Shown piece by piece: positions 1 to 64,000 of a stretch of 64,000 nucleotides of DNA. How positions within the stretch are numbered: position 1 is the first letter of the stretch; each line of letters starts with the position of its first letter. This DNA is from Thalassobaculum sp. OXR-137 (lineage in GTDB: Bacteria > Pseudomonadota > Alphaproteobacteria > Thalassobaculales > Thalassobaculaceae). The notes beneath the pieces are model-generated. The model was not told the origin of the DNA, searched no databases, and saw only the letters and a program-made list of their open reading frames with translations. A program made the translations under genes and the position numbers. The stretch covers positions 1 through 64,000 of the forward strand of contig NZ_CP139716.1 in the NCBI RefSeq assembly GCF_034377285.1, given 5' to 3'.

Positions 1-1224
1 TATGCGATCACCCCAAAAGCGTTCTCCGCCACAGTGCCATTTGAGCCTGTACCGATTGTTCTGGGTGTGTACGCCGCCATCACAGCAGGCCGGTTGGCGC
101 TCGCATTGACCGGACGCCTGACGAGACCTTTGGTTCTACTCTCGGCGGTAATCGACGTCGTTGTGCTGATGGTGACGATCTGGAGCTTCCACCTCCAATA
201 CGGGGTCAGCCCCTCTGTCTATCTGAAAGCCCCAACGCTGCTCTACGTCTTCATCCTCATCGCCCTGCGCGCCTTGAGACTGGAGGCTGCGCCCGTACTC
301 GTCGCGGGGGCAGCTGCGATTGTCGGATGGGGAGCTCTTCTCGCCTACGCACTCTTGATAGCGGGCCCTCTGGGTGTGACACGGGATTGGGCCAGCTACA
401 TGACCTCGGACCAGATTCTCGTAGGCGCCGAGGTCGATAAGTTGCTAGCCATCGCCGTGGTTACTGGCGTTCTGGCCGTCGCTGTGGTTCGGGCGCGACG
501 GTTGATGTTGCGCGAGGCGTCGGAGCGGGCGGCGATCGAGGATCTCTCTCGCTTTTTCGCGCCGGGCGTCGCGTCCAGCATCCGCGAGGCCCAGCGCGAT
601 TTTGCTCATCCTATTGCATGGCGAGAGGCGACGGTCCTGATTGTGGATCTTCAGGGATTCAGCGCGTTAGCTGCGAGCCTCTCCGCAGAGTCCACGCTCG
701 CGATTCTTGGTGAATATCACGAACGGATCGTGCCGCTGATTCATCACAACGGTGGTGCGATAGATAAATATCTTGGGGATGGGATCCTGGCCACTTTCGG
801 TGCAGTGAGGCCGAGCGCCGAGCACGCTGCAGCCGGCATGTCGGCATTGTGCGCGATCATACGAGAGGGCGAGAGGTGGCGTCGCGAGCGCACATTGGCA
901 GGCCTTCCGGCGCCAAAGGTCTGCGCTGCGATGGACGCCGGACCAATCACGATGGGTGTGGTCGGGGTCGATGGGCGCTATGAATTCACCATTCTCGGAG
1001 ACGTCGTCAAACGGGTCGCGAAGCTCGACAAGCTCGGGCGCCAATACGGTGCCGCGGCAATAGTGACGGAAGCGGCCTACGCTGCCCACCCGCTCCCAGC
1101 AAAAGAGGGAATCTCGGCTCGCCGGATCGAGGTCAGGTTGCCTGGTCTCGACGAGCCGGCTGCCTTGGTGGCACTTATGCCGCCCAGCGACCATGACGGT
1201 TCGGCAGGAAGTGTCACCAAATGA
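1..1224 (+). CDS. Membrane-anchored class III adenylate/guanylate cyclase (5' end outside the window)
   Basis: This enzyme should make cAMP (or cGMP) from ATP (or GTP) at the inner membrane. The reading frame is open to the first base of the window, so the GTG at 34 is probably internal and the gene is cut by the edge. The visible N-terminal half is hydrophobic, with about five membrane segments and the stretch WSFHLQYG. The C-terminal half, from about residue 195 of the GTG-started protein, is the cyclase domain: IVDLQGFSALA carries the first metal-binding Asp and KYLGDGILATFG the second. FTILGDVVKRVAKLD is also typical of the fold. It converges with nrsF, overlapping it by 11 bases. Family assignment is firm; the nucleotide made is not. 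Confidence 0.9.
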   Translation, partial: YAITPKAFSATVPFEPVPIVLGVYAAITAGRLALALTGRLTRPLVLLSAVIDVVVLMVTIWSFHLQYGVSPSVYLKAPTLLYVFILIALRALRLEAAPVLVAGAAAIVGWGALLAYALLIAGPLGVTRDWASYMTSDQILVGAEVDKLLAIAVVTGVLAVAVVRARRLMLREASERAAIEDLSRFFAPGVASSIREAQRDFAHPIAWREATVLIVDLQGFSALAASLSAESTLAILGEYHERIVPLIHHNGGAIDKYLGDGILATFGAVRPSAEHAAAGMSALCAIIREGERWRRERTLAGLPAPKVCAAMDAGPITMGVVGVDGRYEFTILGDVVKRVAKLDKLGRQYGAAAIVTEAAYAAHPLPAKEGISARRIEVRLPGLDEPAALVALMPPSDHDGSAGSVTK

Positions 1225-1849
1225 GGATTCGCGCACCGATCGCAGCACCAATGCCGGTCGTCGCGATCAGGGCGATGCCATAGCCGAGAGCCACCAGCAT
1301 CAGGTCGTCTGCTGGGCACCAGAAAGCGTAGCTCATGGCGCCGATCGCACCGGATGCTAACCCAGCGGCGGCGCCGGTGAGGATTGGATGGGTAGAGGCT
1401 CCTGCGCGGAGCGAGAGCAGGCTTATAAACATTGGCAGCGCAGCGAGCGGTAGGATCGGCCATACGCACCGCAGGGCGCCGCGAGCAGAAGCAACGAGAG
1501 GTGCCGTTACATCGGCCGTGGTGACCAGCACGGCTCCTGCAACCACCACGGCTGCGAGCAAGCTGAACGCCAGAACGCACAACCGACGGGGCGGGACCGG
1601 CCGCGCCAGAGCCGCTGCTATGCAAGTGCCCGCAATTGCCGTGCTGGCGCCTCCGAAGAACTTTAACGCCCCCGCATCACTCAACATGTACAATGGCAAA
1701 TCCGGACGGACACCGAGGATCTCTGCGACCATCAGCGCGGATCCGCCGAGCGCCAGAGGAAGCATCAACGCCATCCTCAGGCCAGGAGTGGAGCGCCGAG
1801 GATCGGCCCCGTCAGCAGCAAGACGTCGAATTAAGTCCTCTGTGCTCAT
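1214..1849 (-). CDS. nrsF: NrsF-like anti-sigma factor (DUF1109)
   Basis: This is a 211-residue inner-membrane protein with about six hydrophobic segments and a short cytoplasmic N-terminus, the build of NrsF (DUF1109). NrsF of Caulobacter holds the ECF sigma factor SigF inactive until metal or oxidative stress. The start overlaps the stop of the upstream ECF sigma gene by four bases (ATGA), so the two are translationally coupled, as in known sigF-nrsF pairs. Two cysteines near CVWPILP and FWCPADD lie in or next to membrane segments. Conserved cysteines of NrsF are thought to sense the signal, and these are the natural candidates. The neighbouring bufferin operon suggests copper or a related metal as the cue. 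Confidence 0.85.
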   Translation of the reverse strand: MSTEDLIRRLAADGADPRRSTPGLRMALMLPLALGGSALMVAEILGVRPDLPLYMLSDAGALKFFGGASTAIAGTCIAAALARPVPPRRLCVLAFSLLAAVVVAGAVLVTTADVTAPLVASARGALRCVWPILPLAALPMFISLLSLRAGASTHPILTGAAAGLASGAIGAMSYAFWCPADDLMLVALGYGIALIATTGIGAAIGARILIW

Positions 1850-2430
1850 ACGAGGGTTTCCTTCACCGTACCCGGTTCTTCAGCGAGGCGGGCGAGACGG
1901 GCGAGCCCGCGGTGAAATGCTACCCGGACTGCGCTTTCAGCAATCGAGAACCGCGCAGCGACGGCGGAGACCGCCAGTCCTTCGAAGGCAAGGGCGGCAA
2001 CCACCCCACGCTCCCGCTTAGGCAAACGGGCGACCAGTGTAACAGCATCCATCCGCGCCGTGTGTGACGTCCCATCCGGAGCTGCCAGAAGCTCGGCCAG
2101 GTCCTCTACTGGGCGGCCGTCGATACGCAGGCGTCTTCGGCCGAGATGGCGGGCGGCATCAATCGTCTTGTGGCGCGCTATCGCGCGCACCCATGGAAGC
2201 ACGGGCCGTCGCTCATCCCAGGTGTGCCGCTTTTCGTGCAGCGCAATCAGCGTCTCCTGGACGACATCCTCGACTTCCTGCGGACCGAACCCCATGGCCA
2301 TCAGCCGAGCCCAGATGGCCGGGCGAACGAGCTTCGTGACCTCTCCAAGGAAGGTTGCATAGGCGGCGGCGTCCCCATTGCGTGCGGCCAGTATCGTTCT
2401 CCGCAGCCGTCCTTCCCCGTCGTCGTCCAT
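1846..2430 (-). CDS. sigF: ECF RNA polymerase sigma factor, SigF-like
   Basis: The 194-residue protein has sigma region 2 at about residues 25-95 (YATFLGEVTKLVRPAIWARL, then EVEDVVQETLIALHEKRHTW and WVRAIARHKTIDAARH). Region 4 lies at about 130-185 and includes RERGVVAALAFEGLAVSAVA and IAESAVRVAFHRGLARLA. It would direct RNA polymerase to stress promoters. It is coupled by ATGA overlap to the NrsF-like anti-sigma gene, which supports the SigF assignment. The bufferin genes lie upstream on the same strand after a 163-base gap, so it may be co-transcribed with them or have its own promoter. The ATG at 2430 is the first plausible start. Confidence 0.88.
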   Translation of the reverse strand: MDDDGEGRLRRTILAARNGDAAAYATFLGEVTKLVRPAIWARLMAMGFGPQEVEDVVQETLIALHEKRHTWDERRPVLPWVRAIARHKTIDAARHLGRRRLRIDGRPVEDLAELLAAPDGTSHTARMDAVTLVARLPKRERGVVAALAFEGLAVSAVAARFSIAESAVRVAFHRGLARLARLAEEPGTVKETLV

Positions 2431-2593
2431 TCATTGCTCCCGGTACTGCTCGAACCCAAATTAGCAGCCTTCGAACAGTTCTTCTCGACGCGTCTTCTAT
2501 TTGTTACCTCCCAATTCACCACGAACGCGTGATCGATGGACGGAGTGGCCATTCCGACCGCGATGCGGTCGATCAAATGTCGGCAAAATGTAT

Positions 2594-3205
2594 CTACTGC
2601 GCCGACGGATGAACACGTCGAACAATCGCACGACGAACCAAGGTATCCAGCGAGATCCGGCCCGCACCGTTCAGTGCCAACGGCAGGAGCAGGAACAGCC
2701 ACAGAAGGCGTTGGTCGAGAATTGGCGCACCCGGATCGCGGTCGAACAGACTCCCAATAGTCGCGGCGTCGACGCCGTGAAAGGTGATATCCACCCAGCT
2801 TTGGACCAAGATAAACACGATCATGCCAAGCGCTGAGACCCGCGTGAACAAACCGAGGACAATAAGGATGGGAAGAACCACTTCCGCCAAGGTTCCTGCC
2901 ATCACGATCAACCCCCAGGGCAGGAACGAGATGGTCGACACATCATAGCCGTGAGCCTCCATCACGGAGGGCAGAATCTGGACGTAGGCGCTGTCGGTGG
3001 GAGTGAGGACGCCGAGGGATCCGTCGCCAATTTTGGTCCATGCGCTGTTCAGATAGTAGTTGAGCAAGACCGAAGCGAAGACCAGACGGGCCGTCAGGCC
3101 GACGAGCCAGCCTTCAAGCATGTCCTCTACGCTTCGCGTCGCGCGATCGTACAAGTCGACGGCCCGCGATGCCCGCGCGATGCAATCGTGAAGAGTGGAG
3201 TTCAT
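2594..3205 (-). CDS. DoxX-family membrane protein
   Basis: The protein has 203 residues and four hydrophobic segments in a DoxX-type arrangement. Typical stretches are ARLVFASVLLNYYLNSAWTK near residue 40 and LAEVVLPILIVLGLFTRVSA near 110. DoxX proteins are small quinone-linked or redox-associated inner-membrane proteins whose chemistry is often unknown. Its start overlaps the bufC stop by one base (TAATG), so it is the fourth gene of the bufferin operon. DoxX genes are frequent partners of bufABC, which suggests a role in metal or oxidative stress. The biochemical function here is unknown. Confidence 0.85.
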   Translation of the reverse strand: MNSTLHDCIARASRAVDLYDRATRSVEDMLEGWLVGLTARLVFASVLLNYYLNSAWTKIGDGSLGVLTPTDSAYVQILPSVMEAHGYDVSTISFLPWGLIVMAGTLAEVVLPILIVLGLFTRVSALGMIVFILVQSWVDITFHGVDAATIGSLFDRDPGAPILDQRLLWLFLLLPLALNGAGRISLDTLVRRAIVRRVHPSAQ

Positions 3206-3963
3206 TATTCAATCTCCGATATGGCGTCCACGGGTTCACATAATCCTGTCACGAGTTCCAACTCGAATACGGACGCGATCAACGTATCGAGCTCACAGTC
3301 GGGAAGGGCGGCCGCCACATCAGCAGCGCATTTCAGCGAGCACCCGGCTGCCAGTTCCTCGATGAAAGCAGCGACCGGCAGGGGGACTTCGTGCACGTGC
3401 ACAGTCGCCTCCGGCCTCACGATGAGGCCGATCTCTGCCCGCGACATGTCCGGGCGGTGTTCGACCACGCCCGTCACGTCTGCCCAGATCGAAACCGCCG
3501 GATGTCGGGAACGCACTACATTTAAAGACGGATGAAGCCTTAGTCGCAGATCGGCCAGGCGGTCGGGGGGCAGAGGGGCCAACGCTGCGATCTCCAGAGG
3601 TTTGGCCTCGGCCGCGTCATAGGCCAGTCGCCGGGCCCACTCAATCCTTGCGATGTCCGGCAGCCAAGGCAAATTGGCAACGGGTGGAAACGAAGAAAGC
3701 CACTCCGGAAAGGCTCCACCCCAGAAGAGTAGGACCGGGCTGCGCGGTGGGTGCGCGCGCAGGAACTCCAGGGCCGCGGCCCGGAAGAAGCGGTCGCCGA
3801 CCAGGTCCTTCGTGGCCGGGAAGGTGGCGGCCAGCGCCTCTGTCAGCCCGGCAGCAACATTGTTGCGATGCACAGCGAAGCGCGTGTCGGGCGGCCCAGG
3901 GCGGGTCGGATCGAGCAACGCTGCTGCCATCACTGTCTGCCCGAATGGATCAGCCGACGTCAC
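3205..3963 (-). CDS. bufC: BufC-like partner protein of the MNIO enzyme (DUF2063)
   Basis: BufC proteins carry an N-terminal DUF2063 domain and work with BufB in maturing the bufferin precursor. FAVHRNNVAAGLTEALAATF followed by TKDLVGDRFF is the typical DUF2063 signature. An upstream ATG at 4026 would force a 77-base overlap with bufB. A GTG at 3963 is preferred because the minus strand has a perfect AGGAGG at about 3974-3979 in front of it, leaving 252 residues and a 14-base overlap with bufB. The C-terminal half (about 150-250) is less conserved and probably recognises the precursor. It is flanked by bufB and doxX with no gaps, so a single transcript is likely. Confidence 0.82.
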   Translation of the reverse strand: MTSADPFGQTVMAAALLDPTRPGPPDTRFAVHRNNVAAGLTEALAATFPATKDLVGDRFFRAAALEFLRAHPPRSPVLLFWGGAFPEWLSSFPPVANLPWLPDIARIEWARRLAYDAAEAKPLEIAALAPLPPDRLADLRLRLHPSLNVVRSRHPAVSIWADVTGVVEHRPDMSRAEIGLIVRPEATVHVHEVPLPVAAFIEELAAGCSLKCAADVAAALPDCELDTLIASVFELELVTGLCEPVDAISEIE

Positions 3964-4810
3964 GACGCGGGGCCTCCTGACACTCAAGGATGCGCTCCAC
4001 GGTCGCCGCTTCCGCCAAAAGCACATCGACAGGCGGCAAATCCGCGTCCCATTCGATCAATGTGGGTAGCGGGCCTGCACGCGCGATCACGCTCTCAAAC
4101 AACCGCCATACGGCGGCATCCACACGCCGGTCGTGCGTATCGATCAGCAGGCGATCACCCTCAGACGAAATCTCTACGGCGTGTCCGGCCAGATGGACTT
4201 CGCCCACCAGTTCAACGGGAAAGGTATTGAGCCATTCCTCCGGATCGAAGCTCTGATTTACGGCCGAGACGTAAGCGTTATTGACGTCCAGCAACAGCCC
4301 GCAACCGGTGCGCCGTGCCACGTCGGTGAGGAAATCGATTTCGCCCATCGTCGCGTCTTCGAATTTGACATACGCGGAGGGATTTTCCAGGAGTATGCGC
4401 ATACCCAATGCCTCCTGCGCCCGGTCGATATGCTCGACCACCCGGGCTAGGGTGCACGCGTTGTAGGGCAGCGGTAACAGATCGTTGAAAAAGACGCCGT
4501 CGTGGGACGACCAAGCAAGGTGCTCGGAGAAGCTCGCCGGTCGGTAGCGCTGGATGAGGGTACGTAGACGGGCGAGGTGTCCTTCGTCCAAAGCGTCGTC
4601 GCCCCCAATGGACAGACCGACGCCATGTAGCGACAAGGGCCATCGTTCTCGTAGAGTCGAGAGCATTCTGTGCGGCGGGCCGCCCGCTCCCATGTAGTTC
4701 TCAGCATGAACCTCGAAGAAACCCACCGAGGGAGCGGTCTCGGCGATCTTCTCCCAGTGCTGCGGCTTGAAGCAGATTCCGGCGCACGGGGGTAGCTTGC
4801 TCTTGATCAT
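3950..4810 (-). CDS. bufB: BufB-like multinuclear non-heme iron oxidase (MNIO, DUF692)
   Basis: MNIO (DUF692) enzymes fold as a TIM barrel with two or three iron ions and rewrite cysteines of RiPP precursors. BufB turns Cys residues of bufferins into thiooxazoles that bind copper. The 286-residue protein has the expected metal-binding His, Glu and Asp motifs: FFEVHAENYMG, LHGVGLSIGG, FSEHLAW, LLENPSAY, LLLDVNNAYV and EVHLAGHA, then DTHDRRVD and LIEWD. Nothing essential looks missing. It lies 91 bases after the Cys-containing bufA gene and overlaps bufC, the standard bufABC order. The substrate is therefore almost certainly the product of 4902-5228. Confidence 0.92.
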   Translation of the reverse strand: MIKSKLPPCAGICFKPQHWEKIAETAPSVGFFEVHAENYMGAGGPPHRMLSTLRERWPLSLHGVGLSIGGDDALDEGHLARLRTLIQRYRPASFSEHLAWSSHDGVFFNDLLPLPYNACTLARVVEHIDRAQEALGMRILLENPSAYVKFEDATMGEIDFLTDVARRTGCGLLLDVNNAYVSAVNQSFDPEEWLNTFPVELVGEVHLAGHAVEISSEGDRLLIDTHDRRVDAAVWRLFESVIARAGPLPTLIEWDADLPPVDVLLAEAATVERILECQEAPRRDVG

Positions 4811-4901
4811 GGCAGGTTTCCGGCATCATCCCTAGATGCTCGGCCCCGGATAGGGCCGAGCCGAGCGGATCCAACCCAATGGAGATCCGATTGGGGCGCC
4901 A

Positions 4902-5228
4902 TCAGGTGGTGGGCAGGTCGCGCTCAATCGGATCTAACGAGCCCTTGCGGTCGCCTGGCAGTACGAACTCAGCCTTCTCCTCCTCGACGCCGTACTTCAC
5001 ACAAGCGCCCGCGGGGACCAGTTTCCATGCGTTGCCCTGATAGTCGACGCTCGACGTTCCAGCACAGGTGGTGCCGGGACCGGCGGCGCAGTCGTTCTGT
5101 CCGGCGAGCGAGATACCGTAGCACTTCTCTTTCGCCCCCTGAGCAAGGGTGGGCTGGGTTCCTGCAACTGCGGCTGCAACCGCGGCGGCAAGAACACCGG
5201 CGGTTACAACATTGGATCGGCTGGACAT
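4902..5228 (-). CDS. bufA: Bufferin precursor BufA (DUF2282, copper-binding RiPP)
   Basis: This 108-residue exported peptide has a Sec signal ending near TQPTLAQ (residue 30). Four cysteines follow at about 36, 47, 55 and 76, in EKCYGIS, QNDCAAG, GTTCAGT and AGACVKY, the spacing of the DUF2282 bufferins. In that family BufB/BufC modify the cysteines in the cytoplasm, and the product goes to the periplasm to chelate copper. The acidic tail after Cys76 is longer than the minimal core. It is the second gene of the minus-strand operon that begins with the YHS protein. Membership of the family is clear; the metal is inferred from the family. Confidence 0.9.
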
Positions 5229-5261
5229 GGATAAGCTCCTTTGTGGATGTTCGAGGTCGGA

Positions 5262-5801
5262 TCAGCGGCGTTCCGGCGCCGGATCGTTGGCGGGAAGTTC
5301 AGGAACCTGCCGGTCAGAGGCTGGCGCGGCCTCGATGTTCGGCCAGTTCGTTTCGGCGGTGGCTACATTGCCAGGGATGTCTGCCAGCCACATCTCAGCC
5401 ACGCTCTTCTGGAGATTCAGATAGAGCTTGCCATCGACGATCCGCCAGAGATTCGGGTCACCCGGAACCTTGCCGCCCTTCGCAACGCCAAAGGCGCAAT
5501 GACCGTCGAACTGCGGCGCATATCGGGCGGGCTCATTGAGAAATCTCTCCCGGTTCGCAGCTGAGGAGAAGGCGAACACCGCTCCGTTGTGCTCTGCGGT
5601 GAATTCTGTTGAACCAGGTACAGCCGCCGGAGGTTCTCCGATCGGAGACGTGTTCATGTCGAAATAAGCAACGACGTCGTAGCCGCTGACGGCGTAGCCG
5701 CTATCGTCTACGTACTGGGGACCCGCCCAGGCTGCACTACTGGCCAGCACGGAGGCCAAGCCACCGGCCACCAACATCGCGATAGTCTTGTTCATCGTCA
5801 T
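5262..5801 (-). CDS. Secreted YHS-domain protein
   Basis: The 179-residue protein has a signal peptide (about 1-26, ending SSAAWA) and a YHS domain at about 30-150. Recognisable parts are YAVSGYDVVAYF near the start, FSSAANRERFLNEPARYAPQ, and HCAFGVAKGGKVPGDPN. YHS domains are small metal-associated modules found in copper and other metal-handling proteins. It is the first gene of the bufferin operon, 33 bases before bufA and about 50 bases after a SigF-like promoter. A periplasmic copper-related role fits but is inference. The C-terminal 30 residues are Pro/Ala/Glu-rich and probably disordered. Confidence 0.82.
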   Translation of the reverse strand: MTMNKTIAMLVAGGLASVLASSAAWAGPQYVDDSGYAVSGYDVVAYFDMNTSPIGEPPAAVPGSTEFTAEHNGAVFAFSSAANRERFLNEPARYAPQFDGHCAFGVAKGGKVPGDPNLWRIVDGKLYLNLQKSVAEMWLADIPGNVATAETNWPNIEAAPASDRQVPELPANDPAPERR

Positions 5802-5851
5802 CTCCCGTTGCGCGGTCAGCCTCCAGTCAGAGGCGGAACTACATTGGGGAC

Positions 5852-5878
5852 TTCGATGCGACGATCAGACGTATTACA
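5852..5878 (-). promoter_or_regulatory. Candidate SigF-type ECF promoter of the YHS-buf operon
   Basis: On the minus strand TGTAATA (5878-5872) is followed after exactly 16 bases by CGAA (5855-5852). As I recall it, the Caulobacter SigF consensus is about TGTAACC-N16-CGAA, so this matches in spacing and in most positions. The ATG of the YHS gene lies 51 bases further on. Together with the SigF/NrsF pair at the end of the same block this suggests autoregulation. Confidence 0.6.
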
Positions 5879-6182
5879 TGAGGTACTCGCCGATAACGTA
5901 CCCGTGACTCTGCGTGAGATCGCTCGTGACCGTGGGGATGCCCCCATCTGACGCCAATGCCAAGGCGGATCGGGCAGCTTTCAATCTACCCGGGGCTGCT
6001 GATCTGAACGCCGATTTTCGGTTGCTGCTTCTTCCATCGAAAGATCTCTCGCCGGTAAATTTGGCTGCACGCCGGAGCACGTCGTGGGGTGTGCTGGCGG
6101 CCCACGCCTCTTGCAGTAACGATCTCATGGACGTCGACCCGGCCCAAGCGAAGCCGCCTGTCGTTTGTGCTGAACGACACCA
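5879..6182. other. Intergenic stretch with no recognised gene
   Basis: About 300 bases lie between the buf promoter and the toxin-antitoxin operator. Short open frames exist on both strands, but none has a ribosome-binding site, a recognisable family or normal amino-acid composition. I see no hairpin or repeat that stands out. Confidence 0.5.
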
Positions 6183-6196
6183 ACAACAAATGTTGT
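6183..6196. promoter_or_regulatory. Palindrome, candidate operator of the parDE-type pair
   Basis: ACAACA-AA-TGTTGT is a perfect inverted repeat with six-base arms. It overlaps a weak -35-like TTGTCA and lies 52 bases before the antitoxin ATG. Antitoxins of the ribbon-helix-helix type usually bind such a site to repress their own operon. Confidence 0.5.
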
Positions 6197-6247
6197 CAAT
6201 GTGGGAAATACTAGCCATCTTAGGTCAACACACTCATGGAGGCGGCC

Positions 6248-6517
6248 ATGCCCCGTCTGTCGATCGATATCAGCCCCCAGGATCACCAGCAACTTAAGGC
6301 CATGGCCGCGCTGAAGGGGCAGAGCATCAAGGACTACGTCCTGAGCCGTGCGTTAGTCGATATCCCCAACCCGGCCGCAATGACGGACGCCGAGGCGCTG
6401 CAGGCGCTTAAGGAATTGCTGACCCCGCGTCTCGCCGAGGCTGATGCAGGTCAGGTCGTGACCGCGACAGCCGCCGACATCAAGAAAGAGGCACGAGTCC
6501 GCCAGGGACGTAGATGA
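6248..6517 (+). CDS. ParD-like antitoxin
   Basis: A short antitoxin of 89 residues. The N-terminus (PRLSIDISPQDHQQLKAMAA, then KGQSIKDYVLSRAL) has the beta strand plus two helices of a ribbon-helix-helix DNA-binding domain, and the rest is the toxin-binding tail. The ATG at 6248 is preferred to the one at 6236 because GGAGG (6238-6242) sits five bases before it. It overlaps the toxin start by four bases (ATGA). It should neutralise the ParE-like toxin and, with it, repress the operon from the palindrome upstream. Confidence 0.82.
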   Translation: MPRLSIDISPQDHQQLKAMAALKGQSIKDYVLSRALVDIPNPAAMTDAEALQALKELLTPRLAEADAGQVVTATAADIKKEARVRQGRR

Positions 6518-6813
6518 CCGCCTATCGCTTCACGCGATCCGCGCAGGAAGACCTTATCGACATCTGGCTCTACACGCAGGAGACCTGGGACGAGGTCCAG
6601 GCCGACGTGTATCAAGACGCGCTTCATCTCTGTTGCGAGCGGATTGCGGCTGGCCGAGTACAGGCCAGGCATGTGCCTGGGCTCGATGGGGTGAGGGCGT
6701 ATCGTTGCCAGCACCACTACCTGTTCTTCGTCGAACAAAACTCGGCCGTCATCATTCTGGCCGTGCTGCACGAGCGAATGAACTTGGTCGATCGTCTGCG
6801 CGATCGGCTCTGA
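6514..6813 (+). CDS. RelE/ParE-superfamily toxin
   Basis: The 99-residue protein begins YRFTRSAQEDLIDIWLYTQE and contains CCERIAAGRVQARHVPG, VRAYRCQHHYLFFVE and IILAVLHERMN, a full-length ParE-type toxin pattern. ParE toxins usually poison DNA gyrase, whereas RelE relatives cut mRNA; the sequence resembles ParE more. Its start overlaps the antitoxin stop. No frameshift is visible, so the pair looks functional. Confidence 0.85.
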   Translation: MTAYRFTRSAQEDLIDIWLYTQETWDEVQADVYQDALHLCCERIAAGRVQARHVPGLDGVRAYRCQHHYLFFVEQNSAVIILAVLHERMNLVDRLRDRL

Positions 6814-7118
6814 CATCGGCTCGCCTGCCTGTCAGCCAAGTGGTCGAGGGCCAATCCCAATAGTGGTGCCCGTCCACGATATGAGCGCTCCTGAGGCGAG
6901 CGGAGACGATGGTGCTACTTGGCTGCGTCGGAGTGACCGGAACGGGACCCGGACTTCCGGTTCGGGTGGGAAGCGGAAGCTGCCCGGCGTAGCTCGAGCA
7001 GGAGCGACGGGTGGGAAGCGGTAGTTCGCCGTGCGAACTGCGAACTGGAGCGTCACGTCGAAACTTCGCCGAGGCATCGGGTGACATCTGTGGGGCCTGC
7101 GATTGTCCCAATGGATTG
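6814..7118. other. Intergenic stretch with a short imperfect repeat
   Basis: About 300 bases without a credible gene. The segment GGTGGGAAGCGG occurs twice (around 6965 and 7010), each time followed by a similar A/T-G pattern, a small imperfect direct repeat of unknown meaning. Nothing else was recognised. Confidence 0.4.
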
Positions 7119-7145
7119 GGAGCCGCCTCAGAAGCAGGCGGCTCC
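7119..7145 (-). terminator. Strong hairpin after the TTT transporter operon
   Basis: GGAGCCGCCT and AGGCGGCTCC form a perfect ten-base stem with a seven-base loop, 37 bases past the stop of the last transporter gene. No T-run follows on the minus strand, so it is either a terminator of non-classical type or an mRNA 3' stabilising stem. Confidence 0.5.
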
Positions 7146-7182
7146 ATGATGATTGTTCAGAACTACGGTGCGTTGTCGCGTA

Positions 7183-8154
7183 TCAGAGCCCGGCCGCCTT
7201 CACCGCATCGCCGAACGCCTTGTGCTTGTTGGCGAGCCAGGTGCCGAACTTCTCGCCCAGGAGGACATAGGGTTCGGTGCCGGTCTTGGTGATGTGCTCG
7301 ACGAATTCCGGATCCTCCGCCGTCTTGCGGCAGGTTTCCACTAGGGCGTCCATGACCGCGGGCGGCGTTCCCTTCGGCGCGCCGATGGCCCGGAACGAGC
7401 CGATATCGATGTTGAAGCCGCTCTCCGACGCCAGCTTCACGCCTTCGATGCCGATGGCCGGATCGTCGGTGAACACCGTGATGACCTTGAGGCGGCCGTC
7501 GGCGATCCACGGCGCGACCTCGGCCTTGTCGGCCACGGCGACGTCGATGTGCTTGCCGTAGGTCGAGGTCAGGGCAGGGCCCGACCCCTTGTTCGGCACA
7601 TAGCGCACGTCGATGCCGGCCTTGTCGGCCAGCGAGGCGGCGATCAGATGGGTGTTGCTGCCAGGACCGGCGGTCCCGATGGTGATCTTGCCCGGCTCCG
7701 CCTTCGCCTTGGCGATCAGGTCTTCCAGGCTGTCGATGCCGCTGTCCGGATGGACCGCGAGCACCGCCGGCGGTGCGGTCAGCAGGCAAACGGGTGCGAA
7801 GTCCTCGTGGCTCACCGGATACTGCTCGATGGTATGCGGGGCGGCGGCAAGGGTGGTGACGACCATGGTGATCACATGCCCGTCCGGCTTGGCGGCTGCG
7901 CCATAGGCGAAGCCGACGGCGCCGCTGCCCCCGGTGCGGTTGCTGACGAAGATCTCGGTGCCGAGATACTTCTCGGCGTACTGCGCGAAGATCCGCCCGA
8001 CCTGGTCGGTGCCGCCGCCCTGGGAGAATGGGATCACGAGTTCCACCGGCTTCTGCGGGTAGTCGGCCGCCTGTGCCGCCGCGGCACCCAGGCCGAGCGT
8101 CAATCCGGCCAGGGCAAGCGCCGCTCCGGCGCCCGTGAGTTGGGTCAGTCGCAT
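7183..8154 (-). CDS. tctC: TctC/Bug-family periplasmic solute-binding protein
   Basis: The 323-residue protein has a signal peptide to about residue 30 (GAAAAQA) followed by a Bug domain. YPQKPVELVIPFSQGGGTD is the usual first strand and loop, and SNRTGGSGAVGFAYGAAAKP with the DGH turn and GTAGPGSNTHL line the ligand cleft. Such proteins capture carboxylates or similar small anions and deliver them to the TctAB membrane pair. It is the last gene of the minus-strand operon, 12 bases after tctA. The ligand is unknown. The linked dioxygenase suggests a carboxylate or sulfonate that the cell then oxidises. Confidence 0.9.
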   Translation of the reverse strand: MRLTQLTGAGAALALAGLTLGLGAAAAQAADYPQKPVELVIPFSQGGGTDQVGRIFAQYAEKYLGTEIFVSNRTGGSGAVGFAYGAAAKPDGHVITMVVTTLAAAPHTIEQYPVSHEDFAPVCLLTAPPAVLAVHPDSGIDSLEDLIAKAKAEPGKITIGTAGPGSNTHLIAASLADKAGIDVRYVPNKGSGPALTSTYGKHIDVAVADKAEVAPWIADGRLKVITVFTDDPAIGIEGVKLASESGFNIDIGSFRAIGAPKGTPPAVMDALVETCRKTAEDPEFVEHITKTGTEPYVLLGEKFGTWLANKHKAFGDAVKAAGL

Positions 8155-8166
8155 GGTCTTCTCCCT

Positions 8167-9660
8167 CTAGTTTTTCGTTTTGATGCGGTTCCGAAACTGC
8201 CGGGTCGCTCGACGGGCGAGCGGCAGGACGAAGGGGGTGATGGCGAGCAGCCAGATGACGGAGCTGATCGGGGTGAACAGGCCGGTCCAGTCGGTGCCGA
8301 TCAGGATCAGCGAACGGGCCAGCTCGCCCTCCAGCATCGGCCCCAGGATGAGGCCGATGATGAGCGGGGCGCGGGGGATGCCGGTCTTGACCATCACGTA
8401 GCCGACCATGCCGGCGATGAACATGATCAGGACATCGACCGGGCTGGTGCGCATGGCGAAGGCACCGATCGCGCAGAGCAGCAGGATCGACGGGATCAGG
8501 ATGCTCTCCGGGATCTGCAGCACTTTGGCGAACAGCTTCGAGCCGCTGAGGCCGAAGATCAGCAGCAGGATGTTGGCGACGAACACGCCGGCGAAGATCT
8601 GATAGACCAGTTCCGCGTTGTTGTGCAGCAGCAGCGGGCCCGGCTGGAGGCCGTGGGTCATGAAGGTGCCGAGCATGATCGCCGTCACCGCGCCGCCGGG
8701 AATGCCCAGGGTCAGCAGCGGAATCAGCGAGCCGCCGGTGGCCGCGTTATTGGCGGATTCCGCGCAGGCCACGCCTTCCTCCGAGCCGGTCCCGAACTTT
8801 TCGGGATGGCGCGACAGCACCTTGCCCTGGCTGTAGCCGACGATGGCGGCCACATCGCTGCCGGCGCCGGGAACGGCCCCGACGATCGTGCCGATGACCG
8901 AGGAGCGGAGCTGCGCCGGGAGCAGGGAGAGCAGGATGCCGCGGCCCGGCAGGATCTTGTTGACCCGGAGCGCCCGGCGCGGCGCCAGCCCGATCCGCTC
9001 GATGCTGAGCAGCGTTTCGGGGATGGCGAACAGGCCGATGGTGACCGGGATGAAGGAGATCCCGCCCATCAGCATCAGGTAGCCGAAATGGTAGCGTGAC
9101 ACCCCATAGGTCTCGTCGATGCCGATCCCGGCGAGGAACAGGCCGATGAAGCCGGCAAACAGCCCTTTCAGGAAGGCGCCGCCGGACAGGGCGGCCATCG
9201 CCGTCATCGCGAAGACCACAAGGGCCAGGTATTCCTGCGGCCCGAAGGCGAGGGCGAAATCGGCGATCGGATAGGACAGCAGCATCAGCGCTGCCGCACT
9301 CAGCGTGCCGCCGAGGAAGGACGACAGGGTGGCGATGCCGAGCGCGATGCCCGGCTTGCCCTGGCGCGACAGGGCATAGCCGTCGAGCGTGGTCGCGACC
9401 GCGCCCGGCGTCCCCGGAATGCCGAGCAGGATGGCGGAGAGCGACCCGCCATAGACGGCGCCGCAATAGACGCCCACCAGGCTGAGAATGCCGACCAGCG
9501 GGTCCATGGTGAAGGTCAGCGGCGCCAGCAGCGCCACGCCCATGGTGGCGGAGATCCCGGGGATCGCGCCGGCCGTGATCCCGAGCAGGACGGCGCCGGC
9601 GAGATAGAGCAGGGTCTGCAGCTCCAGGACGGCGGAGAAGCCATCGACCAGCAGGTTCAT
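8167..9660 (-). CDS. tctA: TctA-family large permease subunit
   Basis: The 497-residue integral membrane protein has ten or more hydrophobic segments. It carries typical TctA stretches: GAIPGISATMGVALLAPLTF near residue 30, GIPGTPGAVATTLDGYALSR near 80, GAVPGAGSDVAAIVGYSQGK near 265 and LTLGIPGGAVTAIMLG near 318. TctA is the ion-driven transport subunit of tripartite tricarboxylate transporters. Its start overlaps the stop of the TctB-like gene by four bases. The length is normal and no key motif looks broken. Confidence 0.95.
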   Translation of the reverse strand: MNLLVDGFSAVLELQTLLYLAGAVLLGITAGAIPGISATMGVALLAPLTFTMDPLVGILSLVGVYCGAVYGGSLSAILLGIPGTPGAVATTLDGYALSRQGKPGIALGIATLSSFLGGTLSAAALMLLSYPIADFALAFGPQEYLALVVFAMTAMAALSGGAFLKGLFAGFIGLFLAGIGIDETYGVSRYHFGYLMLMGGISFIPVTIGLFAIPETLLSIERIGLAPRRALRVNKILPGRGILLSLLPAQLRSSVIGTIVGAVPGAGSDVAAIVGYSQGKVLSRHPEKFGTGSEEGVACAESANNAATGGSLIPLLTLGIPGGAVTAIMLGTFMTHGLQPGPLLLHNNAELVYQIFAGVFVANILLLIFGLSGSKLFAKVLQIPESILIPSILLLCAIGAFAMRTSPVDVLIMFIAGMVGYVMVKTGIPRAPLIIGLILGPMLEGELARSLILIGTDWTGLFTPISSVIWLLAITPFVLPLARRATRQFRNRIKTKN

Positions 9661-11057
9661 CGGAAGATCCCCTCGATCAGGACAGAGGCCGGGAGCAGGA
9701 TGCTGAACACCTTGGTGAAGAGCGCGTAGGTGCCGAGGCTGAGACCGGCGGCGCAGACCAGGGACAGCACGGCCCGTCCGACGGTCAGCGTCGGCCAGAG
9801 CATCAGCATGAGCGCCGCCACATAGACGAAGGCGGTGATGACGAAGCCGACCTGCACCATGACGAACGGGAACGCGGCCAGTCCGACGATCGCGGCCACC
9901 AGGGCGGCAATCTTGCCGCCCGTCGCTTTGAGGGCGGGGTCCGCCTCCTGAAGGCGGCCGAGACTGGCGCGCTGGATGTCCAGGACCCGGTGCATGGTTT
10001 CGGCAGGCAGGTAGGACCAGCCGCGCAGGCTTCCCTCTTCGGTTGGCATGTCGGCCATGGCGCCGGCCAGGGCCGTCTCCAGCACCGCCCGTTTCGCCGG
10101 CGCCATCTCCGCCGGCACCATGAGCGCCGCCCAGTGACCGGAGGCAACGGGATACTCCCAGCCGCCGAACCGCGACACCTCGTCGGCGCCGGGATGCAGA
10201 TGCGGCTGCGAGAAAATGGCGATGCAGCGCAAGGTTCCGGTCCCGAGCGCCTGACGCGCCTGGGACAGGCGCAGCACGGCGGCGTCCAGACCTCCGTCGG
10301 CGAGCGCCCCCGCCAGGATGCTGGCGTCCTCGCTATAGGTCGCCTCGAAGGTAAAGACCTGGGTCGACGCCAGCCAGCGGTCCAGCGCGTGGTCGACATC
10401 TTCATGATGCCCGAAGCCGAGCCTGAGCCGCCTATCCATCCGGTCGAGATCGGCGGCGTCCTGCAGGGGGCTGCCGGCCGCGACGACGAGGAGGTCGGGG
10501 TCGAAGAACAGCCCGCCGATCGGCTCCAACCGTCCGTCACACAGCGCGGCGGCATGGAAGTTCGGCAGCGTGGTCAGGTCGGAGCCGACGACGGTCAGCG
10601 CATTGCCGGCACCGCTGCCCCGGACACCGGCCCAGAGGGCGGAGAACCGTCCCTCGCCATCCTTCGTCACCACCCGCACGCGGATGCCGATCTGCCGGCC
10701 CATCTCGGCGGCGACTCGGTGCAGGCGGGTGTCGTCCAGCAGTCCGGGCACGAAGGGGGAGTAGATCCACAGCTCGCGGACCCGGAGCGCCTTGGCGATC
10801 AGGACCGTATTGATCAGCAGCAGGCCCGCCAGAGCGAAGACGGGATAGGCGCCGGGGCCGATCGTGTCGTCCCGCCAGAGGTCGAGCGACATCCCGTGCC
10901 ACAGCAATCCGGCGGCGAGCACCCACACGATGCCGAGGAACGCCAGTTCCAACCCCGATCCGCCTCGGCTCGCGAAGGAGGACGGTTCCGGATCGGCTTC
11001 GCCGGTTATTCTCGGGTAGAGCCCGGGCGTGCATTGCCCTGCCACCGTCGTGTCCAT
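9657..11057 (-). CDS. TctB small permease subunit with an inserted TctC-like binding domain
   Basis: TctB (DUF1468) normally has about 150 residues and four membrane helices. Here helices 1-2 (residues 36-56, beginning ELAFLGIVWVLAAG, and 71-90, YPVFALAGLLLINTVLIA) are separated from helices 3-4 (about 370-460) by roughly 260 soluble residues. That insert reads like a Bug/TctC domain: FFDPDLLVVAAGSPLQDAAD, GALADGGLDAAVLRLSQARQ, GTGTLRCIAIF and MVPAEMAPAKRAVLE. Lysine and arginines right after helix 2 (KALRVREL) would by the positive-inside rule place the insert in the cytoplasm. The ATG at 11057 is one of several possible starts (11183 and 11111 are others), none with a clear ribosome site. 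It is coupled to tctA by overlap. Confidence 0.75.
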   Translation of the reverse strand: MDTTVAGQCTPGLYPRITGEADPEPSSFASRGGSGLELAFLGIVWVLAAGLLWHGMSLDLWRDDTIGPGAYPVFALAGLLLINTVLIAKALRVRELWIYSPFVPGLLDDTRLHRVAAEMGRQIGIRVRVVTKDGEGRFSALWAGVRGSGAGNALTVVGSDLTTLPNFHAAALCDGRLEPIGGLFFDPDLLVVAAGSPLQDAADLDRMDRRLRLGFGHHEDVDHALDRWLASTQVFTFEATYSEDASILAGALADGGLDAAVLRLSQARQALGTGTLRCIAIFSQPHLHPGADEVSRFGGWEYPVASGHWAALMVPAEMAPAKRAVLETALAGAMADMPTEEGSLRGWSYLPAETMHRVLDIQRASLGRLQEADPALKATGGKIAALVAAIVGLAAFPFVMVQVGFVITAFVYVAALMLMLWPTLTVGRAVLSLVCAAGLSLGTYALFTKVFSILLPASVLIEGIFR

Positions 11058-11245
11058 GACGGGACGGTCACGCCAGTCGGGTCTTCCCTGCGAAGGCCTG
11101 TTCGCCACCATATCGATCTGTCCCGGTGAGTTCTTACCGCTATCGGCTGCCGTCGGGCGGCCCGGCTCCGGTCCGGGGCGCATGGCCCCGGATCGGCGCG
11201 TGTGGGTCCGTCAATCCCGCTCGGGCAGGCCGGAGGTCAGCGGCC

Positions 11246-12169
11246 TCAGGAAACGGCGGCGACGGCCTGGACCATGGCGGCCCGGTCGGTGACGCCCGTA
11301 TTGCCGCGATCGACAAAGCGGCCGGTCTCCTGCTCGCCCTCGAGCGAGCACCGGTGCATCACCCGCGGCCTGGTCTGGTCGAAATCGCCCAGGGCGACAT
11401 GGCAGGTGCAGCGGTTGTCCCACATCACCACGTCGCCGAGGCTCCAGCGGTGGCGGTAGATGAACTCCGGCGAGGCGGCATGGCGGTTCAGCAGGTCCTT
11501 CAGCGCCTGGCTCTCCTCGTCGCTCATCCCGACGAAGCCGCGGATCCGCTCGCCCACCATGTAGGACTTACGGCCGGTCTCCGGATGCACCCGGATGACC
11601 GGATGGATCACCGGGGGATTGCGCTGCTTCATCTCGGCGATGACCTCGGGCTCGCGCTGTTCCAGGCCACGGATCAGCGTGACGTCGTGCACCGCTTCCA
11701 GACCTTCCAGCAGGTCCTTGATGCGCTGACCGAGCGTCTCGTAGGCGAGGTACAGGTTGGCGAACATGGTGTCGCCACCGACCGGCGGTTTCTCAAGGCA
11801 ATGCAGGGTCGCGCCCTTGGCCGGTCGCAGGGTGTAGCTGAGGTCGGTGTGCCAGTTGCGGCCGGAATTATGGGTGCCCGATTTCTTGCCGCCGACCATC
11901 TTGTTGGACAGCACCAGGATCTGGTTGTGGTCCGGGTGCAGGGTCGAGGCGGCCTGGCTGGTCTGCGGGTCGAGATCGCCGAAATCCTCCGAGAACCGGA
12001 TCTGCTCGCTCGGGCTCAGATCCTGGTCGGGGAAGACCAACACGAGATGCTTCAGCCAGGCGGCGTGAATGGCCTCGCGGTCGGTCGACGACAGCGGCTT
12101 GCTCAGGTTGACGCCGGTGATCTGGGCGCCGGCGGCAAAGCCCAACGGGGTGATTTTCAGGTCGCTCAT
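11246..12169 (-). CDS. TauD/TfdA-family Fe(II)/2-oxoglutarate dioxygenase
   Basis: Enzymes of this family hydroxylate a carboxylate or sulfonate substrate, often releasing sulfite or cleaving an ether. The iron ligands are visible: NWHTDLSY gives His and Asp near residue 107, CTCHVAL gives the distal His near 258, and the 2-oxoglutarate Arg follows in RVMHRCSL. The N-terminal ITPLGFAAGAQITGVNL is typical. The start at 12169 follows GAGGG on the minus strand and is better than 12175. It is the first gene of the run that continues with the TTT transporter, so it probably acts on the imported compound. A GntR operator lies 55-65 bases upstream. Confidence 0.9.
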   Translation of the reverse strand: MSDLKITPLGFAAGAQITGVNLSKPLSSTDREAIHAAWLKHLVLVFPDQDLSPSEQIRFSEDFGDLDPQTSQAASTLHPDHNQILVLSNKMVGGKKSGTHNSGRNWHTDLSYTLRPAKGATLHCLEKPPVGGDTMFANLYLAYETLGQRIKDLLEGLEAVHDVTLIRGLEQREPEVIAEMKQRNPPVIHPVIRVHPETGRKSYMVGERIRGFVGMSDEESQALKDLLNRHAASPEFIYRHRWSLGDVVMWDNRCTCHVALGDFDQTRPRVMHRCSLEGEQETGRFVDRGNTGVTDRAAMVQAVAAVS

Positions 12170-12223
12170 TTCCATCCCTCGCGTGTGAATTTCTTGCTTT
12201 CCGAATCAGTAACCGACTGTCGA

Positions 12224-12234
12224 TTGTCTGACAA
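12224..12234. promoter_or_regulatory. Palindromic GntR/FadR-type operator
   Basis: TTGTCTGACAA is a perfect 11-base palindrome with the GT-N3-AC core bound by FadR-subfamily GntR regulators. It lies between the dioxygenase start and the divergent GntR gene, the expected place for a repressor that controls both. Confidence 0.65.
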
Positions 12235-12425
12235 TAATGATTCTAAATCGAAATCCGAGTGGCGCTTTCGCCTTGCCGATAGGGCCTCGTGATGCCTAAA
12301 AGTGGTTGTGGTCGGGGGCGTGCGTCACCACCGGCATGGGCACCCGCCGCCCCGGCAGGGGCGCATGCGACACGCGGCCGGCACAGCCGGGATCCTGCGG
12401 CTCAGGCAGTCGGGCGGAACGGGTG

Positions 12426-13172
12426 ATGGACGGAGAGGAAGAGCATCAGGTGAGCGTGGTCCCGCTTGGAAAATCCGCAAAATCCCTCCCGGCCCAACTC
12501 GCCGATATCGTGCTGGCGGAGGTGATGACCGGCAAGCTGGCGCCTGGTGACCGGCTGAAGGAGGAGGCCCTCGCGCAGCAGCATGCGGTCAGCCGCGCGA
12601 CCGTGCGCGAGGCGCTGATCGAGCTCGAGAAGCAGGGCTACGTGATCCGGATCCCGCGCTCCGGCGCCCGTGTCGCGGAATACTCCCAGGCCGATGTCAG
12701 CTATATCTTCGAGATCCGTGCCGCTCTGCTGGGGGTAGCCGCCGGGCGATGCGCCCGCCTGACCGATCCGGCGATGCTTGCCGAACTGAACAAGGCGGTC
12801 GCGGATCTGGAACGCACCGCGGCCGACGAGAGCGCGGATCCCCAGTCCTTCTCCAACCAGTCGATCCGCGCTCAGACCCTGCTGGTCCAGTATTCGGGCA
12901 ACCAGCGCCTTCCGGAACTTTATGAGCGTTTGGCCGGGATGGGAACGTGGCAGCTGATCCGCGGCCGGGCCGTGAGCTTCCTGACCGCGGACGACCGGCG
13001 TCAGTCTGCGGCCGATTGGCGGCAACTCGTTGAGGCCATCGCCCAGCGCAGTCAGGCCCGGGCGGACCGCGCCGCCCGCCAGCTTCTCACCCATTCGGCC
13101 GAACGGGTCGGCATGAATCTTTCGCGCCTCGGATCAGACACGCCACGAGAAAACTCTCCCGAGAACGCCTGA
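12426..13172 (+). CDS. GntR-family regulator, FadR/FCD subfamily
   Basis: The protein has a winged-helix domain at about residues 15-85 (SLPAQLADIVLAEVMTGKLA, PGDRLKEEALAQQHAVSRAT, VREALIELEKQGYV). An all-helical FCD effector domain follows from about 95 to 230 (IFEIRAALLGVAAGRCARL onwards). Such regulators repress a neighbouring catabolic operon until a small carboxylate binds the FCD domain. It is divergent from the dioxygenase-TTT operon and a matching operator lies between them. The ATG at 12426 is chosen because the longer frame from 12306 adds only Gly/Arg-rich residues; a GTG near 12450 is also possible. Confidence 0.87.
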   Translation: MDGEEEHQVSVVPLGKSAKSLPAQLADIVLAEVMTGKLAPGDRLKEEALAQQHAVSRATVREALIELEKQGYVIRIPRSGARVAEYSQADVSYIFEIRAALLGVAAGRCARLTDPAMLAELNKAVADLERTAADESADPQSFSNQSIRAQTLLVQYSGNQRLPELYERLAGMGTWQLIRGRAVSFLTADDRRQSAADWRQLVEAIAQRSQARADRAARQLLTHSAERVGMNLSRLGSDTPRENSPENA

Positions 13173-13349
13173 GGTTGCGGCCCGCGCCTTGTGCTCGTTT
13201 GTGGTTAGGTGGGATGCAAAGCAGCCATTTCCGACGACCGCATTTGGTCGGCGCTCGCTGAGACACCGAACGTCCGCTAAGGGTCGGACGCATCTGATGG
13301 GCAGAGATAAGCTCCGGTCGGTGTGTCTCTGCATCGCGTCCTTCGTTCT

Positions 13350-14219
13350 TCACAAGGGTAGCGTGCCCAAGTGGATCCCGAACCGGGCGGCCGGGGCCGT
13401 CGGGGGGAGATACTCCGGCATGACCATCATCAGTTCCTTTTCCAGAGGCGCGCCGGCGAGGTCGAGAGCCCGCAGGGAGCCTGCTTGGATCTCGGCTAGT
13501 GCGCAGGAGCGCAGCACCAGCGAGATGCCCAGGCCCGCCTTCACCGCCTCCTTCACGGCGGCCGTGCTGCCCAGAGTCATGGCAACCTTTAGCCTGGAAG
13601 CATTGGGGCCATAGGTTTCGTGAAGCAACCGCCCGGTCCCGCTGCCGGGTTCTCCGCCGATCACAGGTACGTCGAAGAGCTGATCCGGCTCGATGTAGTC
13701 GAATCCCGCCCAGGGGTGGTCCGGCGGCACGATCACGGCCAGCGGTTCCCGCCGCCAGGCCCGGGCGGTCAGACCCGGCCGACCGTCCCACCACTCCACC
13801 ACGGCGATATCGACGCTGCCGGCCGCTACATGGTCCAGGATCTCCGGGTTCTGGGCGATCACCAAGTCGGTCTCGATCCGCTCAGAGTCGCGGAACGATC
13901 GAAGCACCGTCGGCAGCAGATAGGTCCCGACATTTCCGCTCGCCCCGACGGTCAGGGAGCGGCCCGCGATCGCGGCGACGGCGCGGGCCTCGGCCTGCAG
14001 CAGTGTGCGGGCATGGGGCAGCAGGAGGGCACCGTCATGGGTCGCGGCGGCCCCGCGCCGGTCCCGGAGCACCAATTGTGTACCGAGCTGGGTCTCGAGC
14101 TTGCGCACGAGCTGGGTGACAGCGGGCTGGGAGATGGCAAGTCTGCGGGCGGCCTCCAGAAACCCGCCAGCCTCGATGACCGTCACGAAGGCGCGGACCT
14201 GTGTGAGGTTCAGGGTCAT
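13350..14219 (-). CDS. LysR-family transcriptional regulator
   Basis: The 289-residue protein has the LysR winged helix at 1-60 (LTQVRAFVTVIEAGGFLEAA, RRLAISQPAVTQLVRKLE) and a periplasmic-binding-like effector domain from about 90 (LTVGASGNVGTYLLPTVLRS). Its start overlaps the stop of the PtxD-like dehydrogenase gene by four bases, so the two are one transcript. In Pseudomonas stutzeri the phosphite operon ptxABCDE has the same order, dehydrogenase then LysR regulator PtxE. Here it probably controls the dehydrogenase and the divergent MFS-SDR-hydrolase genes. The effector is unknown. Confidence 0.9.
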   Translation of the reverse strand: MTLNLTQVRAFVTVIEAGGFLEAARRLAISQPAVTQLVRKLETQLGTQLVLRDRRGAAATHDGALLLPHARTLLQAEARAVAAIAGRSLTVGASGNVGTYLLPTVLRSFRDSERIETDLVIAQNPEILDHVAAGSVDIAVVEWWDGRPGLTARAWRREPLAVIVPPDHPWAGFDYIEPDQLFDVPVIGGEPGSGTGRLLHETYGPNASRLKVAMTLGSTAAVKEAVKAGLGISLVLRSCALAEIQAGSLRALDLAGAPLEKELMMVMPEYLPPTAPAARFGIHLGTLPL

Positions 14220-15235
14220 CCTGCGGTCTCCTGAGCCGGAAAGGGTCGGTTTACAGCACCTCTGGGCGCGCGTCCCTGGAGGACATCGAGCACGTTCAGC
14301 GCGGCCTCGGCGACGATCTCGTGACGCACGGTCGTGACTGCCGATCCGAGATGAGGGGTGAAGACGGTACGCTCGCGGTCGGCCAGGAGCCTCGGCTCAA
14401 TCCCTGCCGGCCGATCGTTCTGAGCAAGATCCTCACAAGCGAACACATCCGCCGCGTAGCCTCCAAGCCGGCCGTCGGAGAGGGCATCGGCCACCGCCGG
14501 CTCGTCCACCAATGACCCGCGCGCAGGATTAATCAGCAGGCATCCCGGCTTCACGCGGTCCAGGACAGCCCGGTCGATGACCCGGACCGTCCGCTCTGTC
14601 AAAGGCAGGGCCAGGACGAGAAAGTCGCTCTGCGTGAGCACCTGGTCGAACCCGGAGGCTTGGACACCCAAGGCTTCTTCCGTTTCCTTCGGTACCGGAG
14701 CGTCGTCGGCATAGGTCACGGTCGCCCCGAAGCCGGTAAGGCGCCGGGCAATCTCCCTGCCCACATTGCCGAACCCAAGGATCCCGACATGGGATCCCTG
14801 TAACCCCTTGCCATAGAGGATCGGACGCCAGGATTGATAGCCGCCGCCGCGGATCAACCGATCGCCCACGATCATATGGCGCGACAGCCCCAGCATCAGA
14901 CCGATCGCCAGGTCGGCGGTCGGCGCACTGAGCAGGTCCGGAACCACCGTGAGCCAGACCCCGTGGCGGCTGCATGCGGCGTCGTCGAAGTTGTCGTACC
15001 CCTTCAGAGCTCCCGCCACGATCCGCAGGGACGGACAGGCACGCAAGAAGGCGTCGTCGACCGTGTCCGGCATGAACGCGATGACGGCGGTCGCCTCACG
15101 GCAGTGCTCGATCAGGCGTTCCCTGGGCCACGGGTCCACCCCGTCGTTGATCACGATCCGCGCATGCCCTGCGAGCACATCCAAGCAACCCGTTTCGACA
15201 TTGGCGGTGACCACAACCGTTGGCTCGGCGGACAT
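14216..15235 (-). CDS. NAD-dependent D-2-hydroxyacid dehydrogenase, closely similar to phosphite dehydrogenase PtxD
   Basis: The 339-residue protein follows PtxD nearly block by block, from my memory of that sequence. AFMPDTVDDAFLRACPSLRI and GALKGYDNFD hold the Met and Lys of the active site. GVWLTVVPDLLSAPTADLAI comes next, then the NAD site VGILGFGNVGREIA. NPARGSLVDE holds the catalytic Arg, and GGYAADVFACEDLAQNDRP and TPHLGSAV hold the catalytic Glu and His. PtxD oxidises phosphite to phosphate with NAD, whereas most relatives act on 2-hydroxyacids. The AAGGAAG ribosome site supports the ATG at 15235. No phosphite ABC transporter is next to it, so another substrate remains possible. Confidence 0.78.
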   Translation of the reverse strand: MSAEPTVVVTANVETGCLDVLAGHARIVINDGVDPWPRERLIEHCREATAVIAFMPDTVDDAFLRACPSLRIVAGALKGYDNFDDAACSRHGVWLTVVPDLLSAPTADLAIGLMLGLSRHMIVGDRLIRGGGYQSWRPILYGKGLQGSHVGILGFGNVGREIARRLTGFGATVTYADDAPVPKETEEALGVQASGFDQVLTQSDFLVLALPLTERTVRVIDRAVLDRVKPGCLLINPARGSLVDEPAVADALSDGRLGGYAADVFACEDLAQNDRPAGIEPRLLADRERTVFTPHLGSAVTTVRHEIVAEAALNVLDVLQGRAPRGAVNRPFPAQETAG

Positions 15236-15338
15236 GGCAGCTTCCTTTATATTTCAAAATCGAATTGACTGACATGTATCATAACGAATAGTGATTTTAA
15301 ACCGCCTTCGCCTGTTCCCCATTTGGCCGAACCGACCC

Positions 15339-16586
15339 ATGCCCCTTTTCACCCGACTGAGCCCGAGCCGCCCGACTGCATGGCAGGGCTGGTTATGCGC
15401 GAGCCGGGCGTCGGTCTCCATCGCCTTCATGATGTATGCCGGGGCGGTGCCTCAGCTCATCGACGCCTGGTCGATGAGTGCTGCCCAGGCCGGGCTGGTC
15501 CAGACCGGCTTCAATGCAGGATATGCGGGATCGCTGGTGCTGACCGGCTGGCTGGCCGACCGCATGGGCGCAAAGCGGGTGTTGCTGTGGTCGAGCCTGG
15601 CGACCGCGCTGGTTGGGGTCCTGGTTGCGGTTTTCGCCCGGTCATTCGAGGCCGGGCTGCTGCTCTTCACCCTTCTCGGGCTGTCCCAGGGCGGCACCTA
15701 CACGCCGGCGATCATGATGGTGGCCCAGGGCGTGGACCGGGCGCGACGAGGGGCTGCCATCGGCCTGCTGCTGGCGGGCGCGTCGTTCGGGTATGCCGTG
15801 TCGATCGCGCTCTCCACGGCGCTAAGCCAGCTGGCCGGGTACGAAGTAGCTTTTCTGGTCTGTGGCGTCGTGCCTACTTTCTCCGCCATCGCCGCGTGGC
15901 TGGGTTCTGCGGACCGCCCGAACATCGTGCCCGAGAAAGCCGCCGATCGCCCGATCCCGGCGGCAAGGGGCGATCGGCGCGCCGCGGCCATGCTGACGCT
16001 CGGCTATACCGCCCATTGCTGGGAACTGCTCGGCATGTGGGCCTGGATGCCGGCGTTCCTGCTGACGTCGATCGCTCTGTCGGATGGCGCCGCAAGTACC
16101 GGGGTTCTGGCGCAGGGGCTCTGGATCGGGGTGGTGATCCACATGTCCGGCTGCCTCGCGGCCTTCACGATGGGCCGCGCTTCGGACCGGTTCGGTCGGC
16201 GGGCGGTCCTCATTTGTCTGGCCTTGCTCGGAGCGGGGTGTTCGTTCTCGGTCGGCCTGCTCCAGGATCTTCCATCGTCGGTGTTGCTGGCCTTCGCAGC
16301 CCTCTACGGCTTTGCGGTGATCGGTGACTCTCCAGTTCTCTCGACCGCCATGACGGAAACGGTCGCACCGTCCGCACTCGGTGCCGCCCTGGCGCTACGC
16401 TCGATCCTGGGCTTCGGCGCGGGAGGGCTGGCGCCGCTTGCCTTCGGGGCCGTCCGCGATGCGGTTTCGCCGGAGCTCGGATGGGCTATGGGCTTCGCTG
16501 CACTCGGTGTCGGGGGCCTGCTCGCGGCCCTGTTCGCTGTTCTCCTGCCGAAATCTCGACGGCCGGCGCCGTCCCGGCTTTCCTAA
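15339..16586 (+). CDS. Major facilitator superfamily transporter
   Basis: About twelve hydrophobic segments are visible. The loop GWLADRMGAKRVLLWSSLAT between segments 2 and 3 is the MFS signature, repeated in the second half as GRASDRFGRRAVLI. The overall length of about 415 residues is normal. The ATG at 15339 or a GTG at 15291 could start it; neither has a strong ribosome site. It is divergent from the PtxD-like/LysR pair across a short AT-rich gap and is followed after 17 bases by an SDR gene. It may import the substrate of the dehydrogenase or of the SDR enzyme. No substrate can be read from the sequence. Confidence 0.85.
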   Translation: MPLFTRLSPSRPTAWQGWLCASRASVSIAFMMYAGAVPQLIDAWSMSAAQAGLVQTGFNAGYAGSLVLTGWLADRMGAKRVLLWSSLATALVGVLVAVFARSFEAGLLLFTLLGLSQGGTYTPAIMMVAQGVDRARRGAAIGLLLAGASFGYAVSIALSTALSQLAGYEVAFLVCGVVPTFSAIAAWLGSADRPNIVPEKAADRPIPAARGDRRAAAMLTLGYTAHCWELLGMWAWMPAFLLTSIALSDGAASTGVLAQGLWIGVVIHMSGCLAAFTMGRASDRFGRRAVLICLALLGAGCSFSVGLLQDLPSSVLLAFAALYGFAVIGDSPVLSTAMTETVAPSALGAALALRSILGFGAGGLAPLAFGAVRDAVSPELGWAMGFAALGVGGLLAALFAVLLPKSRRPAPSRLS

Positions 16587-16603
16587 CAATGGGAGTTGTT
16601 GCC

Positions 16604-17362
16604 ATGCCTGCAGGTTTGATCGTCACCGGTGCCAGCCGAGGGATCGGAGCCGCCACCGCCCGACTCGCTGGCCGCCGAGGTTATGGGGTCTGCGTGAACT
16701 ATGTGAACGACTGCGTTGCCGCTACCCGGGTGGTCGAAGCGATCCGCGGCGAGGGCGGGCGAGCGGTCGCGGTCCGCGCGGATGTGGCCGACCCCGATCA
16801 GGTCCGCCGTCTATTCGACATGTCGGAAGCGGAGCTCGGCTCGATCAACGCTGTGGTCAACAACGCCGGCATCACCGGACCGATCGGCAACTTTGCGACA
16901 GCCTCTCCGGAGACCCTGCGCCGGGTCTTCGACGTCAACGTGCTCGGCAGTCTGTTCTGTGCCCAGGAGGCCGTCCGGCGGTTCACCGGCCGCGCCGGCT
17001 CGGGTGCGCACGGCGGTCCGAGCGTCATCGTCAACATCTCCTCGGTCGCCGCCAGCACCGGCGCTCCTGGGGAATATGTGCACTACGCCGCATCGAAGGC
17101 AGCCATCGAGTCCTTCACCCTCGGTCTGGCCCGGGAGACGGCCGCATCCGGCATCCGCGTCAATGCGGTATCGCCAGGTTCCACCTTGACTGACATCCAT
17201 GCCACCGCCGGTGAGCCGAACAGACCCGCCCGGATCCGGTCCCGCATTCCGATGGGGCGGCTGGCTGAACCGGAGGAGATCGCCGAGGCGGTGCTGTGGC
17301 TCTTGTCGGACTCCGCATCCTATGTGACTGGCGCCGTTCTGCGTGCCGGCGGCGGCTTCTAA
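16604..17362 (+). CDS. Short-chain dehydrogenase/reductase
   Basis: This is a classical SDR of 252 residues. The NAD(P) glycine motif is TGASRGIGAA at about 8-17, VVNNAGITG is the NNAG motif, the catalytic Ser is in VNISSVAAS and the catalytic pair in YAASK. The ending SYVTGAVLRAGGGF is also typical. Such enzymes interconvert alcohols and ketones. The ATG at 16604 is preferred over 16589 because GGGAG lies eight bases before it. It is the second gene of the MFS-SDR-hydrolase run, so it probably handles the transported compound or a product of the PtxD-like enzyme. Confidence 0.9.
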   Translation: MPAGLIVTGASRGIGAATARLAGRRGYGVCVNYVNDCVAATRVVEAIRGEGGRAVAVRADVADPDQVRRLFDMSEAELGSINAVVNNAGITGPIGNFATASPETLRRVFDVNVLGSLFCAQEAVRRFTGRAGSGAHGGPSVIVNISSVAASTGAPGEYVHYAASKAAIESFTLGLARETAASGIRVNAVSPGSTLTDIHATAGEPNRPARIRSRIPMGRLAEPEEIAEAVLWLLSDSASYVTGAVLRAGGGF

Positions 17363-17379
17363 GATTGAGGAGAACGGAT

Positions 17380-18123
17380 ATGGCGATCGAGGTGACCTTT
17401 GTCGGTTGCGGCGATGCATTCGGCAGCGGCGGACGGTTCAACACCTGCTTTCATGTAGCCAATGGCGAGACACGCTTTCTGATCGACTGCGGCGCCACGT
17501 CGATGGTTGCGCTCAAGGCGCTTGGCCTCGAGCCGAACGCGATCGGCACGATCCTGATCACCCATTTCCATGGGGACCACTTCGGTGGGCTACCGTACTT
17601 CCTGCTCGACGCGCGGTTCGTGTCCAAGCGCTCGTCTCCACTCACCATCGTGGGCCCCAGCGGGACCGGCGCCGCTCTGAAACAGAGCATGGAGAGCGCC
17701 TTTCACGGATCCTCAGGCACCAATTTCAATTTCTCCCTGGAAATCATCGAATTGGTCCCGGGGCAGGCCCGCACTGTGGATGGGCTCGACGTGACCCCGC
17801 AGCAGGTCGTCCACGGGCCGGAGGGCGGTCCGTATCTGGCTTATCGTATTGGTGTCGGGGGCAAGGTGATCGCCTATACCGGCGACACCGAATGGACCGA
17901 CGCGCTGATCGAAGTTGGCCGCGAGGCGGACCTGCTCATCGCCGAGGCATATTACCGTGATCGCCAAGTCCGCTATCATCTCGACCTCGCGACCCTGGAG
18001 CGTCATCTGCCGGCCATACAGCCGCGACGGATCATCCTAACCCACCTGAGCGGCGAGATGCTCGAGCGGGTCGACGAGGTCGGCTACGACATCGCAAGCG
18101 ATGGACTAACGATCTCCCTCTGA
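17380..18123 (+). CDS. Metallo-beta-lactamase-fold hydrolase (RNase Z/arylsulfatase-like)
   Basis: The protein has 247 residues with the two-zinc motif THFHGDHFGG at about 60-69, further ligands in VHGPEGG and AYTGDTEW, and a last His in ILTHLSGE. This places it near RNase Z, PhnP and related phosphodiesterase or arylsulfatase-like hydrolases rather than beta-lactamases. A GAGGAG ribosome site sits before the ATG at 17380. It is the third gene of the MFS-SDR run. Its presence beside a PtxD-like enzyme is suggestive because PhnP, a phosphonate-pathway phosphodiesterase, has the same fold, but I cannot assign the substrate. Confidence 0.82.
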   Translation: MAIEVTFVGCGDAFGSGGRFNTCFHVANGETRFLIDCGATSMVALKALGLEPNAIGTILITHFHGDHFGGLPYFLLDARFVSKRSSPLTIVGPSGTGAALKQSMESAFHGSSGTNFNFSLEIIELVPGQARTVDGLDVTPQQVVHGPEGGPYLAYRIGVGGKVIAYTGDTEWTDALIEVGREADLLIAEAYYRDRQVRYHLDLATLERHLPAIQPRRIILTHLSGEMLERVDEVGYDIASDGLTISL

Positions 18124-18275
18124 GAAATCTTCGGCGCAGGCGAACAGTGTCACCTCTGCCGAGCTGCCATGGGGGATAGCAGGCGAGCAAACGACCGCTT
18201 TGAGGCGAATGACCCGTAGGCTTCCAACGACCGCTATGGGTCGGTAGTGACAAGGCCAACGAAAAACACCCCCGT

Positions 18276-19224
18276 TCAGCGGCTCCGCGGCTCATTCTGC
18301 AACCAGACAACCCGTGTCGCGGGAATGTGGATCATCGCTTTCGTCCCCACGCCGACCGCGCAGTCAAAATCCAAGCGGCCGTCGATGCTGGACAAACGAC
18401 TGGCCACGATCGACAGCCCCAGGCCGTATCCTGATCCCGGGGACTCATATGGCGAGGACGATCGGAAGAAGGGGGTTGATATGCGGTTTAGGTCGTCCCT
18501 CTCGATACCGGGCCCGCCGTCGATCACCTGAAGACACAGCCCACCATCCGTTTCCCGTTCCACTTCGACCGTTACCTGTCCACTCTGCGCCGAGAACTTG
18601 GCCGCGTTCTCAAGCAGATTGGACAGGATCGTCGTGATCGTCGAATTGGCCGCGAGAAGCTTCGGTAGTCGAAATTCGTCGGGAAGGAGGAAGGTCAGGT
18701 TCTTGCTCGAGTGAGCGGCCGATACCACGGCGACACTGCGTCGGATGGAGGCGCCAAGATCGACGAGGACTTCCTTGATGTCATCAGCCTGCTGGCCCAG
18801 CTCCGCCACGTCAAGGATCTGGTTGACCATTTCGAGAAGCATCTGGCCGCTGGAGCGGATGTCCGCGAGGTACTCCGTGTGCTTGTCGTGTGGCGTGCCA
18901 CCGATTCCGTACTGCATGGCCTCGGCGAAACCCAATATCGCGTTCAAAGGTGTGCGCAGATCGTGGCTAACCTCGGCGAGAATCCGGTTCTTCGTGTCGT
19001 TCGCAAGTTCCAGTTCGGCGAACGCCTGCCGCAACGATTGTGCGCGCCTTTATTTCCGAATTAAGCCGGTCGATGGTCTCATTCAGGAGCACTAAGCGCG
19101 AAGCGTCGGTCGCGCGGTCGAACAGGCGGATCGCAACGAGCGGTTCGGTCTGCCGCTTCAGACGCCAGTGCTCCGCCCGGTGGGTCACGCTCGCCGCGGC
19201 GTCCAGAACGGCGCGGAACGGCAT
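18276..19224 (-). pseudogene. Frameshifted sensor histidine kinase
   Basis: The last 252 residues are a good kinase core. The H-box is ILAEVSHDLRTPLNAILGFA, the N-box LSNLLENAAKFS, and the nucleotide boxes IDGGPGIERDD and GSGYGLGLSIV. In front of it, in another frame, lies a linker ending [15 protein letters not shown], which would join naturally to LRQAFAELELAN. A one-base shift near 19035-19040 separates them. No sensor domain is left upstream, where an IS630 transposase remnant begins. No response regulator is nearby. I read it as a gene first truncated by an insertion and then frameshifted; a sequencing error is the alternative for the shift. Confidence 0.7.
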
Positions 19225-19304
19225 CGGATTGGTCCGACCCCACGTTTGGAACGGTCCCCGGTACTTTCGGGGAATTTGTTACGGAAAACCCGTCTCGGAT
19301 GGAA

Positions 19305-19457
19305 TCCCAGGGGTCGATTATGGTTCGGGCGGCAGCTTTTTTGAGCAGCGCCTTGATCTTGGAGAAGGCCATTTCGATGGGATTGAAGTCTGGGCTATAG
19401 GTCGGCAGGAAGCGGAGTTCCGCACCGGCACGTTCGATAGCCCGCCGGATCGCTCGA
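19305..19457 (-). mobile_element. IS630-family transposase remnant (C-terminal piece)
   Basis: Read on the minus strand the fragment gives [20 protein letters not shown] followed by [20 protein letters not shown], the C-terminal catalytic block of IS630 transposases with the final acidic residue. The rest of the transposase is missing on both sides. It abuts the broken histidine kinase. Confidence 0.75.
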
Positions 19458-19625
19458 TTTAGTCACCGCTCAAAACGCTCTAACTCTCATTGCAACGAAC
19501 TACGCCGGCCCCGAGAAGAACCGGTCCCGCTAGGCCGTCTCTGACGGATGTAGTGTTCCCTAGGCGGATTGAAGCCGTCTGCCACACCCGCCGCGACGGT
19601 TAAGGGGACGTCGGGCAGCTGGACC

Positions 19626-21158
19626 TCATGCCCCGGTGTCCTCGACCGCTCGACCGGCCTGGGCCCGGTCGTGCTCAGAGCGGGGCTCGGAGCGCAATGG
19701 CCCCAACCGCCCGCATACCACCGCCGTGGCGGCCAGGACGATCACGTTCAGCGTCCCCTGGATGGTCAATTGCGGAATTATGTCGCCCAGATCGGCGACG
19801 GCGAAGTTGAAATACAACGTCGAAAACCCGAATGCTGCAAAGTAATTATACTGAAATCTTCCGTATACGACATGCAGACCGAGAATATACAGGAAGACAA
19901 TGACAGTCAGAACCGGAAAAAAATACCAATATCCTACGGCGGCGAAAACCTCGGCCATCACGCCGTAGTTCATGTTTGAACTCTTGCCGTGAATGGCCGT
20001 TTCCAACACGATGCCACCCCTCGGCTGCCGTTCGATGCCAACCATGCGCAGCAGCATGTTGGGGACGCCGTAGGCGAGTTGATTGACCAGATGATCGAAC
20101 CCGAGCTCGCCCCCGAGGTCGAAATAATGGATGGTTTCATCCAGTGGATTGGGGCTGAACCGATCGAAGAATCCAGTTGGATCACCGTAATAGAGCCGGG
20201 TATCCCAGCTCCGATACATGTTGTTGAGTTCTTCGCGCTCGCGCGCGCTTTCCTCGGTATCGAGCAAGTCAACGAAAGTCTCCGCCGTCCGCGAGGCGTA
20301 TTCCATGGCACTGATATCGCGCCGGAACGACCGCTGAAGATCGACCAGCGGGAACACCACGAACTGCATCGGGGCCGCCATCGCGACGATCAGCACCAGA
20401 TGCCGCACCCGTAGCCGCCCGCCGTATGAAAAATAGGTGGCTACGAACGCGACGAAGCCGCCCATCATGATCCAGCGCTGGTTCTCCCATAGCCCCTGCA
20501 GGAATCCCGCCAGGAGGACCAAAACGACGAGGCTGTCGACATAACGTCGTCCCCCGCTCTGGATGAAGGCACGCGCCGTGAGGGCGGCCACCGCGAGCGG
20601 CATCAGCTGGCCCAGGTAGAAGAGGATCACCAGTCCCTCTCCCTCTGTGTACTCCGCATCGCCGACCCGGCTCAGACCTACATCGTAACGCAGCAGGATC
20701 GAGGCGACGCAGAGGCCGACTGCGACCCCGGCGATGCGCAGGAGAAAATCCGGATCCTGCGGGATCCGGACCAGCCCTCCGCGCTTGGTGATCAAGGGGC
20801 TCGCCGCCAGCGCAGCCACCCAGAACGCGAGCAGGCTCAACAGCAGGACGAACACCGTCTCGACGGGCCGATCCAGATGGCTGTCGGCCGCCTGAAGCAA
20901 CACGATCTTCACCCACTGAGACACAACGAACAGCTTCGTGAAGATCGCCGCGAACACCAGGGTCGCCATGCTCCCACTGTGTTCCAGGGTCCGGAACACC
21001 CAGGGCAGCAAAAGGAGAATCGCCTGCGCGAGGGCAACGAACAACACGTGGGTCTGCAACAGCAGTTGGCAGACCCCGGTGGCGACCACTACCGCGTACC
21101 ACCAGATCAGCACCTCGGTCGACAGCATCCCGCCACTCGGGTATAGGCGGCCGATCAT
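19626..21158 (-). CDS. Polytopic membrane protein, candidate polysaccharide polymerase (Wzy-like)
   Basis: About 510 residues with some twelve hydrophobic segments and a large hydrophilic loop between roughly 290 and 400 (DLQRSFRRDISAMEYASRTA onwards). This is the usual layout of Wzy polymerases and oligosaccharide repeat-unit polymerases, which share little sequence. The start at 21158 is preferred to the GTG at 21233 because GGAAGG sits six bases before it and this leaves promoter space for the divergent flippase gene. Position next to a Wzx-like flippase supports a role in joining repeat units in the periplasm. I recognise no specific family motif. Confidence 0.6.
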   Translation of the reverse strand: MIGRLYPSGGMLSTEVLIWWYAVVVATGVCQLLLQTHVLFVALAQAILLLLPWVFRTLEHSGSMATLVFAAIFTKLFVVSQWVKIVLLQAADSHLDRPVETVFVLLLSLLAFWVAALAASPLITKRGGLVRIPQDPDFLLRIAGVAVGLCVASILLRYDVGLSRVGDAEYTEGEGLVILFYLGQLMPLAVAALTARAFIQSGGRRYVDSLVVLVLLAGFLQGLWENQRWIMMGGFVAFVATYFSYGGRLRVRHLVLIVAMAAPMQFVVFPLVDLQRSFRRDISAMEYASRTAETFVDLLDTEESAREREELNNMYRSWDTRLYYGDPTGFFDRFSPNPLDETIHYFDLGGELGFDHLVNQLAYGVPNMLLRMVGIERQPRGGIVLETAIHGKSSNMNYGVMAEVFAAVGYWYFFPVLTVIVFLYILGLHVVYGRFQYNYFAAFGFSTLYFNFAVADLGDIIPQLTIQGTLNVIVLAATAVVCGRLGPLRSEPRSEHDRAQAGRAVEDTGA

Positions 21159-21300
21159 TCCGTGCCTTCCGTAAAGGTTAGATAGGTCAGCAAAGTCCGC
21201 CTTGGAGCCGGTCTTCCGGCCGCTTTCGGTCACGCGACCACATGCCTATAAACATACTCGGCATGCGTATGCCATTCAAACCGTCGGCCGCCCGATCGCC

Positions 21301-22902
21301 ATGCTCGCATCCCGACCGCCTTCCGGAGACACGCCGAACACCAGCCCGGGATCGGCAGGCCCGGGATCGGCAGGGATGCTCGGTCGGCTGATCTCCGGTA
21401 CCAGCGCCTTGTTCTCCAGCCTGACGGTCTGGAGCGTCCTGCAGATCGTAGCGGTTCCGGTCTTCCTCGACCACTGGGGGGCGGTGGTCTACGGGCAATG
21501 GCTGGCAATAAACGCGGGCGCAAGCTTGTTGTCCCTTATGGATTTCGGGCTCAGCACTCATCTGGTCAACCGGATCCTCGCCTTGTCCGCGCGCGGGGAA
21601 GGCGCGGCGGTGATGCGGATCCTGTCGACCGGATTCGCCCTGTTCGCCGCCCTGATGACCGCCGGTGCGGCGCTCCTGGCCGGCGCGTGGCTGCTGGACC
21701 TCCCGGCATCGTTAGGCATCGACGCCCCCGGCGCCGGCCCGGCGGCGATCCTGCAGGCCACGGCGATCCTGATCCTGCTGCCGCGCCCCCTGATCGGCGG
21801 CCTGTTCGCCGCGCGCGGCCAGTTCGGGCGCTCGGTCTACATGAGCGCGGCCCTGCAGCTCCTGCCGTTCGCGGGCACGCTGGCGGTCGTCATCGGCGGG
21901 GGCGGAATGGCGGCAGCGGCGGCTGTCAACCTCCTGACCGTGCTTCTGACCGGCTGGATCCTCCCCCTCGCCGTTCTGCGGGTCCTTCATCCCGACGTCT
22001 CCCTGGCGATGCGCTGGCCGACATCGAGCGAACTCAGAGGGTATGTTGGAAAATCGGTCCTGTATGGCCTGTCGTCGGGGGCTACGGTCGCGATGCTGCA
22101 GGTTCCGGTGCTGATCCTCCAGGCGATGAGCCCGACAGGCGTGGCGGTGGTCGCTTTCACCACCATGCGAACCGCGACGGGCGTGCTGAAGCAGGTCGCG
22201 AGTCAGGTCGTCATCTCCTCCGCACTCGAAATGACGCGACAGCACAACCAGAACGACCGGCTTGGCCTCGAGCGGCTGTTCCTGACGACAGTCCGCATCG
22301 TCGGCGGCGCCGTCGGCCTGCTTGCCGGTCCTTTGCTGGTTCTCGGTCCCGTCCTGTTCGCCCTGTGGACTTCCGGCCAGGTCGTCTTCGATCTCACCCT
22401 CGCGCTGGCCTTCGTGGGGGCCACGGTCCTCATGGCGCCGGGCGCGACCGGGCTCACCCTCCTGAAGCAGACCGATCATGCGGAGACGCTGGCGATCGCG
22501 CATCTCGTGCAGATCGTGGTCGGATTGACACTCTGTCTGGCGCTCGTGCCGCAGTTCGGCAGCCTGGGCGCGGCCCTCTCGGTCTCCGCAGCGGAGCTGG
22601 TCGCAATCGGTGGGCTCGCGACTCTTCAGGCCGCAGGCGTTTTCTCCCTGAATGGCGTCCGGGTGGTCTCGACGAGCTGGGCAGCCGCCTTCTCGGGAGT
22701 CGCCGTCGGCATGGCCGCCAGCGCTTTCCTGCAGTGGACCCTACCCTCCAACTCCCTCATCGAAGTATTCTGGCTGGCGGTGGCGTGGGGGATCGCCGTT
22801 GCGCCTGCCGTCCCGTTCATCCTGCTGCCGAAGAGCGCACGGCGCTCGCTCTTGAACCGTCTGCGAAACCGAAACGCAGATACCGGAAGGACCTCCGGAT
22901 GA
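21301..22902 (+). CDS. Wzx-like polysaccharide flippase
   Basis: The protein has about 533 residues with twelve to fourteen hydrophobic segments. The opening pattern LFSSLTVWSVLQIVAVPVFL, DHWGAVVYGQWLAI and LSLMDFGLSTHLVNRI is characteristic of the oligosaccharide flippase (MATE-like) family, which moves lipid-linked repeat units across the inner membrane. The ATG at 21301 avoids overlap with the divergent membrane protein gene. Its stop overlaps the start of the following FkbM gene (ATGA), which begins a + strand run of modification genes. Confidence 0.85.
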   Translation: MLASRPPSGDTPNTSPGSAGPGSAGMLGRLISGTSALFSSLTVWSVLQIVAVPVFLDHWGAVVYGQWLAINAGASLLSLMDFGLSTHLVNRILALSARGEGAAVMRILSTGFALFAALMTAGAALLAGAWLLDLPASLGIDAPGAGPAAILQATAILILLPRPLIGGLFAARGQFGRSVYMSAALQLLPFAGTLAVVIGGGGMAAAAAVNLLTVLLTGWILPLAVLRVLHPDVSLAMRWPTSSELRGYVGKSVLYGLSSGATVAMLQVPVLILQAMSPTGVAVVAFTTMRTATGVLKQVASQVVISSALEMTRQHNQNDRLGLERLFLTTVRIVGGAVGLLAGPLLVLGPVLFALWTSGQVVFDLTLALAFVGATVLMAPGATGLTLLKQTDHAETLAIAHLVQIVVGLTLCLALVPQFGSLGAALSVSAAELVAIGGLATLQAAGVFSLNGVRVVSTSWAAAFSGVAVGMAASAFLQWTLPSNSLIEVFWLAVAWGIAVAPAVPFILLPKSARRSLLNRLRNRNADTGRTSG

Positions 22903-23846
22903 TGCAACTGCGATCGCGCAGACGCCGAGGCTCCATGATCGAGTTCCGACGGCGGTTCCGGGACTACTTTCTGGAACGGCTCGCTTTCCGGCTGCTGGAG
23001 CATCTCGAACGAAGTTGGCAAGGCTTTGCGGTGCCGCGTCTCGCGGCGTTTCCGGCCGACGAGCTGGGTCGGCAGATTGCCGTACGGGGCCTGGCGGAGC
23101 GGGACTCGCTGCTGTTCCTGTTCGACGACATCCTCGCCGCCGACGCCGAAGACTTCAAATCGAAGGTCGCCATCGACATCGGCGCCAACGTCGGAAACCA
23201 CGCGCTGTTCCTGGCGCCGCGCTTCGCCCGTGTGCTGGCCTTCGAGCCGCACCCCCTGCTCGCCCGGCTGATCGAGTTGAACGCCGAGCTCAACGACGTC
23301 GGCAACGTTCGGGTCCATCCGGTCGGGCTTTCCGATGTGGACGGAGAGGCGGCTTATCTGGAGATCGCCGAACGCAACATCGGCGCGTCCGGCCTGACGG
23401 AAACCCATTGGAGCGGCGGCCAGGCGGCGGGGCGAACGCTGACCGTCCGGTTGGAAATCGGCGACGAGGCGATCGCACGCCACGCCCACCCGGACGACAT
23501 CGCCCTGGTCAAGATCGATGTCGAAGGGCACGAGACGAACGCGATCAAGGGTCTCGAATTGCTTCTGACACGGGCCGATCCCATCGTCCTGTTCGAGGTC
23601 CGGTCGGGCGAGTCTCTTCCGCAGGGCCTCGCCGCCTGGGCCCTGCTGGAGAGTTTCGGCTATCGTCACTTCCATGTGATCGAGCAAATGCCCGTGCTGC
23701 TGCCATGGGCACCGGCGCCCGTGCGGTGGGGGGTCAATCTCGTGGACAGAATGGCACGCGGCGTCCGCTATCGGGCCCGACGCATCGAGCGCTTCGAGCC
23801 GTGCCAGCAGGATTTCGTCATTGCGGCGAAACGGGAACTGCTGTGA
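22899..23846 (+). CDS. FkbM-family methyltransferase (first of two adjacent copies)
   Basis: This SAM-dependent O-methyltransferase has 315 residues. The SAM-binding motif is AIDIGANVGNHALFLAPRF near residue 90 and the FkbM hallmark LVKIDVEGHETNAIKGLELL lies near 205. FVIAAKRE near the C-terminus is also usual. FkbM enzymes in such loci methylate sugar hydroxyls. The ATG at 22899 overlaps the flippase stop by four bases. The N-terminal 85 residues before the SAM fold are Arg-rich and may aid substrate or membrane binding. A second FkbM gene follows with another four-base overlap. Confidence 0.88.
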   Translation: MMQLRSRRRRGSMIEFRRRFRDYFLERLAFRLLEHLERSWQGFAVPRLAAFPADELGRQIAVRGLAERDSLLFLFDDILAADAEDFKSKVAIDIGANVGNHALFLAPRFARVLAFEPHPLLARLIELNAELNDVGNVRVHPVGLSDVDGEAAYLEIAERNIGASGLTETHWSGGQAAGRTLTVRLEIGDEAIARHAHPDDIALVKIDVEGHETNAIKGLELLLTRADPIVLFEVRSGESLPQGLAAWALLESFGYRHFHVIEQMPVLLPWAPAPVRWGVNLVDRMARGVRYRARRIERFEPCQQDFVIAAKRELL

Positions 23847-24640
23847 CCGGTGGCGGCATGCGCCATGTGAAGTCGACCGTCGCCCGAGTGTTCGAGTGGC
23901 TCGCCCCCGGACTCTGGCTGCGGAGCCGGATCCGGCGGCGCGATCGGAACTTCGAGCGCGAGTACTTCTTCATTGCGGACCTGTGCGATTCGCAACGCCT
24001 GAGCATCGACGCGGGCGGCAATGTCGGCGAATTCGCGTTCTGGATGTCCTATCACTCCCGTCGCGTGATCAGCTACGAGCCGAACCCGATCTGCCAGCGC
24101 CGCATCCGCCGAATCCTCCGGCCGAACATCACGCTGCGGCCGGCCGCCCTCTCGGATGCCCCGGGCAGCGCCAGTCTGCTGTTCCCGGAGGACAACCTCG
24201 GCCTGGGCAGCATCGCTGCCGGCAATCCGATTTTCGGCCACGCGGGCAAGTCCGGCTACGCCGCCATCACCGTGCCGACCGTCCGCCTCGACGAGGACGT
24301 CACCGAGCCGGTCGGGCTGATCAAGATCGACGTCGAGGGTCATGAGGCGACCGTGCTCGATGGGGCGACAGCCCTGCTGGCGCGGGATCGCCCACGCATA
24401 ATGATCGAGATTGAGGAACGGCACGGAGCCGGCGCGCACCATCAGGTCCGGCGACGGCTCGAGCCGTCTGGCTATCGACGCTTCATCCTCTGCTCTACCG
24501 GCCTGATGCCGTTGGACTGGGAGGCCGATGCCGCGGTCCTGCAGGCCGCGCCCGCCGAGTCCCCGGACTACGTCAATAATTTCATCTTCATCCACCGCGA
24601 CGACCCGTACCTTGATGGCCTGCGGGATGGATCCCGTTAG
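23843..24640 (+). CDS. FkbM-family methyltransferase (second copy)
   Basis: About 265 residues, with the SAM motif SIDAGGNVGEFAFWMSYHS near 55 and LIKIDVEGHEATVLDGATAL near 160. It is only moderately similar to the copy before it, so a different sugar position is likely rather than simple redundancy. A GTG at 23843 gives a four-base overlap with the previous gene; an ATG at 23858 is the alternative. The end carries NNFIFIHRDD, common in this family. The next gene, a GT9 glycosyltransferase, starts inside its last codons. Confidence 0.86.
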   Translation: MTGGGMRHVKSTVARVFEWLAPGLWLRSRIRRRDRNFEREYFFIADLCDSQRLSIDAGGNVGEFAFWMSYHSRRVISYEPNPICQRRIRRILRPNITLRPAALSDAPGSASLLFPEDNLGLGSIAAGNPIFGHAGKSGYAAITVPTVRLDEDVTEPVGLIKIDVEGHEATVLDGATALLARDRPRIMIEIEERHGAGAHHQVRRRLEPSGYRRFILCSTGLMPLDWEADAAVLQAAPAESPDYVNNFIFIHRDDPYLDGLRDGSR

Positions 24641-25874
24641 CCGACCGACATGGACCGGCGTCCTCCGCCGGATCGGGCGCAGGTTGCTGCTGTCCTGCGC
24701 GGCGCGGGCGATCGCCGCCGGCGCCGGGCTGGCGCGGCACGCATCCGTCCTGTGCGGCAACCGAGGCGATCGCACAGCGATCCGCCGGCCCAAGATCGCA
24801 ATCCTCTCCTATGAGCATCAGTTGGGGTCGATCATCGCGACAACGCCAGTGTTCAGCGCCCTGCGGCAGCTCCGGCCGGACGCCGAAATCACGGTGTTCG
24901 GAACCGCGCTGCTCGGGCAGATACTTCGTTCCAACCCGAACGTTGACCGGTTCGTCGTGACGGCGGACCCGCACGATCACCCGCTCAGGGCGATAGGCGA
25001 CATCGTCGCCATGCAACTGGGTTCGCAGACAGGCCCCTTCGACTGGCTTCTCGCAACCGTCGGCTGCCGGCGAGGCCTGATCGGCATCATGGCGGCCGCA
25101 CTGCCTTCCGGGAGGCGCGCCGGCCACACGGTCGCGGACTTCGCCAGCAGCTACGCCTTTCCAATACCGTATGACGATCAGGCCAGCATGGTCGCAAACA
25201 ACCTGCGCATCCTCTCGCCGCTTGGCCTAGCCCCCGAACAGCAAGAACCCGCGGTGTTCTTCGATCCACCAACGGCGGGCCGCGTGCGGGACTTGCTGGA
25301 AACCCACGGGATCGACCCGGACCGCAGGATCGCGGTGCTGGCCCTGGAGACAAGCGGCGGTCAGCCCACCCAGTGGTTCGCCGACCGCGCTGCTGAGGTC
25401 GCCGACCGGTTGTCCCGGGAGGCAAACCTGCAGATCGTCCTGGTCGGCACCGAAACCGGCCAGGTGATGCTCGACGAGGTGCGTGGGCTGATGTCCACCG
25501 AGGCCGTGTCGCTGGCCGGACGCACATCAGTCCCGGAGTTGGCGGCGCTGTTCGCCATGGCCGATCTGGCTGTCGCCCTGGACACCGGGGCGATGCACGT
25601 CGCCCGGGCGGCCGGCGTTCCTCTCGTGGTCGTGGCATCGGCTTGGCAACCGCCGCATCTTTGGCTGCCCATCGACGTGGCGCAGGCCAGCATCGTGTCC
25701 CGCCACGGATCGCCCGGCCTCTGCTGCCAAAACGTAGCCTGCCGGTCGCGGGACTGTATGCGCAGCATTTCGGCGAAAGAGGTCGTGACCGCGGCGTTCG
25801 ACCTTCTCGGCCACTATCCTCCCTCAAACGACGAGAGACGCCGGCGCTGCGCCGCCCTGACGGTCGATCAGTAG
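24627..25874 (+). CDS. Glycosyltransferase family 9 (heptosyltransferase-like)
   Basis: GT9 enzymes add heptose or related sugars to lipid-linked acceptors. The N-terminal domain begins KIAILSYEHQLGSIIATTPV near 50, matching the GT9 start IGDxxxxTP pattern, and the C-terminal signature is VALDTGAMHVARAAGVPLVV near 310. A Cys-rich patch (LCCQNVACRSRDCMR) near 370 is also seen in some GT9 proteins. The ATG at 24627 overlaps the preceding FkbM gene by 14 bases; 24615 is the alternative. It converges with the sugar transferase gene, overlapping it by seven bases. Confidence 0.85.
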   Translation: MDPVSRPTWTGVLRRIGRRLLLSCAARAIAAGAGLARHASVLCGNRGDRTAIRRPKIAILSYEHQLGSIIATTPVFSALRQLRPDAEITVFGTALLGQILRSNPNVDRFVVTADPHDHPLRAIGDIVAMQLGSQTGPFDWLLATVGCRRGLIGIMAAALPSGRRAGHTVADFASSYAFPIPYDDQASMVANNLRILSPLGLAPEQQEPAVFFDPPTAGRVRDLLETHGIDPDRRIAVLALETSGGQPTQWFADRAAEVADRLSREANLQIVLVGTETGQVMLDEVRGLMSTEAVSLAGRTSVPELAALFAMADLAVALDTGAMHVARAAGVPLVVVASAWQPPHLWLPIDVAQASIVSRHGSPGLCCQNVACRSRDCMRSISAKEVVTAAFDLLGHYPPSNDERRRRCAALTVDQ

Positions 25875-27319
25875 GCGCCGCTGCGGCTGACCACCGCCTT
25901 CACCGTGCGCAGGGCGATGACTAGGTCGAGCCAGAGCGACCAATTCTTGACGTACCAGGTGTTCAGCCGCATGCGCTGATCGTGGCTGAGGCCGTTGCGC
26001 CCGCTGACCTGCCACAGCCCCGTCAGGCCCGGCCGCATGTGCAGGTAGAAGTCCGCGTGCTCTCCGAAGCCCCCCAACTCCTCCGCCGTCACCGGCCTCG
26101 GCCCGACTAGGCTCATTTCGCCGCGCAGCACGTTCAGGAGCTGTGGGAGCTCATCCAGGCTGTAGGCTCGCATCCACTTCCCGACCAGCGTGACCCGCGG
26201 ATCGTCACGCAGTTTGCGTTGCTTCTGCCACTCCGCCCGACGATTCGCGTCCTGCTCCAGCAGCCGGTTCAGGACGGCTTCGGCATCGGTCCGCATGGTC
26301 CGGAACTTCAGGCAGCGGAACCGCCGGCCGTCCCGTCCGACACGTTCGTGTGCGTACAGGATCGGGCCGCCGTCGCGGGCGATCAGGATAACCGCGAATA
26401 TCGCGAACGGTGCGCTGACCGCCAACAGCGCCAACGACCCGACGTAGTCGAAGGCGCGCTTCGCAATCCGCGCCAGCGGACGGAACATGGGCTCCTGTAC
26501 GGACAGCAGCAGGACGTCCCGGCCAACCAGATGGCAGGCATCCAGCGCGATTACCGGCAGCCCCCCCATGCGATTAACGCTCACGAATGGCAGCCGTTCC
26601 AGCACGAGCCGGGCGATCTTGCCGCGGCCCGCCTCGAGCTCTGCGGCATCGCCGGACAGGACGATCAGTTCGCCACCGTGACGGTTCAGCAGGTCCCGCC
26701 AGCCATCGTGCTGTGCTTCCTCGACCTGTGACAGCGGGCAGGAGGCCACCACCCGATAGCCGAGGTCCCTCTCGGCGTGGAGAATCTCGGTGGTCTCGTC
26801 CAGGCGGCCCGGCGACCCTACCACTACGACCGGGATCTGCCAGAGGCCCGCGATCCTGAGGACCCGGCGCGCAACCTGGCGGGCGAGAAGGATCGCCGCC
26901 ATCGCCAGCGTCCAGGTACAGACAAGCCAGATGCGCGAGATGTCGACCTTCGTCGCGAACTGGATGAAGCCGTCGGCCAGGAGGACCACACCGCAGCCGA
27001 CGACGACATGCTTGATCTCGACCCAGGCCGGCAGTCGTCGCTGGTAGTGGCCTAGGTGCTGGAACGAGGCGATCAGCGCGATGGCGAAGACCAGAAGCTG
27101 CGACGCGCGAGCCGGGACTCCGGCGATCATGAGGTCGCCGATGGATCCGGGCATGCCATACCGGCCGAACTGCAACAAGGGAACGATTGCCAGCAGCAGC
27201 GCGCAGACGATCGCGAGCGCATCCGTCAGCATCAGAACGATCCCGCGAATCATCGCCGGGCTCAGGATGGTCCTCGCGTCGTCGCGGGTCAGCGGACGCT
27301 GCTCTGCTTGGCTTTTCAT
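25868..27319 (-). CDS. Undecaprenyl-phosphate sugar-1-phosphate transferase (initiating transferase, WcaJ/ExoY type)
   Basis: It starts repeat-unit synthesis by moving a sugar-phosphate from a UDP-sugar to undecaprenyl phosphate. The N-terminal half has four membrane helices and a CoA-binding-like domain (VVVVGSPGRLDETTEILHAE). The C-terminal catalytic part starts with helix KRAFDYVGSLALLAVSAPFA and includes YAHERVGRDGRRFRCLKFRT, SLDELPQLLNVLRGEMSLVG with PRPVT, and RPGLTGLWQVSGRN. All catalytic motifs are present. Start ATG 27319 or GTG 27334; neither has a strong ribosome site. It is divergent from the O-antigen ligase-like gene. Confidence 0.92.
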   Translation of the reverse strand: MKSQAEQRPLTRDDARTILSPAMIRGIVLMLTDALAIVCALLLAIVPLLQFGRYGMPGSIGDLMIAGVPARASQLLVFAIALIASFQHLGHYQRRLPAWVEIKHVVVGCGVVLLADGFIQFATKVDISRIWLVCTWTLAMAAILLARQVARRVLRIAGLWQIPVVVVGSPGRLDETTEILHAERDLGYRVVASCPLSQVEEAQHDGWRDLLNRHGGELIVLSGDAAELEAGRGKIARLVLERLPFVSVNRMGGLPVIALDACHLVGRDVLLLSVQEPMFRPLARIAKRAFDYVGSLALLAVSAPFAIFAVILIARDGGPILYAHERVGRDGRRFRCLKFRTMRTDAEAVLNRLLEQDANRRAEWQKQRKLRDDPRVTLVGKWMRAYSLDELPQLLNVLRGEMSLVGPRPVTAEELGGFGEHADFYLHMRPGLTGLWQVSGRNGLSHDQRMRLNTWYVKNWSLWLDLVIALRTVKAVVSRSGAY

Positions 27320-27402
27320 ATTGGGCGTCAGCACAATCGTCTAAGATCTCAGGAACGGTAGGCTCTAAGCACCTTGTCACCGGGCAGGCAAGCCCGCAAT
27401 CT

Positions 27403-28890
27403 ATGAGCCTGAATGGCCGGGGCCGTGTGCGCCTGCCACCGATACTGGCACCAGCTCAAGGCAATGGTAGGGCCGTGGCTCCCTCATACAATTCGGCACT
27501 CTTCCGCTGGCTTCTGCTCGTCGTCGTTCTTGCGCCATTGCCGCTGGGAAGCCACCGGCCTTGGGCCTGGTCCCTCCTGGCGACCGCGGTCGGGCTGCTG
27601 CTCGTCATTTGGGGGGCCGGCGTCTTGTTAGGCCGCGCGCGGGCGCCGGTGTCCCTGGGACGGCTGTGGCCGGTAGCCCTTGCGTTCGTGACCGTGTTGC
27701 TTTGGGCAGTTTTCCAGACCGCCGGCGGCGGCTGGGCCGACCTTCACCATCCGATCTGGGACGAGGCTGCAACGGCCCTCGGGCCTCAGCTCCCAATAGG
27801 CCGCAACTCGGCGATCTCGATGGATCCTACCGCAGGATGGACCGCGCTTCTGAAGCTGACCGCCTACGGCGGCATCTTCTGGCTGGCGACACAACTCGGG
27901 CGGGACCGGTTGCGCGCCCGGCAGGCGGTCATCGCCACCACCGTGGCGGCGATCGCATACTCGACCTATGGCCTCGTGGTCCACTTCTCCGGATGGGATA
28001 CGATCCTCTGGATGAAGAAGTGGGCGTATCTGGGCGACCTGACCGCCACCTTCGTCAATCGCAACGCGTTCGGCGGCTATGCCGGCGTCGGTCTCCTCTG
28101 CTGCCTCGCACTCGCCATGCACGGCCTGAGACCTCGCGAGGAACGGCGGGCACACGACCTCGCCGAGGACCTCCTGGTCCGGGCCGCGCCGTTCATCGTT
28201 GGTAGCCTCGTCATTGGTTTGGCGCTGTTGTTGAGCCACTCCCGCGGTGCCCTGGCGGCTTCGCTGATAGGCATCCTGACCCTGGTGGCGTGTTTCGCGG
28301 TCGGTCGCCTGTTGCGCCCGAAAGCTGCCGTTGTCGCCCTCGCCCTGATCGTCGCGGCGGGGGTCGTGAGCTTCCTGCTCTACGGCGACGGAACGCTGAT
28401 GCGGGCCTTGACCGCCAATGACGAGTTTGCCGACCGAGAGAACCTCTACCGAGTGGTGATGGCGGCCATCGGAGACGCGCCGCTGACCGGCTTCGGGCTC
28501 GGATCGTTCCCGGCTGTCTTCGCCCTGTACCGCGACGGCACCCTTCTCGCTCCGGTCACCTACGAGTTTGCACACTCGGTGCATCTCGAGCTGCTGCTGG
28601 AACTGGGCTGGCCGGCGACCGCCCTGCTGTACTTCGCCTTCGCCTGGATCCTCGGCACGTGCGTCGCCGGCCTCTTCAGGCGGCAGCGCGATCAGCTGTA
28701 CCCGGCGATCGCCATCGCGAGCGCCGCTTTGCTCGGCGCCCACGGCGTCGTCGACTTCAGCGTTCAGATGCCGGCGACCGCCGCGCTGCTGGCGCTCTTA
28801 CTCGGGGTCGGATACGCGCAGTCGTGGAGCACCGGTGGTCACGTCGCCCCGTCGCCCGCCGAGCAGCCGTTCCCGGCGTCTAGTGGCTAG
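27403..28890 (+). CDS. O-antigen ligase/polymerase-family membrane protein (Wzy/WaaL superfamily)
   Basis: A polytopic protein of about 495 residues. The family region lies in the second half: VNRNAFGGYAGVGLLCCLAL near 220, LLLSHSRGALAASLIGILTL near 270, and the large periplasmic loop with GDAPLTGFGLGSFPAVFALY and FAHSVHLELLLELGWPATAL. These are the Wzy_C (PF04932) signatures. It joins repeat units or transfers the polymer. With the protein at 19626-21158 this locus has two polymerase candidates, and this one has the better family evidence. A bidirectional-looking hairpin follows the stop. Confidence 0.88.
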   Translation: MSLNGRGRVRLPPILAPAQGNGRAVAPSYNSALFRWLLLVVVLAPLPLGSHRPWAWSLLATAVGLLLVIWGAGVLLGRARAPVSLGRLWPVALAFVTVLLWAVFQTAGGGWADLHHPIWDEAATALGPQLPIGRNSAISMDPTAGWTALLKLTAYGGIFWLATQLGRDRLRARQAVIATTVAAIAYSTYGLVVHFSGWDTILWMKKWAYLGDLTATFVNRNAFGGYAGVGLLCCLALAMHGLRPREERRAHDLAEDLLVRAAPFIVGSLVIGLALLLSHSRGALAASLIGILTLVACFAVGRLLRPKAAVVALALIVAAGVVSFLLYGDGTLMRALTANDEFADRENLYRVVMAAIGDAPLTGFGLGSFPAVFALYRDGTLLAPVTYEFAHSVHLELLLELGWPATALLYFAFAWILGTCVAGLFRRQRDQLYPAIAIASAALLGAHGVVDFSVQMPATAALLALLLGVGYAQSWSTGGHVAPSPAEQPFPASSG

Positions 28891-28897
28891 AGAAAAT

Positions 28898-28925
28898 CAC
28901 GATCAGATGGAGGCATCTGATCGTG
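28898..28925 (-). terminator. Rho-independent terminator between convergent genes
   Basis: CACGATCAGATG and CATCTGATCGTG make a perfect twelve-base stem with a four-base loop. On the minus strand it is followed by ATTTTCTC, a short U-run, so it fits as terminator of the minus-strand gene at 28941-29639. It may also block readthrough from the + strand. Confidence 0.75.
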
Positions 28926-28940
28926 TCAACCGATCGCGCT

Positions 28941-29639
28941 CTAGGGCATAGGGCTGTAGCGCCGCACGAAATTCTCCATGTCGGCGTCGTCTAGTTCCGA
29001 GAGGGAGCGGCGAACGAACGGTCCAAACCGCGGATCGTCGGCGATCGGTACCAAGGCGTCAGGCGTCGCCAACCAAGTGAAGCGGACCTGACGGCGCAGC
29101 ATCTCCACTGTCTGTTGATCGAGATGCGGCAGCAGCCGGAGACCGAGGGACAGCCGCGATGCCTGCATGACCGGGACGATCGGTCCGGAAAGAAACGACA
29201 TCCGGATAGCGCGGGCCGCAGCGTCCCTGCGGTCGTCGAGGGCATAAAGATATGCTAGACGGGCCCAGGCCGCCGGGTTGCCGGGAGCCGACGCCAGCGA
29301 CCTCTCGGTTGCCGCCGTCGCCTCGGCCACGATCTCGTCGCGATACGGCCCCACCGTCATCAACTCGGCCTGCCGCAACAGGGCGAAACCTCGATCGGAC
29401 TCGCGGTCCCCCTGCATATAGACACGGTCGGCGAGGCCAAGCCTATCGGCGGCGCGCCCTAGATCGTCGGGCGAAACCAGATGCCCGCGGCGCAACTCCC
29501 AAAGGATGGCCTGGCCCTCGACTGCGCTGAGCGCAGCAACGAGTTGCACGGCACCGCTGAACAGCAGCACTGCTCCGACGAACAGGCCGAGCGCTGCCGG
29601 CATTGGCCATGACGGCCGCGCGTCCGGGCTAGTCGGCAT
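28941..29639 (-). CDS. Membrane-anchored helical-repeat protein of the polysaccharide locus, function unknown
   Basis: A 232-residue protein with one N-terminal membrane helix (ALGLFVGAVLLFSGAVQLVA, about 15-35) and a helical, TPR-like periplasmic part. SAPGNPAAWARLAYLYALDD near 125 looks like one TPR unit. The ATG at 29639 gives an 11-base overlap with the end of the Wzc-like gene, so both are on one transcript. Proteins of this build often sit beside Wzc/O-antigen ligase genes and may help assemble the polymerisation complex; that is inference. I do not recognise a named family. Confidence 0.55.
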   Translation of the reverse strand: MPTSPDARPSWPMPAALGLFVGAVLLFSGAVQLVAALSAVEGQAILWELRRGHLVSPDDLGRAADRLGLADRVYMQGDRESDRGFALLRQAELMTVGPYRDEIVAEATAATERSLASAPGNPAAWARLAYLYALDDRRDAAARAIRMSFLSGPIVPVMQASRLSLGLRLLPHLDQQTVEMLRRQVRFTWLATPDALVPIADDPRFGPFVRRSLSELDDADMENFVRRYSPMP

Positions 29640-31935
29640 AATACCCACGATAGCGGCCGTAGTACTGCCCATAGTCGCCGTAGGCGTACCGGGCGTGCTT
29701 CTTCTGGTTCACCTGCGACAGCACCACGCCATGCAGCGGGACCCCCGCCTGGCGCAATAGCTTGATGCCGCTGCGGACCGCGTCGCGTGGCGTCGTGCCC
29801 CATCGGACCAGATAGATCACCCGATCGGCGACCCGGCCGAGCAGCCGGGCGTCCGCGACCGCAAGAGCGGGCGCCGAGTCGATGATGATCCGGTCGTATT
29901 TTGGGGCGAGCTCGCCGATCACGGCTTCTGCACGGCTCTCGCTGATCAGGTCCGCCACGTCCTCCAGGGACCCCGCCGGGAGGAAATCGAGGTTGGGCAT
30001 GACGTCCCGCTGGATGACATCGTCGGCCGTCGCGACTCCCGAAAGGATCTGCACGAGGCCGGTCTCATTGGAGCACTCCAGGATCGTGTGGAGGCGCGGT
30101 CGGTGCATGTCGCCATCAATCAGCAGGACACGCTCCTTCGTCTTGGAGCACATCAGCGCCAGCCCCAGGGTGACGAAGGTTTTGCCCTCCTTCGGCACGG
30201 AGGACGTCACGACCACCGTCGACGCCTCTCCTTCCCGTCGGGTCATATCCAGGTCGAGAGATGTTTTGAGGGTTCTGACCGCATCGGCGAGCTGCGATCT
30301 GGGCCGTTCCAGGACCTGACGAATCAGCCGGTCCGCCTTGCCTCTCATGCTGGGAATGATGGCCACAGTCGGCAGGCCGGTGATCTCCTCGGACTCGTCG
30401 GACGACCGGACCGTGTTATCCAGCCGGTCGATCACCATGACCAGCGCCACGCCGGCCACGAGCGCCATGATGGACATGGTGAAGATGATCAGGTTCTTGC
30501 GGGGTGCGGACGGAGCGCGCGGCACCTCCGCCGGCGAGATGACCCGAGCGTTCGCGCGCTGGATTCGATTCTGGTCCGTCGTCCGCTTGAACCGGGCGAG
30601 AAAAGCCTCGTAGAGCTCCCTGCTGGCCTCTGCCTGGCGTTCCAGTTCGCGAAGACGCAGATCGGCCTCGCCGGCGACGTCGCCCTCCGAGCGAAGCGCC
30701 GCCAGTTCCGCCTCGAGAGCGCGGACATCCGCCCGCGCGACCTCGACGTCGTTCCGCATCGACACCACCACCTTCTGCATCTCGGCGGCGATCTTGCCTC
30801 GGAGCTGCTCGAGGTCGGCCTTCATGGCCACCATCCGCGGGTGCCGGTCGGCGTAGGTCTTCGACGCCTCGGAAATCTGACGAAGCAGGGCGGCCTCCTG
30901 CTCCCGCAACCGCTGGACAAGGGGCGATTGGAGGACGGCACTGGTCGTCTCAAGCGCACCCTGCGACCGGACCACCGCCTCCATCTGCTGAAAACGCGCC
31001 TGCTTCTGAGCCAGCTCGGACCGCGCGAATACCAGGCGAGTATTCACCTCCAAGACCTGCTGGTCGACCACCGTGATCTGCCCGGTGCCCTTGCGTCGAA
31101 GGCCATGCTCGGCGCGGAACTGCTCCGCCGCGGATTCGGCGACGGCAACGTCGTCGCGCAGCACGACCAGCCGTTCGCTAAGCCATTCCGAGACTTGCCG
31201 GGCGTCGTCAAGGCTTGCCTCGAGACGGTCGAGCACGAACAGTTCGGCGATCGTATTTGCGGCCTTCGCCGCCAGGACCGGATCCTCCGCCGTGAACCGG
31301 ATTCCGATGACGAAGGCATTGCGGTTCATCTGAACGTCGAGACGCGAGCGAAACGCCTCGGCCAGGCGGACAAGCTCCCGATCCTCCGCCGTGCTCGAAT
31401 CCTGCCCCCCTGCGCTTTCCTCCTCACCACCACTCAGCTCGGCCAATCGTTGGAACGGATTCAACGACTTCACGAAGTCGGCGACAGGACGTGGCTGTCG
31501 CAGAGCGGGGTTGAACTCCGGATACTCGGATAACCGCAGTTCCTCGACCGCGCGACGCGCCAACGTGGACGACTGAATAATGGCGACCTGGGTTCGCATT
31601 ATCGCTTCGGTGAGGAGGCTCCTGTAGATCGGTCTCTGATCGAGAGCGTCGCCCGCGTTCAAATCCTCGATCACCAGGGTGATGTCGGCGGTGTAGCGGG
31701 ATACGACCTGCTGGAGCACCAGGATGGTCGGCACGATCGCCAGGAGCCAGACGCCCGCGATCAGATACTTGCCTCGCCAGATAACCAGCCAACCCCAGCG
31801 TATCGTGTACCGCAGTTGATCCCGATCCGGTTGGGATCGGGTATCGCCTGCAGAATGATCGCTTGTCGGGGCGCGCCCACGGCTCTTCCTGAGAGGCGTG
31901 GGACTATTTTCGTCATGCGATAGGTGCAACGTCAT
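29629..31935 (-). CDS. Wzc-like polysaccharide co-polymerase with BY-kinase domain
   Basis: This 768-residue inner-membrane protein sets chain length and is an autophosphorylating tyrosine kinase. It has a Wzz domain with the first membrane helix (GKYLIAGVWLLAIVPTILVL near 60) and a long coiled coil (about 270-480). The second helix is NLIIFTMSIMALVAGVALVM. The kinase has SSVPKEGKTFVTLGLALM (Walker A), LLIDGDMHRPRL (Walker A') and RIIIDSAPAL (Walker B). The C-terminus ends in a tyrosine cluster (YAYGDYGQYYGRYRGYYAD), the autophosphorylation site. The ATG at 31935 gives a normal short N-terminus. Kinase and adaptor are fused, as in Proteobacteria. Confidence 0.93.
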   Translation of the reverse strand: MTLHLSHDENSPTPLRKSRGRAPTSDHSAGDTRSQPDRDQLRYTIRWGWLVIWRGKYLIAGVWLLAIVPTILVLQQVVSRYTADITLVIEDLNAGDALDQRPIYRSLLTEAIMRTQVAIIQSSTLARRAVEELRLSEYPEFNPALRQPRPVADFVKSLNPFQRLAELSGGEEESAGGQDSSTAEDRELVRLAEAFRSRLDVQMNRNAFVIGIRFTAEDPVLAAKAANTIAELFVLDRLEASLDDARQVSEWLSERLVVLRDDVAVAESAAEQFRAEHGLRRKGTGQITVVDQQVLEVNTRLVFARSELAQKQARFQQMEAVVRSQGALETTSAVLQSPLVQRLREQEAALLRQISEASKTYADRHPRMVAMKADLEQLRGKIAAEMQKVVVSMRNDVEVARADVRALEAELAALRSEGDVAGEADLRLRELERQAEASRELYEAFLARFKRTTDQNRIQRANARVISPAEVPRAPSAPRKNLIIFTMSIMALVAGVALVMVIDRLDNTVRSSDESEEITGLPTVAIIPSMRGKADRLIRQVLERPRSQLADAVRTLKTSLDLDMTRREGEASTVVVTSSVPKEGKTFVTLGLALMCSKTKERVLLIDGDMHRPRLHTILECSNETGLVQILSGVATADDVIQRDVMPNLDFLPAGSLEDVADLISESRAEAVIGELAPKYDRIIIDSAPALAVADARLLGRVADRVIYLVRWGTTPRDAVRSGIKLLRQAGVPLHGVVLSQVNQKKHARYAYGDYGQYYGRYRGYYAD

Positions 31936-32158
31936 CTCAGCCCAAAGTGATGGCACCAAGCCCCGTAAATCCAGCACCGCCCCGCGCAGCGCCCCACCGG
32001 TCGGCCAGGTTCTGTCTCTGTTTCCTTCCGCGGCGACACGCGTCCGCATGGGTCAGAATGGACCGTTTCTAGCGGAAGATCATTAACTTATCTGCCACTT
32101 TGTGAAACGATGTTATTTATCAGTTGCTGGCATCAAACCGACGAGGGGCAGACAAGGT

Positions 32159-33130
32159 ATGCGTGCAATCGTACTCGGCGCGGGAGGGTTTATTGGCACC
32201 CATCTCGTTCGACGGTTGAAGGCTGAGGGCTACTGGGTTCGGGGTGTTGACGTCAAGCCGCCGCAGTTCGCGCCATCCGAAGCGGACGAGTTCCTTCTTC
32301 TCGACCTGCGGGATCGGTTGGCATGCGCACAGGCCATCGGTGACGGTAGCGACGAGCTGTTCCAGCTTGCGGCCGATATGGGGGGTGCCGGCTACATCTT
32401 TACCGGTCATCACGATGCCGACATCATGCGCAACTCAGCGATGATCAATCTGAATGTGATCGACGCCTGTGCCGCCCGCCCGGTCGACCGGTTGTTCTAT
32501 GCCTCCTCGGCCTGCGTCTATCCGAGCGAGAACCAGCTCGATCCGGCCGCACCCGACTGCGCGGAGGCCTCGGTCTACCCCGCTAATCCCGACAGCGAGT
32601 ATGGCTGGGAGAAGCTGTTCAGCGAGCGTCTCTATCTCGCCGCAGCCCGCAACTATGGCCATACGACGCGGATCGCCCGCTATCACAACGTATTCGGACC
32701 GGAAGGTGCTTGGGCCGACGGCCGGGAGAAGGCGCCGGCGGCGTTGTGCCGCAAGGTCGCGGAGGCGTCCAATGGCGGCGAGGTCGAGATCTGGGGCGAC
32801 GGAAACCAGACCCGGACGTTCCTGTACATCGACGACTGCATCGATGCCACGCTCGCGCTGATACGCTCGGATGTCTGCGAGCCGTTGAACGTCGGCTCGG
32901 AGGAGCTCGTCAGCATCAATCAGATGGCGGAGATGATCGCGGATATCGCCGGCAAGCGCGTTCGGCTGAAGCATGTCGACGGGCCGCAAGGTGTGCGAGG
33001 CCGGAGTTCCGACAATCGCCTCGCCAAACAGCTCCTGGGCTGGGAGCCCAAGGCCTCGCTTCGCGCGGGCCTGGAACAGACCTATGATTGGATCGCTGCT
33101 CAGGTGGCCCAGGCGACCGTCGCCGCCTGA
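32159..33130 (+). CDS. GDP-mannose 3,5-epimerase-like sugar nucleotide epimerase
   Basis: An extended SDR of 323 residues: GAGGFIGTHLVRRL binds NAD, SSACVYPSE holds the catalytic Ser and YGWEK the Tyr/Lys pair. Several stretches match, from memory, plant GDP-mannose 3,5-epimerase: ADMGGAGYIFTGHHDADIMR, ARYHNVFGPEGAWADGREKA followed by PAALCRK, EIWGDGNQTRTFLYIDDCID, and GPQGVRGRSSDN. That enzyme makes GDP-L-galactose, so the polymer may contain L-galactose. The ATG at 32159 is preferred to 32102. It is divergent from wzc and 19 bases before a glycosyltransferase gene. Confidence 0.85.
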   Translation: MRAIVLGAGGFIGTHLVRRLKAEGYWVRGVDVKPPQFAPSEADEFLLLDLRDRLACAQAIGDGSDELFQLAADMGGAGYIFTGHHDADIMRNSAMINLNVIDACAARPVDRLFYASSACVYPSENQLDPAAPDCAEASVYPANPDSEYGWEKLFSERLYLAAARNYGHTTRIARYHNVFGPEGAWADGREKAPAALCRKVAEASNGGEVEIWGDGNQTRTFLYIDDCIDATLALIRSDVCEPLNVGSEELVSINQMAEMIADIAGKRVRLKHVDGPQGVRGRSSDNRLAKQLLGWEPKASLRAGLEQTYDWIAAQVAQATVAA

Positions 33131-33149
33131 AGCGTCTGCCTAACGAACG

Positions 33150-34367
33150 ATGCGAATTCTCGTTCACGACTACGCTGGCCATCCCTTCCAGGCAGAACTC
33201 AGCCGTTGGCTGGCCCGCCATGGCGGGCATTCGGTTCTTCACCTGTATTCCCGCGACATCGAGACGCCCCGGGGCCAGGTAACCCGGCAGGCGGAGGCGC
33301 CGGACGACTTCGAGATCGAGGGCCTGAGCGTCGGGCGTCCGCTAGACAAGTATGGGCTGCTGCGTCGGTTCCTGCAGGAGGAGGCCTACGCCAAGCTGTT
33401 GGGCGAACGGTTGAAAGCCTTTGCACCGGACGTCGTCCTGGCTGCCAACACTCCGCCCTTCGTCCTGCGCCGGATCCTCAAGGCAACGCGCAAGACGGGC
33501 GGCGCCTTCGTATCCTGGGTGCAGGACATCCACTCGATCGCCGCCGCCCGCGTCCTTGCCAACCGAAATCCCCTTCTGAGCCAGCCTGCGCTCTGGCTGC
33601 TGCGTCATGTCGAGTACGGCACGCTTCGACGGTCGGACGGCTTGGTGGTGATCTCGCCCGACTTCGTGCGCGAGCTTGAACGCGGCATCGTCGAACATCC
33701 CAATCTCGCGGTCATCGAGAACTGGGCATCCGCCACCGAGCTGGCCGCCGGGCGTAAGCCCAATCCGTGGTCGGACGCGGCCGGACTGTCCGGGAAGTTC
33801 GTCTTTCTGTACGCGGGGACACTCGGCCTGAAGCACAACCCGAGCCTGCTGGTCGACCTTGCCGCGGCCTTCGCAGACGACCCCTCGGTCGTGATCGCGG
33901 TGGTCAGCCAAGGCCCCGGACGGGTCTACCTTGAGGAGCGCAAGCGCGAGCGTCAGTTGCCCAACCTCGTGCTCTTCGACTTCCAGCCCTACGAGTGCTT
34001 CTCAGACGTGATGGCCAGCGCCGATGTCTCGATCGTGCTGCTCGAGCCGTTCGCCGGCACCATGTCGGTGCCGTCCAAGGTATACAGCTACGTTCTCGCG
34101 GAGCGCCCGATTCTCGGCGCGATCCCCCCCGAGAATCTCGCCCACCGGCTGGTCGAACAGGAGGGCCTCGGCGTCTGCGTCGACGCGACGGACGCCGAGG
34201 CGTTCGCAACGGCTGCCGTCAGCCTGCGCCATGATCCGGAACGTCGGGAGCGGTACGCCGACTGCCAGCGACGCTACGCCGAGAAGGCGTTTGCGATCGA
34301 CCGGATCGGCCGACGCTTCTCGGAAGTCCTGGACGCCGCCGTCCGGCGCGCGCAAGCCCGCCGATAG
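33150..34367 (+). CDS. Glycosyltransferase family 4 (WcaI-like)
   Basis: The 405-residue GT-B enzyme has an N-terminal domain starting MRILVHDYAGHPFQAELSRW and a C-terminal nucleotide-sugar domain. Recognisable parts are FVFLYAGTLGLKHNPSLLVD near 210 and ADVSIVLLEPFAGTMSVPSK followed by VYSYVLAERPIL near 290. SVPSKVYSYVLAERPIL is the pattern of WcaI/colanic-type GT4 enzymes. It follows the epimerase after 19 bases, suggesting that it uses the epimerase's GDP-sugar product. Acceptor and linkage cannot be read. Confidence 0.85.
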   Translation: MRILVHDYAGHPFQAELSRWLARHGGHSVLHLYSRDIETPRGQVTRQAEAPDDFEIEGLSVGRPLDKYGLLRRFLQEEAYAKLLGERLKAFAPDVVLAANTPPFVLRRILKATRKTGGAFVSWVQDIHSIAAARVLANRNPLLSQPALWLLRHVEYGTLRRSDGLVVISPDFVRELERGIVEHPNLAVIENWASATELAAGRKPNPWSDAAGLSGKFVFLYAGTLGLKHNPSLLVDLAAAFADDPSVVIAVVSQGPGRVYLEERKRERQLPNLVLFDFQPYECFSDVMASADVSIVLLEPFAGTMSVPSKVYSYVLAERPILGAIPPENLAHRLVEQEGLGVCVDATDAEAFATAAVSLRHDPERRERYADCQRRYAEKAFAIDRIGRRFSEVLDAAVRRAQARR

Positions 34368-34372
34368 CGTTT

Positions 34373-35683
34373 CTACATCCGGAAGCCGAGACGCACCGTG
34401 GCCACGGTCTGGTCATAGCTGGAACGGTCGTTCGACGAATCGCGCAACCGGTAACCGATCTCCCCACCGACATAGTATTCGGGAGCGAGCGCCCACAGGA
34501 ACCGGGCACGCGCCTCATAGGTGGTGTCTTCACGGTCGACCCCCTCGAACTCCTCGTAGGTCGCGGCCGCATACCCCGTCAGGACGATGTTCCGCTGAAG
34601 CTCGTGCCGCACCAGCAAGCTGCCGCGGTTGGAGATGATCGACGAAGCATTGGTGGTCGTCGTTTCCTGAACCGTCCGCTCAATAGACGGAACCACCAGC
34701 GTTATCCGGCTCGGCGTCCAGTTGAAGCTCGCCTTGATCGCGGGTCCACTGGGGTCCGACAGGCGCTCGTCGTCGTAGTTCTGCTGAAGATAGCCGACCA
34801 GGAAGTCTCCTCGGATGACCTGGGTGATGTCGACGCCGATACCGGTGTAGGCTCGGAAGCCATAGCTGGAACGATCGACGCCATCGTCATCGAACTCGTC
34901 GTCGTACTGCCGGGTATTGGCGGACACCTGAGCGATCGCAGCGTACCCAGGGAACATCTCATACTCTGTGCGTCCGGTGACCTGGTACTCCCAGCGGTCG
35001 CGATCGCTGTTGTTGATTTCCGTTCCGTTAGACGTATCGACGTCCCCGAAGATCCGGCGATCGCCCTGCCCCGTCACACCGTAGGTGAAACCGCCGTCGG
35101 CCCAGCGTGTCCCCAATCGCGTCGTCAAGCCGTAGATCGGCGTTGGTTCGTTCCCGCCCGCGTCATCGGGACTGCCGCGGTCCTCGGTGCGCTTGAAGGC
35201 CTGCAGGAAGGCGTTTGCTTCCCAATCTTTGGAGAAGTCGTAGCGGCCGTCCAGGAACGACTCTGCCCGCAGATGGCTGTCGTCGGTGTACTTCCAGTAC
35301 GAATACTGCTCGACCTCCGCCCCGGCACTGAGCGCATGCTCCCGGAAACGCGAGCGCAGCCGTGCCTTCCCGATGACACGAGTAGCGAAATCGCCCCGGA
35401 CGTCCTCCTTCGTGGCGAAGACGTTCGAATTGTATTCCTGACCAACCTCGATGCTCGGAAACAGCAGGAACTGGCCGAGTTCGACCCCCTTCGGCTGGAA
35501 GGACTCTTCTACCCGCCTCTCGTCGTTCTTTCCGGCGAGGTCGTCGCCCGGATTCAGCTCGGTGGTGATGTTCGCAGCGTTGGCGCGATTTTCAGCGACC
35601 GACCGGGTCTGTGCCATGGTCGTGGTTGTCAGGCTCGTGGACAGAGCCGTCGCTGCCAGCAGGCAGATTACGTGCAATCTCAT
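34373..35683 (-). CDS. Outer-membrane beta-barrel protein of an exopolysaccharide system (BBP2-like)
   Basis: About 436 residues with a signal peptide (ATALSTSLTTTTMAQ, about 1-25). A series of alternating strands follows, rich in Tyr, Arg, Asp and ending YDQTVATVRLGFRM, an aromatic/hydrophobic C-terminus suited to BAM. LFPSIEVGQEYNSNVFATKE near 85 is the opening of the BBP2 (PF10082) family, found in polysaccharide loci. It may help polymer export or attachment alongside the Wza-like protein. The ATG at 35683 follows GGAGG-like bases and gives a clean signal peptide. Confidence 0.8.
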   Translation of the reverse strand: MRLHVICLLAATALSTSLTTTTMAQTRSVAENRANAANITTELNPGDDLAGKNDERRVEESFQPKGVELGQFLLFPSIEVGQEYNSNVFATKEDVRGDFATRVIGKARLRSRFREHALSAGAEVEQYSYWKYTDDSHLRAESFLDGRYDFSKDWEANAFLQAFKRTEDRGSPDDAGGNEPTPIYGLTTRLGTRWADGGFTYGVTGQGDRRIFGDVDTSNGTEINNSDRDRWEYQVTGRTEYEMFPGYAAIAQVSANTRQYDDEFDDDGVDRSSYGFRAYTGIGVDITQVIRGDFLVGYLQQNYDDERLSDPSGPAIKASFNWTPSRITLVVPSIERTVQETTTTNASSIISNRGSLLVRHELQRNIVLTGYAAATYEEFEGVDREDTTYEARARFLWALAPEYYVGGEIGYRLRDSSNDRSSYDQTVATVRLGFRM

Positions 35684-35948
35684 GGAGTCTCCACCCCTCC
35701 GTCCAGCGGCCGATGAACAGTCGGAATACTGGAAACACCATTGAATCAGGGAATTAGGCATCAAGTTCTACGTTCGCAGAAAACGATACAAGATAACCGT
35801 CGTCAAGGGACAAAAAATGCCCGTCGTCCTCGCCGTATCGCACAATCCTACCCTGAAGGCTCGCCCCACAACACCGCCCACCTCTGCGACAACACGCAGC
35901 CTAGCCCTCTGGCCGGCCCATAGAACAAGCCGGCCCCCATGCCTCCGA

Positions 35949-36764
35949 CTAGCTGACCGATAGAACACGGCCCTCCCTGCCCGACAGCGCGACTGCTGAA
36001 AGGACGCCGGTCGCATACGCCCCGGTATCGACGGCGATTCGGTTCCGGTGCAGTTCGACATCCGGGACGATCGTGTGTCCGTGAACGATTACCTTGTCGA
36101 ACGGAGCCCGGTGCCGAAGGAAGGGTTCCCGGATCCAGAGCAGGTCTTCCAGCGCCTGATCCTCGAGGCGGCGGCCGGCCCGCACGCCGGCGTGCACGAA
36201 GCCGTAGTCGCCGTAGCTGACCATCGGCTCCAACCGCTCCAGGAACGACCGATGCTCGCCGGGCAGCGCTCGGACGAAGCGATCGCGCAGGTCGCGGCAT
36301 CGATCGGCATCGACGACACCGATCGACGCGCGAACCCCATAGCTCTGCAGCGTCTGGACGCCGCCGAAAGACAGCCATTCCGGCCGATCCTCCGGGGACT
36401 CCAGGAAGTCGAGCATCGCCTGCTCGTGATTGCCCATCAGCAGATGGATGGTGAAGCCGGGTAGCGGGTCGCCGTTCAGAATATCGATGACCCCGCGGCT
36501 GTCGGCACCCCGGTCTACGTAGTCGCCGAGGAACACGGCAATGCATTCCCGACCCACACCATGCTCGGCCGCATCCCGACGGATCTCCTCCAGCATGTGT
36601 TCAAGCAGGGCACTCTCGCCGTGGATGTCGCCGACTGCGTATATCAATGCTCCCTCCGGCGCCGCGGGCGGCAGAGCGGCCGGATACGCCCCCCATTCAG
36701 CGGCCGGACCCGACATCGCGCGTTGGCCGAAGAGTGAGCGGAACAGGTCTCGCAGGCGGTTCAT
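35949..36764 (-). CDS. PPP-family metallophosphatase (serine/threonine phosphatase or ApaH-like)
   Basis: The 271-residue enzyme has the full set of PPP metal motifs: YAVGDIHGESALLEHML near 45, FLGDYVDRGADSRGVID near 78, LLMGNHEQAMLDFLE near 108, and late His residues in GFVHAGVRAG and VIVHGHTIVPDVELH. Such enzymes remove phosphate from proteins or cleave Ap4A. It starts next to the divergent Wza-like gene inside a locus that also encodes a Wzc-type kinase. Counteracting that kinase is an attractive idea, but Wzc phosphatases are usually of the low-molecular-weight or PHP type. Confidence 0.85.
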   Translation of the reverse strand: MNRLRDLFRSLFGQRAMSGPAAEWGAYPAALPPAAPEGALIYAVGDIHGESALLEHMLEEIRRDAAEHGVGRECIAVFLGDYVDRGADSRGVIDILNGDPLPGFTIHLLMGNHEQAMLDFLESPEDRPEWLSFGGVQTLQSYGVRASIGVVDADRCRDLRDRFVRALPGEHRSFLERLEPMVSYGDYGFVHAGVRAGRRLEDQALEDLLWIREPFLRHRAPFDKVIVHGHTIVPDVELHRNRIAVDTGAYATGVLSAVALSGREGRVLSVS

Positions 36765-36862
36765 GAGCGCGGGAAGATCATGGGAACGGGTCGACTCGTG
36801 CCGGCATTCGCATATAGGAATAAGGGACTGTGTCCGTCAAACTTCCAGGGGTTAACCCGCTT

Positions 36863-37447
36863 ATGCCACGAAAGCTGACTGTCGGTCTCTGCCTTGCAAC
36901 AAGCCTCTGCCTCGGCCTTGCCGGTTGTGTGACGCGTGGGTCGTTTCCGGACCAAGAAGCTCCGATGACGGCCGGCATCTCGGTGGAAGGCTATCGGCTT
37001 GAACCTGGCAACCGGGTGCGGATCGTAGTCTTCAACGAACCAAACCTCTCCGGCGACTTCACGCTGGACTCCATCGGCAACATCACCCTCCCGCTCATTG
37101 GCAATGTCCCGGGTAGCGGGGTTACCGCACGGGAACTGGCCGACCGGATCGCCGATCAGCTTAAGCGCCAGCACATTTTACAGGACCCGAACGTGTCGGT
37201 GGAGGTTCAAACCTTCCGTCCGTTCTATGTTCTCGGCGAGGTGCGGGAACCCGGTGAGTTCCCCTATACCTCCGGCATGACCGTGCTGAGTGCGATCGCC
37301 CGGGCCGGCGGCTACGACTATCGGGCCCGTGAGGGAGAAGTCGTCCTGGTGCGCGTTGTCGGACAGGAGCAGACCGAGTACCGGGCGTCGGAACTCACGC
37401 CGATCCTGCCGGGCGACATCGTCAAGGTACTCGAGCGGCGCTTCTAA
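36863..37447 (+). CDS. Wza-like polysaccharide export lipoprotein
   Basis: The protein has a lipoprotein signal (LATSLCLGLAGC, lipidated Cys at 22 of the ATG-36863 protein) and a Poly_export domain at about 45-125 (YRLEPGNRVRIVVFNEPNLS, DSIGNITLPLIGNVPGSGVT). An SLBB domain follows at about 130-175 (FYVLGEVREPGEFPYTSGMT). At about 194 residues it is a short Wza homologue that lacks the C-terminal membrane-spanning helix of E. coli Wza. The separate outer-membrane barrel at 34373-35683 may supply the pore. An upstream ATG at 36830 would spoil the signal peptide spacing. Confidence 0.88.
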   Translation: MPRKLTVGLCLATSLCLGLAGCVTRGSFPDQEAPMTAGISVEGYRLEPGNRVRIVVFNEPNLSGDFTLDSIGNITLPLIGNVPGSGVTARELADRIADQLKRQHILQDPNVSVEVQTFRPFYVLGEVREPGEFPYTSGMTVLSAIARAGGYDYRAREGEVVLVRVVGQEQTEYRASELTPILPGDIVKVLERRF

Positions 37448-37468
37448 CCTCGGACACCCGCGGAGGCC

Positions 37469-38548
37469 TCAGCTCGGGCTCGCTGTGAAGATGTTGGTGT
37501 CGGGCTCCGCGACCGGCGTCAAGGTCGTATTGTCATTCGTCGTGGTAGCCGGATTGTTCGTCGCCCCGGGATTATTCGTGGTCACTTCGGTGGTTGGGCT
37601 CTGCCCGCCAAGAATCGCATTGGTCTGGGAGGCGTTTCCTGGGTTGATCGAGTTCAAGGCCGTCGAACTGCTGGCCCGGTTGATCGTCTGGGTCACCTGC
37701 TGACCCGCACCGGGTGCAGACGCGGCCACCGTCTGGCTGGTCACAGCCGAATAACTGTTGGCGAGAACCTGGATCGCCTGAGCGGGGGAGGCCTGATAGA
37801 CGGCCGGCTGCGTCACGACGTTGGAAACGGTGACCGCCATCTGGGCCGTGGCTGCTGGTGCGACCTGTTGGGCCTCAGGCCGGACCAAGATCCGTCCCGC
37901 CGTCGTCACCACCGCTAAGGTCTGCCCCGGGGCGGACGATCCGATCTGCTGGGGGGCCACCGCCTGAACCGAGGCTCCGGCGAGCTGAACAGCGGCTGAT
38001 GGCGATACGGCCAGAATGTTCTCGGCCGTGGTAACCGCCTGCGACGCGACACTGGCGATGAGACCGGCATTGTTGGTCGTGACCGCGGCCGCGACGGCGG
38101 CGTTGGCGAGCTGGGCCACCGCTTCCGGAGCGACTCGCTGGGTCGCCGGCGACACGAATATGCGGGCCGCGGTGGTCAGCACGCTCTCGGTCTGCTGCGG
38201 AGCCGACGTCTGCACCGGTTGATTGGCGACCGACTGCACCGCTGCTCCAGCCGCCTGAATGGCCGCCTGCGGATTGGAGGCCACCAGGCTCTCCGCCGCC
38301 GCCACGACCTGACTGGCGAGAGTCGCCTGGGTCGCCGGGTTCCCGCCGCTGAGCACGGAGATTGCCTGCAATACCGCCTGGCCGTTTCCGCTGAGTACGG
38401 CTGCGCGCAATGCCGGCGGAAGGGTGTTGATCCCTTGTGCACCGGAGCCGGAAACCTGGGCCAGGACCGGCGTCGTCGTCGCGATCAGTGGCGCGACAAG
38501 GCAAACGGCGGACACGAGACCGATCAGCAATGGTCTGCTCGAACGCAT
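37469..38548 (-). CDS. Secreted Ala/Gln/Thr-rich protein with 90-residue tandem repeats, function unknown
   Basis: A 359-residue protein with a signal peptide (about 1-31, ending TPVLAQ). Residues 79-148 and 169-238 are repeats offset by exactly 90: SQVVAAAESLVASNPQAAIQ pairs with SQAVTTAENILAVSPSAAVQ, and TTAARIFVSPATQRVAP with TTAGRILVRPEAQQVAP. A third, shortened copy begins near 254 (SPAQAIQVLANSYSAVTSQ). The C-terminal 70 residues are Asn/Thr/Pro-rich and disordered-looking. No enzyme motif is seen. The repeats look helical and amphipathic. It lies tail to tail with the Wza-like gene, so a structural role in the matrix or envelope is possible. Confidence 0.7.
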   Translation of the reverse strand: MRSSRPLLIGLVSAVCLVAPLIATTTPVLAQVSGSGAQGINTLPPALRAAVLSGNGQAVLQAISVLSGGNPATQATLASQVVAAAESLVASNPQAAIQAAGAAVQSVANQPVQTSAPQQTESVLTTAARIFVSPATQRVAPEAVAQLANAAVAAAVTTNNAGLIASVASQAVTTAENILAVSPSAAVQLAGASVQAVAPQQIGSSAPGQTLAVVTTAGRILVRPEAQQVAPAATAQMAVTVSNVVTQPAVYQASPAQAIQVLANSYSAVTSQTVAASAPGAGQQVTQTINRASSSTALNSINPGNASQTNAILGGQSPTTEVTTNNPGATNNPATTTNDNTTLTPVAEPDTNIFTASPS

Positions 38549-38733
38549 GGGAAACCTTCCGGTAGGGCGATTGCGGTCGGCAACAATACCTTACCAATCC
38601 GCGACGATCCACACATGCCGAGCGGCATATAAGGGTCCGTGCCGGTCAATACTCGCCTCGCTGCGAGACGTCGCGCTTGCCTGGCAGCCCCGATGGTGCA
38701 AGGTGGGGCATTGCTCCATCGTCAGGCAAACCA

Positions 38734-39936
38734 GTGCGCATCGCCGTCTCGACCATCGGTCGGTTCCACAGTTTCGATCTCGCCTGCCAACTCGCGGCGC
38801 GCAACATGCTTGCTGTCGTCTACACCGGCTATCCGCGCTTCAAGCTGGCCAATACGGGCGTCGCTGCCGAAGCGGTCAGGACGTTCCCCTGGGTCCAGAC
38901 GCCCTACATGGCGCTCATGCGCTACGGCTGGTTCCAGCGCTGGCTGGACGTTCCCTGGGCCCGGGTCGCGCGCCGGACATTCGATGCCCATGTGGCACGC
39001 AGCCTGGTGGACTGCGACCTCGTCAGCATCCTGTCCGGCTTCGGGATGAGGACGGGCGAAGCCGCTCGGCAACGCGGTATCAGGGTCGTCTGCGACCGGG
39101 GCTCAAGCCATATCCTCACCCAGGACGCCCTCCTGCGGGAGGAGTACGACCGGGTCGGCCTGAGATGGCGGGGGATCGACCCGGACGTGATCGACCGGGA
39201 ACTTGCGGAGTACGAGACCGCCGACGCCATTAGCGTGCCCTCGACCTTCGTGCGCGACAGCTTTCTGCGGCATGGCGTGGCGCCCGACAAGATGCTGTTC
39301 GCGCCGTATGGCGTGGACCTGCGCGGCTACCAACGAGCCTGCCCTCGTGACCGAGAGTTCAGGGTGTTGTTCGTGGGCGGCCTCTCGGTTCGCAAAGGCC
39401 TGCACGATCTCCTGGCGGCGTTCCGCCTAGCCGACCTGAAGGACGCGCGTCTCGTGCTGGTCGGCAGTGCAACGCCCGAGACGACAACCTTGCTCGGCGG
39501 CAGCGTTCCGGAAGACGTCGAGTTGACCGGGCACCTCTCCCGCGACGGCGTGATCCGGGAGATGTCACGCGCGAGCGTGATGGTCCTGCCGTCCGTCGAA
39601 GAGGGACTCGCCCTGGTGATGGCCCAAGCCCTCTCATGCGGCTGCCCGGTGATCGCGTCGACCCACACAGGAGCCGAAGACCTGTTCTGCGACGATCGCG
39701 AAGGCTTCGTCGTGCCGATCAGGGACCCGGACGCCATCGCCGACCGGCTGACCCGGCTGCACGAAGACCGGGACCTCCTCGCCCGAATGTCGGATGCGGC
39801 CGCGGCGCGCGTCGGAGCGATCGGCGGCTGGCAGGACTACGGCGACCGGATCGAGCGCGGCTACCGCGCGATTGTCGACGGCGGCTCGCCAGCCGTGCCG
39901 GTACGGTCCTCGGCACAGAACAGCAGGTCGATCTGA
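38734..39936 (+). CDS. Glycosyltransferase family 4
   Basis: A GT-B fold enzyme of about 400 residues. The C-terminal donor-binding half is clear: FRVLFVGGLSVRKGLHDLLA near 220, LVGSATPETTTLL, VELTGHLSRDGV and VLPSVEEGLALVMAQALSCG followed by CPVIAST, with the conserved Glu pair near 300. The GTG at 38734 starts the protein at VRIAVSTIGRFHSFDLACQL, a normal N-terminal beta strand; an ATG at 38677 adds a Gly/Pro-rich stretch without function. Its end overlaps the convergent FkbM gene by 76 bases, unusually long. Donor and acceptor are unknown. Confidence 0.82.
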   Translation: MRIAVSTIGRFHSFDLACQLAARNMLAVVYTGYPRFKLANTGVAAEAVRTFPWVQTPYMALMRYGWFQRWLDVPWARVARRTFDAHVARSLVDCDLVSILSGFGMRTGEAARQRGIRVVCDRGSSHILTQDALLREEYDRVGLRWRGIDPDVIDRELAEYETADAISVPSTFVRDSFLRHGVAPDKMLFAPYGVDLRGYQRACPRDREFRVLFVGGLSVRKGLHDLLAAFRLADLKDARLVLVGSATPETTTLLGGSVPEDVELTGHLSRDGVIREMSRASVMVLPSVEEGLALVMAQALSCGCPVIASTHTGAEDLFCDDREGFVVPIRDPDAIADRLTRLHEDRDLLARMSDAAAARVGAIGGWQDYGDRIERGYRAIVDGGSPAVPVRSSAQNSRSI

Positions 39937-40631
39937 ACGCATCGACCGTCGCCGTCCGTCCACGGACTGCACGCGGCAACCGGCTCGAAGCCAGCGTCGT
40001 GCAGCCAGCGCACAAGGTCCCCGATCAGGGGCTGGCCATCGTAGAACGCCACGAAGGATGCCTCGACGAGGACGTAACTGACGGTGTCGAGCAAGCTCCG
40101 TCCGCCGCGCAGAGCCGCCAGTTCTCCACCCTGGATGTCGAGCTTCAGCAAGATCGGCCTCGGCAGGTCCCGAAGCTCGGCCAGCCCGTCCAGGCATAGG
40201 GCGGTCACCGCTGCCGTTCCCACGCTCCCACTTCCCGGAACAGCAGCGGTCATGCGGTCACCGATCGGCAGCAGCGACGAGCAGTCCGCCCGGCCGGAGA
40301 GCTGAAGCTCGGCGCGGCCCTCCCGATCGGATACCGCGGCCTCATGAAGGACGACCTGCCGTTGCGAGGCGAACAGCCGGCGAAAGACAGCCGCCGCTTC
40401 CGAGTGCGGCTCGAAGGCGACCACGGGCGCCTCCGGGAACCGCGCGGTCGCCAGCAGCGCGAACTGCCCCTTGTTGGCGCCGACATCGACGATCGACGCC
40501 ACCTGAATCCCGTCGAGCAGCGGCGCCAGCTCGATGGCCGCCCCCACCCCGTACCTCAGTCCTCGTCTCAGCGCCGGATCGCCGAGCAGTCGGCACAGCT
40601 TCCGTGCTTTCCGGAGCGGCTCCCGGATCAT
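39861..40631 (-). CDS. FkbM-family methyltransferase (third copy)
   Basis: The 256-residue protein has SIVDVGANKGQFALLATARF near 45 as SAM motif and ILLKLDIQGGELAALRGGRS near 160 as the FkbM hallmark, with Gln-Gly in place of the commoner Glu-Gly. The start at 40631 overlaps the stop of the upstream CgeB-like gene by four bases, so it is the last gene of a three-gene minus-strand run. It probably methylates a sugar added by the two transferases before it. Overlap with the convergent glycosyltransferase gene is 76 bases; both C-termini look natural. Confidence 0.85.
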   Translation of the reverse strand: MIREPLRKARKLCRLLGDPALRRGLRYGVGAAIELAPLLDGIQVASIVDVGANKGQFALLATARFPEAPVVAFEPHSEAAAVFRRLFASQRQVVLHEAAVSDREGRAELQLSGRADCSSLLPIGDRMTAAVPGSGSVGTAAVTALCLDGLAELRDLPRPILLKLDIQGGELAALRGGRSLLDTVSYVLVEASFVAFYDGQPLIGDLVRWLHDAGFEPVAACSPWTDGDGRCVQIDLLFCAEDRTGTAGEPPSTIAR

Positions 40632-41746
40632 GACAGCCCGACCTGCGTCCGACGCGACGCGACAATGACACGCGCCCGATCCACCAGTCCGGCGCCCAGG
40701 CGTCCGTCGATCTCTGCGAGGGCCGCCGCCTGCCGCTCGTCGTTCGAATAGCCCGACGTCCAGGCCCGCACAGCACCGGCGCGCGCAATCGCGTGGCGGG
40801 CCCTCTCGTGTCGCAGATAGTACGCCGCTTTCTCCGCCGCCTCGTCGACGTCGCCGAAAAAGCACGCCTCGAGATCCTCGGCGAATGTCGCGGTCTGACC
40901 CTCGGTGCGTTCGCCCAGGAGGAAACCGCCGCTCGCGGCGATCTCGAAGCTTCGATGGGCGACCGGGTCACGATGGGCATGGGTGATCAGGCCCAGGCAG
41001 ATGTCGGCATTCCAGATCGCGCGGCGATACTCGTCCCCCACGGCCTCGGGCATGAAGCGTACATTCTCGCCGGACGTCGCAATGTGCGGCGCCCATCGGT
41101 TGCCCCGCACCGTGACCGGCAAGCCTCTCCGGCCGAGTTCCCCGATCAGGCCGGGCCGGTCGCCATAGGGCGAGCCAATGAAGCACACCCGATGTTCGGC
41201 CGCCGGTGACTCCCCGATGGCCTGCGGGTCCACGTTGGCCTGCGGGTAATGGACCATCGGATCGAAGGCGAGCGGCATCAGCACGACGTGCGATGCCCCC
41301 GCCGCCCGGTAGTCGTCGACGCTCGACGGTCTCGGGACGACGTTCACGTCGTAGTGCGGGATGCACTTGCGGATGAGCCGCCAGCCCGGTTCTCCCGGCA
41401 GCGTACTGTACGGATTGTCGATCACGTAGTTCACGAGGAGGATGCCAAGCCGCCGCAGCCGGTCGAGGGTCGAGCGCCACACGAAGGTCGGCTTGTCGAA
41501 CCAGACCAGATCGGGGCGGACGTCGCGGCAGAACGCGACGAGATCGGCGTTGAGGCGCCGCACGACCAGATCCGCGAGCAACCGTATCCGCAGAGCCGAG
41601 GCGAGCCGGCCGCCGGCCGCGGCATAGGGCGCCGTGTCGAACTCAAGGACCTCGATCCCCAGTCGACGGAACGCATCGGAGCGGTGCCGGCTGGTGGTGC
41701 CCCGGCTCAGGTCGCCGACGCTGGCCATGCGCAGAGTGACGGTCAT
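40628..41746 (-). CDS. CgeB-like glycosyltransferase
   Basis: A 372-residue protein resembling the CgeB/YkvP group of GT-B glycosyltransferases. LVWFDKPTFVWRSTLDRLRR near 80 and HYDVNVVPRPSSVDDYRAAG near 130 belong to the N-terminal domain. The C-terminal part has VCFIGSPYGDRPGLIGELGR near 190, NADICLGLITHAHRDPVAHR near 250 and SFEIAASGGFLLGERT. These match the family's pattern of a His-Arg-Phe-Glu segment in the donor site. It overlaps both neighbours by four bases. The substrate is unknown. Confidence 0.75.
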   Translation of the reverse strand: MTVTLRMASVGDLSRGTTSRHRSDAFRRLGIEVLEFDTAPYAAAGGRLASALRIRLLADLVVRRLNADLVAFCRDVRPDLVWFDKPTFVWRSTLDRLRRLGILLVNYVIDNPYSTLPGEPGWRLIRKCIPHYDVNVVPRPSSVDDYRAAGASHVVLMPLAFDPMVHYPQANVDPQAIGESPAAEHRVCFIGSPYGDRPGLIGELGRRGLPVTVRGNRWAPHIATSGENVRFMPEAVGDEYRRAIWNADICLGLITHAHRDPVAHRSFEIAASGGFLLGERTEGQTATFAEDLEACFFGDVDEAAEKAAYYLRHERARHAIARAGAVRAWTSGYSNDERQAAALAEIDGRLGAGLVDRARVIVASRRTQVGLS

Positions 41747-42924
41747 CGACCCGCCATGACGGCAACCGCCTGTCTCCAGATGAGATCGCTGGTCACCCGG
41801 ACATCCAAGTATCGCTCAACGTAGCGGCGTCCGGCCTTGCCCATCTCCGACAGGGCTTGCGGCGACATCGCCTGCAACCGCCCGATGCCCTCCGCGATCG
41901 CATTGTCCATCTCGTGCCCGAAAACCACGCCAAACCCCTCGGCCTCGGCATGATCCCAGGCCAGGCCAGCGGCTACCAGCACCGGCCGGTCGCTCGCAAG
42001 CGCCTCGGCGACGACGTTGCCGAAGTTTTCCCGCAGGTCGTCATCCTCGATCCCCGACGGCAGGACCAGGGCGTCGGACTCCTGCAGCACCGCGCGCATC
42101 CCTGCGCGATCCTGCCAACCCAGCAGGCTGACGCCGTGCGTCGCGGCCGCCTCGGCCTCGACCTGCCGGCCATAGTCCCCCTCGCCTACTCCGACGATGC
42201 TGAGCCGGTCGCCCGGACGGCGTTGCGCGGACCAGACCCGCAGAAACCGGCGGATGCCCTTTTCCGGCGAGAACCGCCCGAAGTAGCATAGCGCCATCCC
42301 GCCATCGGCAGCCCGGGGCGGCAGCGGCTGCCAACGCGTCAGATCGACTCCATTCGGAACCACGGTCACCGGCACACCCGGCAGCAGCTCGTCGAGACCC
42401 TTCTCTTCCAAATGGCTCGTTAGGCACAGTCCGCGGGCCCGACGCAGCATCGGAAGTACAAGCCACCGGTACAGATGGCGCTTCAGGGGCTTTCGCGCCT
42501 CGATCACCGCCAGATGCGTGGCCATAAGGCCGGCGTGCGGCATGACCAGCATCGGCCGGCCGAAGGTGACGCAGACGAGCTTGGCTATCAGGGTCGGCCA
42601 GGTTCCGAGCCCACTGACCACCACCAAACGGGCCCCGTGGCACGCCCGGAACACGGCCGGCAGTGCGCCAAGCCCGAATCCCCATTTACGCCCGAAACGA
42701 GATCGGTAGAGCTCGACCGGCACCGTCTCCGGAAGTCCGAGATCCGCAGCCCTTATCGGAGCCCCATGTGAAGCGTCGGAAGCGCAAACACGAAAAGAGC
42801 GGCCATTCTCCGCCAGGGCATTTACCAGGGCGCCGGTCGCCTCGGCGATCCCGCCAAATCCTTTCGACGGCGCGATATGCGTGGTGATGACCGCAAGATC
42901 GATCCCCCCGCCCGTCCTGCTCAT
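41743..42924 (-). CDS. Glycosyltransferase family 4
   Basis: A GT-B enzyme of 393 residues. The N-terminal Gly-rich loop KGFGGIAEATGALVNALAEN near 15-35 positions the acceptor domain. The donor domain shows VPNGVDLTRWQPLPPR near 190, LCYFGRFSPEKGIRRFLRVW near 215, LSIVGVGEGDYG and ENFGNVVAEALASDRPVLVA near 315, the usual EX7E-type region. It heads the three-gene minus-strand run ending in the FkbM gene. The sugar is not predictable from sequence alone. Confidence 0.85.
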   Translation of the reverse strand: MSRTGGGIDLAVITTHIAPSKGFGGIAEATGALVNALAENGRSFRVCASDASHGAPIRAADLGLPETVPVELYRSRFGRKWGFGLGALPAVFRACHGARLVVVSGLGTWPTLIAKLVCVTFGRPMLVMPHAGLMATHLAVIEARKPLKRHLYRWLVLPMLRRARGLCLTSHLEEKGLDELLPGVPVTVVPNGVDLTRWQPLPPRAADGGMALCYFGRFSPEKGIRRFLRVWSAQRRPGDRLSIVGVGEGDYGRQVEAEAAATHGVSLLGWQDRAGMRAVLQESDALVLPSGIEDDDLRENFGNVVAEALASDRPVLVAAGLAWDHAEAEGFGVVFGHEMDNAIAEGIGRLQAMSPQALSEMGKAGRRYVERYLDVRVTSDLIWRQAVAVMAGR

Positions 42925-43209
42925 TCCGTGCCCGCCCTTGTCCGGAGTCTCGTACGAACGATTGACCGTCGCCCGTTGACCTAGTAGCGAAAATATCCTG
43001 CAGACGTAACGGGATTCTCAAGTGCACCAACCGCCGCCGAGACGGTCACCGCAGCGAGGTTCGGGCAATGCCCCCGCTCGGCGCCAACCAAAGCCGCCCG
43101 CTGTCGGCGCGTGTGGGGAAGTCGCCGCATATGGCTGCGGACGACAGGGTCCGCTGGCCGACCTCCGGACGCCGGCGGCGTTTCAAGATGGCATGGCACC
43201 GCTGACACC

Positions 43210-44322
43210 ATGACCCACTCCCTGCGTGTCCTGCTTCTGGTCAGCGACGCCTTCGGCGGGCATGGAGGGATCGCACGGTTCAACCGCGATCTGACGGAAG
43301 CCTTGTCCGCGTCCGGAGCGGTCCGCGAAGTCGTCGTCCTGCCGCGCCGTGTCCCCGAGGCGCCCAAACTGCCATCCGAGGCGATCGTGCAACTCCCGGC
43401 GCCGCAGAACAAGGCGAGCTACTCGCTGCGCGCGCTGCGCACCGCCGCGGACGGGTTCGACGTCGTTGTTTGCGGTCATGTCAATCTGCTGCCGGTCGCC
43501 GCAGCCGCGCGTCTGCTCGCCAGCCGGCCCGGGCGGGCGGCGCGTCTGGCCCTGATCCTCCACGGGGTCGATGCCTGGCAGCCGGTAGCGGTCCCCGGTC
43601 TGTCCGGCGTCGACCTGGTCGTATCGGTCAGCGAGTTCACCATGGAGCGTTTCCTCGACTGGTCCCGTTTCCCACGCGAGCGGTCAGTCGTGCTGCCGAA
43701 CACCTACGACGAGACGCTGCGCCCCGGCCCGAAACCGGCCGACCTCGTCCGCCGCTACCGGCTGGACGGCCGCGACGTCGTGATGATTCTCGCCAGGCTC
43801 GACACCACCGACCGCGGCAAGGGCGTCGCCGAAATGCTGGCCGTCCTGCCGGCACTGGCCCGGGCGCGGCCGACCGTCTCCTACCTGGTCTGCGGAAACG
43901 GCGACGACCGTGCCTGGCTCGCCGACGAAGCCCGGCGCCATGGCGTCCACGACCGGGTCGTCTTTGCCGGTTTCGTCAGCGAGGAGGAGAAGGCCGCTCA
44001 CTACCGGCTCGCCGACGCCTTCGTGCTGTGCGGGCACCAGGAGGGCTTCGGGATCGTCCTCCTGGAGGCCATCGCCTGCGGGATTCCCGTTGTCGCCTCC
44101 GTTGCGGACGGGTCGCGCGAAGCGGTGCTGGGCGGCGAACTCGGCGAACTCGCCGATCCGGCCGACCCCGAGAGCCTGCGCGACGCGGTGCTTCGCGCGC
44201 TGGGCCGACCGACAGAGGACCACAGGGCCCGGCTCGCCGCGGCATTCGGGCGAGACGTCTTCACTGAACGTGTCACAGGGATCGTGGAACGGCTCCGCGC
44301 GCCCGATGCGACCGCGGACTGA
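43210..44322 (+). CDS. Glycosyltransferase family 4
   Basis: A 370-residue GT-B enzyme starting SLRVLLLVSDAFGGHGGIAR, with the Gly-rich acceptor loop at the N-terminus. The donor half has LPNTYDETLRPGP near 165, MILARLDTTDRGKGVAEMLA near 195, YLVCGNGDDRAWLADEARRH, and CGHQEGFGIVLLEAIACGIP near 275 with both conserved Glu residues. The ATG at 43210 is preferred to 43111, which adds a non-conserved stretch. About 285 bases without a recognised gene separate it from the divergent glycosyltransferase. It is tail to tail with the next one. Confidence 0.86.
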   Translation: MTHSLRVLLLVSDAFGGHGGIARFNRDLTEALSASGAVREVVVLPRRVPEAPKLPSEAIVQLPAPQNKASYSLRALRTAADGFDVVVCGHVNLLPVAAAARLLASRPGRAARLALILHGVDAWQPVAVPGLSGVDLVVSVSEFTMERFLDWSRFPRERSVVLPNTYDETLRPGPKPADLVRRYRLDGRDVVMILARLDTTDRGKGVAEMLAVLPALARARPTVSYLVCGNGDDRAWLADEARRHGVHDRVVFAGFVSEEEKAAHYRLADAFVLCGHQEGFGIVLLEAIACGIPVVASVADGSREAVLGGELGELADPADPESLRDAVLRALGRPTEDHRARLAAAFGRDVFTERVTGIVERLRAPDATAD

Positions 44323-44328
44323 GCGGCC

Positions 44329-45510
44329 TCACTCCCGAGCCGGCAGGCCGACGGCACGCACCAGCCCCCGGACGTCCGCATCGATGTCCCATTGCGCAAC
44401 GATCTCCCGGCTCCGCTCGCCCATCGCGCCGGCGAGGCCCGGCGTGAAACAGACCTTCGCAAGCGCCCGGGTGAGTGCCGGCACGTCGTCGACCGGGTAG
44501 ACGAAGCCGTTCTCGCCCTGCCGTACGAGATCCGGAGCGGAACCGACCCGATCGCTGACGACGACGGCCCGGCCGGCGCTCATCGCCTCGTTCACCACCA
44601 GCCCCCAGGGCTCGTACTGCGATGGGAGCACGAAGACGTCGCAGGCCGCATAGAGGCGCACCAGATCCTGCTGCCCCTGGAACCCCAGGAAATGGATGTT
44701 GGCGTCGCCCGCCGCCTGCCTCACGAGCGCATCGCGCATTTCTCCGTCGCCGGCCAGGAGCAGTTGCGGCGCCGGACTACCCGCCGGCGTCTCCAACCGC
44801 CGAAACGCGGCAATCAGCCGGTCCGGGTTCTTCCGGGGCTGAAGCTTCGCGGCGCAGAGCACCACCGGCGTGCCCGGGGCCAGCCCCAACTGCGAACGCG
44901 TCTGCTCGCGGGTTTCGGCGGCGGCCCGGAAATAGCCGTTGTCGACCGCGTAGGGCATCAGGAACAGCTTCGCGTAGGGAATGCCCATGGCGCGATAGTA
45001 CGCGGCATTCAGGGTGCCGATCGCGAGGTAACCGTCGACCAAACGGTCGAGGGCCGCGAAGAAGGCCCGCTTGAACACCCGTTTCGCCGGCCCCCGGTCC
45101 CGGCTAATCGCAGTCGCCTCGTCGCGGATGAGCACACGGACGCCGGCCCGCCGCGCCGCCAGCACCGCCAGCAGATGCGACGGCCGGCTGTATCCGTGGA
45201 TCACGAGCCAGTCGCTCCGCGCTTCTTTCAGCGCTGCCCCCACGCCGCGGACGAAAGGCCGCCACAGGTCGACCACGTCGGTCCGCCCCACCGTCGGCAA
45301 GAACACGCTGCGATAGCCATCCAGCAGGTCGACATCCCAGGCCACCTCGCGGCCGAATCCGGGGTCGTAGTACCCGCGGCTCGACAGGTCCGAGCCGTAA
45401 AGCACGGTCAGGTCGAGGCCCGGAGTCCCGGCGATCCGTCGGAACAGCGGCGCCGCATACTGGATAGGATGGGTGATCAGGAAGGCGACGCGGGTCGGGG
45501 CACCCGTCAT
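44329..45510 (-). CDS. Glycosyltransferase family 4
   Basis: This 393-residue GT-B enzyme begins RVAFLITHPIQYAAPLFRRI. The ITHPIQY start is common in a GT4 subgroup of polysaccharide loci. The donor domain carries VVLCAAKLQPRKNPDRLIAA near 215, LLAGDGEMRDALVRQAAGD, IHFLGFQGQQDLVRLYAACD and VLPSQYEPWGLVVNEAMSAG near 300 with the conserved Glu residues. The ATG at 45510 gives the normal N-terminus; 45582 adds an Arg-rich extension. It is divergent from the nucleotidyltransferase gene that begins the RiPP block, so it marks the right end of the polysaccharide locus. Confidence 0.86.
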   Translation of the reverse strand: MTGAPTRVAFLITHPIQYAAPLFRRIAGTPGLDLTVLYGSDLSSRGYYDPGFGREVAWDVDLLDGYRSVFLPTVGRTDVVDLWRPFVRGVGAALKEARSDWLVIHGYSRPSHLLAVLAARRAGVRVLIRDEATAISRDRGPAKRVFKRAFFAALDRLVDGYLAIGTLNAAYYRAMGIPYAKLFLMPYAVDNGYFRAAAETREQTRSQLGLAPGTPVVLCAAKLQPRKNPDRLIAAFRRLETPAGSPAPQLLLAGDGEMRDALVRQAAGDANIHFLGFQGQQDLVRLYAACDVFVLPSQYEPWGLVVNEAMSAGRAVVVSDRVGSAPDLVRQGENGFVYPVDDVPALTRALAKVCFTPGLAGAMGERSREIVAQWDIDADVRGLVRAVGLPARE

Positions 45511-45721
45511 TGATCGCCTCGCCTCCAAGCCGCCGGGCCGTCGCCTTGCGACGGGTCCGCGTGGACAAGCTGCGACAGACATGTGAAGGACGACATGGCA
45601 TGTTTCCGGCGGTCGGGTAGCTATCCGTCTCTAGCACAAACACCGCCCCATCGGTGAAGCAGGAGCGGACGCCATCCACGAGCCGGCCGAAATCGACCGC
45701 CACTATCGGACGAAAGCCCGA

Positions 45722-46897
45722 ATGGAACTGAAGGCCCAACTGCCGCCGGAGATCCGCCTCCTGCTGGACGTCCTTGCCGCCGGCTACGGAACGCCGCTGC
45801 CGCCACCGGCGCCAACGATTGACTGGGACGGGCTGCTCCAATGCGTCCGGCACCACCGCCTGGCACCGATGATGAAACCGCTTCTCAGGCAGCCGGCGCA
45901 CGTTCCGGGGCCGGTCCTGACCCGGCTCGAGAGCCTTTGGCGAAAGGTTGCGATGCAGACGCTGACCACCAATGCCGAGGTTGTTCGCGTCACGGCCGCC
46001 CTGGAGGCCGCCGGCATCGAGGTCCTGGTCCTGAAGGGCCCCGCGCTCGCCGTCCTGCTGCACGGCGACCCGTCCCGCCGATCGATGCGGGACATCGATT
46101 TGCTGGTTCGACCCGGCGCGGCAGAAGCCGCTCGCGCTGTTCTCGCCGACTGCGGCTACGGCCAGCGCCCGGAGATGATCGAGACCCACTACAATGCCGT
46201 CGAGTTGCGCCACCCGAGCCGGCCGCTTCCAATCGAGCTGCACGTGCATCTGGCGGATTCCGAGGCCATCCTGCCGACCTCGGTGCTCCTCCCGTTCGAG
46301 ACCGCCACCGATGTCACGATCGGCGGCAGGACGGTCCGCACACTGGGTCCGGAGGCGGCAACGACCTTCGCCGCATTCCATGGCGGGAAGCATCTCTGGG
46401 CGCGGCTGTTCTGGCTCGCCGACTTCGCGGCGGCAAGCCGCTCGCCGGCCGTCGACTGGGCTGCGGTCACCGATTTGTCGGGCCGACTCGGTATCCTGCC
46501 CCAACTGGAAGTCGGCTTTCTACTGCTGGACCGGTTACTCGGCATGGCCCGGCCGGAAGGCGCACCTGCACCGGGCACCGCCGGCCGCGTCGCCGGCCGC
46601 GTGGTCGCGGCGATACCCGAGATCCTGACCGTCCCGCCGATGGGAGACCATCAAGCGGTCCTGCGCCGGATCGGACCCCTGCGCGCCCTGGGATGGGAAC
46701 TGGCGCTGCAGCGGCACTGGCGGAGCCGCTGGGCGACTCTGAGGTCCCGTCTGCTGCCGACGGAGACCGACCGCGGTCTGGTCGCGCTGCCGGCCCGAAT
46801 GGACTTTCTCTATTACGGGGTGCGGGCGGCGCGGGTCGCTTTTGGCGCTGTCCGTCGGGGATGGACGAACGGACTCAAACTCGGGCGACGTCGCTAA
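45722..46897 (+). CDS. Uncharacterised nucleotidyltransferase (NTP_transf_5 type) of an HprK/PqqD-linked system
   Basis: A 391-residue protein of the PF14907 type. The helical start (MELKAQLPPEIRLLLDVLAA) and the polymerase-beta-like core VLVLKGPALAVLLHGDPSRR followed by SMRDIDLLVRP are visible; the Asp pair in MRDIDLLV would bind metal. ELHVHLADSEAILP is another family trait. Genes of this family recur beside HprK-related kinases and PqqD-like proteins, which are both encoded within 15 kb here. Its biochemical role is unknown. A nucleotidyl or phosphoryl transfer onto the RiPP or a partner is a guess. It converges with the ABC exporter gene, overlapping by four bases. Confidence 0.78.
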   Translation: MELKAQLPPEIRLLLDVLAAGYGTPLPPPAPTIDWDGLLQCVRHHRLAPMMKPLLRQPAHVPGPVLTRLESLWRKVAMQTLTTNAEVVRVTAALEAAGIEVLVLKGPALAVLLHGDPSRRSMRDIDLLVRPGAAEAARAVLADCGYGQRPEMIETHYNAVELRHPSRPLPIELHVHLADSEAILPTSVLLPFETATDVTIGGRTVRTLGPEAATTFAAFHGGKHLWARLFWLADFAAASRSPAVDWAAVTDLSGRLGILPQLEVGFLLLDRLLGMARPEGAPAPGTAGRVAGRVVAAIPEILTVPPMGDHQAVLRRIGPLRALGWELALQRHWRSRWATLRSRLLPTETDRGLVALPARMDFLYYGVRAARVAFGAVRRGWTNGLKLGRRR

Positions 46898-48681
46898 CCG
46901 GCCCCTAATTCATGAGGTTCCAGCAAGGCCAGCCGACGCAGCCTGCCCCCCGGGCGCGACATAAGCTCCTCCCAGCCCCCCTGTTCGACCAGCCGGCCGC
47001 CGTCCAGCACGACGATCCGATCAGCGTCGCGCACCGTCGACAGGCGATGCGCGATCAGCAGGATCGTCATTTGGCCGCGCAACCGTTCGAGGGTGTCCCG
47101 GATACGCAGTTCGCTCTCCCGGTCGAGATGGCTGGTCGCCTCATCCAGGACCAGCAATGCGGGGTGGCGCAGCAGCGCCTGCGCGATCGCCAGACGCTGG
47201 CGTTCGCCGCCCGACAACGTCGCCCCGCGGTCGCCCAGCGCCGTGTCGAGCCCCTGCGGCAACCGTCGTACGACATCGGCGACGCCAGCATCGTTCAGCG
47301 CCCGCCACATCGCCGGCTCCTCGGCATCAGGGGCCGCCCATACCAGATTGGCGCGCACGCTATCGCCGAGCAGGAACACGTCCTGCGGAACATAGGCGGA
47401 GTGCTGTCTCCAGGCCCGGCGAACCCCACCCTCCAGGGCAAGCCCCCCGACGCTAACCTCGCCATGGCCGGGCACAAGCAGCCCCAGGACCAGTGCCGCG
47501 AGAGTCGATTTTCCCGAACCGGACCGGCCGACCAGCGCGGTCGTGCTGCATTCGGGGATCTGCAGGTCGATACCATCGACCGCCGGTCCCTCGACGGGCG
47601 CGGCCCAGGAGAACGCCACGCCCCGCAGGACGACCGGACCAGCCGGAACCGCTGTCGCGGGCGGCACCGGTTCGGTGGCCGCCCGGCATCGGCGGTGCAT
47701 CTCCTCGGTCTCGGCCCAGGCCGGCAGCATTTCGACGATCGATCGGATCATCTGAATCAGCGAGACGAAGACCGGCAGCAGCCGGATCGGCACGACCGCG
47801 GTCAGCAGCAGAGCCGGCCCGCGCATCCCGAGCCAGGACAGGCAGAGCCAAAGCCCGCCCGCCACCAGGATCGCCTGCGCGGCGCGCAGCGCCAGGAGAC
47901 TCCGCGCCCGCGCCGCCGCCGCCGCTTGAACCGTCCTCACGATTTGGTCGGAAGAGGCCTCGAACAGCGCCGACTGCCGGTCCTCGGCTCCCCAGCTTTT
48001 AGCCATCTGCATGCCCGCGAGATGGTCGGAAACCAGCGTGTGGACCGCCCGACCCACCATCACCTCGGCCCGGCCGTAACCGAGGGCGTTCCTGAACCAG
48101 GGCATCTGCAACGCAGCGAGGATCGCGCCGCCGAACACGACCAGGAGCCCGCCCCAGGGATCCACCAGGAGCGCCATTCCCAGATAGGTCAGGACCACGA
48201 GGACCTGGGTAGCGGCCTGGAGCATCCGGGCCGTTCCCAGCATGACCCGCCCCTGCAACTCGGTCAGCATGTGGAAGATATGCGCCGACCTGTATTGCAC
48301 GAAGGCCTGCCACTCCATGCCCGCGATCGCTCCAAATAGGCGGATTCGGCACCGATGGGCGAACCCGTGCTGGATTGCCACGGACTCCCGCTCGCGCCAC
48401 GCCGCGAGCACGCCGTAGGCGATCACGATGCCCACCCAGATCGTCAGCGTTCCGCCGAGACCGATGCGATCGGGGAGACCCTGAGCGAACTTGACGAGTC
48501 CGGACGGGTCATCGCCGGCGGCCCCGATCGCGCCCGCGAGCAGCGGCACCAGAAGCAGGACGGCAGCCCCTTCTGTCAGCGCCATGCCGGCACCCACGGC
48601 GAGCACCAGCACAATACGCCGTGGCCCGGTCGCCCACAGGGACAGAAGCAGGGATCGCGACAAGCTCGCGGATACACTCAT
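46894..48681 (-). CDS. ABC exporter, fused permease and ATPase (candidate peptide exporter)
   Basis: A half-transporter of about 595 residues with six membrane helices (residues 20-320) and an ATPase domain. TALVGRSGSGKSTLAALVLG is Walker A, ATLSGGERQRLAIAQALLRH the signature, and LLVLDEATSHLDRES Walker B. The H-loop is LIAHRLSTV. No N-terminal C39 peptidase domain is present, so the leader must be cut by another enzyme, as in lasso systems where B2 does so. It sits at the edge of the lasso-like cluster and is the natural exporter of its product, but a role in glycan export cannot be excluded. The ATG at 48681 is preferred to 48708. Confidence 0.82.
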   Translation of the reverse strand: MSVSASLSRSLLLSLWATGPRRIVLVLAVGAGMALTEGAAVLLLVPLLAGAIGAAGDDPSGLVKFAQGLPDRIGLGGTLTIWVGIVIAYGVLAAWRERESVAIQHGFAHRCRIRLFGAIAGMEWQAFVQYRSAHIFHMLTELQGRVMLGTARMLQAATQVLVVLTYLGMALLVDPWGGLLVVFGGAILAALQMPWFRNALGYGRAEVMVGRAVHTLVSDHLAGMQMAKSWGAEDRQSALFEASSDQIVRTVQAAAAARARSLLALRAAQAILVAGGLWLCLSWLGMRGPALLLTAVVPIRLLPVFVSLIQMIRSIVEMLPAWAETEEMHRRCRAATEPVPPATAVPAGPVVLRGVAFSWAAPVEGPAVDGIDLQIPECSTTALVGRSGSGKSTLAALVLGLLVPGHGEVSVGGLALEGGVRRAWRQHSAYVPQDVFLLGDSVRANLVWAAPDAEEPAMWRALNDAGVADVVRRLPQGLDTALGDRGATLSGGERQRLAIAQALLRHPALLVLDEATSHLDRESELRIRDTLERLRGQMTILLIAHRLSTVRDADRIVVLDGGRLVEQGGWEELMSRPGGRLRRLALLEPHELGAG

Positions 48682-49147
48682 CGACAGCGGTCTCGCGGGT
48701 CTGACCAAGGGGCGCTTCTAGCATGCGTCAGCGGTCGTCGGGGGACAATCCGACACCGTCCCGGCAGGATCGCCAGGGCGCCCGTCGCTGCCGAGCACCC
48801 GGCACGGGTCGCGGCATGGCACGCGCGGGGTCTGACGCTCGGTGTGAGCAACAGTGTCTTCGAATTAACCTGCACCAAGGCTAACATGGATCGCCGGCTG
48901 ATCCTCCCCCAGTGAATTGGTCCACCTGTATGTTTGGGAAAACGGAGGATTGGTCCTGAACGCGATCCAGGGCGATCTCTTCCAGGTCAAAGGGGCGCCG
49001 ACCAGACGCGGGAACGTCGGAAAACAGCGGGGCTCGAGCGGTAAGTGTTCCCGTGTTGCACCCCACGGGCCCCCGATCATATCTTTGCGATGTCGTCGTT
49101 CCGCTCGACATGTTCGCTTGCCGCAATTGGGAACAAGGTTAGAGGTA
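48682..49147. other. Intergenic region with an IS3-type end
   Basis: About 470 bases lie between the exporter and the first PqqD gene, with no convincing gene. The only recognised element is a 47-base stretch at 48899-48945 that resembles the start of the IS3 remnant at 59389. The remaining sequence shows no recognised repeat or family. Confidence 0.5.
48899..48945 (+). mobile_element. IS3-type terminal sequence (solo end)
   Basis: TGATCCTCCCCCAGTGAA and the following 30 bases (to TATGTTTGGGAAAACGG) match, at roughly four of five positions, the sequence at 59389-59435 that leads into an IS3 orfA remnant. No orfA follows here. It is in the same orientation as the right-hand copy, so the two bracket the RiPP block. 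Confidence 0.6.
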
Positions 49148-49444
49148 ATGCTTGAAATCGATCCTGGGGCGCGCGTGGTTCGCAATCCGTTGGTTCTCAC
49201 GGCCGAACTCGATGGCCAAGTCGTGCTGATGAGCATGGAGCAAGGATGCTACTTCGGCCTCGATCCGGTTGGTGGCGACATATTCCAGCGTTTGGAACAG
49301 CAAAAGACGGTCTCCGCACTGATATCCGAACTCGAAGACGACTACGATGCAGCCGATGGAGAGATCAACCAGGATACGATGGAATTGCTGAAGATCTTGG
49401 TCGACAATAAACTTGTTACAGTTTGCGATATTTCCGAGGCGTGA
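49148..49444 (+). CDS. PqqD-family protein (RiPP recognition element, B1-like)
   Basis: The 98-residue protein has the PqqD pattern: an N-terminal pair of strands (LTAELDGQVVLMSMEQGCYF), the turn GLDPVGGDIFQRLEQQK, and helices through VSALISELEDDYDAADGEIN and ELLKILVDNKLVTV. PqqD-like proteins bind leader peptides and hand them to processing enzymes; in split lasso systems B1 does this for B2. The ATG at 49148 follows AGAGGT. It converges with the B2 gene 200 bases away. A second PqqD-like gene lies at 58767-59057, so the cluster may have two leader readers. Confidence 0.85.
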   Translation: MLEIDPGARVVRNPLVLTAELDGQVVLMSMEQGCYFGLDPVGGDIFQRLEQQKTVSALISELEDDYDAADGEINQDTMELLKILVDNKLVTVCDISEA

Positions 49445-49652
49445 GTTCGGAACCCGTTCGACTCAATGTTGCTTGCTTCCCACTAACTGATGCGAATAGA
49501 CGCTTTCTAATGTCCAATTTCGACGAGTCAGAGCCGACCACCCCCAGCAGGGCGGTGACGCCGGTCGCGAAAAGCGGCGGAAACCCTGGACTAAGCCCAG
49601 TTTGACCGCCGCGGGCGTGCGAGCGGAGCGGAGCGGAACTGACGCCGCGACG

Positions 49653-50138
49653 CTACCGCTTCAGATCGGCGATGGGCGTGTAGCGCTCCGCCTCTTCGCC
49701 GCCAAGGATCGGTACTGGTCCAAGCATCAACCACGCATGCGCATGCACCCGATTCCGGTCCAGCTTGACGCCGAATCGTACGACACCGCCGCGAATGCCC
49801 CGCCGGTCGAGAAGCAAGCGGCCGGCAAGAGCGCGGACCAAACACGTGCTGCTCCAGGGGAGGAGTTCGGCGACCCAATTCAATCGACGCATTACCGAAA
49901 GGACCCGCGCCAATTCGGCTTTGTCCACCGCCGTGGCGAGCGTGGGCGCATCCACCCGACCAAAAAGTCGCTTCATCCACGCCGTCGGAAGGAGGAAAAC
50001 GATTCCCCACGCCAGAACCAAGGCGAGGGCGGCTTCAGCCCGCCTCAATCGCGCGATCATCGCCAGCCTTCCACTCCGCCACCTTCTCTCCCAAACGTCG
50101 GTCGCCCGATCTTTACATTTTTGCCCGCGGCGGGACAT
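49653..50138 (-). CDS. Lasso-peptide B2-type leader peptidase (transglutaminase-like), start uncertain
   Basis: This resembles lasso B2 proteins, Cys proteases that remove the leader. The catalytic Cys is in PWSSTCLVRALAGRLLLDRR (about residue 99) and the His in VHAHAWLML (about 134). Most B2 proteins have an Asp-Gly shortly after HAW; here it reads LMLGPVPILGGE, so the usual triad Asp appears to be missing. The open frame continues upstream into an IS256 transposase remnant (to 50429), so the true start is unclear: ATG 50138 gives 161 residues, ATG 50060 gives 135, closer to normal. The insertion may have removed its own promoter. Confidence 0.75.
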   Translation of the reverse strand: MSRRGQKCKDRATDVWERRWRSGRLAMIARLRRAEAALALVLAWGIVFLLPTAWMKRLFGRVDAPTLATAVDKAELARVLSVMRRLNWVAELLPWSSTCLVRALAGRLLLDRRGIRGGVVRFGVKLDRNRVHAHAWLMLGPVPILGGEEAERYTPIADLKR

Positions 50139-50274
50139 CGCAATGCCCAATCGCGAGCTGTATGACTCAAACGGCCTAGCCGGGAAGTATCCGGTTGCCG
50201 TACCGAACCGCGACATCGCATTGAGATGACCGACAGGCCAACGCATACTGAAGATGAGATTGAGGTCACGCTCG

Positions 50275-50486
50275 AGATGATCCATCTCGGCGTTCAAGGC
50301 GCGCTCGGCCAGAGCCTTCTTCAGCTGATCGAGCAGACCGTCAGCCTCGAAAGCCGTTCGGGCGTCCGCTCCGACGAGTAATTGGTCAAGAACGGCATAG
50401 GCAATCACAGGCGCTTTGCATCGGGGCATGGGAGATCTCCTTCATTCCCATCATGCTCCCCCGCACACAAAATTTCTGACAGTCCC
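50275..50486 (-). mobile_element. IS256-family remnant (terminal repeat plus transposase N-terminus)
   Basis: On the minus strand GGGACTGTCAGAAATTTTGT (from 50486) is an IS256-type terminal repeat. About 55 bases later an ATG opens PVIAYAVLDQLLVGADARTA and GLLDQLKKALAERALNAEMD, the N-terminus of IS256 transposases. Similarity stops after NAEMDH near 50275, where the B2 upstream region begins. The element landed inside the IS6-type transposase gene and then lost its other end. Confidence 0.75.
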
Positions 50487-50842
50487 CATTAGCTTCAGGG
50501 CCGCCCGCTTATCGCGTCGGTTCAGCATAAGGATGTCCAGCACTTCACCCTCCGCATCGACCGCCCGCCAAAGATACATCATCCGTCCGCCGATGGAGAC
50601 GAAGACCTCATCCAGGTGCCACGTATCACAGGGCCGCAGCCGCCTTGATTGGAGCCGACGGGCGTAGGCCGGCCCAAATTTGGCAACCCAGCGCCGCACC
50701 GTCTCGTAGCTCACATCGAGACCTCGCTCAGCCAGGAGATCCTCGAAGTCGCGCAGGCTGAGGTTAAAGCGTAGATACAGCCAGACGGCGTGCTGGACGA
50801 TCGACGGCGAATAGTGCAGGCGGGCGTATGAGATTGGCTTCA
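50487..50842 (-). pseudogene. IS6-family transposase, truncated
   Basis: The N-terminal 119 residues of an IS6-type transposase remain: ARLHYSPSIVQHAVWLYLRF, LSLRDFEDLLAERGLDVSYE with TVRRWV, the first catalytic Asp in DTWHLDEVFVSI and the second in WRAVDAEGEVLDI. The protein breaks off at RRDKRAALKLM, before the third catalytic residue, exactly where the IS256-type repeat begins. Family members have about 235 residues, so half is gone. Confidence 0.85.
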
Positions 50843-50871
50843 TGAGGCCAGGATACCGTCCGATACCGGCG

Positions 50872-51669
50872 TCAGCCATGAGCTCCTGTGACAGCGTCCA
50901 CCCGATCAGTTCGGGAGAGGGCACCAGCGGTCGGCTCGTCCGGCCACTCCATCTCCCACAGGGAGTCCGGTGCCGTACGCAGGATCTCGAAGTATCGGCG
51001 CGCCGGCATCGCCTGGTACCAACGCAAGTATTGCGCGGGCACTTCGTTGATCTGGAACCGGTAGAGGGTATGGTCGATATTCTCCACCGCCTGCCGGAGA
51101 GACGCCGCGTCAGGGCTAAGCCCCGCATGCCCGGCGATCTTGTCCACAAAGGCGCCCGGGTCTTCCAGATGCTCGTGATAGCCGACAAAGCGGATTCGCG
51201 GGATCAACTCCGGATGGCCCTCCCGGACGAAGCGCACGACCTTGCCGATACCGAATGTCCAATTGCGCAGCGAGCGGGTGATCTCGACGAAGTGCTCCTG
51301 CGTGCCCACCTGTTTGCGACGGAACGCTGCATTGGCCGACAGCGCCTGTTCCAGCGGATGGCGGTAGGTGATGAAAATCGCCGGCCGCACCTCGGAGAAC
51401 CATGCCCACTGCTCGCCTCCGCCCTCGAAGGTCGAAAACAACAGCACCTTCACCGCCGCATCAGCCAGCTCCTCGCGATACTTCTCCCGCCGCTCGACGG
51501 TCAGACCATGATCGCGGATCTCCGGGATGTCCCAGAACCCCCGCGGGTTCAGCGCCTGCCGGCAGTTGCTGTCGAAGCGGCCCAGCATGGGCATGCCGAG
51601 GATACGCAGGGTCTGGGCCAGCAGCGAGGAGCCCGATCGTGGCTGGAACAGGATGAGGCACAGGGTCAT
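50872..51669 (-). CDS. Sulfotransferase (second of two in the cluster)
   Basis: A 265-residue protein with the PAPS-binding P-loop LILFQPRSGSSLLAQTLR at about 5-22. AIFITYRHPLEQALSANAAF near 95 has the Arg and Ser-like positions of the 3'-phosphate site. The middle region (GKVVRFVREGHPELIPRIRF, VGYHEHLEDPGAFVDKIAG) fits sulfotransferase folds. It would move sulfate from PAPS to a hydroxyl. The gene is the last in order before the IS remnants. Its C-terminus (RTDRVDAVTGAHG) ends 30 bases before the IS6 gene and may have been altered by that insertion. The likely target is the RiPP or a sugar. Confidence 0.75.
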   Translation of the reverse strand: MTLCLILFQPRSGSSLLAQTLRILGMPMLGRFDSNCRQALNPRGFWDIPEIRDHGLTVERREKYREELADAAVKVLLFSTFEGGGEQWAWFSEVRPAIFITYRHPLEQALSANAAFRRKQVGTQEHFVEITRSLRNWTFGIGKVVRFVREGHPELIPRIRFVGYHEHLEDPGAFVDKIAGHAGLSPDAASLRQAVENIDHTLYRFQINEVPAQYLRWYQAMPARRYFEILRTAPDSLWEMEWPDEPTAGALSRTDRVDAVTGAHG

Positions 51670-51771
51670 GGCGGACGTTCTACATAAAAGGAAGCAACCG
51701 GGGGAAGAGCGGAAAGGTCCGGCTCATCGGTTCCATCGCAGCGGCGCTACCGGCCGGGCGACTGGTAGAAA

Positions 51772-52296
51772 TCATTGCGTCGGCGAAAGGATCAGCAGCC
51801 GGTTGAAGTGTGGCTCCACCTCGCTGATCACCCGCGTCGTGGCCTCGTCGAGCAGTTGGAAACGGCCACCGTAATCCGGCCGCCATTCGGGCGCGCAGGA
51901 ATAAACACAGCGCAGGATGGGGCGCGCCGTCAGGTCGGTGTGACTGTTGAGAAAGTGGTCGGGGTAGCGGTAGCGGCGCATGCTCAATTTGCGCCCCGGT
52001 TCGCCGACGGGGAAATCGGTGAGGGCTTCGAGCAGGCGTCGGAACGAGAGACTGATGACCAGTCTCCTGAGCAGCAGATAGCGCAACGTGTTGAGGGCCA
52101 TTTCGTGACCCTGGCGGATGCCGGCCCCCTTGAGACAGGAGATAAGCGGCTCCGACCTCCCCGCGACCCCGGCCTCGTCCTCTGTGTAATCCCGAAACTG
52201 CGGCTCAAGCTGGGCGTCCGTGTCCAGGAACGCCGACAACTCTATGGCCTTCGCCGGGTCGAGGAAGTCGTCCAGGACCACCAGACGCTCGTCCAA
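51772..52296 (-). CDS. 2OG-Fe(II) oxygenase-like protein, probably truncated at the C-terminus
   Basis: The 174-residue frame starts at a TTG. The iron motif His-X-Asp is in FLNSHTDLTARPILRCVYSC (His119, Asp121), followed by EWRPDYGGRFQLLD and EPHFNRLLILSP, the usual order of prolyl-hydroxylase-like oxygenases. In that family the second iron His and the 2-oxoglutarate Arg come after this point, but a stop ends the protein at SPTQ. The other frames just downstream read NDFYQSPG and MSRTFPLFPRLLPFM, which look like pieces of the missing tail. I therefore suspect small deletions and loss of activity. If active it would hydroxylate the peptide. Confidence 0.6.
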   Translation of the reverse strand: MDERLVVLDDFLDPAKAIELSAFLDTDAQLEPQFRDYTEDEAGVAGRSEPLISCLKGAGIRQGHEMALNTLRYLLLRRLVISLSFRRLLEALTDFPVGEPGRKLSMRRYRYPDHFLNSHTDLTARPILRCVYSCAPEWRPDYGGRFQLLDEATTRVISEVEPHFNRLLILSPTQ

Positions 52297-52411
52297 ACGC
52301 CGTGCCTCTACTCAGCGGTCCCGTTGCGCACCGACCTCCAGCCAGCGGGATGAGATCCAGCGATCCAGCTCTTCCAAACCATTCTCCTCGACCCGAACCG
52401 TGTGACCGCGC

Positions 52412-53251
52412 TTACGGCAGGTAGCCGTATCGCGCCATTTCCTCGCCGTGTGCTTCGACGATACGCGCCACCTGAGGCGCTGAGAGCTCGGAACGCCAAG
52501 CGGCCGGCGAACCACGGCGAAAGAAACGCTTGTCCCGATCGTGGGAGCCGACGAACCCGTCGCGCGCCTCCTGCCGTTGCAACTGATCGAAACGGTGGCT
52601 GCCCAAGGCGCTCTCCACGACTGGCCCGTCATCGGGGAGCCCCAGGAACCGGGCCATCGACGTCAATGTGCGGTGGCCGTCTTCGAGCAGATCCTCATAC
52701 CGGACAATCAAAATATCGAGGCCACTCTCGCGCCAGGAACGCACATGCCGGCTCCAGGAGCCGAGAAAGGCCGGAAAGTTCGAACCGTGGGAGATATCTG
52801 TGCCGACCCCCAGAGCGTTGTGTGGATCGGCCAACTGATCGATCGCCCGGTCCAACGACAGCCCCATAAAGTCGGCGTAGGAGGGTACTACCGACAACGG
52901 GTTGCGCACCATGTAGAGCACCCGCTCGATGGTCGACGGCGGAAGGAAGAGTTCGGCATCGGCAGCATCGGGATAGGCGGCGTGGGTCGACCCGAACACG
53001 GTGCGCGCCGTGCCATCCTCATGCAGCGCGCGCAGGGCGCGACCCTGCAATCTCCGCTGCCACTCCTTCGGCAGGTCGACGGTCTCCATCATCAACTGCT
53101 CGTCGACCCAATACCGATAGGACAGGTGGATTGTAAGCGAGACTCCGTTGATGCTGATCCCGGCTCCGCCCTGGCGCAGGCTTTCCAGCAGGATGCGGGT
53201 CCAGGTCGTGCCCGACTTGGGATAGGTTGCTATGAGGTTGATCTTCGCCAC
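52412..53251 (-). CDS. Sulfotransferase (first of two in the cluster)
   Basis: A 279-residue enzyme with a standard sulfotransferase set: NLIATYPKSGTTWTRILLES (5'-phosphosulfate loop, 5-24), VLYMVRNPLSVVPSYADFMG near 111 (3'-phosphate site), and the C-terminal HDRDKRFFRRGSPAAWRSEL near 241, equivalent to the RKGxxGDW motif. It should transfer sulfate from PAPS to an alcohol. It lies 23 bases after the second HPr-kinase-like gene on the same strand, inside the lasso-like operon, so a Ser or Thr of the peptide is a plausible acceptor. The paralogue at 50872 has a different P-loop. Confidence 0.86.
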   Translation of the reverse strand: MAKINLIATYPKSGTTWTRILLESLRQGGAGISINGVSLTIHLSYRYWVDEQLMMETVDLPKEWQRRLQGRALRALHEDGTARTVFGSTHAAYPDAADAELFLPPSTIERVLYMVRNPLSVVPSYADFMGLSLDRAIDQLADPHNALGVGTDISHGSNFPAFLGSWSRHVRSWRESGLDILIVRYEDLLEDGHRTLTSMARFLGLPDDGPVVESALGSHRFDQLQRQEARDGFVGSHDRDKRFFRRGSPAAWRSELSAPQVARIVEAHGEEMARYGYLP

Positions 53252-53274
53252 TCGAGTCGATCCCAGTGCCCTGT

Positions 53275-54195
53275 CTAAAGGATGCCCAACGTTTCCCAGT
53301 GTCGGTAAAGCAGCCGGTAGGCATCCGGCAACCGCTCGTACCGCGAGGGGAGGGCGAAGTAGTGGATCGGGACATGCCGGCCAAGCGCCATCTGAATGGG
53401 GAACCCGGTAGGGTGACTACCGAGCGCCCGCTGGAGCAACGGTCGGTAGCTGACTTCAGCAACCAAGCCGACCTTTTTGCTACCTGACAACTGGGCAAGA
53501 TCGGGGTCGGCACGACGCTGAGGTAGCACGACGTAGAGCGCGGCAACCGGGCGCTGCCCTAGTCCCGCCTTCAACCCAGGGTCCCAGCTTCTCCGCAACG
53601 TCCCTTCGGTGGGAAAATCTATGGCCGCTTCATCCAGGCCGAGACCGGCCACCGTCTCCGGCCAGAGTCGGAGTCGCTCCGTCGTCGGCAGGGCGACCGG
53701 CCCCTGCCGTGCGTCCAGATCGACCGGCACCACACCGTCGGCAATCGGGGCAAAACCTTCCAACGCCAAACTCGCCGCCAAGGTCGATTTGCCGACTCCA
53801 GACGCGCCGGCGATCAGCACCGCGGAGTCGCCCACGACCACCCCGTTGGCCTGCAGCGGCAGCAGGCCCCGCTGGTGGCAAAGGATGCCGAAGAGGGTGG
53901 AGACCAGGGCGGAGCCGGCCAGCGCCACGTCGCGGTCGTCGGCGGCCTCGACCACGATCCGCCCCCCACCGACCAGATAGCGTGGTCCCAGAGGGGGGCG
54001 GAGCAGCACCAGGCCGTCGCGCCGCCGGACCTGGAGGTGGCGAGTGCGATACTCCGCCTCGGCCAACCCCATGGGGACCTCACCGTGTTCGACGACGACG
54101 TCAGCCACGCTGCCGCAATCGTCCTCCAGCGGCACGAACCCGGGCAGCGGTATCGCGGAACGCCAGCGTTGCTCGGCGATCAGGTAGGTGGACAT
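53275..54195 (-). CDS. HPr-kinase-related protein 2, divergent active site
   Basis: A 306-residue HprK-like protein. The ligand region LLPLQANGVVVGDSAVLIAG leads into the P-loop GASGVGKST (130-138). Two deviations stand out against the paralogue at 56514: the segment that reads LHASGV there reads LQANGV here, losing the His, and the second Asp of the Walker B-like pair (CDD there) is Gly here (IADGVVPV). It may be a weak kinase, a phosphorylase or a partner subunit. The ATG at 54195 is preferred to 54225. It lies 56 bases after the cyclase gene and before the sulfotransferase gene. Confidence 0.78.
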   Translation of the reverse strand: MSTYLIAEQRWRSAIPLPGFVPLEDDCGSVADVVVEHGEVPMGLAEAEYRTRHLQVRRRDGLVLLRPPLGPRYLVGGGRIVVEAADDRDVALAGSALVSTLFGILCHQRGLLPLQANGVVVGDSAVLIAGASGVGKSTLAASLALEGFAPIADGVVPVDLDARQGPVALPTTERLRLWPETVAGLGLDEAAIDFPTEGTLRRSWDPGLKAGLGQRPVAALYVVLPQRRADPDLAQLSGSKKVGLVAEVSYRPLLQRALGSHPTGFPIQMALGRHVPIHYFALPSRYERLPDAYRLLYRHWETLGIL

Positions 54196-54251
54196 GGCAG
54201 TGTGGCGGTCAATGATGGCAACCATCCAACGCTCAACCGGTGCCCATTGGA

Positions 54252-56144
54252 TCAGCCTATCTCCTCAAGGCCAGCGATCATCCGCAGGCCTACGATCAGG
54301 ACGGCCCAATCAAGGATCTTGTCTCGCTGCAAATCCAACACCTCTTCGGCCCGGAGGAAGGCGATCATCTCGTCGACGTCGAAAAACTCCGCCACCGCCG
54401 GCCGCTCGCGCATCTGCTCCAGATAGGCGATGACGCTCTCCCGCTCTCGCCACACCTGAGCGCGTGCGACCTTCAAGCCATGTGGCGTATTCCCGCGGTA
54501 AAGGCGGATCTCTTCCGGAATCAACCCCTCTCCCAGCGTGCGGATCAGCCGCCTATCATATCCGTCGCGCTGAAAGTGCTCCCCCGGCAGGGAGAGGCAG
54601 AATCTCACCAGGTCCGCATCGAGCAGCGGATGGCGGACATCGAGGCCACGATCCGCCGCATCCAGATATACCCCCTCCCAGCCCCGAAGATTGACCTCGC
54701 GCTGCAGAGCGTAGGCGATCGCGTCATGCACCGAACGCGCCCGCGGCGCGACCGCGCGCTCGACACCGTGCGCCAACTGCTGTTCGAACACCTCGGCGGA
54801 GGCGTTGGATCCGGCGAAACGCCGAAGTGACCTTCGCAGAAAAGTCGACGTGAGGTCGCTCTTCGGGCGCCGCCGGTTCAGACGCTTTAGCAGCCGCGGC
54901 AGGAAGATGAACATCAGCGTTTCGGCGACCCGCCTCGCGGACCGGGGGCGGCCGGGATACCGCCGATGCCATGCCTCGCGAGCGAAGCCGAGATAATGCC
55001 GCCGGGCGGCATATTCCGACAACAACTCGCCCCCCCCATAGCTTACCGCCTCGTTGCCCCCCTCGCCGGTGAGGAAAACCTGAGCGCCCTGATCGATAAA
55101 GACGCCGTGGAGATCCGCCTTCGCCCGCCCCAGGGCCCAGGGCGCCTCCAGGCGCCGGACCGACCTCCGCGTCCGCTCTACCACGTCGGCGCCGACATCA
55201 TCGACGAAGCGGGCGGGCGGCAGACCCAGCCCGGCCAACATCCGGGCCACCGGCTCCCGCGGATCGGCATGCGGGAACTGCGTCGAGGCCAGTGCCGGCA
55301 ACGCCCATTCAGGATAGACCATGGCCGCCGGAGCGAAGGTGAGACCGCGCTCGCGCCCCGTCCGGGCGGCCAGCGCCGTCACCAGGGAGCTGTCGAGGCC
55401 GGCACTGACCTCAAGCCCGACGCACCCCGCGGTTGGAAGACGGCGGCGCACCGCCTGATCCGCCAGTCGACGTCCTTCCGCAGCCACCTCCTGGTCCTTG
55501 AGGCCGAAGGTGACGGCAACATCGTCAGGGTGCCAGTAGCGCTCGACCCGCACGTTCCCGGATTGCCGATCGGCGAGCAGGCAGTGGCCGGGCGGCAGCC
55601 GCTTGCGGCCGTGCAGGAAGGTGGCGCCGTCCTCAGGGGTGGACCAGAGCGTGAACTCGCGGATCGCCTCGCGATGGGGGCGATCGTTCACGGCACCAGC
55701 AACGCTGAAGGCGGCCGGGAGGTTGGTCACCAGGACGGCTTGCGGGGTTTCTTGCCAATAAAGGGGATGAACCCCCAGCCGGTCGCCGATGGCCATGAGG
55801 CGCCGCTCCGACGGATCGACGACAGCCAGCGCGAGATCGCCGACACAGGCGCCGGGTAGCCGCGGACCCAATCGGCGGTAGCCTTCGGCCAGCGCGGCGA
55901 AGGGATCACCGTCCACAACCCGCCCGTCGAGGGTATCTAGGCGCACGTCGCCGGCCAGCAGCAGCCCCTCGTGACACACGGCGCGGCTGACGCCCGCCAC
56001 ACCGAAACAGCTGAGCAGGTCACCGTCAGTGGTGGTGTGAGTCGCCCGGACTGGCCACTGCTTCGCCTCCAGGCGCCGGTTCAGCGATATCGTATCACAG
56101 CCCGGCCCTCGGTCATGCTTGGACCAGCAGACCAGAAAAAACAT
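54252..56144 (-). CDS. Asparagine-synthetase-like lasso cyclase (McjC/LarC type)
   Basis: A 630-residue protein with an N-terminal glutamine-amidotransferase-like domain without N-terminal Cys (about 40-200: GDLALAVVDPSERRLMAIGD, DRLGVHPLYW). The synthetase domain has the ATP loop GLEVSAGLDSSLV at 243-255, LTGEGGNEAVSYGGGELLSE near 355, and YLDAADRGLDVRHPLLDADL near 515. In lasso systems this enzyme adenylates an Asp or Glu side chain and closes the macrolactam with the new N-terminus. It directly follows the precursor gene (74 bases), the classical A-C order. The open question is what it activates here, since the precursor lacks an acid at ring positions. Confidence 0.87.
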   Translation of the reverse strand: MFFLVCWSKHDRGPGCDTISLNRRLEAKQWPVRATHTTTDGDLLSCFGVAGVSRAVCHEGLLLAGDVRLDTLDGRVVDGDPFAALAEGYRRLGPRLPGACVGDLALAVVDPSERRLMAIGDRLGVHPLYWQETPQAVLVTNLPAAFSVAGAVNDRPHREAIREFTLWSTPEDGATFLHGRKRLPPGHCLLADRQSGNVRVERYWHPDDVAVTFGLKDQEVAAEGRRLADQAVRRRLPTAGCVGLEVSAGLDSSLVTALAARTGRERGLTFAPAAMVYPEWALPALASTQFPHADPREPVARMLAGLGLPPARFVDDVGADVVERTRRSVRRLEAPWALGRAKADLHGVFIDQGAQVFLTGEGGNEAVSYGGGELLSEYAARRHYLGFAREAWHRRYPGRPRSARRVAETLMFIFLPRLLKRLNRRRPKSDLTSTFLRRSLRRFAGSNASAEVFEQQLAHGVERAVAPRARSVHDAIAYALQREVNLRGWEGVYLDAADRGLDVRHPLLDADLVRFCLSLPGEHFQRDGYDRRLIRTLGEGLIPEEIRLYRGNTPHGLKVARAQVWRERESVIAYLEQMRERPAVAEFFDVDEMIAFLRAEEVLDLQRDKILDWAVLIVGLRMIAGLEEIG

Positions 56145-56218
56145 TCAGCGTACCTTATTGACGGCCCTCCGACCGGACGGAATCCCAAAGACAAGGGATG
56201 CACCCTCGGGGCAAGGGC

Positions 56219-56401
56219 CTACGAAACGTGCGCCGCCTGCCCGGAGCTAAAAGTAGAGGGTCCCAGCGTGTTTTCTATCGGCAGGAGACTCAGCCGCGGC
56301 GCCGACCAGGGGCGGCGCTCACCGGTGGAGACCGGTGCGTCTCCAAGGGAGGTCTCTGAGTCACTGGCGATGGCAGCCGGGTTTTGATCTTTGTCGTCCA
56401 T
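56219..56401 (-). CDS. Candidate lasso-like RiPP precursor peptide
   Basis: A 60-residue peptide. The leader holds RPWSAPRLSLLPIENTL: Trp32-x-x-Pro35-x-Leu37 corresponds to the YxxPxL motif read by B1/PqqD proteins, and Thr45 is the conserved Thr at position -2. Cleavage after Leu46 would give the core GPSTFSSGQAAHVS. Leader and the first core residues resemble paeninodin (QTMAGPGTSTPD as I recall). Like paeninodin the core ends in Ser, the residue its HPr-kinase homologue phosphorylates. Unlike any standard lasso core there is no Asp/Glu at 7-9 (Ser-Gly-Gln). The ATG at 56401 follows a purine-rich GAAGAGAG. It sits between a kinase and the cyclase gene. Confidence 0.72.
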   Translation of the reverse strand: MDDKDQNPAAIASDSETSLGDAPVSTGERRPWSAPRLSLLPIENTLGPSTFSSGQAAHVS

Positions 56402-56513
56402 GGCGGAGGCTCTCTTCCAATCGTCGGATCCCGAACATAGTAGCATCGAACGACGAAGGAAAGCCGCCCCCAGGCTGCGGTTCTACGTGTCTCCCCGACG
56501 ATCGGGAGGCTCA

Positions 56514-57440
56514 TCACCCGGGTAGGCTGGGGGTCAACGACACATCATCCGCCAGGGTGTCGAGCGACGCCTCCATCCCCGCCAACGACCAGGGGCGGAT
56601 ATAGCGGCGCAGGAACACCTTTTCTGCGACCCGCGCGCACCGGGTGAAGTGGGTCTGAAAATCGCCGGTTCGACGGACCTGTCCCCCACGGTAGGTATTG
56701 GCCACCAGCAGCGCGACGCCGCGCGCGCCACCCACCGATTGAACGACGGCGGGTTCGCCGGCCTCCCCTCGCTCCAGAAAATAGATCCGCCGCAGCGGTA
56801 ACGGCCGACGATGAAAGGTGTCATGGAGCTGGAGGTGGTACTTCTCGGCCCGAATCCAGTCGCGGCTCAGCACGGTCGGATCGAGAGCGAAATGGTCGAG
56901 GGCGTCGCGCCACAGCTTGATGCGGGGGAAAGCGGGATAGAAGAGCGGGGTTCCTTCGGCATCCGGCACCACCACCCCGACGTCGTCGCAGAGCAACGGA
57001 TGGCCGCGCCGATGGAGTGCGGCGGCCAATGTCGATTTGCCGGCCCCGGAGGGACCGCAAAAGGCGACTGCACCGCCCGCCCATTCGACACCGCTGGCGT
57101 GCAGTGGCAGTCTCCCCTGCTGGTGGAGCAGGGCCCCGAAGACGGTCCCCAGTAGAAAGAGGCGGACCTCTTCTGGAGATGCGTCGGGGAAAGGCTGGAC
57201 GAGAATCGTGCGACCGCCGACGGCACGATAGCGGGCAACCCCCAGGGGCTCGAACTGGAATACACCGTCTCCGATCTGGACTTGGCGTATGACGTGGAGT
57301 GGGGCGTCGAGCAGCGCCGGAATCTCCGCAAGAGATATCTCGACGTCCGTTCGGACGGGAGGATCGGTCGCGATCAGCTCAGGGCACTCCAGCTCGGAAG
57401 CGACGGCGAGGCCATAGACGCTATAGTGGTTGACTGGCAT
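56514..57440 (-). CDS. HPr-kinase-related protein 1 (candidate RiPP kinase)
   Basis: A 308-residue protein of the HprK-related kinase A type. RLPLHASGVEWAGGAVAFCG leads into the P-loop GPSGAGKST (129-137), followed by HPLLCDDVGVVVPDAEGTPL with the Asp pair of the kinase active site, and FYPAFPRIKLWRDALDHF, typical of these RiPP-associated members. Homologues phosphorylate the C-terminal Ser of lasso precursors such as paeninodin. The precursor gene lies 113 bases downstream and encodes a peptide ending in Ser. All expected catalytic residues are present, unlike in its paralogue at 53275. The ATG at 57440 or the TTG at 57449 starts it. Confidence 0.84.
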   Translation of the reverse strand: MPVNHYSVYGLAVASELECPELIATDPPVRTDVEISLAEIPALLDAPLHVIRQVQIGDGVFQFEPLGVARYRAVGGRTILVQPFPDASPEEVRLFLLGTVFGALLHQQGRLPLHASGVEWAGGAVAFCGPSGAGKSTLAAALHRRGHPLLCDDVGVVVPDAEGTPLFYPAFPRIKLWRDALDHFALDPTVLSRDWIRAEKYHLQLHDTFHRRPLPLRRIYFLERGEAGEPAVVQSVGGARGVALLVANTYRGGQVRRTGDFQTHFTRCARVAEKVFLRRYIRPWSLAGMEASLDTLADDVSLTPSLPG

Positions 57441-57756
57441 TGGAGGCAACTGGCTGGGGAAAGATTCCGCTGATCGTTGTTACTAGCATACGCCGCATCC
57501 AGACGCGGACACGATATCCCGCTCTCCGTTTTCGACGCGGCCCCCGACTTATGAAAATGTTTGGCCTCCTTCCGCACAACCGACTGTTCGTGCCTTAAAG
57601 GAGTCGAATACCCTGCTGGCCCGTCGCCAAACGACACATGTCTAACTCGTCGAATGCTGCGGCGGACCGGAGGGAGACACTCCCTTCAAGGCGGGTGGCA
57701 TTTTCGGGAATAATGATACCCTGCGCTATGACACGGTCGATGACGTGGGGAGCACG
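57441..57756. other. Divergent intergenic region of the RiPP cluster
   Basis: About 315 bases separate the first kinase gene and the + strand Cys-rich gene. It probably holds promoters for both arms. I see AT-rich patches near 57475-57485 and 57705-57720 but no clear consensus pair, and no second precursor gene. Confidence 0.45.
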
Positions 57757-58590
57757 ATGAACCGGGGGAAAATGGTTCGCGATGAGCTGATTGCTGCGCT
57801 GGGCGATTCGACGGCCTCACGGGAAATCGCTGGACGCACGCTGGTCGACATCCTGGTGGATGCGGTGGAAGCGGGAAGTGTCGAGTGGACCTCCGACGGA
57901 CGGCTGCGTCTTCCGGCACGGGTTGAGCACGAGGGATCGGCGGAAATCAACAGCCGAGGCACCGAGAATCCAAGACGCCACTATTATCCGTGTTCATTCC
58001 TGAACTTGTTCCTTTTCAGGGAGGTTTATCGACAATCGCTCGTTCCCTTTGGTTGCCGAAATTGTTACAAAGTGAAGGTCGAGGCCAGTTGCGTGGCCGA
58101 GTTGGCGGTTATCCGCGAGATCGCTCCGACCATGCCGTGCCCATCCAAATGTGCCTGTACCTTGAAATATCCCTACAGCGTCGGGGTCTGGAGCGCGTTG
58201 TTCTATGTTGACGGCCTGGAGATGGCTTTCGATGTTCATCGGCAGCTAAAGGTAGCCATTGCGGCTCACCCGCGGCTCACCAATGCCGCGCTGGACGTTA
58301 GCATAAAACGGGGATGCAGCCTGTACGAGGCGCGGCTCGGCCCCTCGGACCAATGGGTGGTCGATGAAACCCTCGAACTGCTGGAGCAGCGGCTCTACTC
58401 ACTGTTCGATCCGCCGCAGGCGCGCGAGGGGGACAAACTGACAGCCTTCATGGGGTGGATTGTATCCGCCCACTCGATTGGCGACGACAGTTATCTGGAG
58501 CTGACCCACGGCAAGCCCATACGGCCGCCGACGCTCGACTATCTGAAAGTGGAACCTCGATTAGAGCGACTGTCGACCAACCCGGGTTGA
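57757..58590 (+). CDS. Cys-rich protein of unknown function in the RiPP cluster
   Basis: A 277-residue soluble protein that I do not recognise. Eight cysteines lie at about 79, 100, 103, 112, 128, 132, 134 and 187 (YYPCSFLNL, FGCRNCYKVKVEASC, MPCPSKCACTLKY, IKRGCSLYE). The CxxC and CxxxCxC groups suggest a bound iron-sulfur cluster or zinc. KVKVEASCVAELAVIREIAP reads like a structured domain between them. The ATG at 57757 is chosen because GGGGAG lies just before it; a GTG at 57745 is the alternative. It is followed by the second PqqD-like gene on the same strand, a pairing often seen between a modifying enzyme and its recognition element. Confidence 0.65.
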   Translation: MNRGKMVRDELIAALGDSTASREIAGRTLVDILVDAVEAGSVEWTSDGRLRLPARVEHEGSAEINSRGTENPRRHYYPCSFLNLFLFREVYRQSLVPFGCRNCYKVKVEASCVAELAVIREIAPTMPCPSKCACTLKYPYSVGVWSALFYVDGLEMAFDVHRQLKVAIAAHPRLTNAALDVSIKRGCSLYEARLGPSDQWVVDETLELLEQRLYSLFDPPQAREGDKLTAFMGWIVSAHSIGDDSYLELTHGKPIRPPTLDYLKVEPRLERLSTNPG

Positions 58591-58766
58591 GGCACCGAAG
58601 CGGCGCTCTTGCTGCTCCGCTTGTTGCCTACAGGGGATGCCGCAGGCCGGTGAATGGAAGGGCAATGCCACTCGGCAGGGCGGCGGCATTGACGGGCGGG
58701 AGAAGAATATGCCGAATCGGGATAGACTGCGGGGCAGTGATAGACCGTAGAGGGAAGGGAATATCG

Positions 58767-59057
58767 GTGGCGATTGAAATGTCCAGCATCGTGCGTCAAA
58801 GCGGGGGGCAGGTGTCCGCGGAGATCGACGACGAGGTGGTGATGATGAATGTCGAACAGGGTAACTACTACGCACTAGACGAGGTGGGGAGCCGAATCTG
58901 GGCCCTGATCGAGCAGCCCATGGAGGTGTCGGCCCTGTGCGATCGGCTAATCGAGGAGTACGAGGTGGAGCGGGCCGCTTGCGAGATCGACGTGTTGAAG
59001 TTTCTGGACGAACTCTTGGAACAAGGGGGTGTCGAGGTCGAAGGGCAGGCTGGCTAA
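58767..59057 (+). CDS. PqqD-family protein (second RiPP recognition element)
   Basis: The 96-residue protein has the PqqD fold pattern: VSAEIDDEVVMMNVEQGNYY, ALDEVGSRIWALIEQPMEVS, helices with LCDRLIEEYEVERAACEIDV and the last strand ELLEQGGVEVE. It resembles the copy at 49148 in layout but differs in most positions. AGGGAAGGGA before GTG 58767 supports that start; ATG 58779 is possible. It follows the Cys-rich gene and ends the RiPP block. It could present the same precursor to another enzyme, for example the Cys-rich protein or a kinase. Confidence 0.85.
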   Translation: MAIEMSSIVRQSGGQVSAEIDDEVVMMNVEQGNYYALDEVGSRIWALIEQPMEVSALCDRLIEEYEVERAACEIDVLKFLDELLEQGGVEVEGQAG

Positions 59058-59184
59058 GTTCCGCGTGCCGAACTGGATGGCGGGTTTGAGGCGATGGTGC
59101 GGTGTCTCCAGACATGCCGGACCAACGCCGGATCGCCTTCACAATCGTATAAGGATGTATGAGGACATCGCCTCGCCAGCCTCG

Positions 59185-59391
59185 AGGCGTTGGGCCGAAC
59201 CGTCAAAGACGAGATCGCCAGGGTCGAAAACGGGATCGTCAGGTTCTTGGAACCCATTGTGGAGGCTGCCAGCCCTTCAGTGGCCACGGCCTATGAAAAG
59301 CGGTCTTAGGACCTGGAGCGCCGAAAAGCCATGCTCACCGAGCAGGGAGCAAGCCGCCTTCGCCCGAAATACACCTATGAGGAGGCATTGA
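59185..59391 (+). pseudogene. Serine recombinase remnant (C-terminal coiled region)
   Basis: Read in one frame the segment gives EALGRTVKDEIARVENGIVR, FLEPIVEAASPSVATAYEKR, a stop, then DLERRKAMLTEQGASRL. This is the C-terminal helical region of large serine recombinases (pattern IVEA...AYEKRI..LE). The in-frame stop near 59307 and the missing catalytic domain show that it is dead. It ends where the IS3-type end begins. Confidence 0.6.
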
Positions 59392-59490
59392 TCCTCCCCC
59401 ACTGAACTGGTCTACTGGTATGTTTGGGAAACCGGAAGACCGAGGATGGCGAAGAAGCGCTACAAACCCAAGGAGATCGTGTCCATGCCG
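59389..59490 (+). mobile_element. IS3-family remnant: left end and orfA start
   Basis: TGATCCTCCCCCACTGAACT at 59389 is an IS3-type end. Fifty-seven bases later an ATG (59446) opens MAKKRYKPKEIVSM, the standard start of IS3 orfA proteins. Similarity is lost after about 14 codons. The same terminal sequence occurs alone at 48899. Confidence 0.7.
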
Positions 59491-59884
59491 AGGTCGATCG
59501 AGCGTGCACTTGTCACTGCCTCAACGCCTTCGTAATCACTTTCAACATCAATTTGTGCCGTGGCGGTGACACCCGAAAGCCGGTCCGATTTCCACCAGTT
59601 CGGGCTTCCGACTCATCCAACGCTCCGGTCGCAGCGATCCATGGGTGCCTCACATCTGACCGATCGTGAGAAACGACAAGTCCGTCCGACCCCAGTTTGG
59701 AGCGGTCCCTAAACCGCATCAAAATGACATTCCACAGAACATTTGTTGCTGCTAGAGCTCCAACTTCGAGAGCGGTTAAGGGGCTCTGCTTGCTTGCCGC
59801 GTATGCTATGCGAGTAGCGCAGGGCTCGGTTTTGAGGAACCAGTGCTTCGCCTGCTGTTTCTGCAAGAATGTCGGAGAACGGCG
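59491..59884. other. Intergenic stretch of mixed origin
   Basis: About 390 bases between the IS3 remnant and galE. Base composition shifts to lower GC from about 59700. Short frames on both strands have no recognisable family. I see no terminator or promoter that I would defend. Confidence 0.45.
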
Positions 59885-60904
59885 TTGGCCCAAACAGTTC
59901 TGGTTACTGGCGGCGCCGGATATGTCGGCTCCCATGTGTGCTTAGCCTTGGCAAGGGCGGGGTATGCCCCGATTACCATCGATGACCTTTCAGATGGGCA
60001 CCGAAAAGCGGTTCAATTTGGCCCGCTTGAGGAACTGGATATTCGGCATCGAGAGATTGCCACAGTAATCGCTCGATACCGGCCTTCAGCCGTCATTCAT
60101 GCGGCGGCAAAGTCGGAAGTTGTCGCATCATTTCGCGACCCTACCCTGTATTATCAAGTAAATGTGTTGGGAACTTTGAACTTGATCCGAGCCTGCCGTG
60201 TAGCTGAGGTGCCTCACTTCGTGATGATCAGTTCAGCCGCAGTCTACGGTCAAGTTAGTCAGCCGTTTATCGCAGAGGCGAACCCCACGCAGCCGATTAA
60301 TCCCTATGGCATGACAAAACTGTCGGGGGAAATGATCTTAGCGGACCCTTCCGAATATCGCGGCTCTTGGGCTGCCCTGCGACTGTTCAACGTCGCGGGC
60401 GCTGCAGCGGCAGCTGGACTTGGGGAGGATCATAAGAATGAGTCCCATCTCATACCGCTAACCCTGCGGGCCGCTTACAGAAATGTGGGCCCCCTATCAA
60501 TTTTTGGAACCACGCATCCGACTTTCGATGGCTCCGCGGTGCGAGACTACGTGCATGTAATGGACGTCGCCGACGCCGTCCTCCTCACGTTAAGCTATCT
60601 CCGAGAGGGTGGAACGAGCCGAGCCTTTAACATCGGATCAGGTGTCGGCATCTCTGTTCTCCAAGTCGTGGAAGCCGTTGAGCGCGCTACCGGATACAAA
60701 GTCCCGATTCGGGTCGTGAACCCGCGCGAGGGGGACGCTGCGGCTTTGGTCGCCGACATCAGTCAGGCGCAGCAGTCATTGGGGTTCAGACCTGCTTCAT
60801 CTTTTCTGGATACAATAGTTGCTGACGCGAAAGCCTGGGAATTGCGCCAGTCAGAGATTGTTGTCGCGCAAGGCGAGCAGACTCAGCCGTTGGCTACTGC
60901 ATGA
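59885..60904 (+). CDS. galE: UDP-glucose 4-epimerase-like protein (GalE family)
   Basis: An extended SDR of about 339 residues: VLVTGGAGYVGSHVCLALAR binds NAD, IDDLSDGHRKAV is the family's second strand, SSAAVYGQ has the catalytic Ser and YGMTK the Tyr/Lys. RDYVHVMDVADAVLLTLSYL and GSGVGISVLQVVEAVERATG are typical of GalE. It would interconvert UDP-glucose and UDP-galactose for glycan synthesis. Codon use is clearly less GC-rich than in the neighbours, so it was probably acquired separately. The TTG at 59885 fits the normal N-terminus; an ATG at 59843 adds 14 residues. It lies between IS remnants. Confidence 0.85.
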   Translation: MAQTVLVTGGAGYVGSHVCLALARAGYAPITIDDLSDGHRKAVQFGPLEELDIRHREIATVIARYRPSAVIHAAAKSEVVASFRDPTLYYQVNVLGTLNLIRACRVAEVPHFVMISSAAVYGQVSQPFIAEANPTQPINPYGMTKLSGEMILADPSEYRGSWAALRLFNVAGAAAAAGLGEDHKNESHLIPLTLRAAYRNVGPLSIFGTTHPTFDGSAVRDYVHVMDVADAVLLTLSYLREGGTSRAFNIGSGVGISVLQVVEAVERATGYKVPIRVVNPREGDAAALVADISQAQQSLGFRPASSFLDTIVADAKAWELRQSEIVVAQGEQTQPLATA

Positions 60905-61104
60905 TAACCGCAGGTCCGTCGTCAGGATAAATGGGACAGACAAGGTCATCTGTGCATTCCGACGCAAACCGGCGGGGTATTCAGAGATGAAGTCGGCCGG
61001 TATTCCGATTTGAAGCCGGCCACCTGGCTGACTGTCCCGGCGCGTCTTCCGGGTCAGCGCCTCGGGCATCACGCTTGTCTCGTCCAGTGACGAGGAGGCA
61101 GCGG

Positions 61105-61276
61105 GATGTCAGCGAAGACAGAGCTGAACCATGCGACAGATGCTACAGCTGGCCCGCGACGATGTGAACGCCCGTGAGATCGGGCGGACACTCGGAGCGG
61201 CCCGCAGCACGATCCAAGACAACCTGAACCGAACAAAGGCGGCGGGTCTGAGCTGGCTTTTGCCGGGCGTGACCTG
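61105..61276 (+). pseudogene. istA-type transposase N-terminal remnant (IS21 family)
   Basis: From about 61131 the frame reads MRQMLQLARDDVNAREIGRT and LGAARSTIQDNLNRTKAAGL, the helix-turn-helix start of an IstA protein of a different IS21 subgroup from the intact element at 61681. It stops at 61276 (LLPGVT). A start around 61108 in another frame indicates a small indel as well. Confidence 0.65.
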
Positions 61277-61378
61277 AGCCCCGAGTTTCCTCCAGCTATT
61301 GGTAGAGCCCGGGCATCGATTGGAGTGCTCCCGAAGCTGCCCCCAGCCGTGGCTAGAGTTTTGGGGCCTTGGTCAGCA

Positions 61379-61680
61379 TCACGGGCTGGCTGCGTGTGCT
61401 GATTTCATGAGCGCTGCCGGGACCTTGTTCCCGATCGCGCTGTGTGGCCGCTGTTCGTTGTAGTCTCTACGCCAAGCCTCCAACTTTTCCGCTTCATCGG
61501 CAAGGCTCAGGAACCAGTGGGTGTTCAGGCATTCGGCCCGTAGCCGACCGTTGAACGCCTCGATGAACGCGTTGTCGGTGGGCTTTCCAGGACGGGAGAA
61601 GTCGAGTGTGACACCTCGCCGGTAGGCCCACAGGTCCATGTCGCGGGAGATGAACTCGGAGCCCTGTGTTGATACCGGAG
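61379..61680 (-). pseudogene. IS3-family orfB transposase, C-terminal remnant
   Basis: The minus strand encodes the last 100 residues of an IS3 orfB integrase: GSEFISRDMDLWAYRRGVTL, DFSRPGKPTDNAFIEAFNGR and LEAWRRDYNEQRPHSAIGNK. The conserved final Glu lies in NAFIEAFNG. The 5' part is cut off exactly where the IS21-family element starts, so that element inserted into this gene. Confidence 0.85.
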
Positions 61681-61727
61681 TGAATCTCCCCAGAACCGCC
61701 GTTTGAAAATTCCCCAGTTGGCGTGTC

Positions 61728-61761
61728 GCCGGTCATCCGGGGCGCGCCCCGGATGACCGGC
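61728..61761. repeat. Perfect 34-base palindrome inside the IS21 left end
   Basis: GCCGGTCATCCGGGGCG is followed with no spacer by its exact reverse complement. It lies between the left terminal repeats and istA. It could be a transposase-regulating hairpin that protects istA from outside transcripts, or a binding site. Confidence 0.8.
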
Positions 61762-61827
61762 GGCGGCGAGTTGCCGATGCTCCTCTCGGTCGGCGAGAGG
61801 AGTTCGGCGGTGATCAAACTGGGAGAG

Positions 61828-63078
61828 ATGCTCATGATCTTGGAACTGCATCGGCAGGGGCTGTCTATATCGGCGATCGCACGGGAGAGCGGGTTCGACC
61901 GCAAGACCGTTCGTCGCTACATCGAGCGCGGCCTGGAGCCACCGAGCTATGGCCCACGCAGGCCACGGTCACGTCTGCTGGATCCGTACACCCCCTATCT
62001 GCGCGAACGCGTGATGACGTGGCCTGGCCTGACCGGCGCCCGGCTGCTGCGAGAATTGCGGGACCTCGGCTATAGCGGCGGCTATACGGCGGTGACGGAT
62101 TATCTGCGTGATATCCGTCCCGCGCCGACACCGGGTTATGAGATCCGCTTCGAGACACCTCCCGGTCAGCAAGGACAGGTCGACTTTGCTCAGTTCCAGG
62201 TGGTGTTCACCGATGAGCCGGAACAGCCGCGGATCGTGTGGCTGTTCTCGCTGGTCCTGGGGCATAGCCGCCTGATCTGGGCACGGTTCGTCGCCCATCA
62301 GGACCTAGCGACAGTGCTGCGCTGCCACGTCGCCGCCTTCGACGCGATCGGCGGCGTGCCACGCGAGCTTCTCTACGACCGCATGAAGACGGCGGTGATC
62401 GGCGAAGCTGCTGACGGGGAGCCGCGCGGCATCGTCTACAACAGGGCCCTTGTGGATCTGGCCCGCCACTATGGCTTCCACCCGCGCGCGTGCCAGCCCT
62501 ACCGGGCCAAGACCAAGGGCAAGGTCGAGCGGCCGTTCCGATACATCCGCGAGGACTTCTTCTTGGCCCGTTCGTTCCGCAACCTGGACGATCTGAACGA
62601 GCAGCTGCGGCGCTGGCTGGACAGTGTCGCCAATCCCAGGGTGCATGCCACAACCCGGCGGGTCGTGAACGAGGCGTTCGCCGAGGAGAAGCCGCACCTG
62701 CTGGTTCTGCCTCTGGCGCCGTTCCGCTCCGTACTACGTCTGGAGCGACGGATCTCCCGGGAAGGGATGGTAAGCGTCGGTGGCAACTTCTACAGCGTTC
62801 CGGATGCCACCCGGCGGCGCACGGTCGAGGTGCACACGCTCGCCCAGGAGATCAGGATCTTCGAGGACGGCACGTTGATCGCGACCCATCCGGTCCTGGA
62901 AGGCCGCCACCAGCGCCGGGTGGCTCCTGGACACCGAAAAGGAGGGGGCTCCACAGGACGAAGACGTGGAGCCGACGGAGATGTGGTCGTCAGCCGAACC
63001 GGCGACGTGGTCGCTCAGCGCTCCCTGGAGTTCTACGACGCTGTCGCTCGCCGTCTTGCCCGGGAGTGCCGGTCATGA
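61828..63078 (+). CDS. istA: IS21 transposase IstA
   Basis: About 416 residues: an N-terminal helix-turn-helix (ILELHRQGLSISAIARESGF, DRKTVRRYIERG) and a DDE integrase core with QGQVDFAQFQVVF (first Asp), ELLYDRMKTAVI (second Asp) and PYRAKTKGKVERPFRYIRED (Glu). A C-terminal domain with VGGNFYSVP follows. The ATG at 61828 follows GGGAG. The stop overlaps istB by four bases. IstA cuts and joins the element ends with the help of the IstB ATPase. All catalytic residues are present, so the element may still move. Confidence 0.92.
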   Translation: MLMILELHRQGLSISAIARESGFDRKTVRRYIERGLEPPSYGPRRPRSRLLDPYTPYLRERVMTWPGLTGARLLRELRDLGYSGGYTAVTDYLRDIRPAPTPGYEIRFETPPGQQGQVDFAQFQVVFTDEPEQPRIVWLFSLVLGHSRLIWARFVAHQDLATVLRCHVAAFDAIGGVPRELLYDRMKTAVIGEAADGEPRGIVYNRALVDLARHYGFHPRACQPYRAKTKGKVERPFRYIREDFFLARSFRNLDDLNEQLRRWLDSVANPRVHATTRRVVNEAFAEEKPHLLVLPLAPFRSVLRLERRISREGMVSVGGNFYSVPDATRRRTVEVHTLAQEIRIFEDGTLIATHPVLEGRHQRRVAPGHRKGGGSTGRRRGADGDVVVSRTGDVVAQRSLEFYDAVARRLARECRS

Positions 63079-63947
63079 GCGCTCCAGGTGATCTGACCCC
63101 GTCGACCCTGGAGCGGATCCGCCACGATCTGGTCGGTCTGAAAATGCCACGCGCCCTGGAAGCCCTCGATCAGGTCGTGCGCCGCCTCGAGCACGGGGAG
63201 ATCGGTGCTCTGGAGGCCATCGACATGCTGCTCGCCGAGGAACTGACCCTGCGCGAGAACAGCCGCATCAAGACGGCCCTGCGCATGGGCCGACTGGCGA
63301 CCATCAAGACGCTCTCAGGGTTCGACTTCTCCTTCCAGCCGTCGCTCGACCGCGATCGTATCCTCACCCTCGCACAACTCGGCTTTATCGGTCGCTGCGA
63401 GGTCGTCCACTTCCTCGGCCCGCCCGGCACCGGCAAGAGCCATCTGGCCATCGCCCTCGGCGTCGAGGCGGTGAAGGCAGGGCGCAGTGTCTACTTTTGC
63501 ACACTCGCCGACCTGCTCGGGCAACTCGCCCGCGCCGAGCGCGAGGGACGGCTGACGGAACGCATACGCTTCTTCTGTCGACCGGCTCTGCTGATCGTTG
63601 ACGAGATCGGCTACCTGCCCGTCGTTCCTGGGGGTGGCAACCTGTTCTTCCAGCTGGTCAACGCCCGATACGAGCGTGGTGCGATGGTCCTGACCTCCAA
63701 CCGCGGCTTTGCCGAATGGGGCGAGGTGTTCGGAGACCCGGTCGTCGCCACCGCACTCCTCGACCGCCTGCTGCATCATGCTCTGGTCATCCAGATCGAA
63801 GGCTCCAGCTACCGGTTGCGCCAGCACGCCGACCTCATGCCCGAGCACGTCCGCTCCAAGGCTACCATCACACCGCCGACCCCAGCACCGCTACGACGGC
63901 CAAGGGGACGGCCGCCCAAAAACGACCACATCACCGCGACAACCTGA
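63075..63947 (+). CDS. istB: IS21 helper ATPase IstB
   Basis: A 290-residue AAA+ ATPase. The N-terminal helical region (RHDLVGLKMPRALEALDQVV) precedes the Walker A motif FLGPPGTGKSHLAIALGVEA near 120 and Walker B LLIVDEIGYLPVVPGGGN near 177. Sensor 1 is in MVLTSNRGFAEWGEVFGD. It selects target DNA and activates IstA. It starts inside the istA stop (ATGA). A Pro/Arg-rich tail of about 25 residues follows the core. It ends 46 bases before the right end of the element. Confidence 0.93.
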   Translation: MSAPGDLTPSTLERIRHDLVGLKMPRALEALDQVVRRLEHGEIGALEAIDMLLAEELTLRENSRIKTALRMGRLATIKTLSGFDFSFQPSLDRDRILTLAQLGFIGRCEVVHFLGPPGTGKSHLAIALGVEAVKAGRSVYFCTLADLLGQLARAEREGRLTERIRFFCRPALLIVDEIGYLPVVPGGGNLFFQLVNARYERGAMVLTSNRGFAEWGEVFGDPVVATALLDRLLHHALVIQIEGSSYRLRQHADLMPEHVRSKATITPPTPAPLRRPRGRPPKNDHITATT

Positions 63948-64000
63948 CCGGCGAAACTGGGGAAATTTACTTCGGCGCTTCTGGGGAAATTACGGGCGGC

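Follow-up and report, generated by a model that had tools for sequence, protein, structure and literature searches.

The window, which is the whole 64-kb stretch of DNA analyzed here and the first part of a 169-kb contig, appears to carry a lasso-type RiPP cluster in which Gln9 of the core peptide serves as the ring-closing residue instead of Asp or Glu. We give this reading a probability of roughly 0.55. The Gln side chain is proposed as the ring partner because all 14 acid-less precursors found in a survey of cyclase-precursor pairs have Gln at core position 8 or 9. In the accessible text of the sources, a lasso ring is defined by Asp or Glu at positions 7-9 (PMC10368454, PMC8498205) or by Asp or Glu (PMC13352647). 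The clusters described here may thus close the ring in a way so far undescribed.

The precursor peptide

The precursor gene (Table 1) translates to MDDKDQNPAAIASDSETSLGDAPVSTGERRPWSAPRLSLLPIENTLGPSTFSSGQAAHVS, and its core is GPSTFSSGQAAHVS (codons 56222-56263). The translation reads Ser7, Gly8 and Gln9, and Asp and Glu are absent throughout the core, as the initial annotation had stated; neither GPSTFSSGQAAHVS nor the core of the orthologue described below has Asp or Glu at positions 7-9. The same annotation had described a lasso-like leader with a W-x-x-P-x-L motif and Thr at position -2, encoded directly before the cyclase gene. This description holds: the leader reads W-S-A-P-R-L, with Thr at -2 and Leu at -1, and the stop codon lies 74 bp before the cyclase start. 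The leader motif, Thr at -2 and Gly1 are lasso-like features of the precursor. A longer reading frame with 15 additional codons, to 56446, is also listed, and the ATG at 56401 is the start common to the orthologue.

A profile of 14 precursors that include the window precursor and its orthologue matches the window precursor at E 4.3e-14, by construction. When the profile is built without these two, the orthologue is matched at E 0.53 and the window ORF is absent among matches to E 5; a wider profile built without both matches the window ORF at E 0.35, and the orthologue is not among its matches. The leader is divergent, and a profile match is no proof of membership by itself, because the matches are insignificant when both sequences are left out. 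Therefore, membership of the precursor rests on gene context and on the conserved orthologue. No NCBIfam model matches the window precursor or any of eight further precursors of the acid and Gln types.

Which residue of this core stands where the ring acid would be expected? The Gln lies at +23 from the leader Trp, which is the place of position 8 in relatives; counting against this reading, the spacing between leader and core is one residue shorter in the window than in other precursors. The initial annotation listed Gln9 yet missed that Gln stands at the place of the ring acid.

That annotation had also named a second, canonical precursor for this cyclase as an observation that would speak against its reading. 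None was found by motif search in the window or by precursor profile over the whole of contigs C2 and C3 and over two stretches of contig C1 around its AsnB-like genes. Similarity searches of both genomes gave weak matches (best E on C1, 0.17) besides a broken copy of the 3' half of the orthologous precursor. The window genome has a single lasso B2 match (PF13471, at E 0.001), and it lies inside this cluster.

Gene content of the cluster

Both lasso maturation proteins, B1 and B2, are encoded in the window and score above their cut-offs (Table 1). The Cys and His of B2 are present, as seen by eye, and its listed ORF extends to 50429 into foreign-looking sequence. Transposase-like remnants, recognized by eye, occupy 50060-51190 between the B2 gene and the gene for sulfotransferase-like protein 2. 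Two HPr-kinase-like ORFs, both below curated cut-offs, together with a C-terminal Ser would place the cluster in the kinase-type, paeninodin-like group; the final Ser of the core fits the kinase substrate rule to which the initial annotation had appealed. Kinase-like protein 1 is 28-39% identical to kinase-like ORFs of related lasso loci and 87% identical to its counterpart in the orthologous cluster, and kinase-like protein 2 is 83% identical to its counterpart there. Relatives of sulfotransferase 1 are found beside lasso cyclases at other loci, and the 2OG-Fe(II)-oxygenase-like gene has no counterpart in the orthologous cluster. Among the compared loci, the conserved Cys-containing protein is present in the orthologous cluster only; its AF2 model (pLDDT 38) is too low in confidence for use. 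Membership of the three ORFs beyond B2 (the second PqqD-like protein, the ABC transporter and the nucleotidyltransferase-like protein) is uncertain. Genes that read by eye like surface-polysaccharide or sugar-nucleotide genes adjoin the cluster in the window (27000-46000) and in its orthologue (L004:2900-5100). As read from the sequence, the cluster resembles a lasso cluster in gene content and falls outside the lasso definition at the ring acid.

Table 1. Features of the lasso-type cluster in the window
Feature	Position	Strand	Evidence or remark
Nucleotidyltransferase-like protein	45722..46897	+	PF14907 3.1e-47
ABC transporter, possible exporter	46894..48708	-	by eye
Second PqqD-like protein (PqqD part, residues 102-167 of 175)	48917..49444	+	PF05402 2.5e-13
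Lasso B2 leader peptidase	49653..50060	-	NF033537 64.9 bits, cut-off 33; PF13471 1.2e-18
Sulfotransferase-like protein 2	50872..51669	-	PF13469 2.1e-4, below cut-off; 85% identical in L004
2OG-Fe(II)-oxygenase-like protein	51772..52296	-	PF13640 1.3e-4, below cut-off
Sulfotransferase 1	52412..53251	-	PF00685 1.4e-20, above cut-off
HPr-kinase-like protein 2	53275..54225	-	Walker A GASGVGKS by eye; HprK_rel_A 3.4e-6, below cut-off
Asparagine-synthetase-like lasso cyclase, 630 aa	54252..56144	-	PP-loop S-A-G-L-D-S-S; PF00733 8e-21, above cut-off
Precursor peptide, 60 aa	56219..56401	-	ORF list and translation; orthologue L004:8640-8819
Codon CAG, core Gln9, proposed ring-closing residue	56237..56239	-	CAA in L004 orthologue, a silent difference
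HPr-kinase-like protein 1	56514..57449	-	Walker A GPSGAGKS by eye; HprK_rel_A 1.6e-10, below cut-off
Conserved Cys-containing protein	57745..58590	+	no Pfam match; 81% identical in L004
PqqD-like B1 / RiPP recognition element	58767..59057	+	NF033536 91 bits, cut-off 80

An orthologous cluster in Novosphingobium beihaiensis

The N. beihaiensis cluster (locus L004) encodes a cyclase 83% identical to that of the window and an orthologous precursor whose core, GPSTFGSGQAAHVS, is likewise free of Asp and Glu. A recent loss of the acid in one strain, against which the initial annotation had set its reading, was therefore not found. A codon-by-codon count between the two precursors gives seven silent changes and one replacing change in the 14 codons of the core, versus seven silent and 20 replacing changes in the 46 codons of the leader (Fisher p 0.003). 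By this count, the core is under selection.

Both clusters share the gene order PqqD, Cys-containing protein, kinase 1, precursor, cyclase, kinase 2 and the two sulfotransferase-like genes, and these common genes are open in both. The L004 contig ends before the place of B2, which is not seen in that cluster; the one PF13471 match of the N. beihaiensis genome lies on another contig. Directly after the intact L004 precursor, at about 8840-8930, stands a broken tandem copy of its 3' half with in-frame stops. No cyclase between 83% and 32% identity was found in overlapping draws of 61, 386, 347 and 397 genomes, in which E limits ranged from 1e-30 to 1e-20 and up to three candidates per genome were scored in the larger draws. 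A scan of genome contigs with six short patterns found L004 alone, and plasmid records gave no relatives of the cyclase at E 1e-15.

Survey of cyclase-precursor pairs

Survey cyclases came from draws of 347 genomes in the family to which N. beihaiensis belongs, supplemented by four further genomes of the class; the loci were 60 of the best places of a longer list, 14 from the family draw and four from the class draw. The resulting 80 cyclase rows include 64 with an assigned precursor, 14 without one and two L011 cyclases that were left out of the pairs and counted as acid-type in the tree. Precursor candidates at L144 and L090, both with acids, were also left out of the 64 pairs. Five assignments are weak, with no or a poor profile score (L044, L088, L126, L136 and L140), and all are acid-type. 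At loci with several precursors one was counted, and some precursors are encoded on the opposite strand or at a distance of some kb. The core start was fixed at 16 from the leader Trp or Tyr (15 for the window and L004), and positions may accordingly be off by one.

An acid at core positions 6-10 is present in 50 of the 64 pairs among the matches listed. The remaining 14 pairs all have Gln at 8 or 9 (nine at position 8 and five at position 9), and Gln is scarce elsewhere in these cores; 13 of the 14 are free of acid over the whole core, and L134 has Asp5 (all among the matches listed). Among the acid-bearing cores listed, Gln at 8 or 9 occurs in 9/50, seven of which belong to the Gln lineage described below. 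The acid-less Gln-type cores range from 14 to 26 residues in length with Gln constant at 8 or 9. When the residues of each core were reshuffled, the placement of Gln gave a log10 P of -11.4 if rows are taken as independent and a P of 0.003 when each lineage was represented by a single row (window, L132, L135). Of the explanations that the initial annotation offered for the bond, another bond type agrees with these data through the Gln side chain, and C-terminal activation or the lack of a ring is not retained as the leading idea.

Two surveyed arrangements stand apart from this question. Sulfotransferase-like genes, recognized with a home-made profile, lie beside acid-type cyclases whose precursor cores end in Ser at 12 loci (L009, L010, L011, L046, L053, L054, L103, L107, L109, L112, L121 and L128), and an Asp/Asn hydroxylase-like gene (PF05118) is present at L046 besides. 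At L051:2909-4796, one cyclase is followed by a row of at least four precursor genes whose cores all differ.

Origins of the Gln-type precursors

A quick tree of the 80 cyclases was computed with the basic column removed and SH-aLRT support. The window and L004 cyclases fall, on a long stem of 2.0 changes per column, inside a group of acid-type cyclases (26 rows, support 99). A second, larger cyclase lineage, which we call the Gln lineage, contains 21 cyclases (SH-aLRT 100), comprising 18 Gln-type, two acid-type and one without a precursor among the matches listed. With Gln at 8 or 9, it accounts for 18 of the 64 listed pairs (L047, L100, L104, L105, L110, L117, L118, L120, L123, L127, L130, L133, L134, L135, L137, L141, L142 and L145), and 11 of these 18 lack an acid at core 6-10 among the matches listed; in the other seven precursors, Gln is accompanied by an acid at 7 or 9 that could be their ring residue, which counts against Gln as the ring partner. 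Glu8 stands instead in the two exceptions, L146 and L108, the latter being sister to the Gln-type L118 (support 95). Glu8 and Gln8 swap at one position, which therefore behaves as a ring-closing residue would.

An AU test on 28 chosen rows of the 80 rejected a clade of the window and L004 with seven Gln-lineage rows (p-AU 9e-6). As judged from the tree, two or more cyclase lineages have exchanged the acid for Gln. L132, whose precursor lies 780 bp from the cyclase, is a possible third origin.

In 16 of the 18 Gln-lineage loci, the cyclase follows the end of the precursor after 8-50 bp, and the longest ORFs overlap in L120 and L127. The L130 locus contains genes for PqqD, an ABC transporter, a DUF2141 protein and a heparinase-like protein. 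At several Gln-lineage loci, L130 among them, no B2 was seen in the fetched stretch with a home-made profile. A Gln-lineage profile gave three matches at E 1e-90 in 386 genomes of the class, and no precursor was found in the short flanks of these three.

The cyclase

The window cyclase scores 125 bits against the lasso cyclase model NF033535, for which the cut-off is 525. Its PP-loop is intact in S247, G249, D251 and S252, and G248 is replaced by Ala. It differs at columns conserved in other cyclases, such as Glu to Arg at 514 and Arg to Asp at 511. An AF2 model from 30 aligned relatives (pLDDT 81) matches 7ylz, the hydroxyamidotransferase TsnB9, beta-lactam synthetase and asparagine synthetase in Foldseek, with GMP synthetase far down the list (E 0.026). 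According to this model, the fold is that of ATP-dependent amide-forming enzymes. Residue 2 of the cyclase is not a Cys, so the enzyme is not expected to have a glutaminase of its own, a point against ring closure at Gln9.

A conserved basic residue near the cyclase C-terminus probably corresponds to AsnB Lys449, with an uncertainty of one residue. Among the matches listed, 38 of the 45 acid-type rows carry Lys or Arg at this column, and 17 rows, all of them Gln-type, carry His or Tyr; the column is non-basic in 20/21 Gln-type versus 7/45 acid-type rows. When kinship is allowed for, the link between this column and Gln-type precursors is not significant (five independent pairs, most rows being of one lineage), and the sequences give a hint only that the change goes with such precursors. 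In the 80-row alignment, the window cyclase has Asn at this column and the L004 cyclase has Arg. An earlier 23-row alignment, which placed Thr at this column in the window and gave a clean link of Lys loss with acid-less precursors, is superseded by the 80-row alignment, and the link is dropped for this cluster.

Proposed ring closure and alternative products

How would Gln9 be joined to the N-terminus? B1 and B2 would cut the leader off after Thr-Leu, and the asparagine-synthetase-like cyclase, using ATP, would link the Gly1 amine to the Gln9 side chain in a nine-residue ring. The cyclase could adenylate the carboxamide oxygen, which the amine attacks to give an amidine with loss of H2O; or ammonia could be lost before or during closure, giving the usual lactam (-NH3). 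The computed mass difference between lactam and amidine is 0.98 Da: for GPSTFSSGQAAHVS, the calculated [M+H]+ is 1332.6179 as a linear peptide, 1315.5913 as the lactam and 1314.6073 as the amidine (or a head-to-tail ring), with 79.9663 more for a phosphate and 79.9568 more for a sulfate. Phosphorylation of the peptide by the kinase-like proteins would then be probable, with the C-terminal Ser as the likeliest site, and the sulfotransferases would probably add sulfate. Gly1, Gly2 and Glu8 are reported as essential for MccJ25 production in the accessible text of PMC8498205, and ring closure at Gln9 would require a changed enzyme because of this reported need for Glu8. The change to His or Tyr at the basic column, seen in most Gln-lineage cyclases, is also not shared here, where the column is Asn (window) or Arg (L004).

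Is a ring made at all? A cyclase that has drifted into a scaffold or chaperone for the modifying enzymes, leaving a linear, phosphorylated or sulfated product, would agree with the long stem branch, with the changes at conserved columns 514 and 511 and with Asn at the basic column of the window. We consider this rather unlikely, since the PP-loop residues are kept and the core is conserved in two different hosts while the leader drifts; such a product also leaves unexplained both the Gln at 8 or 9 in every acid-less precursor and the Glu8/Gln8 swap within one lineage. That the cluster is decaying and makes nothing, with the core as a relic, is highly improbable: silent changes predominate in the core, and the precursor, cyclase, kinase-like, sulfotransferase-like, PqqD and Cys-containing genes are open in both clusters, even though transposase-like remnants, recognized by eye, lie both between B2 and the rest of the cluster and from 61 kb onward, and L004 lacks the oxygenase-like gene and carries a broken second copy of the precursor 3' half.

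If a ring is made, it need not be closed by the cyclase acting on Gln. In the classical transglutaminase reaction, an amine is coupled to the side chain of Gln, and B2 belongs to a transglutaminase-like family (PF13471); Gln9 might be joined by B2, or first converted to Glu, with an ordinary Gly1-Glu9 lasso as the product. This account overlaps the lactam branch of our preferred reading and differs in that the cyclase itself does not act on Gln. It is compatible with the interchange of Glu8 and Gln8 in one lineage and is nevertheless improbable, given that B2 was not seen in the fetched stretch of several Gln-lineage loci, no deamidase is recognized in the cluster and no reason is evident for keeping such a step in separate lineages. 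A head-to-tail ring of 14 residues, for which the cyclase would activate the C-terminal carboxylate, is less probable still. The C-terminus is the only carboxylate of the core, and closure there would lower the mass by one H2O, just as amidine formation would; however, such a ring needs no constant Gln at 8 or 9, which is kept across cores of 14-26 residues, and kinases of such clusters are known to act on the C-terminal Ser (accessible text of PMC8498205).

Within the preferred reading of ring closure at Gln9, we raise the amidine branch tentatively: on at least two occasions, lasso-type cyclases may possibly have exchanged a Glu or Asp carboxylate for a Gln carboxamide, which they adenylate and which the N-terminal amine attacks to form a ring-closing amidine. 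The PP-loop enzymes GMP synthetase, argininosuccinate synthetase and TilS adenylate an amide or urea carbonyl oxygen, which an amine attacks. These enzymes share the ATP-pyrophosphatase fold class with the cyclase and act on small molecules or tRNA. In the bottromycin macroamidine, the N-terminal amine is joined to an amide carbon, as in the proposed amidine; the bottromycin ring differs in being made by YcaO enzymes on a backbone amide.

Relation to known systems

The Gln-lineage loci (for example L047, L117, L123, L130 and L135) resemble the window in the W-x-x-P-x-L motif, in the cyclase directly after the precursor and in Gln at core 8 or 9 with the acid often absent. Unlike the window, they have a separate cyclase lineage with mostly His or Tyr at the basic column, Val or Ile at -2 and no sulfotransferase in the fetched stretch (18/18, home-made profile). 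Several adjoin a heparinase-like gene, identified by Pfam for L130 and by eye for the others.

As described in the accessible text of PMC8498205 and PMC10368454, the paeninodin, pseudomycoidin and Bradymonas bsf clusters share with the window separate B1 and B2 proteins, an AsnB-like cyclase, an HPr-kinase homologue and a nucleotidyltransferase. The C-terminal Ser of paeninodin is phosphorylated, and the window core also ends in Ser; in Bradymonas bsf, the kinase acts on Ser3 and not on the C-terminal Ser. A sulfotransferase gene is noted in some Firmicutes kinase-type clusters, as in the window (same sources). The window differs from kinase-type lasso clusters, as these sources describe them, in having two kinase-like and two sulfotransferase-like proteins and, above all, in having Gln9 and no acid, whereas their rings use Asp or Glu at 7-9.

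Sphingomonadales precursors with Ile or Val at -2 are noted in the accessible text of PMC10368454, and part of the Gln lineage may therefore stand in its supplement; the full word "glutamine" is absent from its main text. No Gln-type lasso precursor was found in the open literature, which is weak evidence of absence since most subscription journals and preprints lie outside that scope.

Implications

Acid-based core rules, such as the requirement for Gly1 and an Asp at position 8 or 9 applied in at least one published screen (PMC7533575), pass over Gln-type lasso-type peptides. If Gln closes the ring, the enzymes would be new cyclases, and the mass gap between lactam and amidine would be decidable by a mass spectrum. 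If the amidine branch is true, it would give a lasso (or lariat) whose ring is closed by a basic C=N bond and which is made by an asparagine-synthetase fold, and would show one ATP-dependent fold shifting from carboxylate to carboxamide activation.
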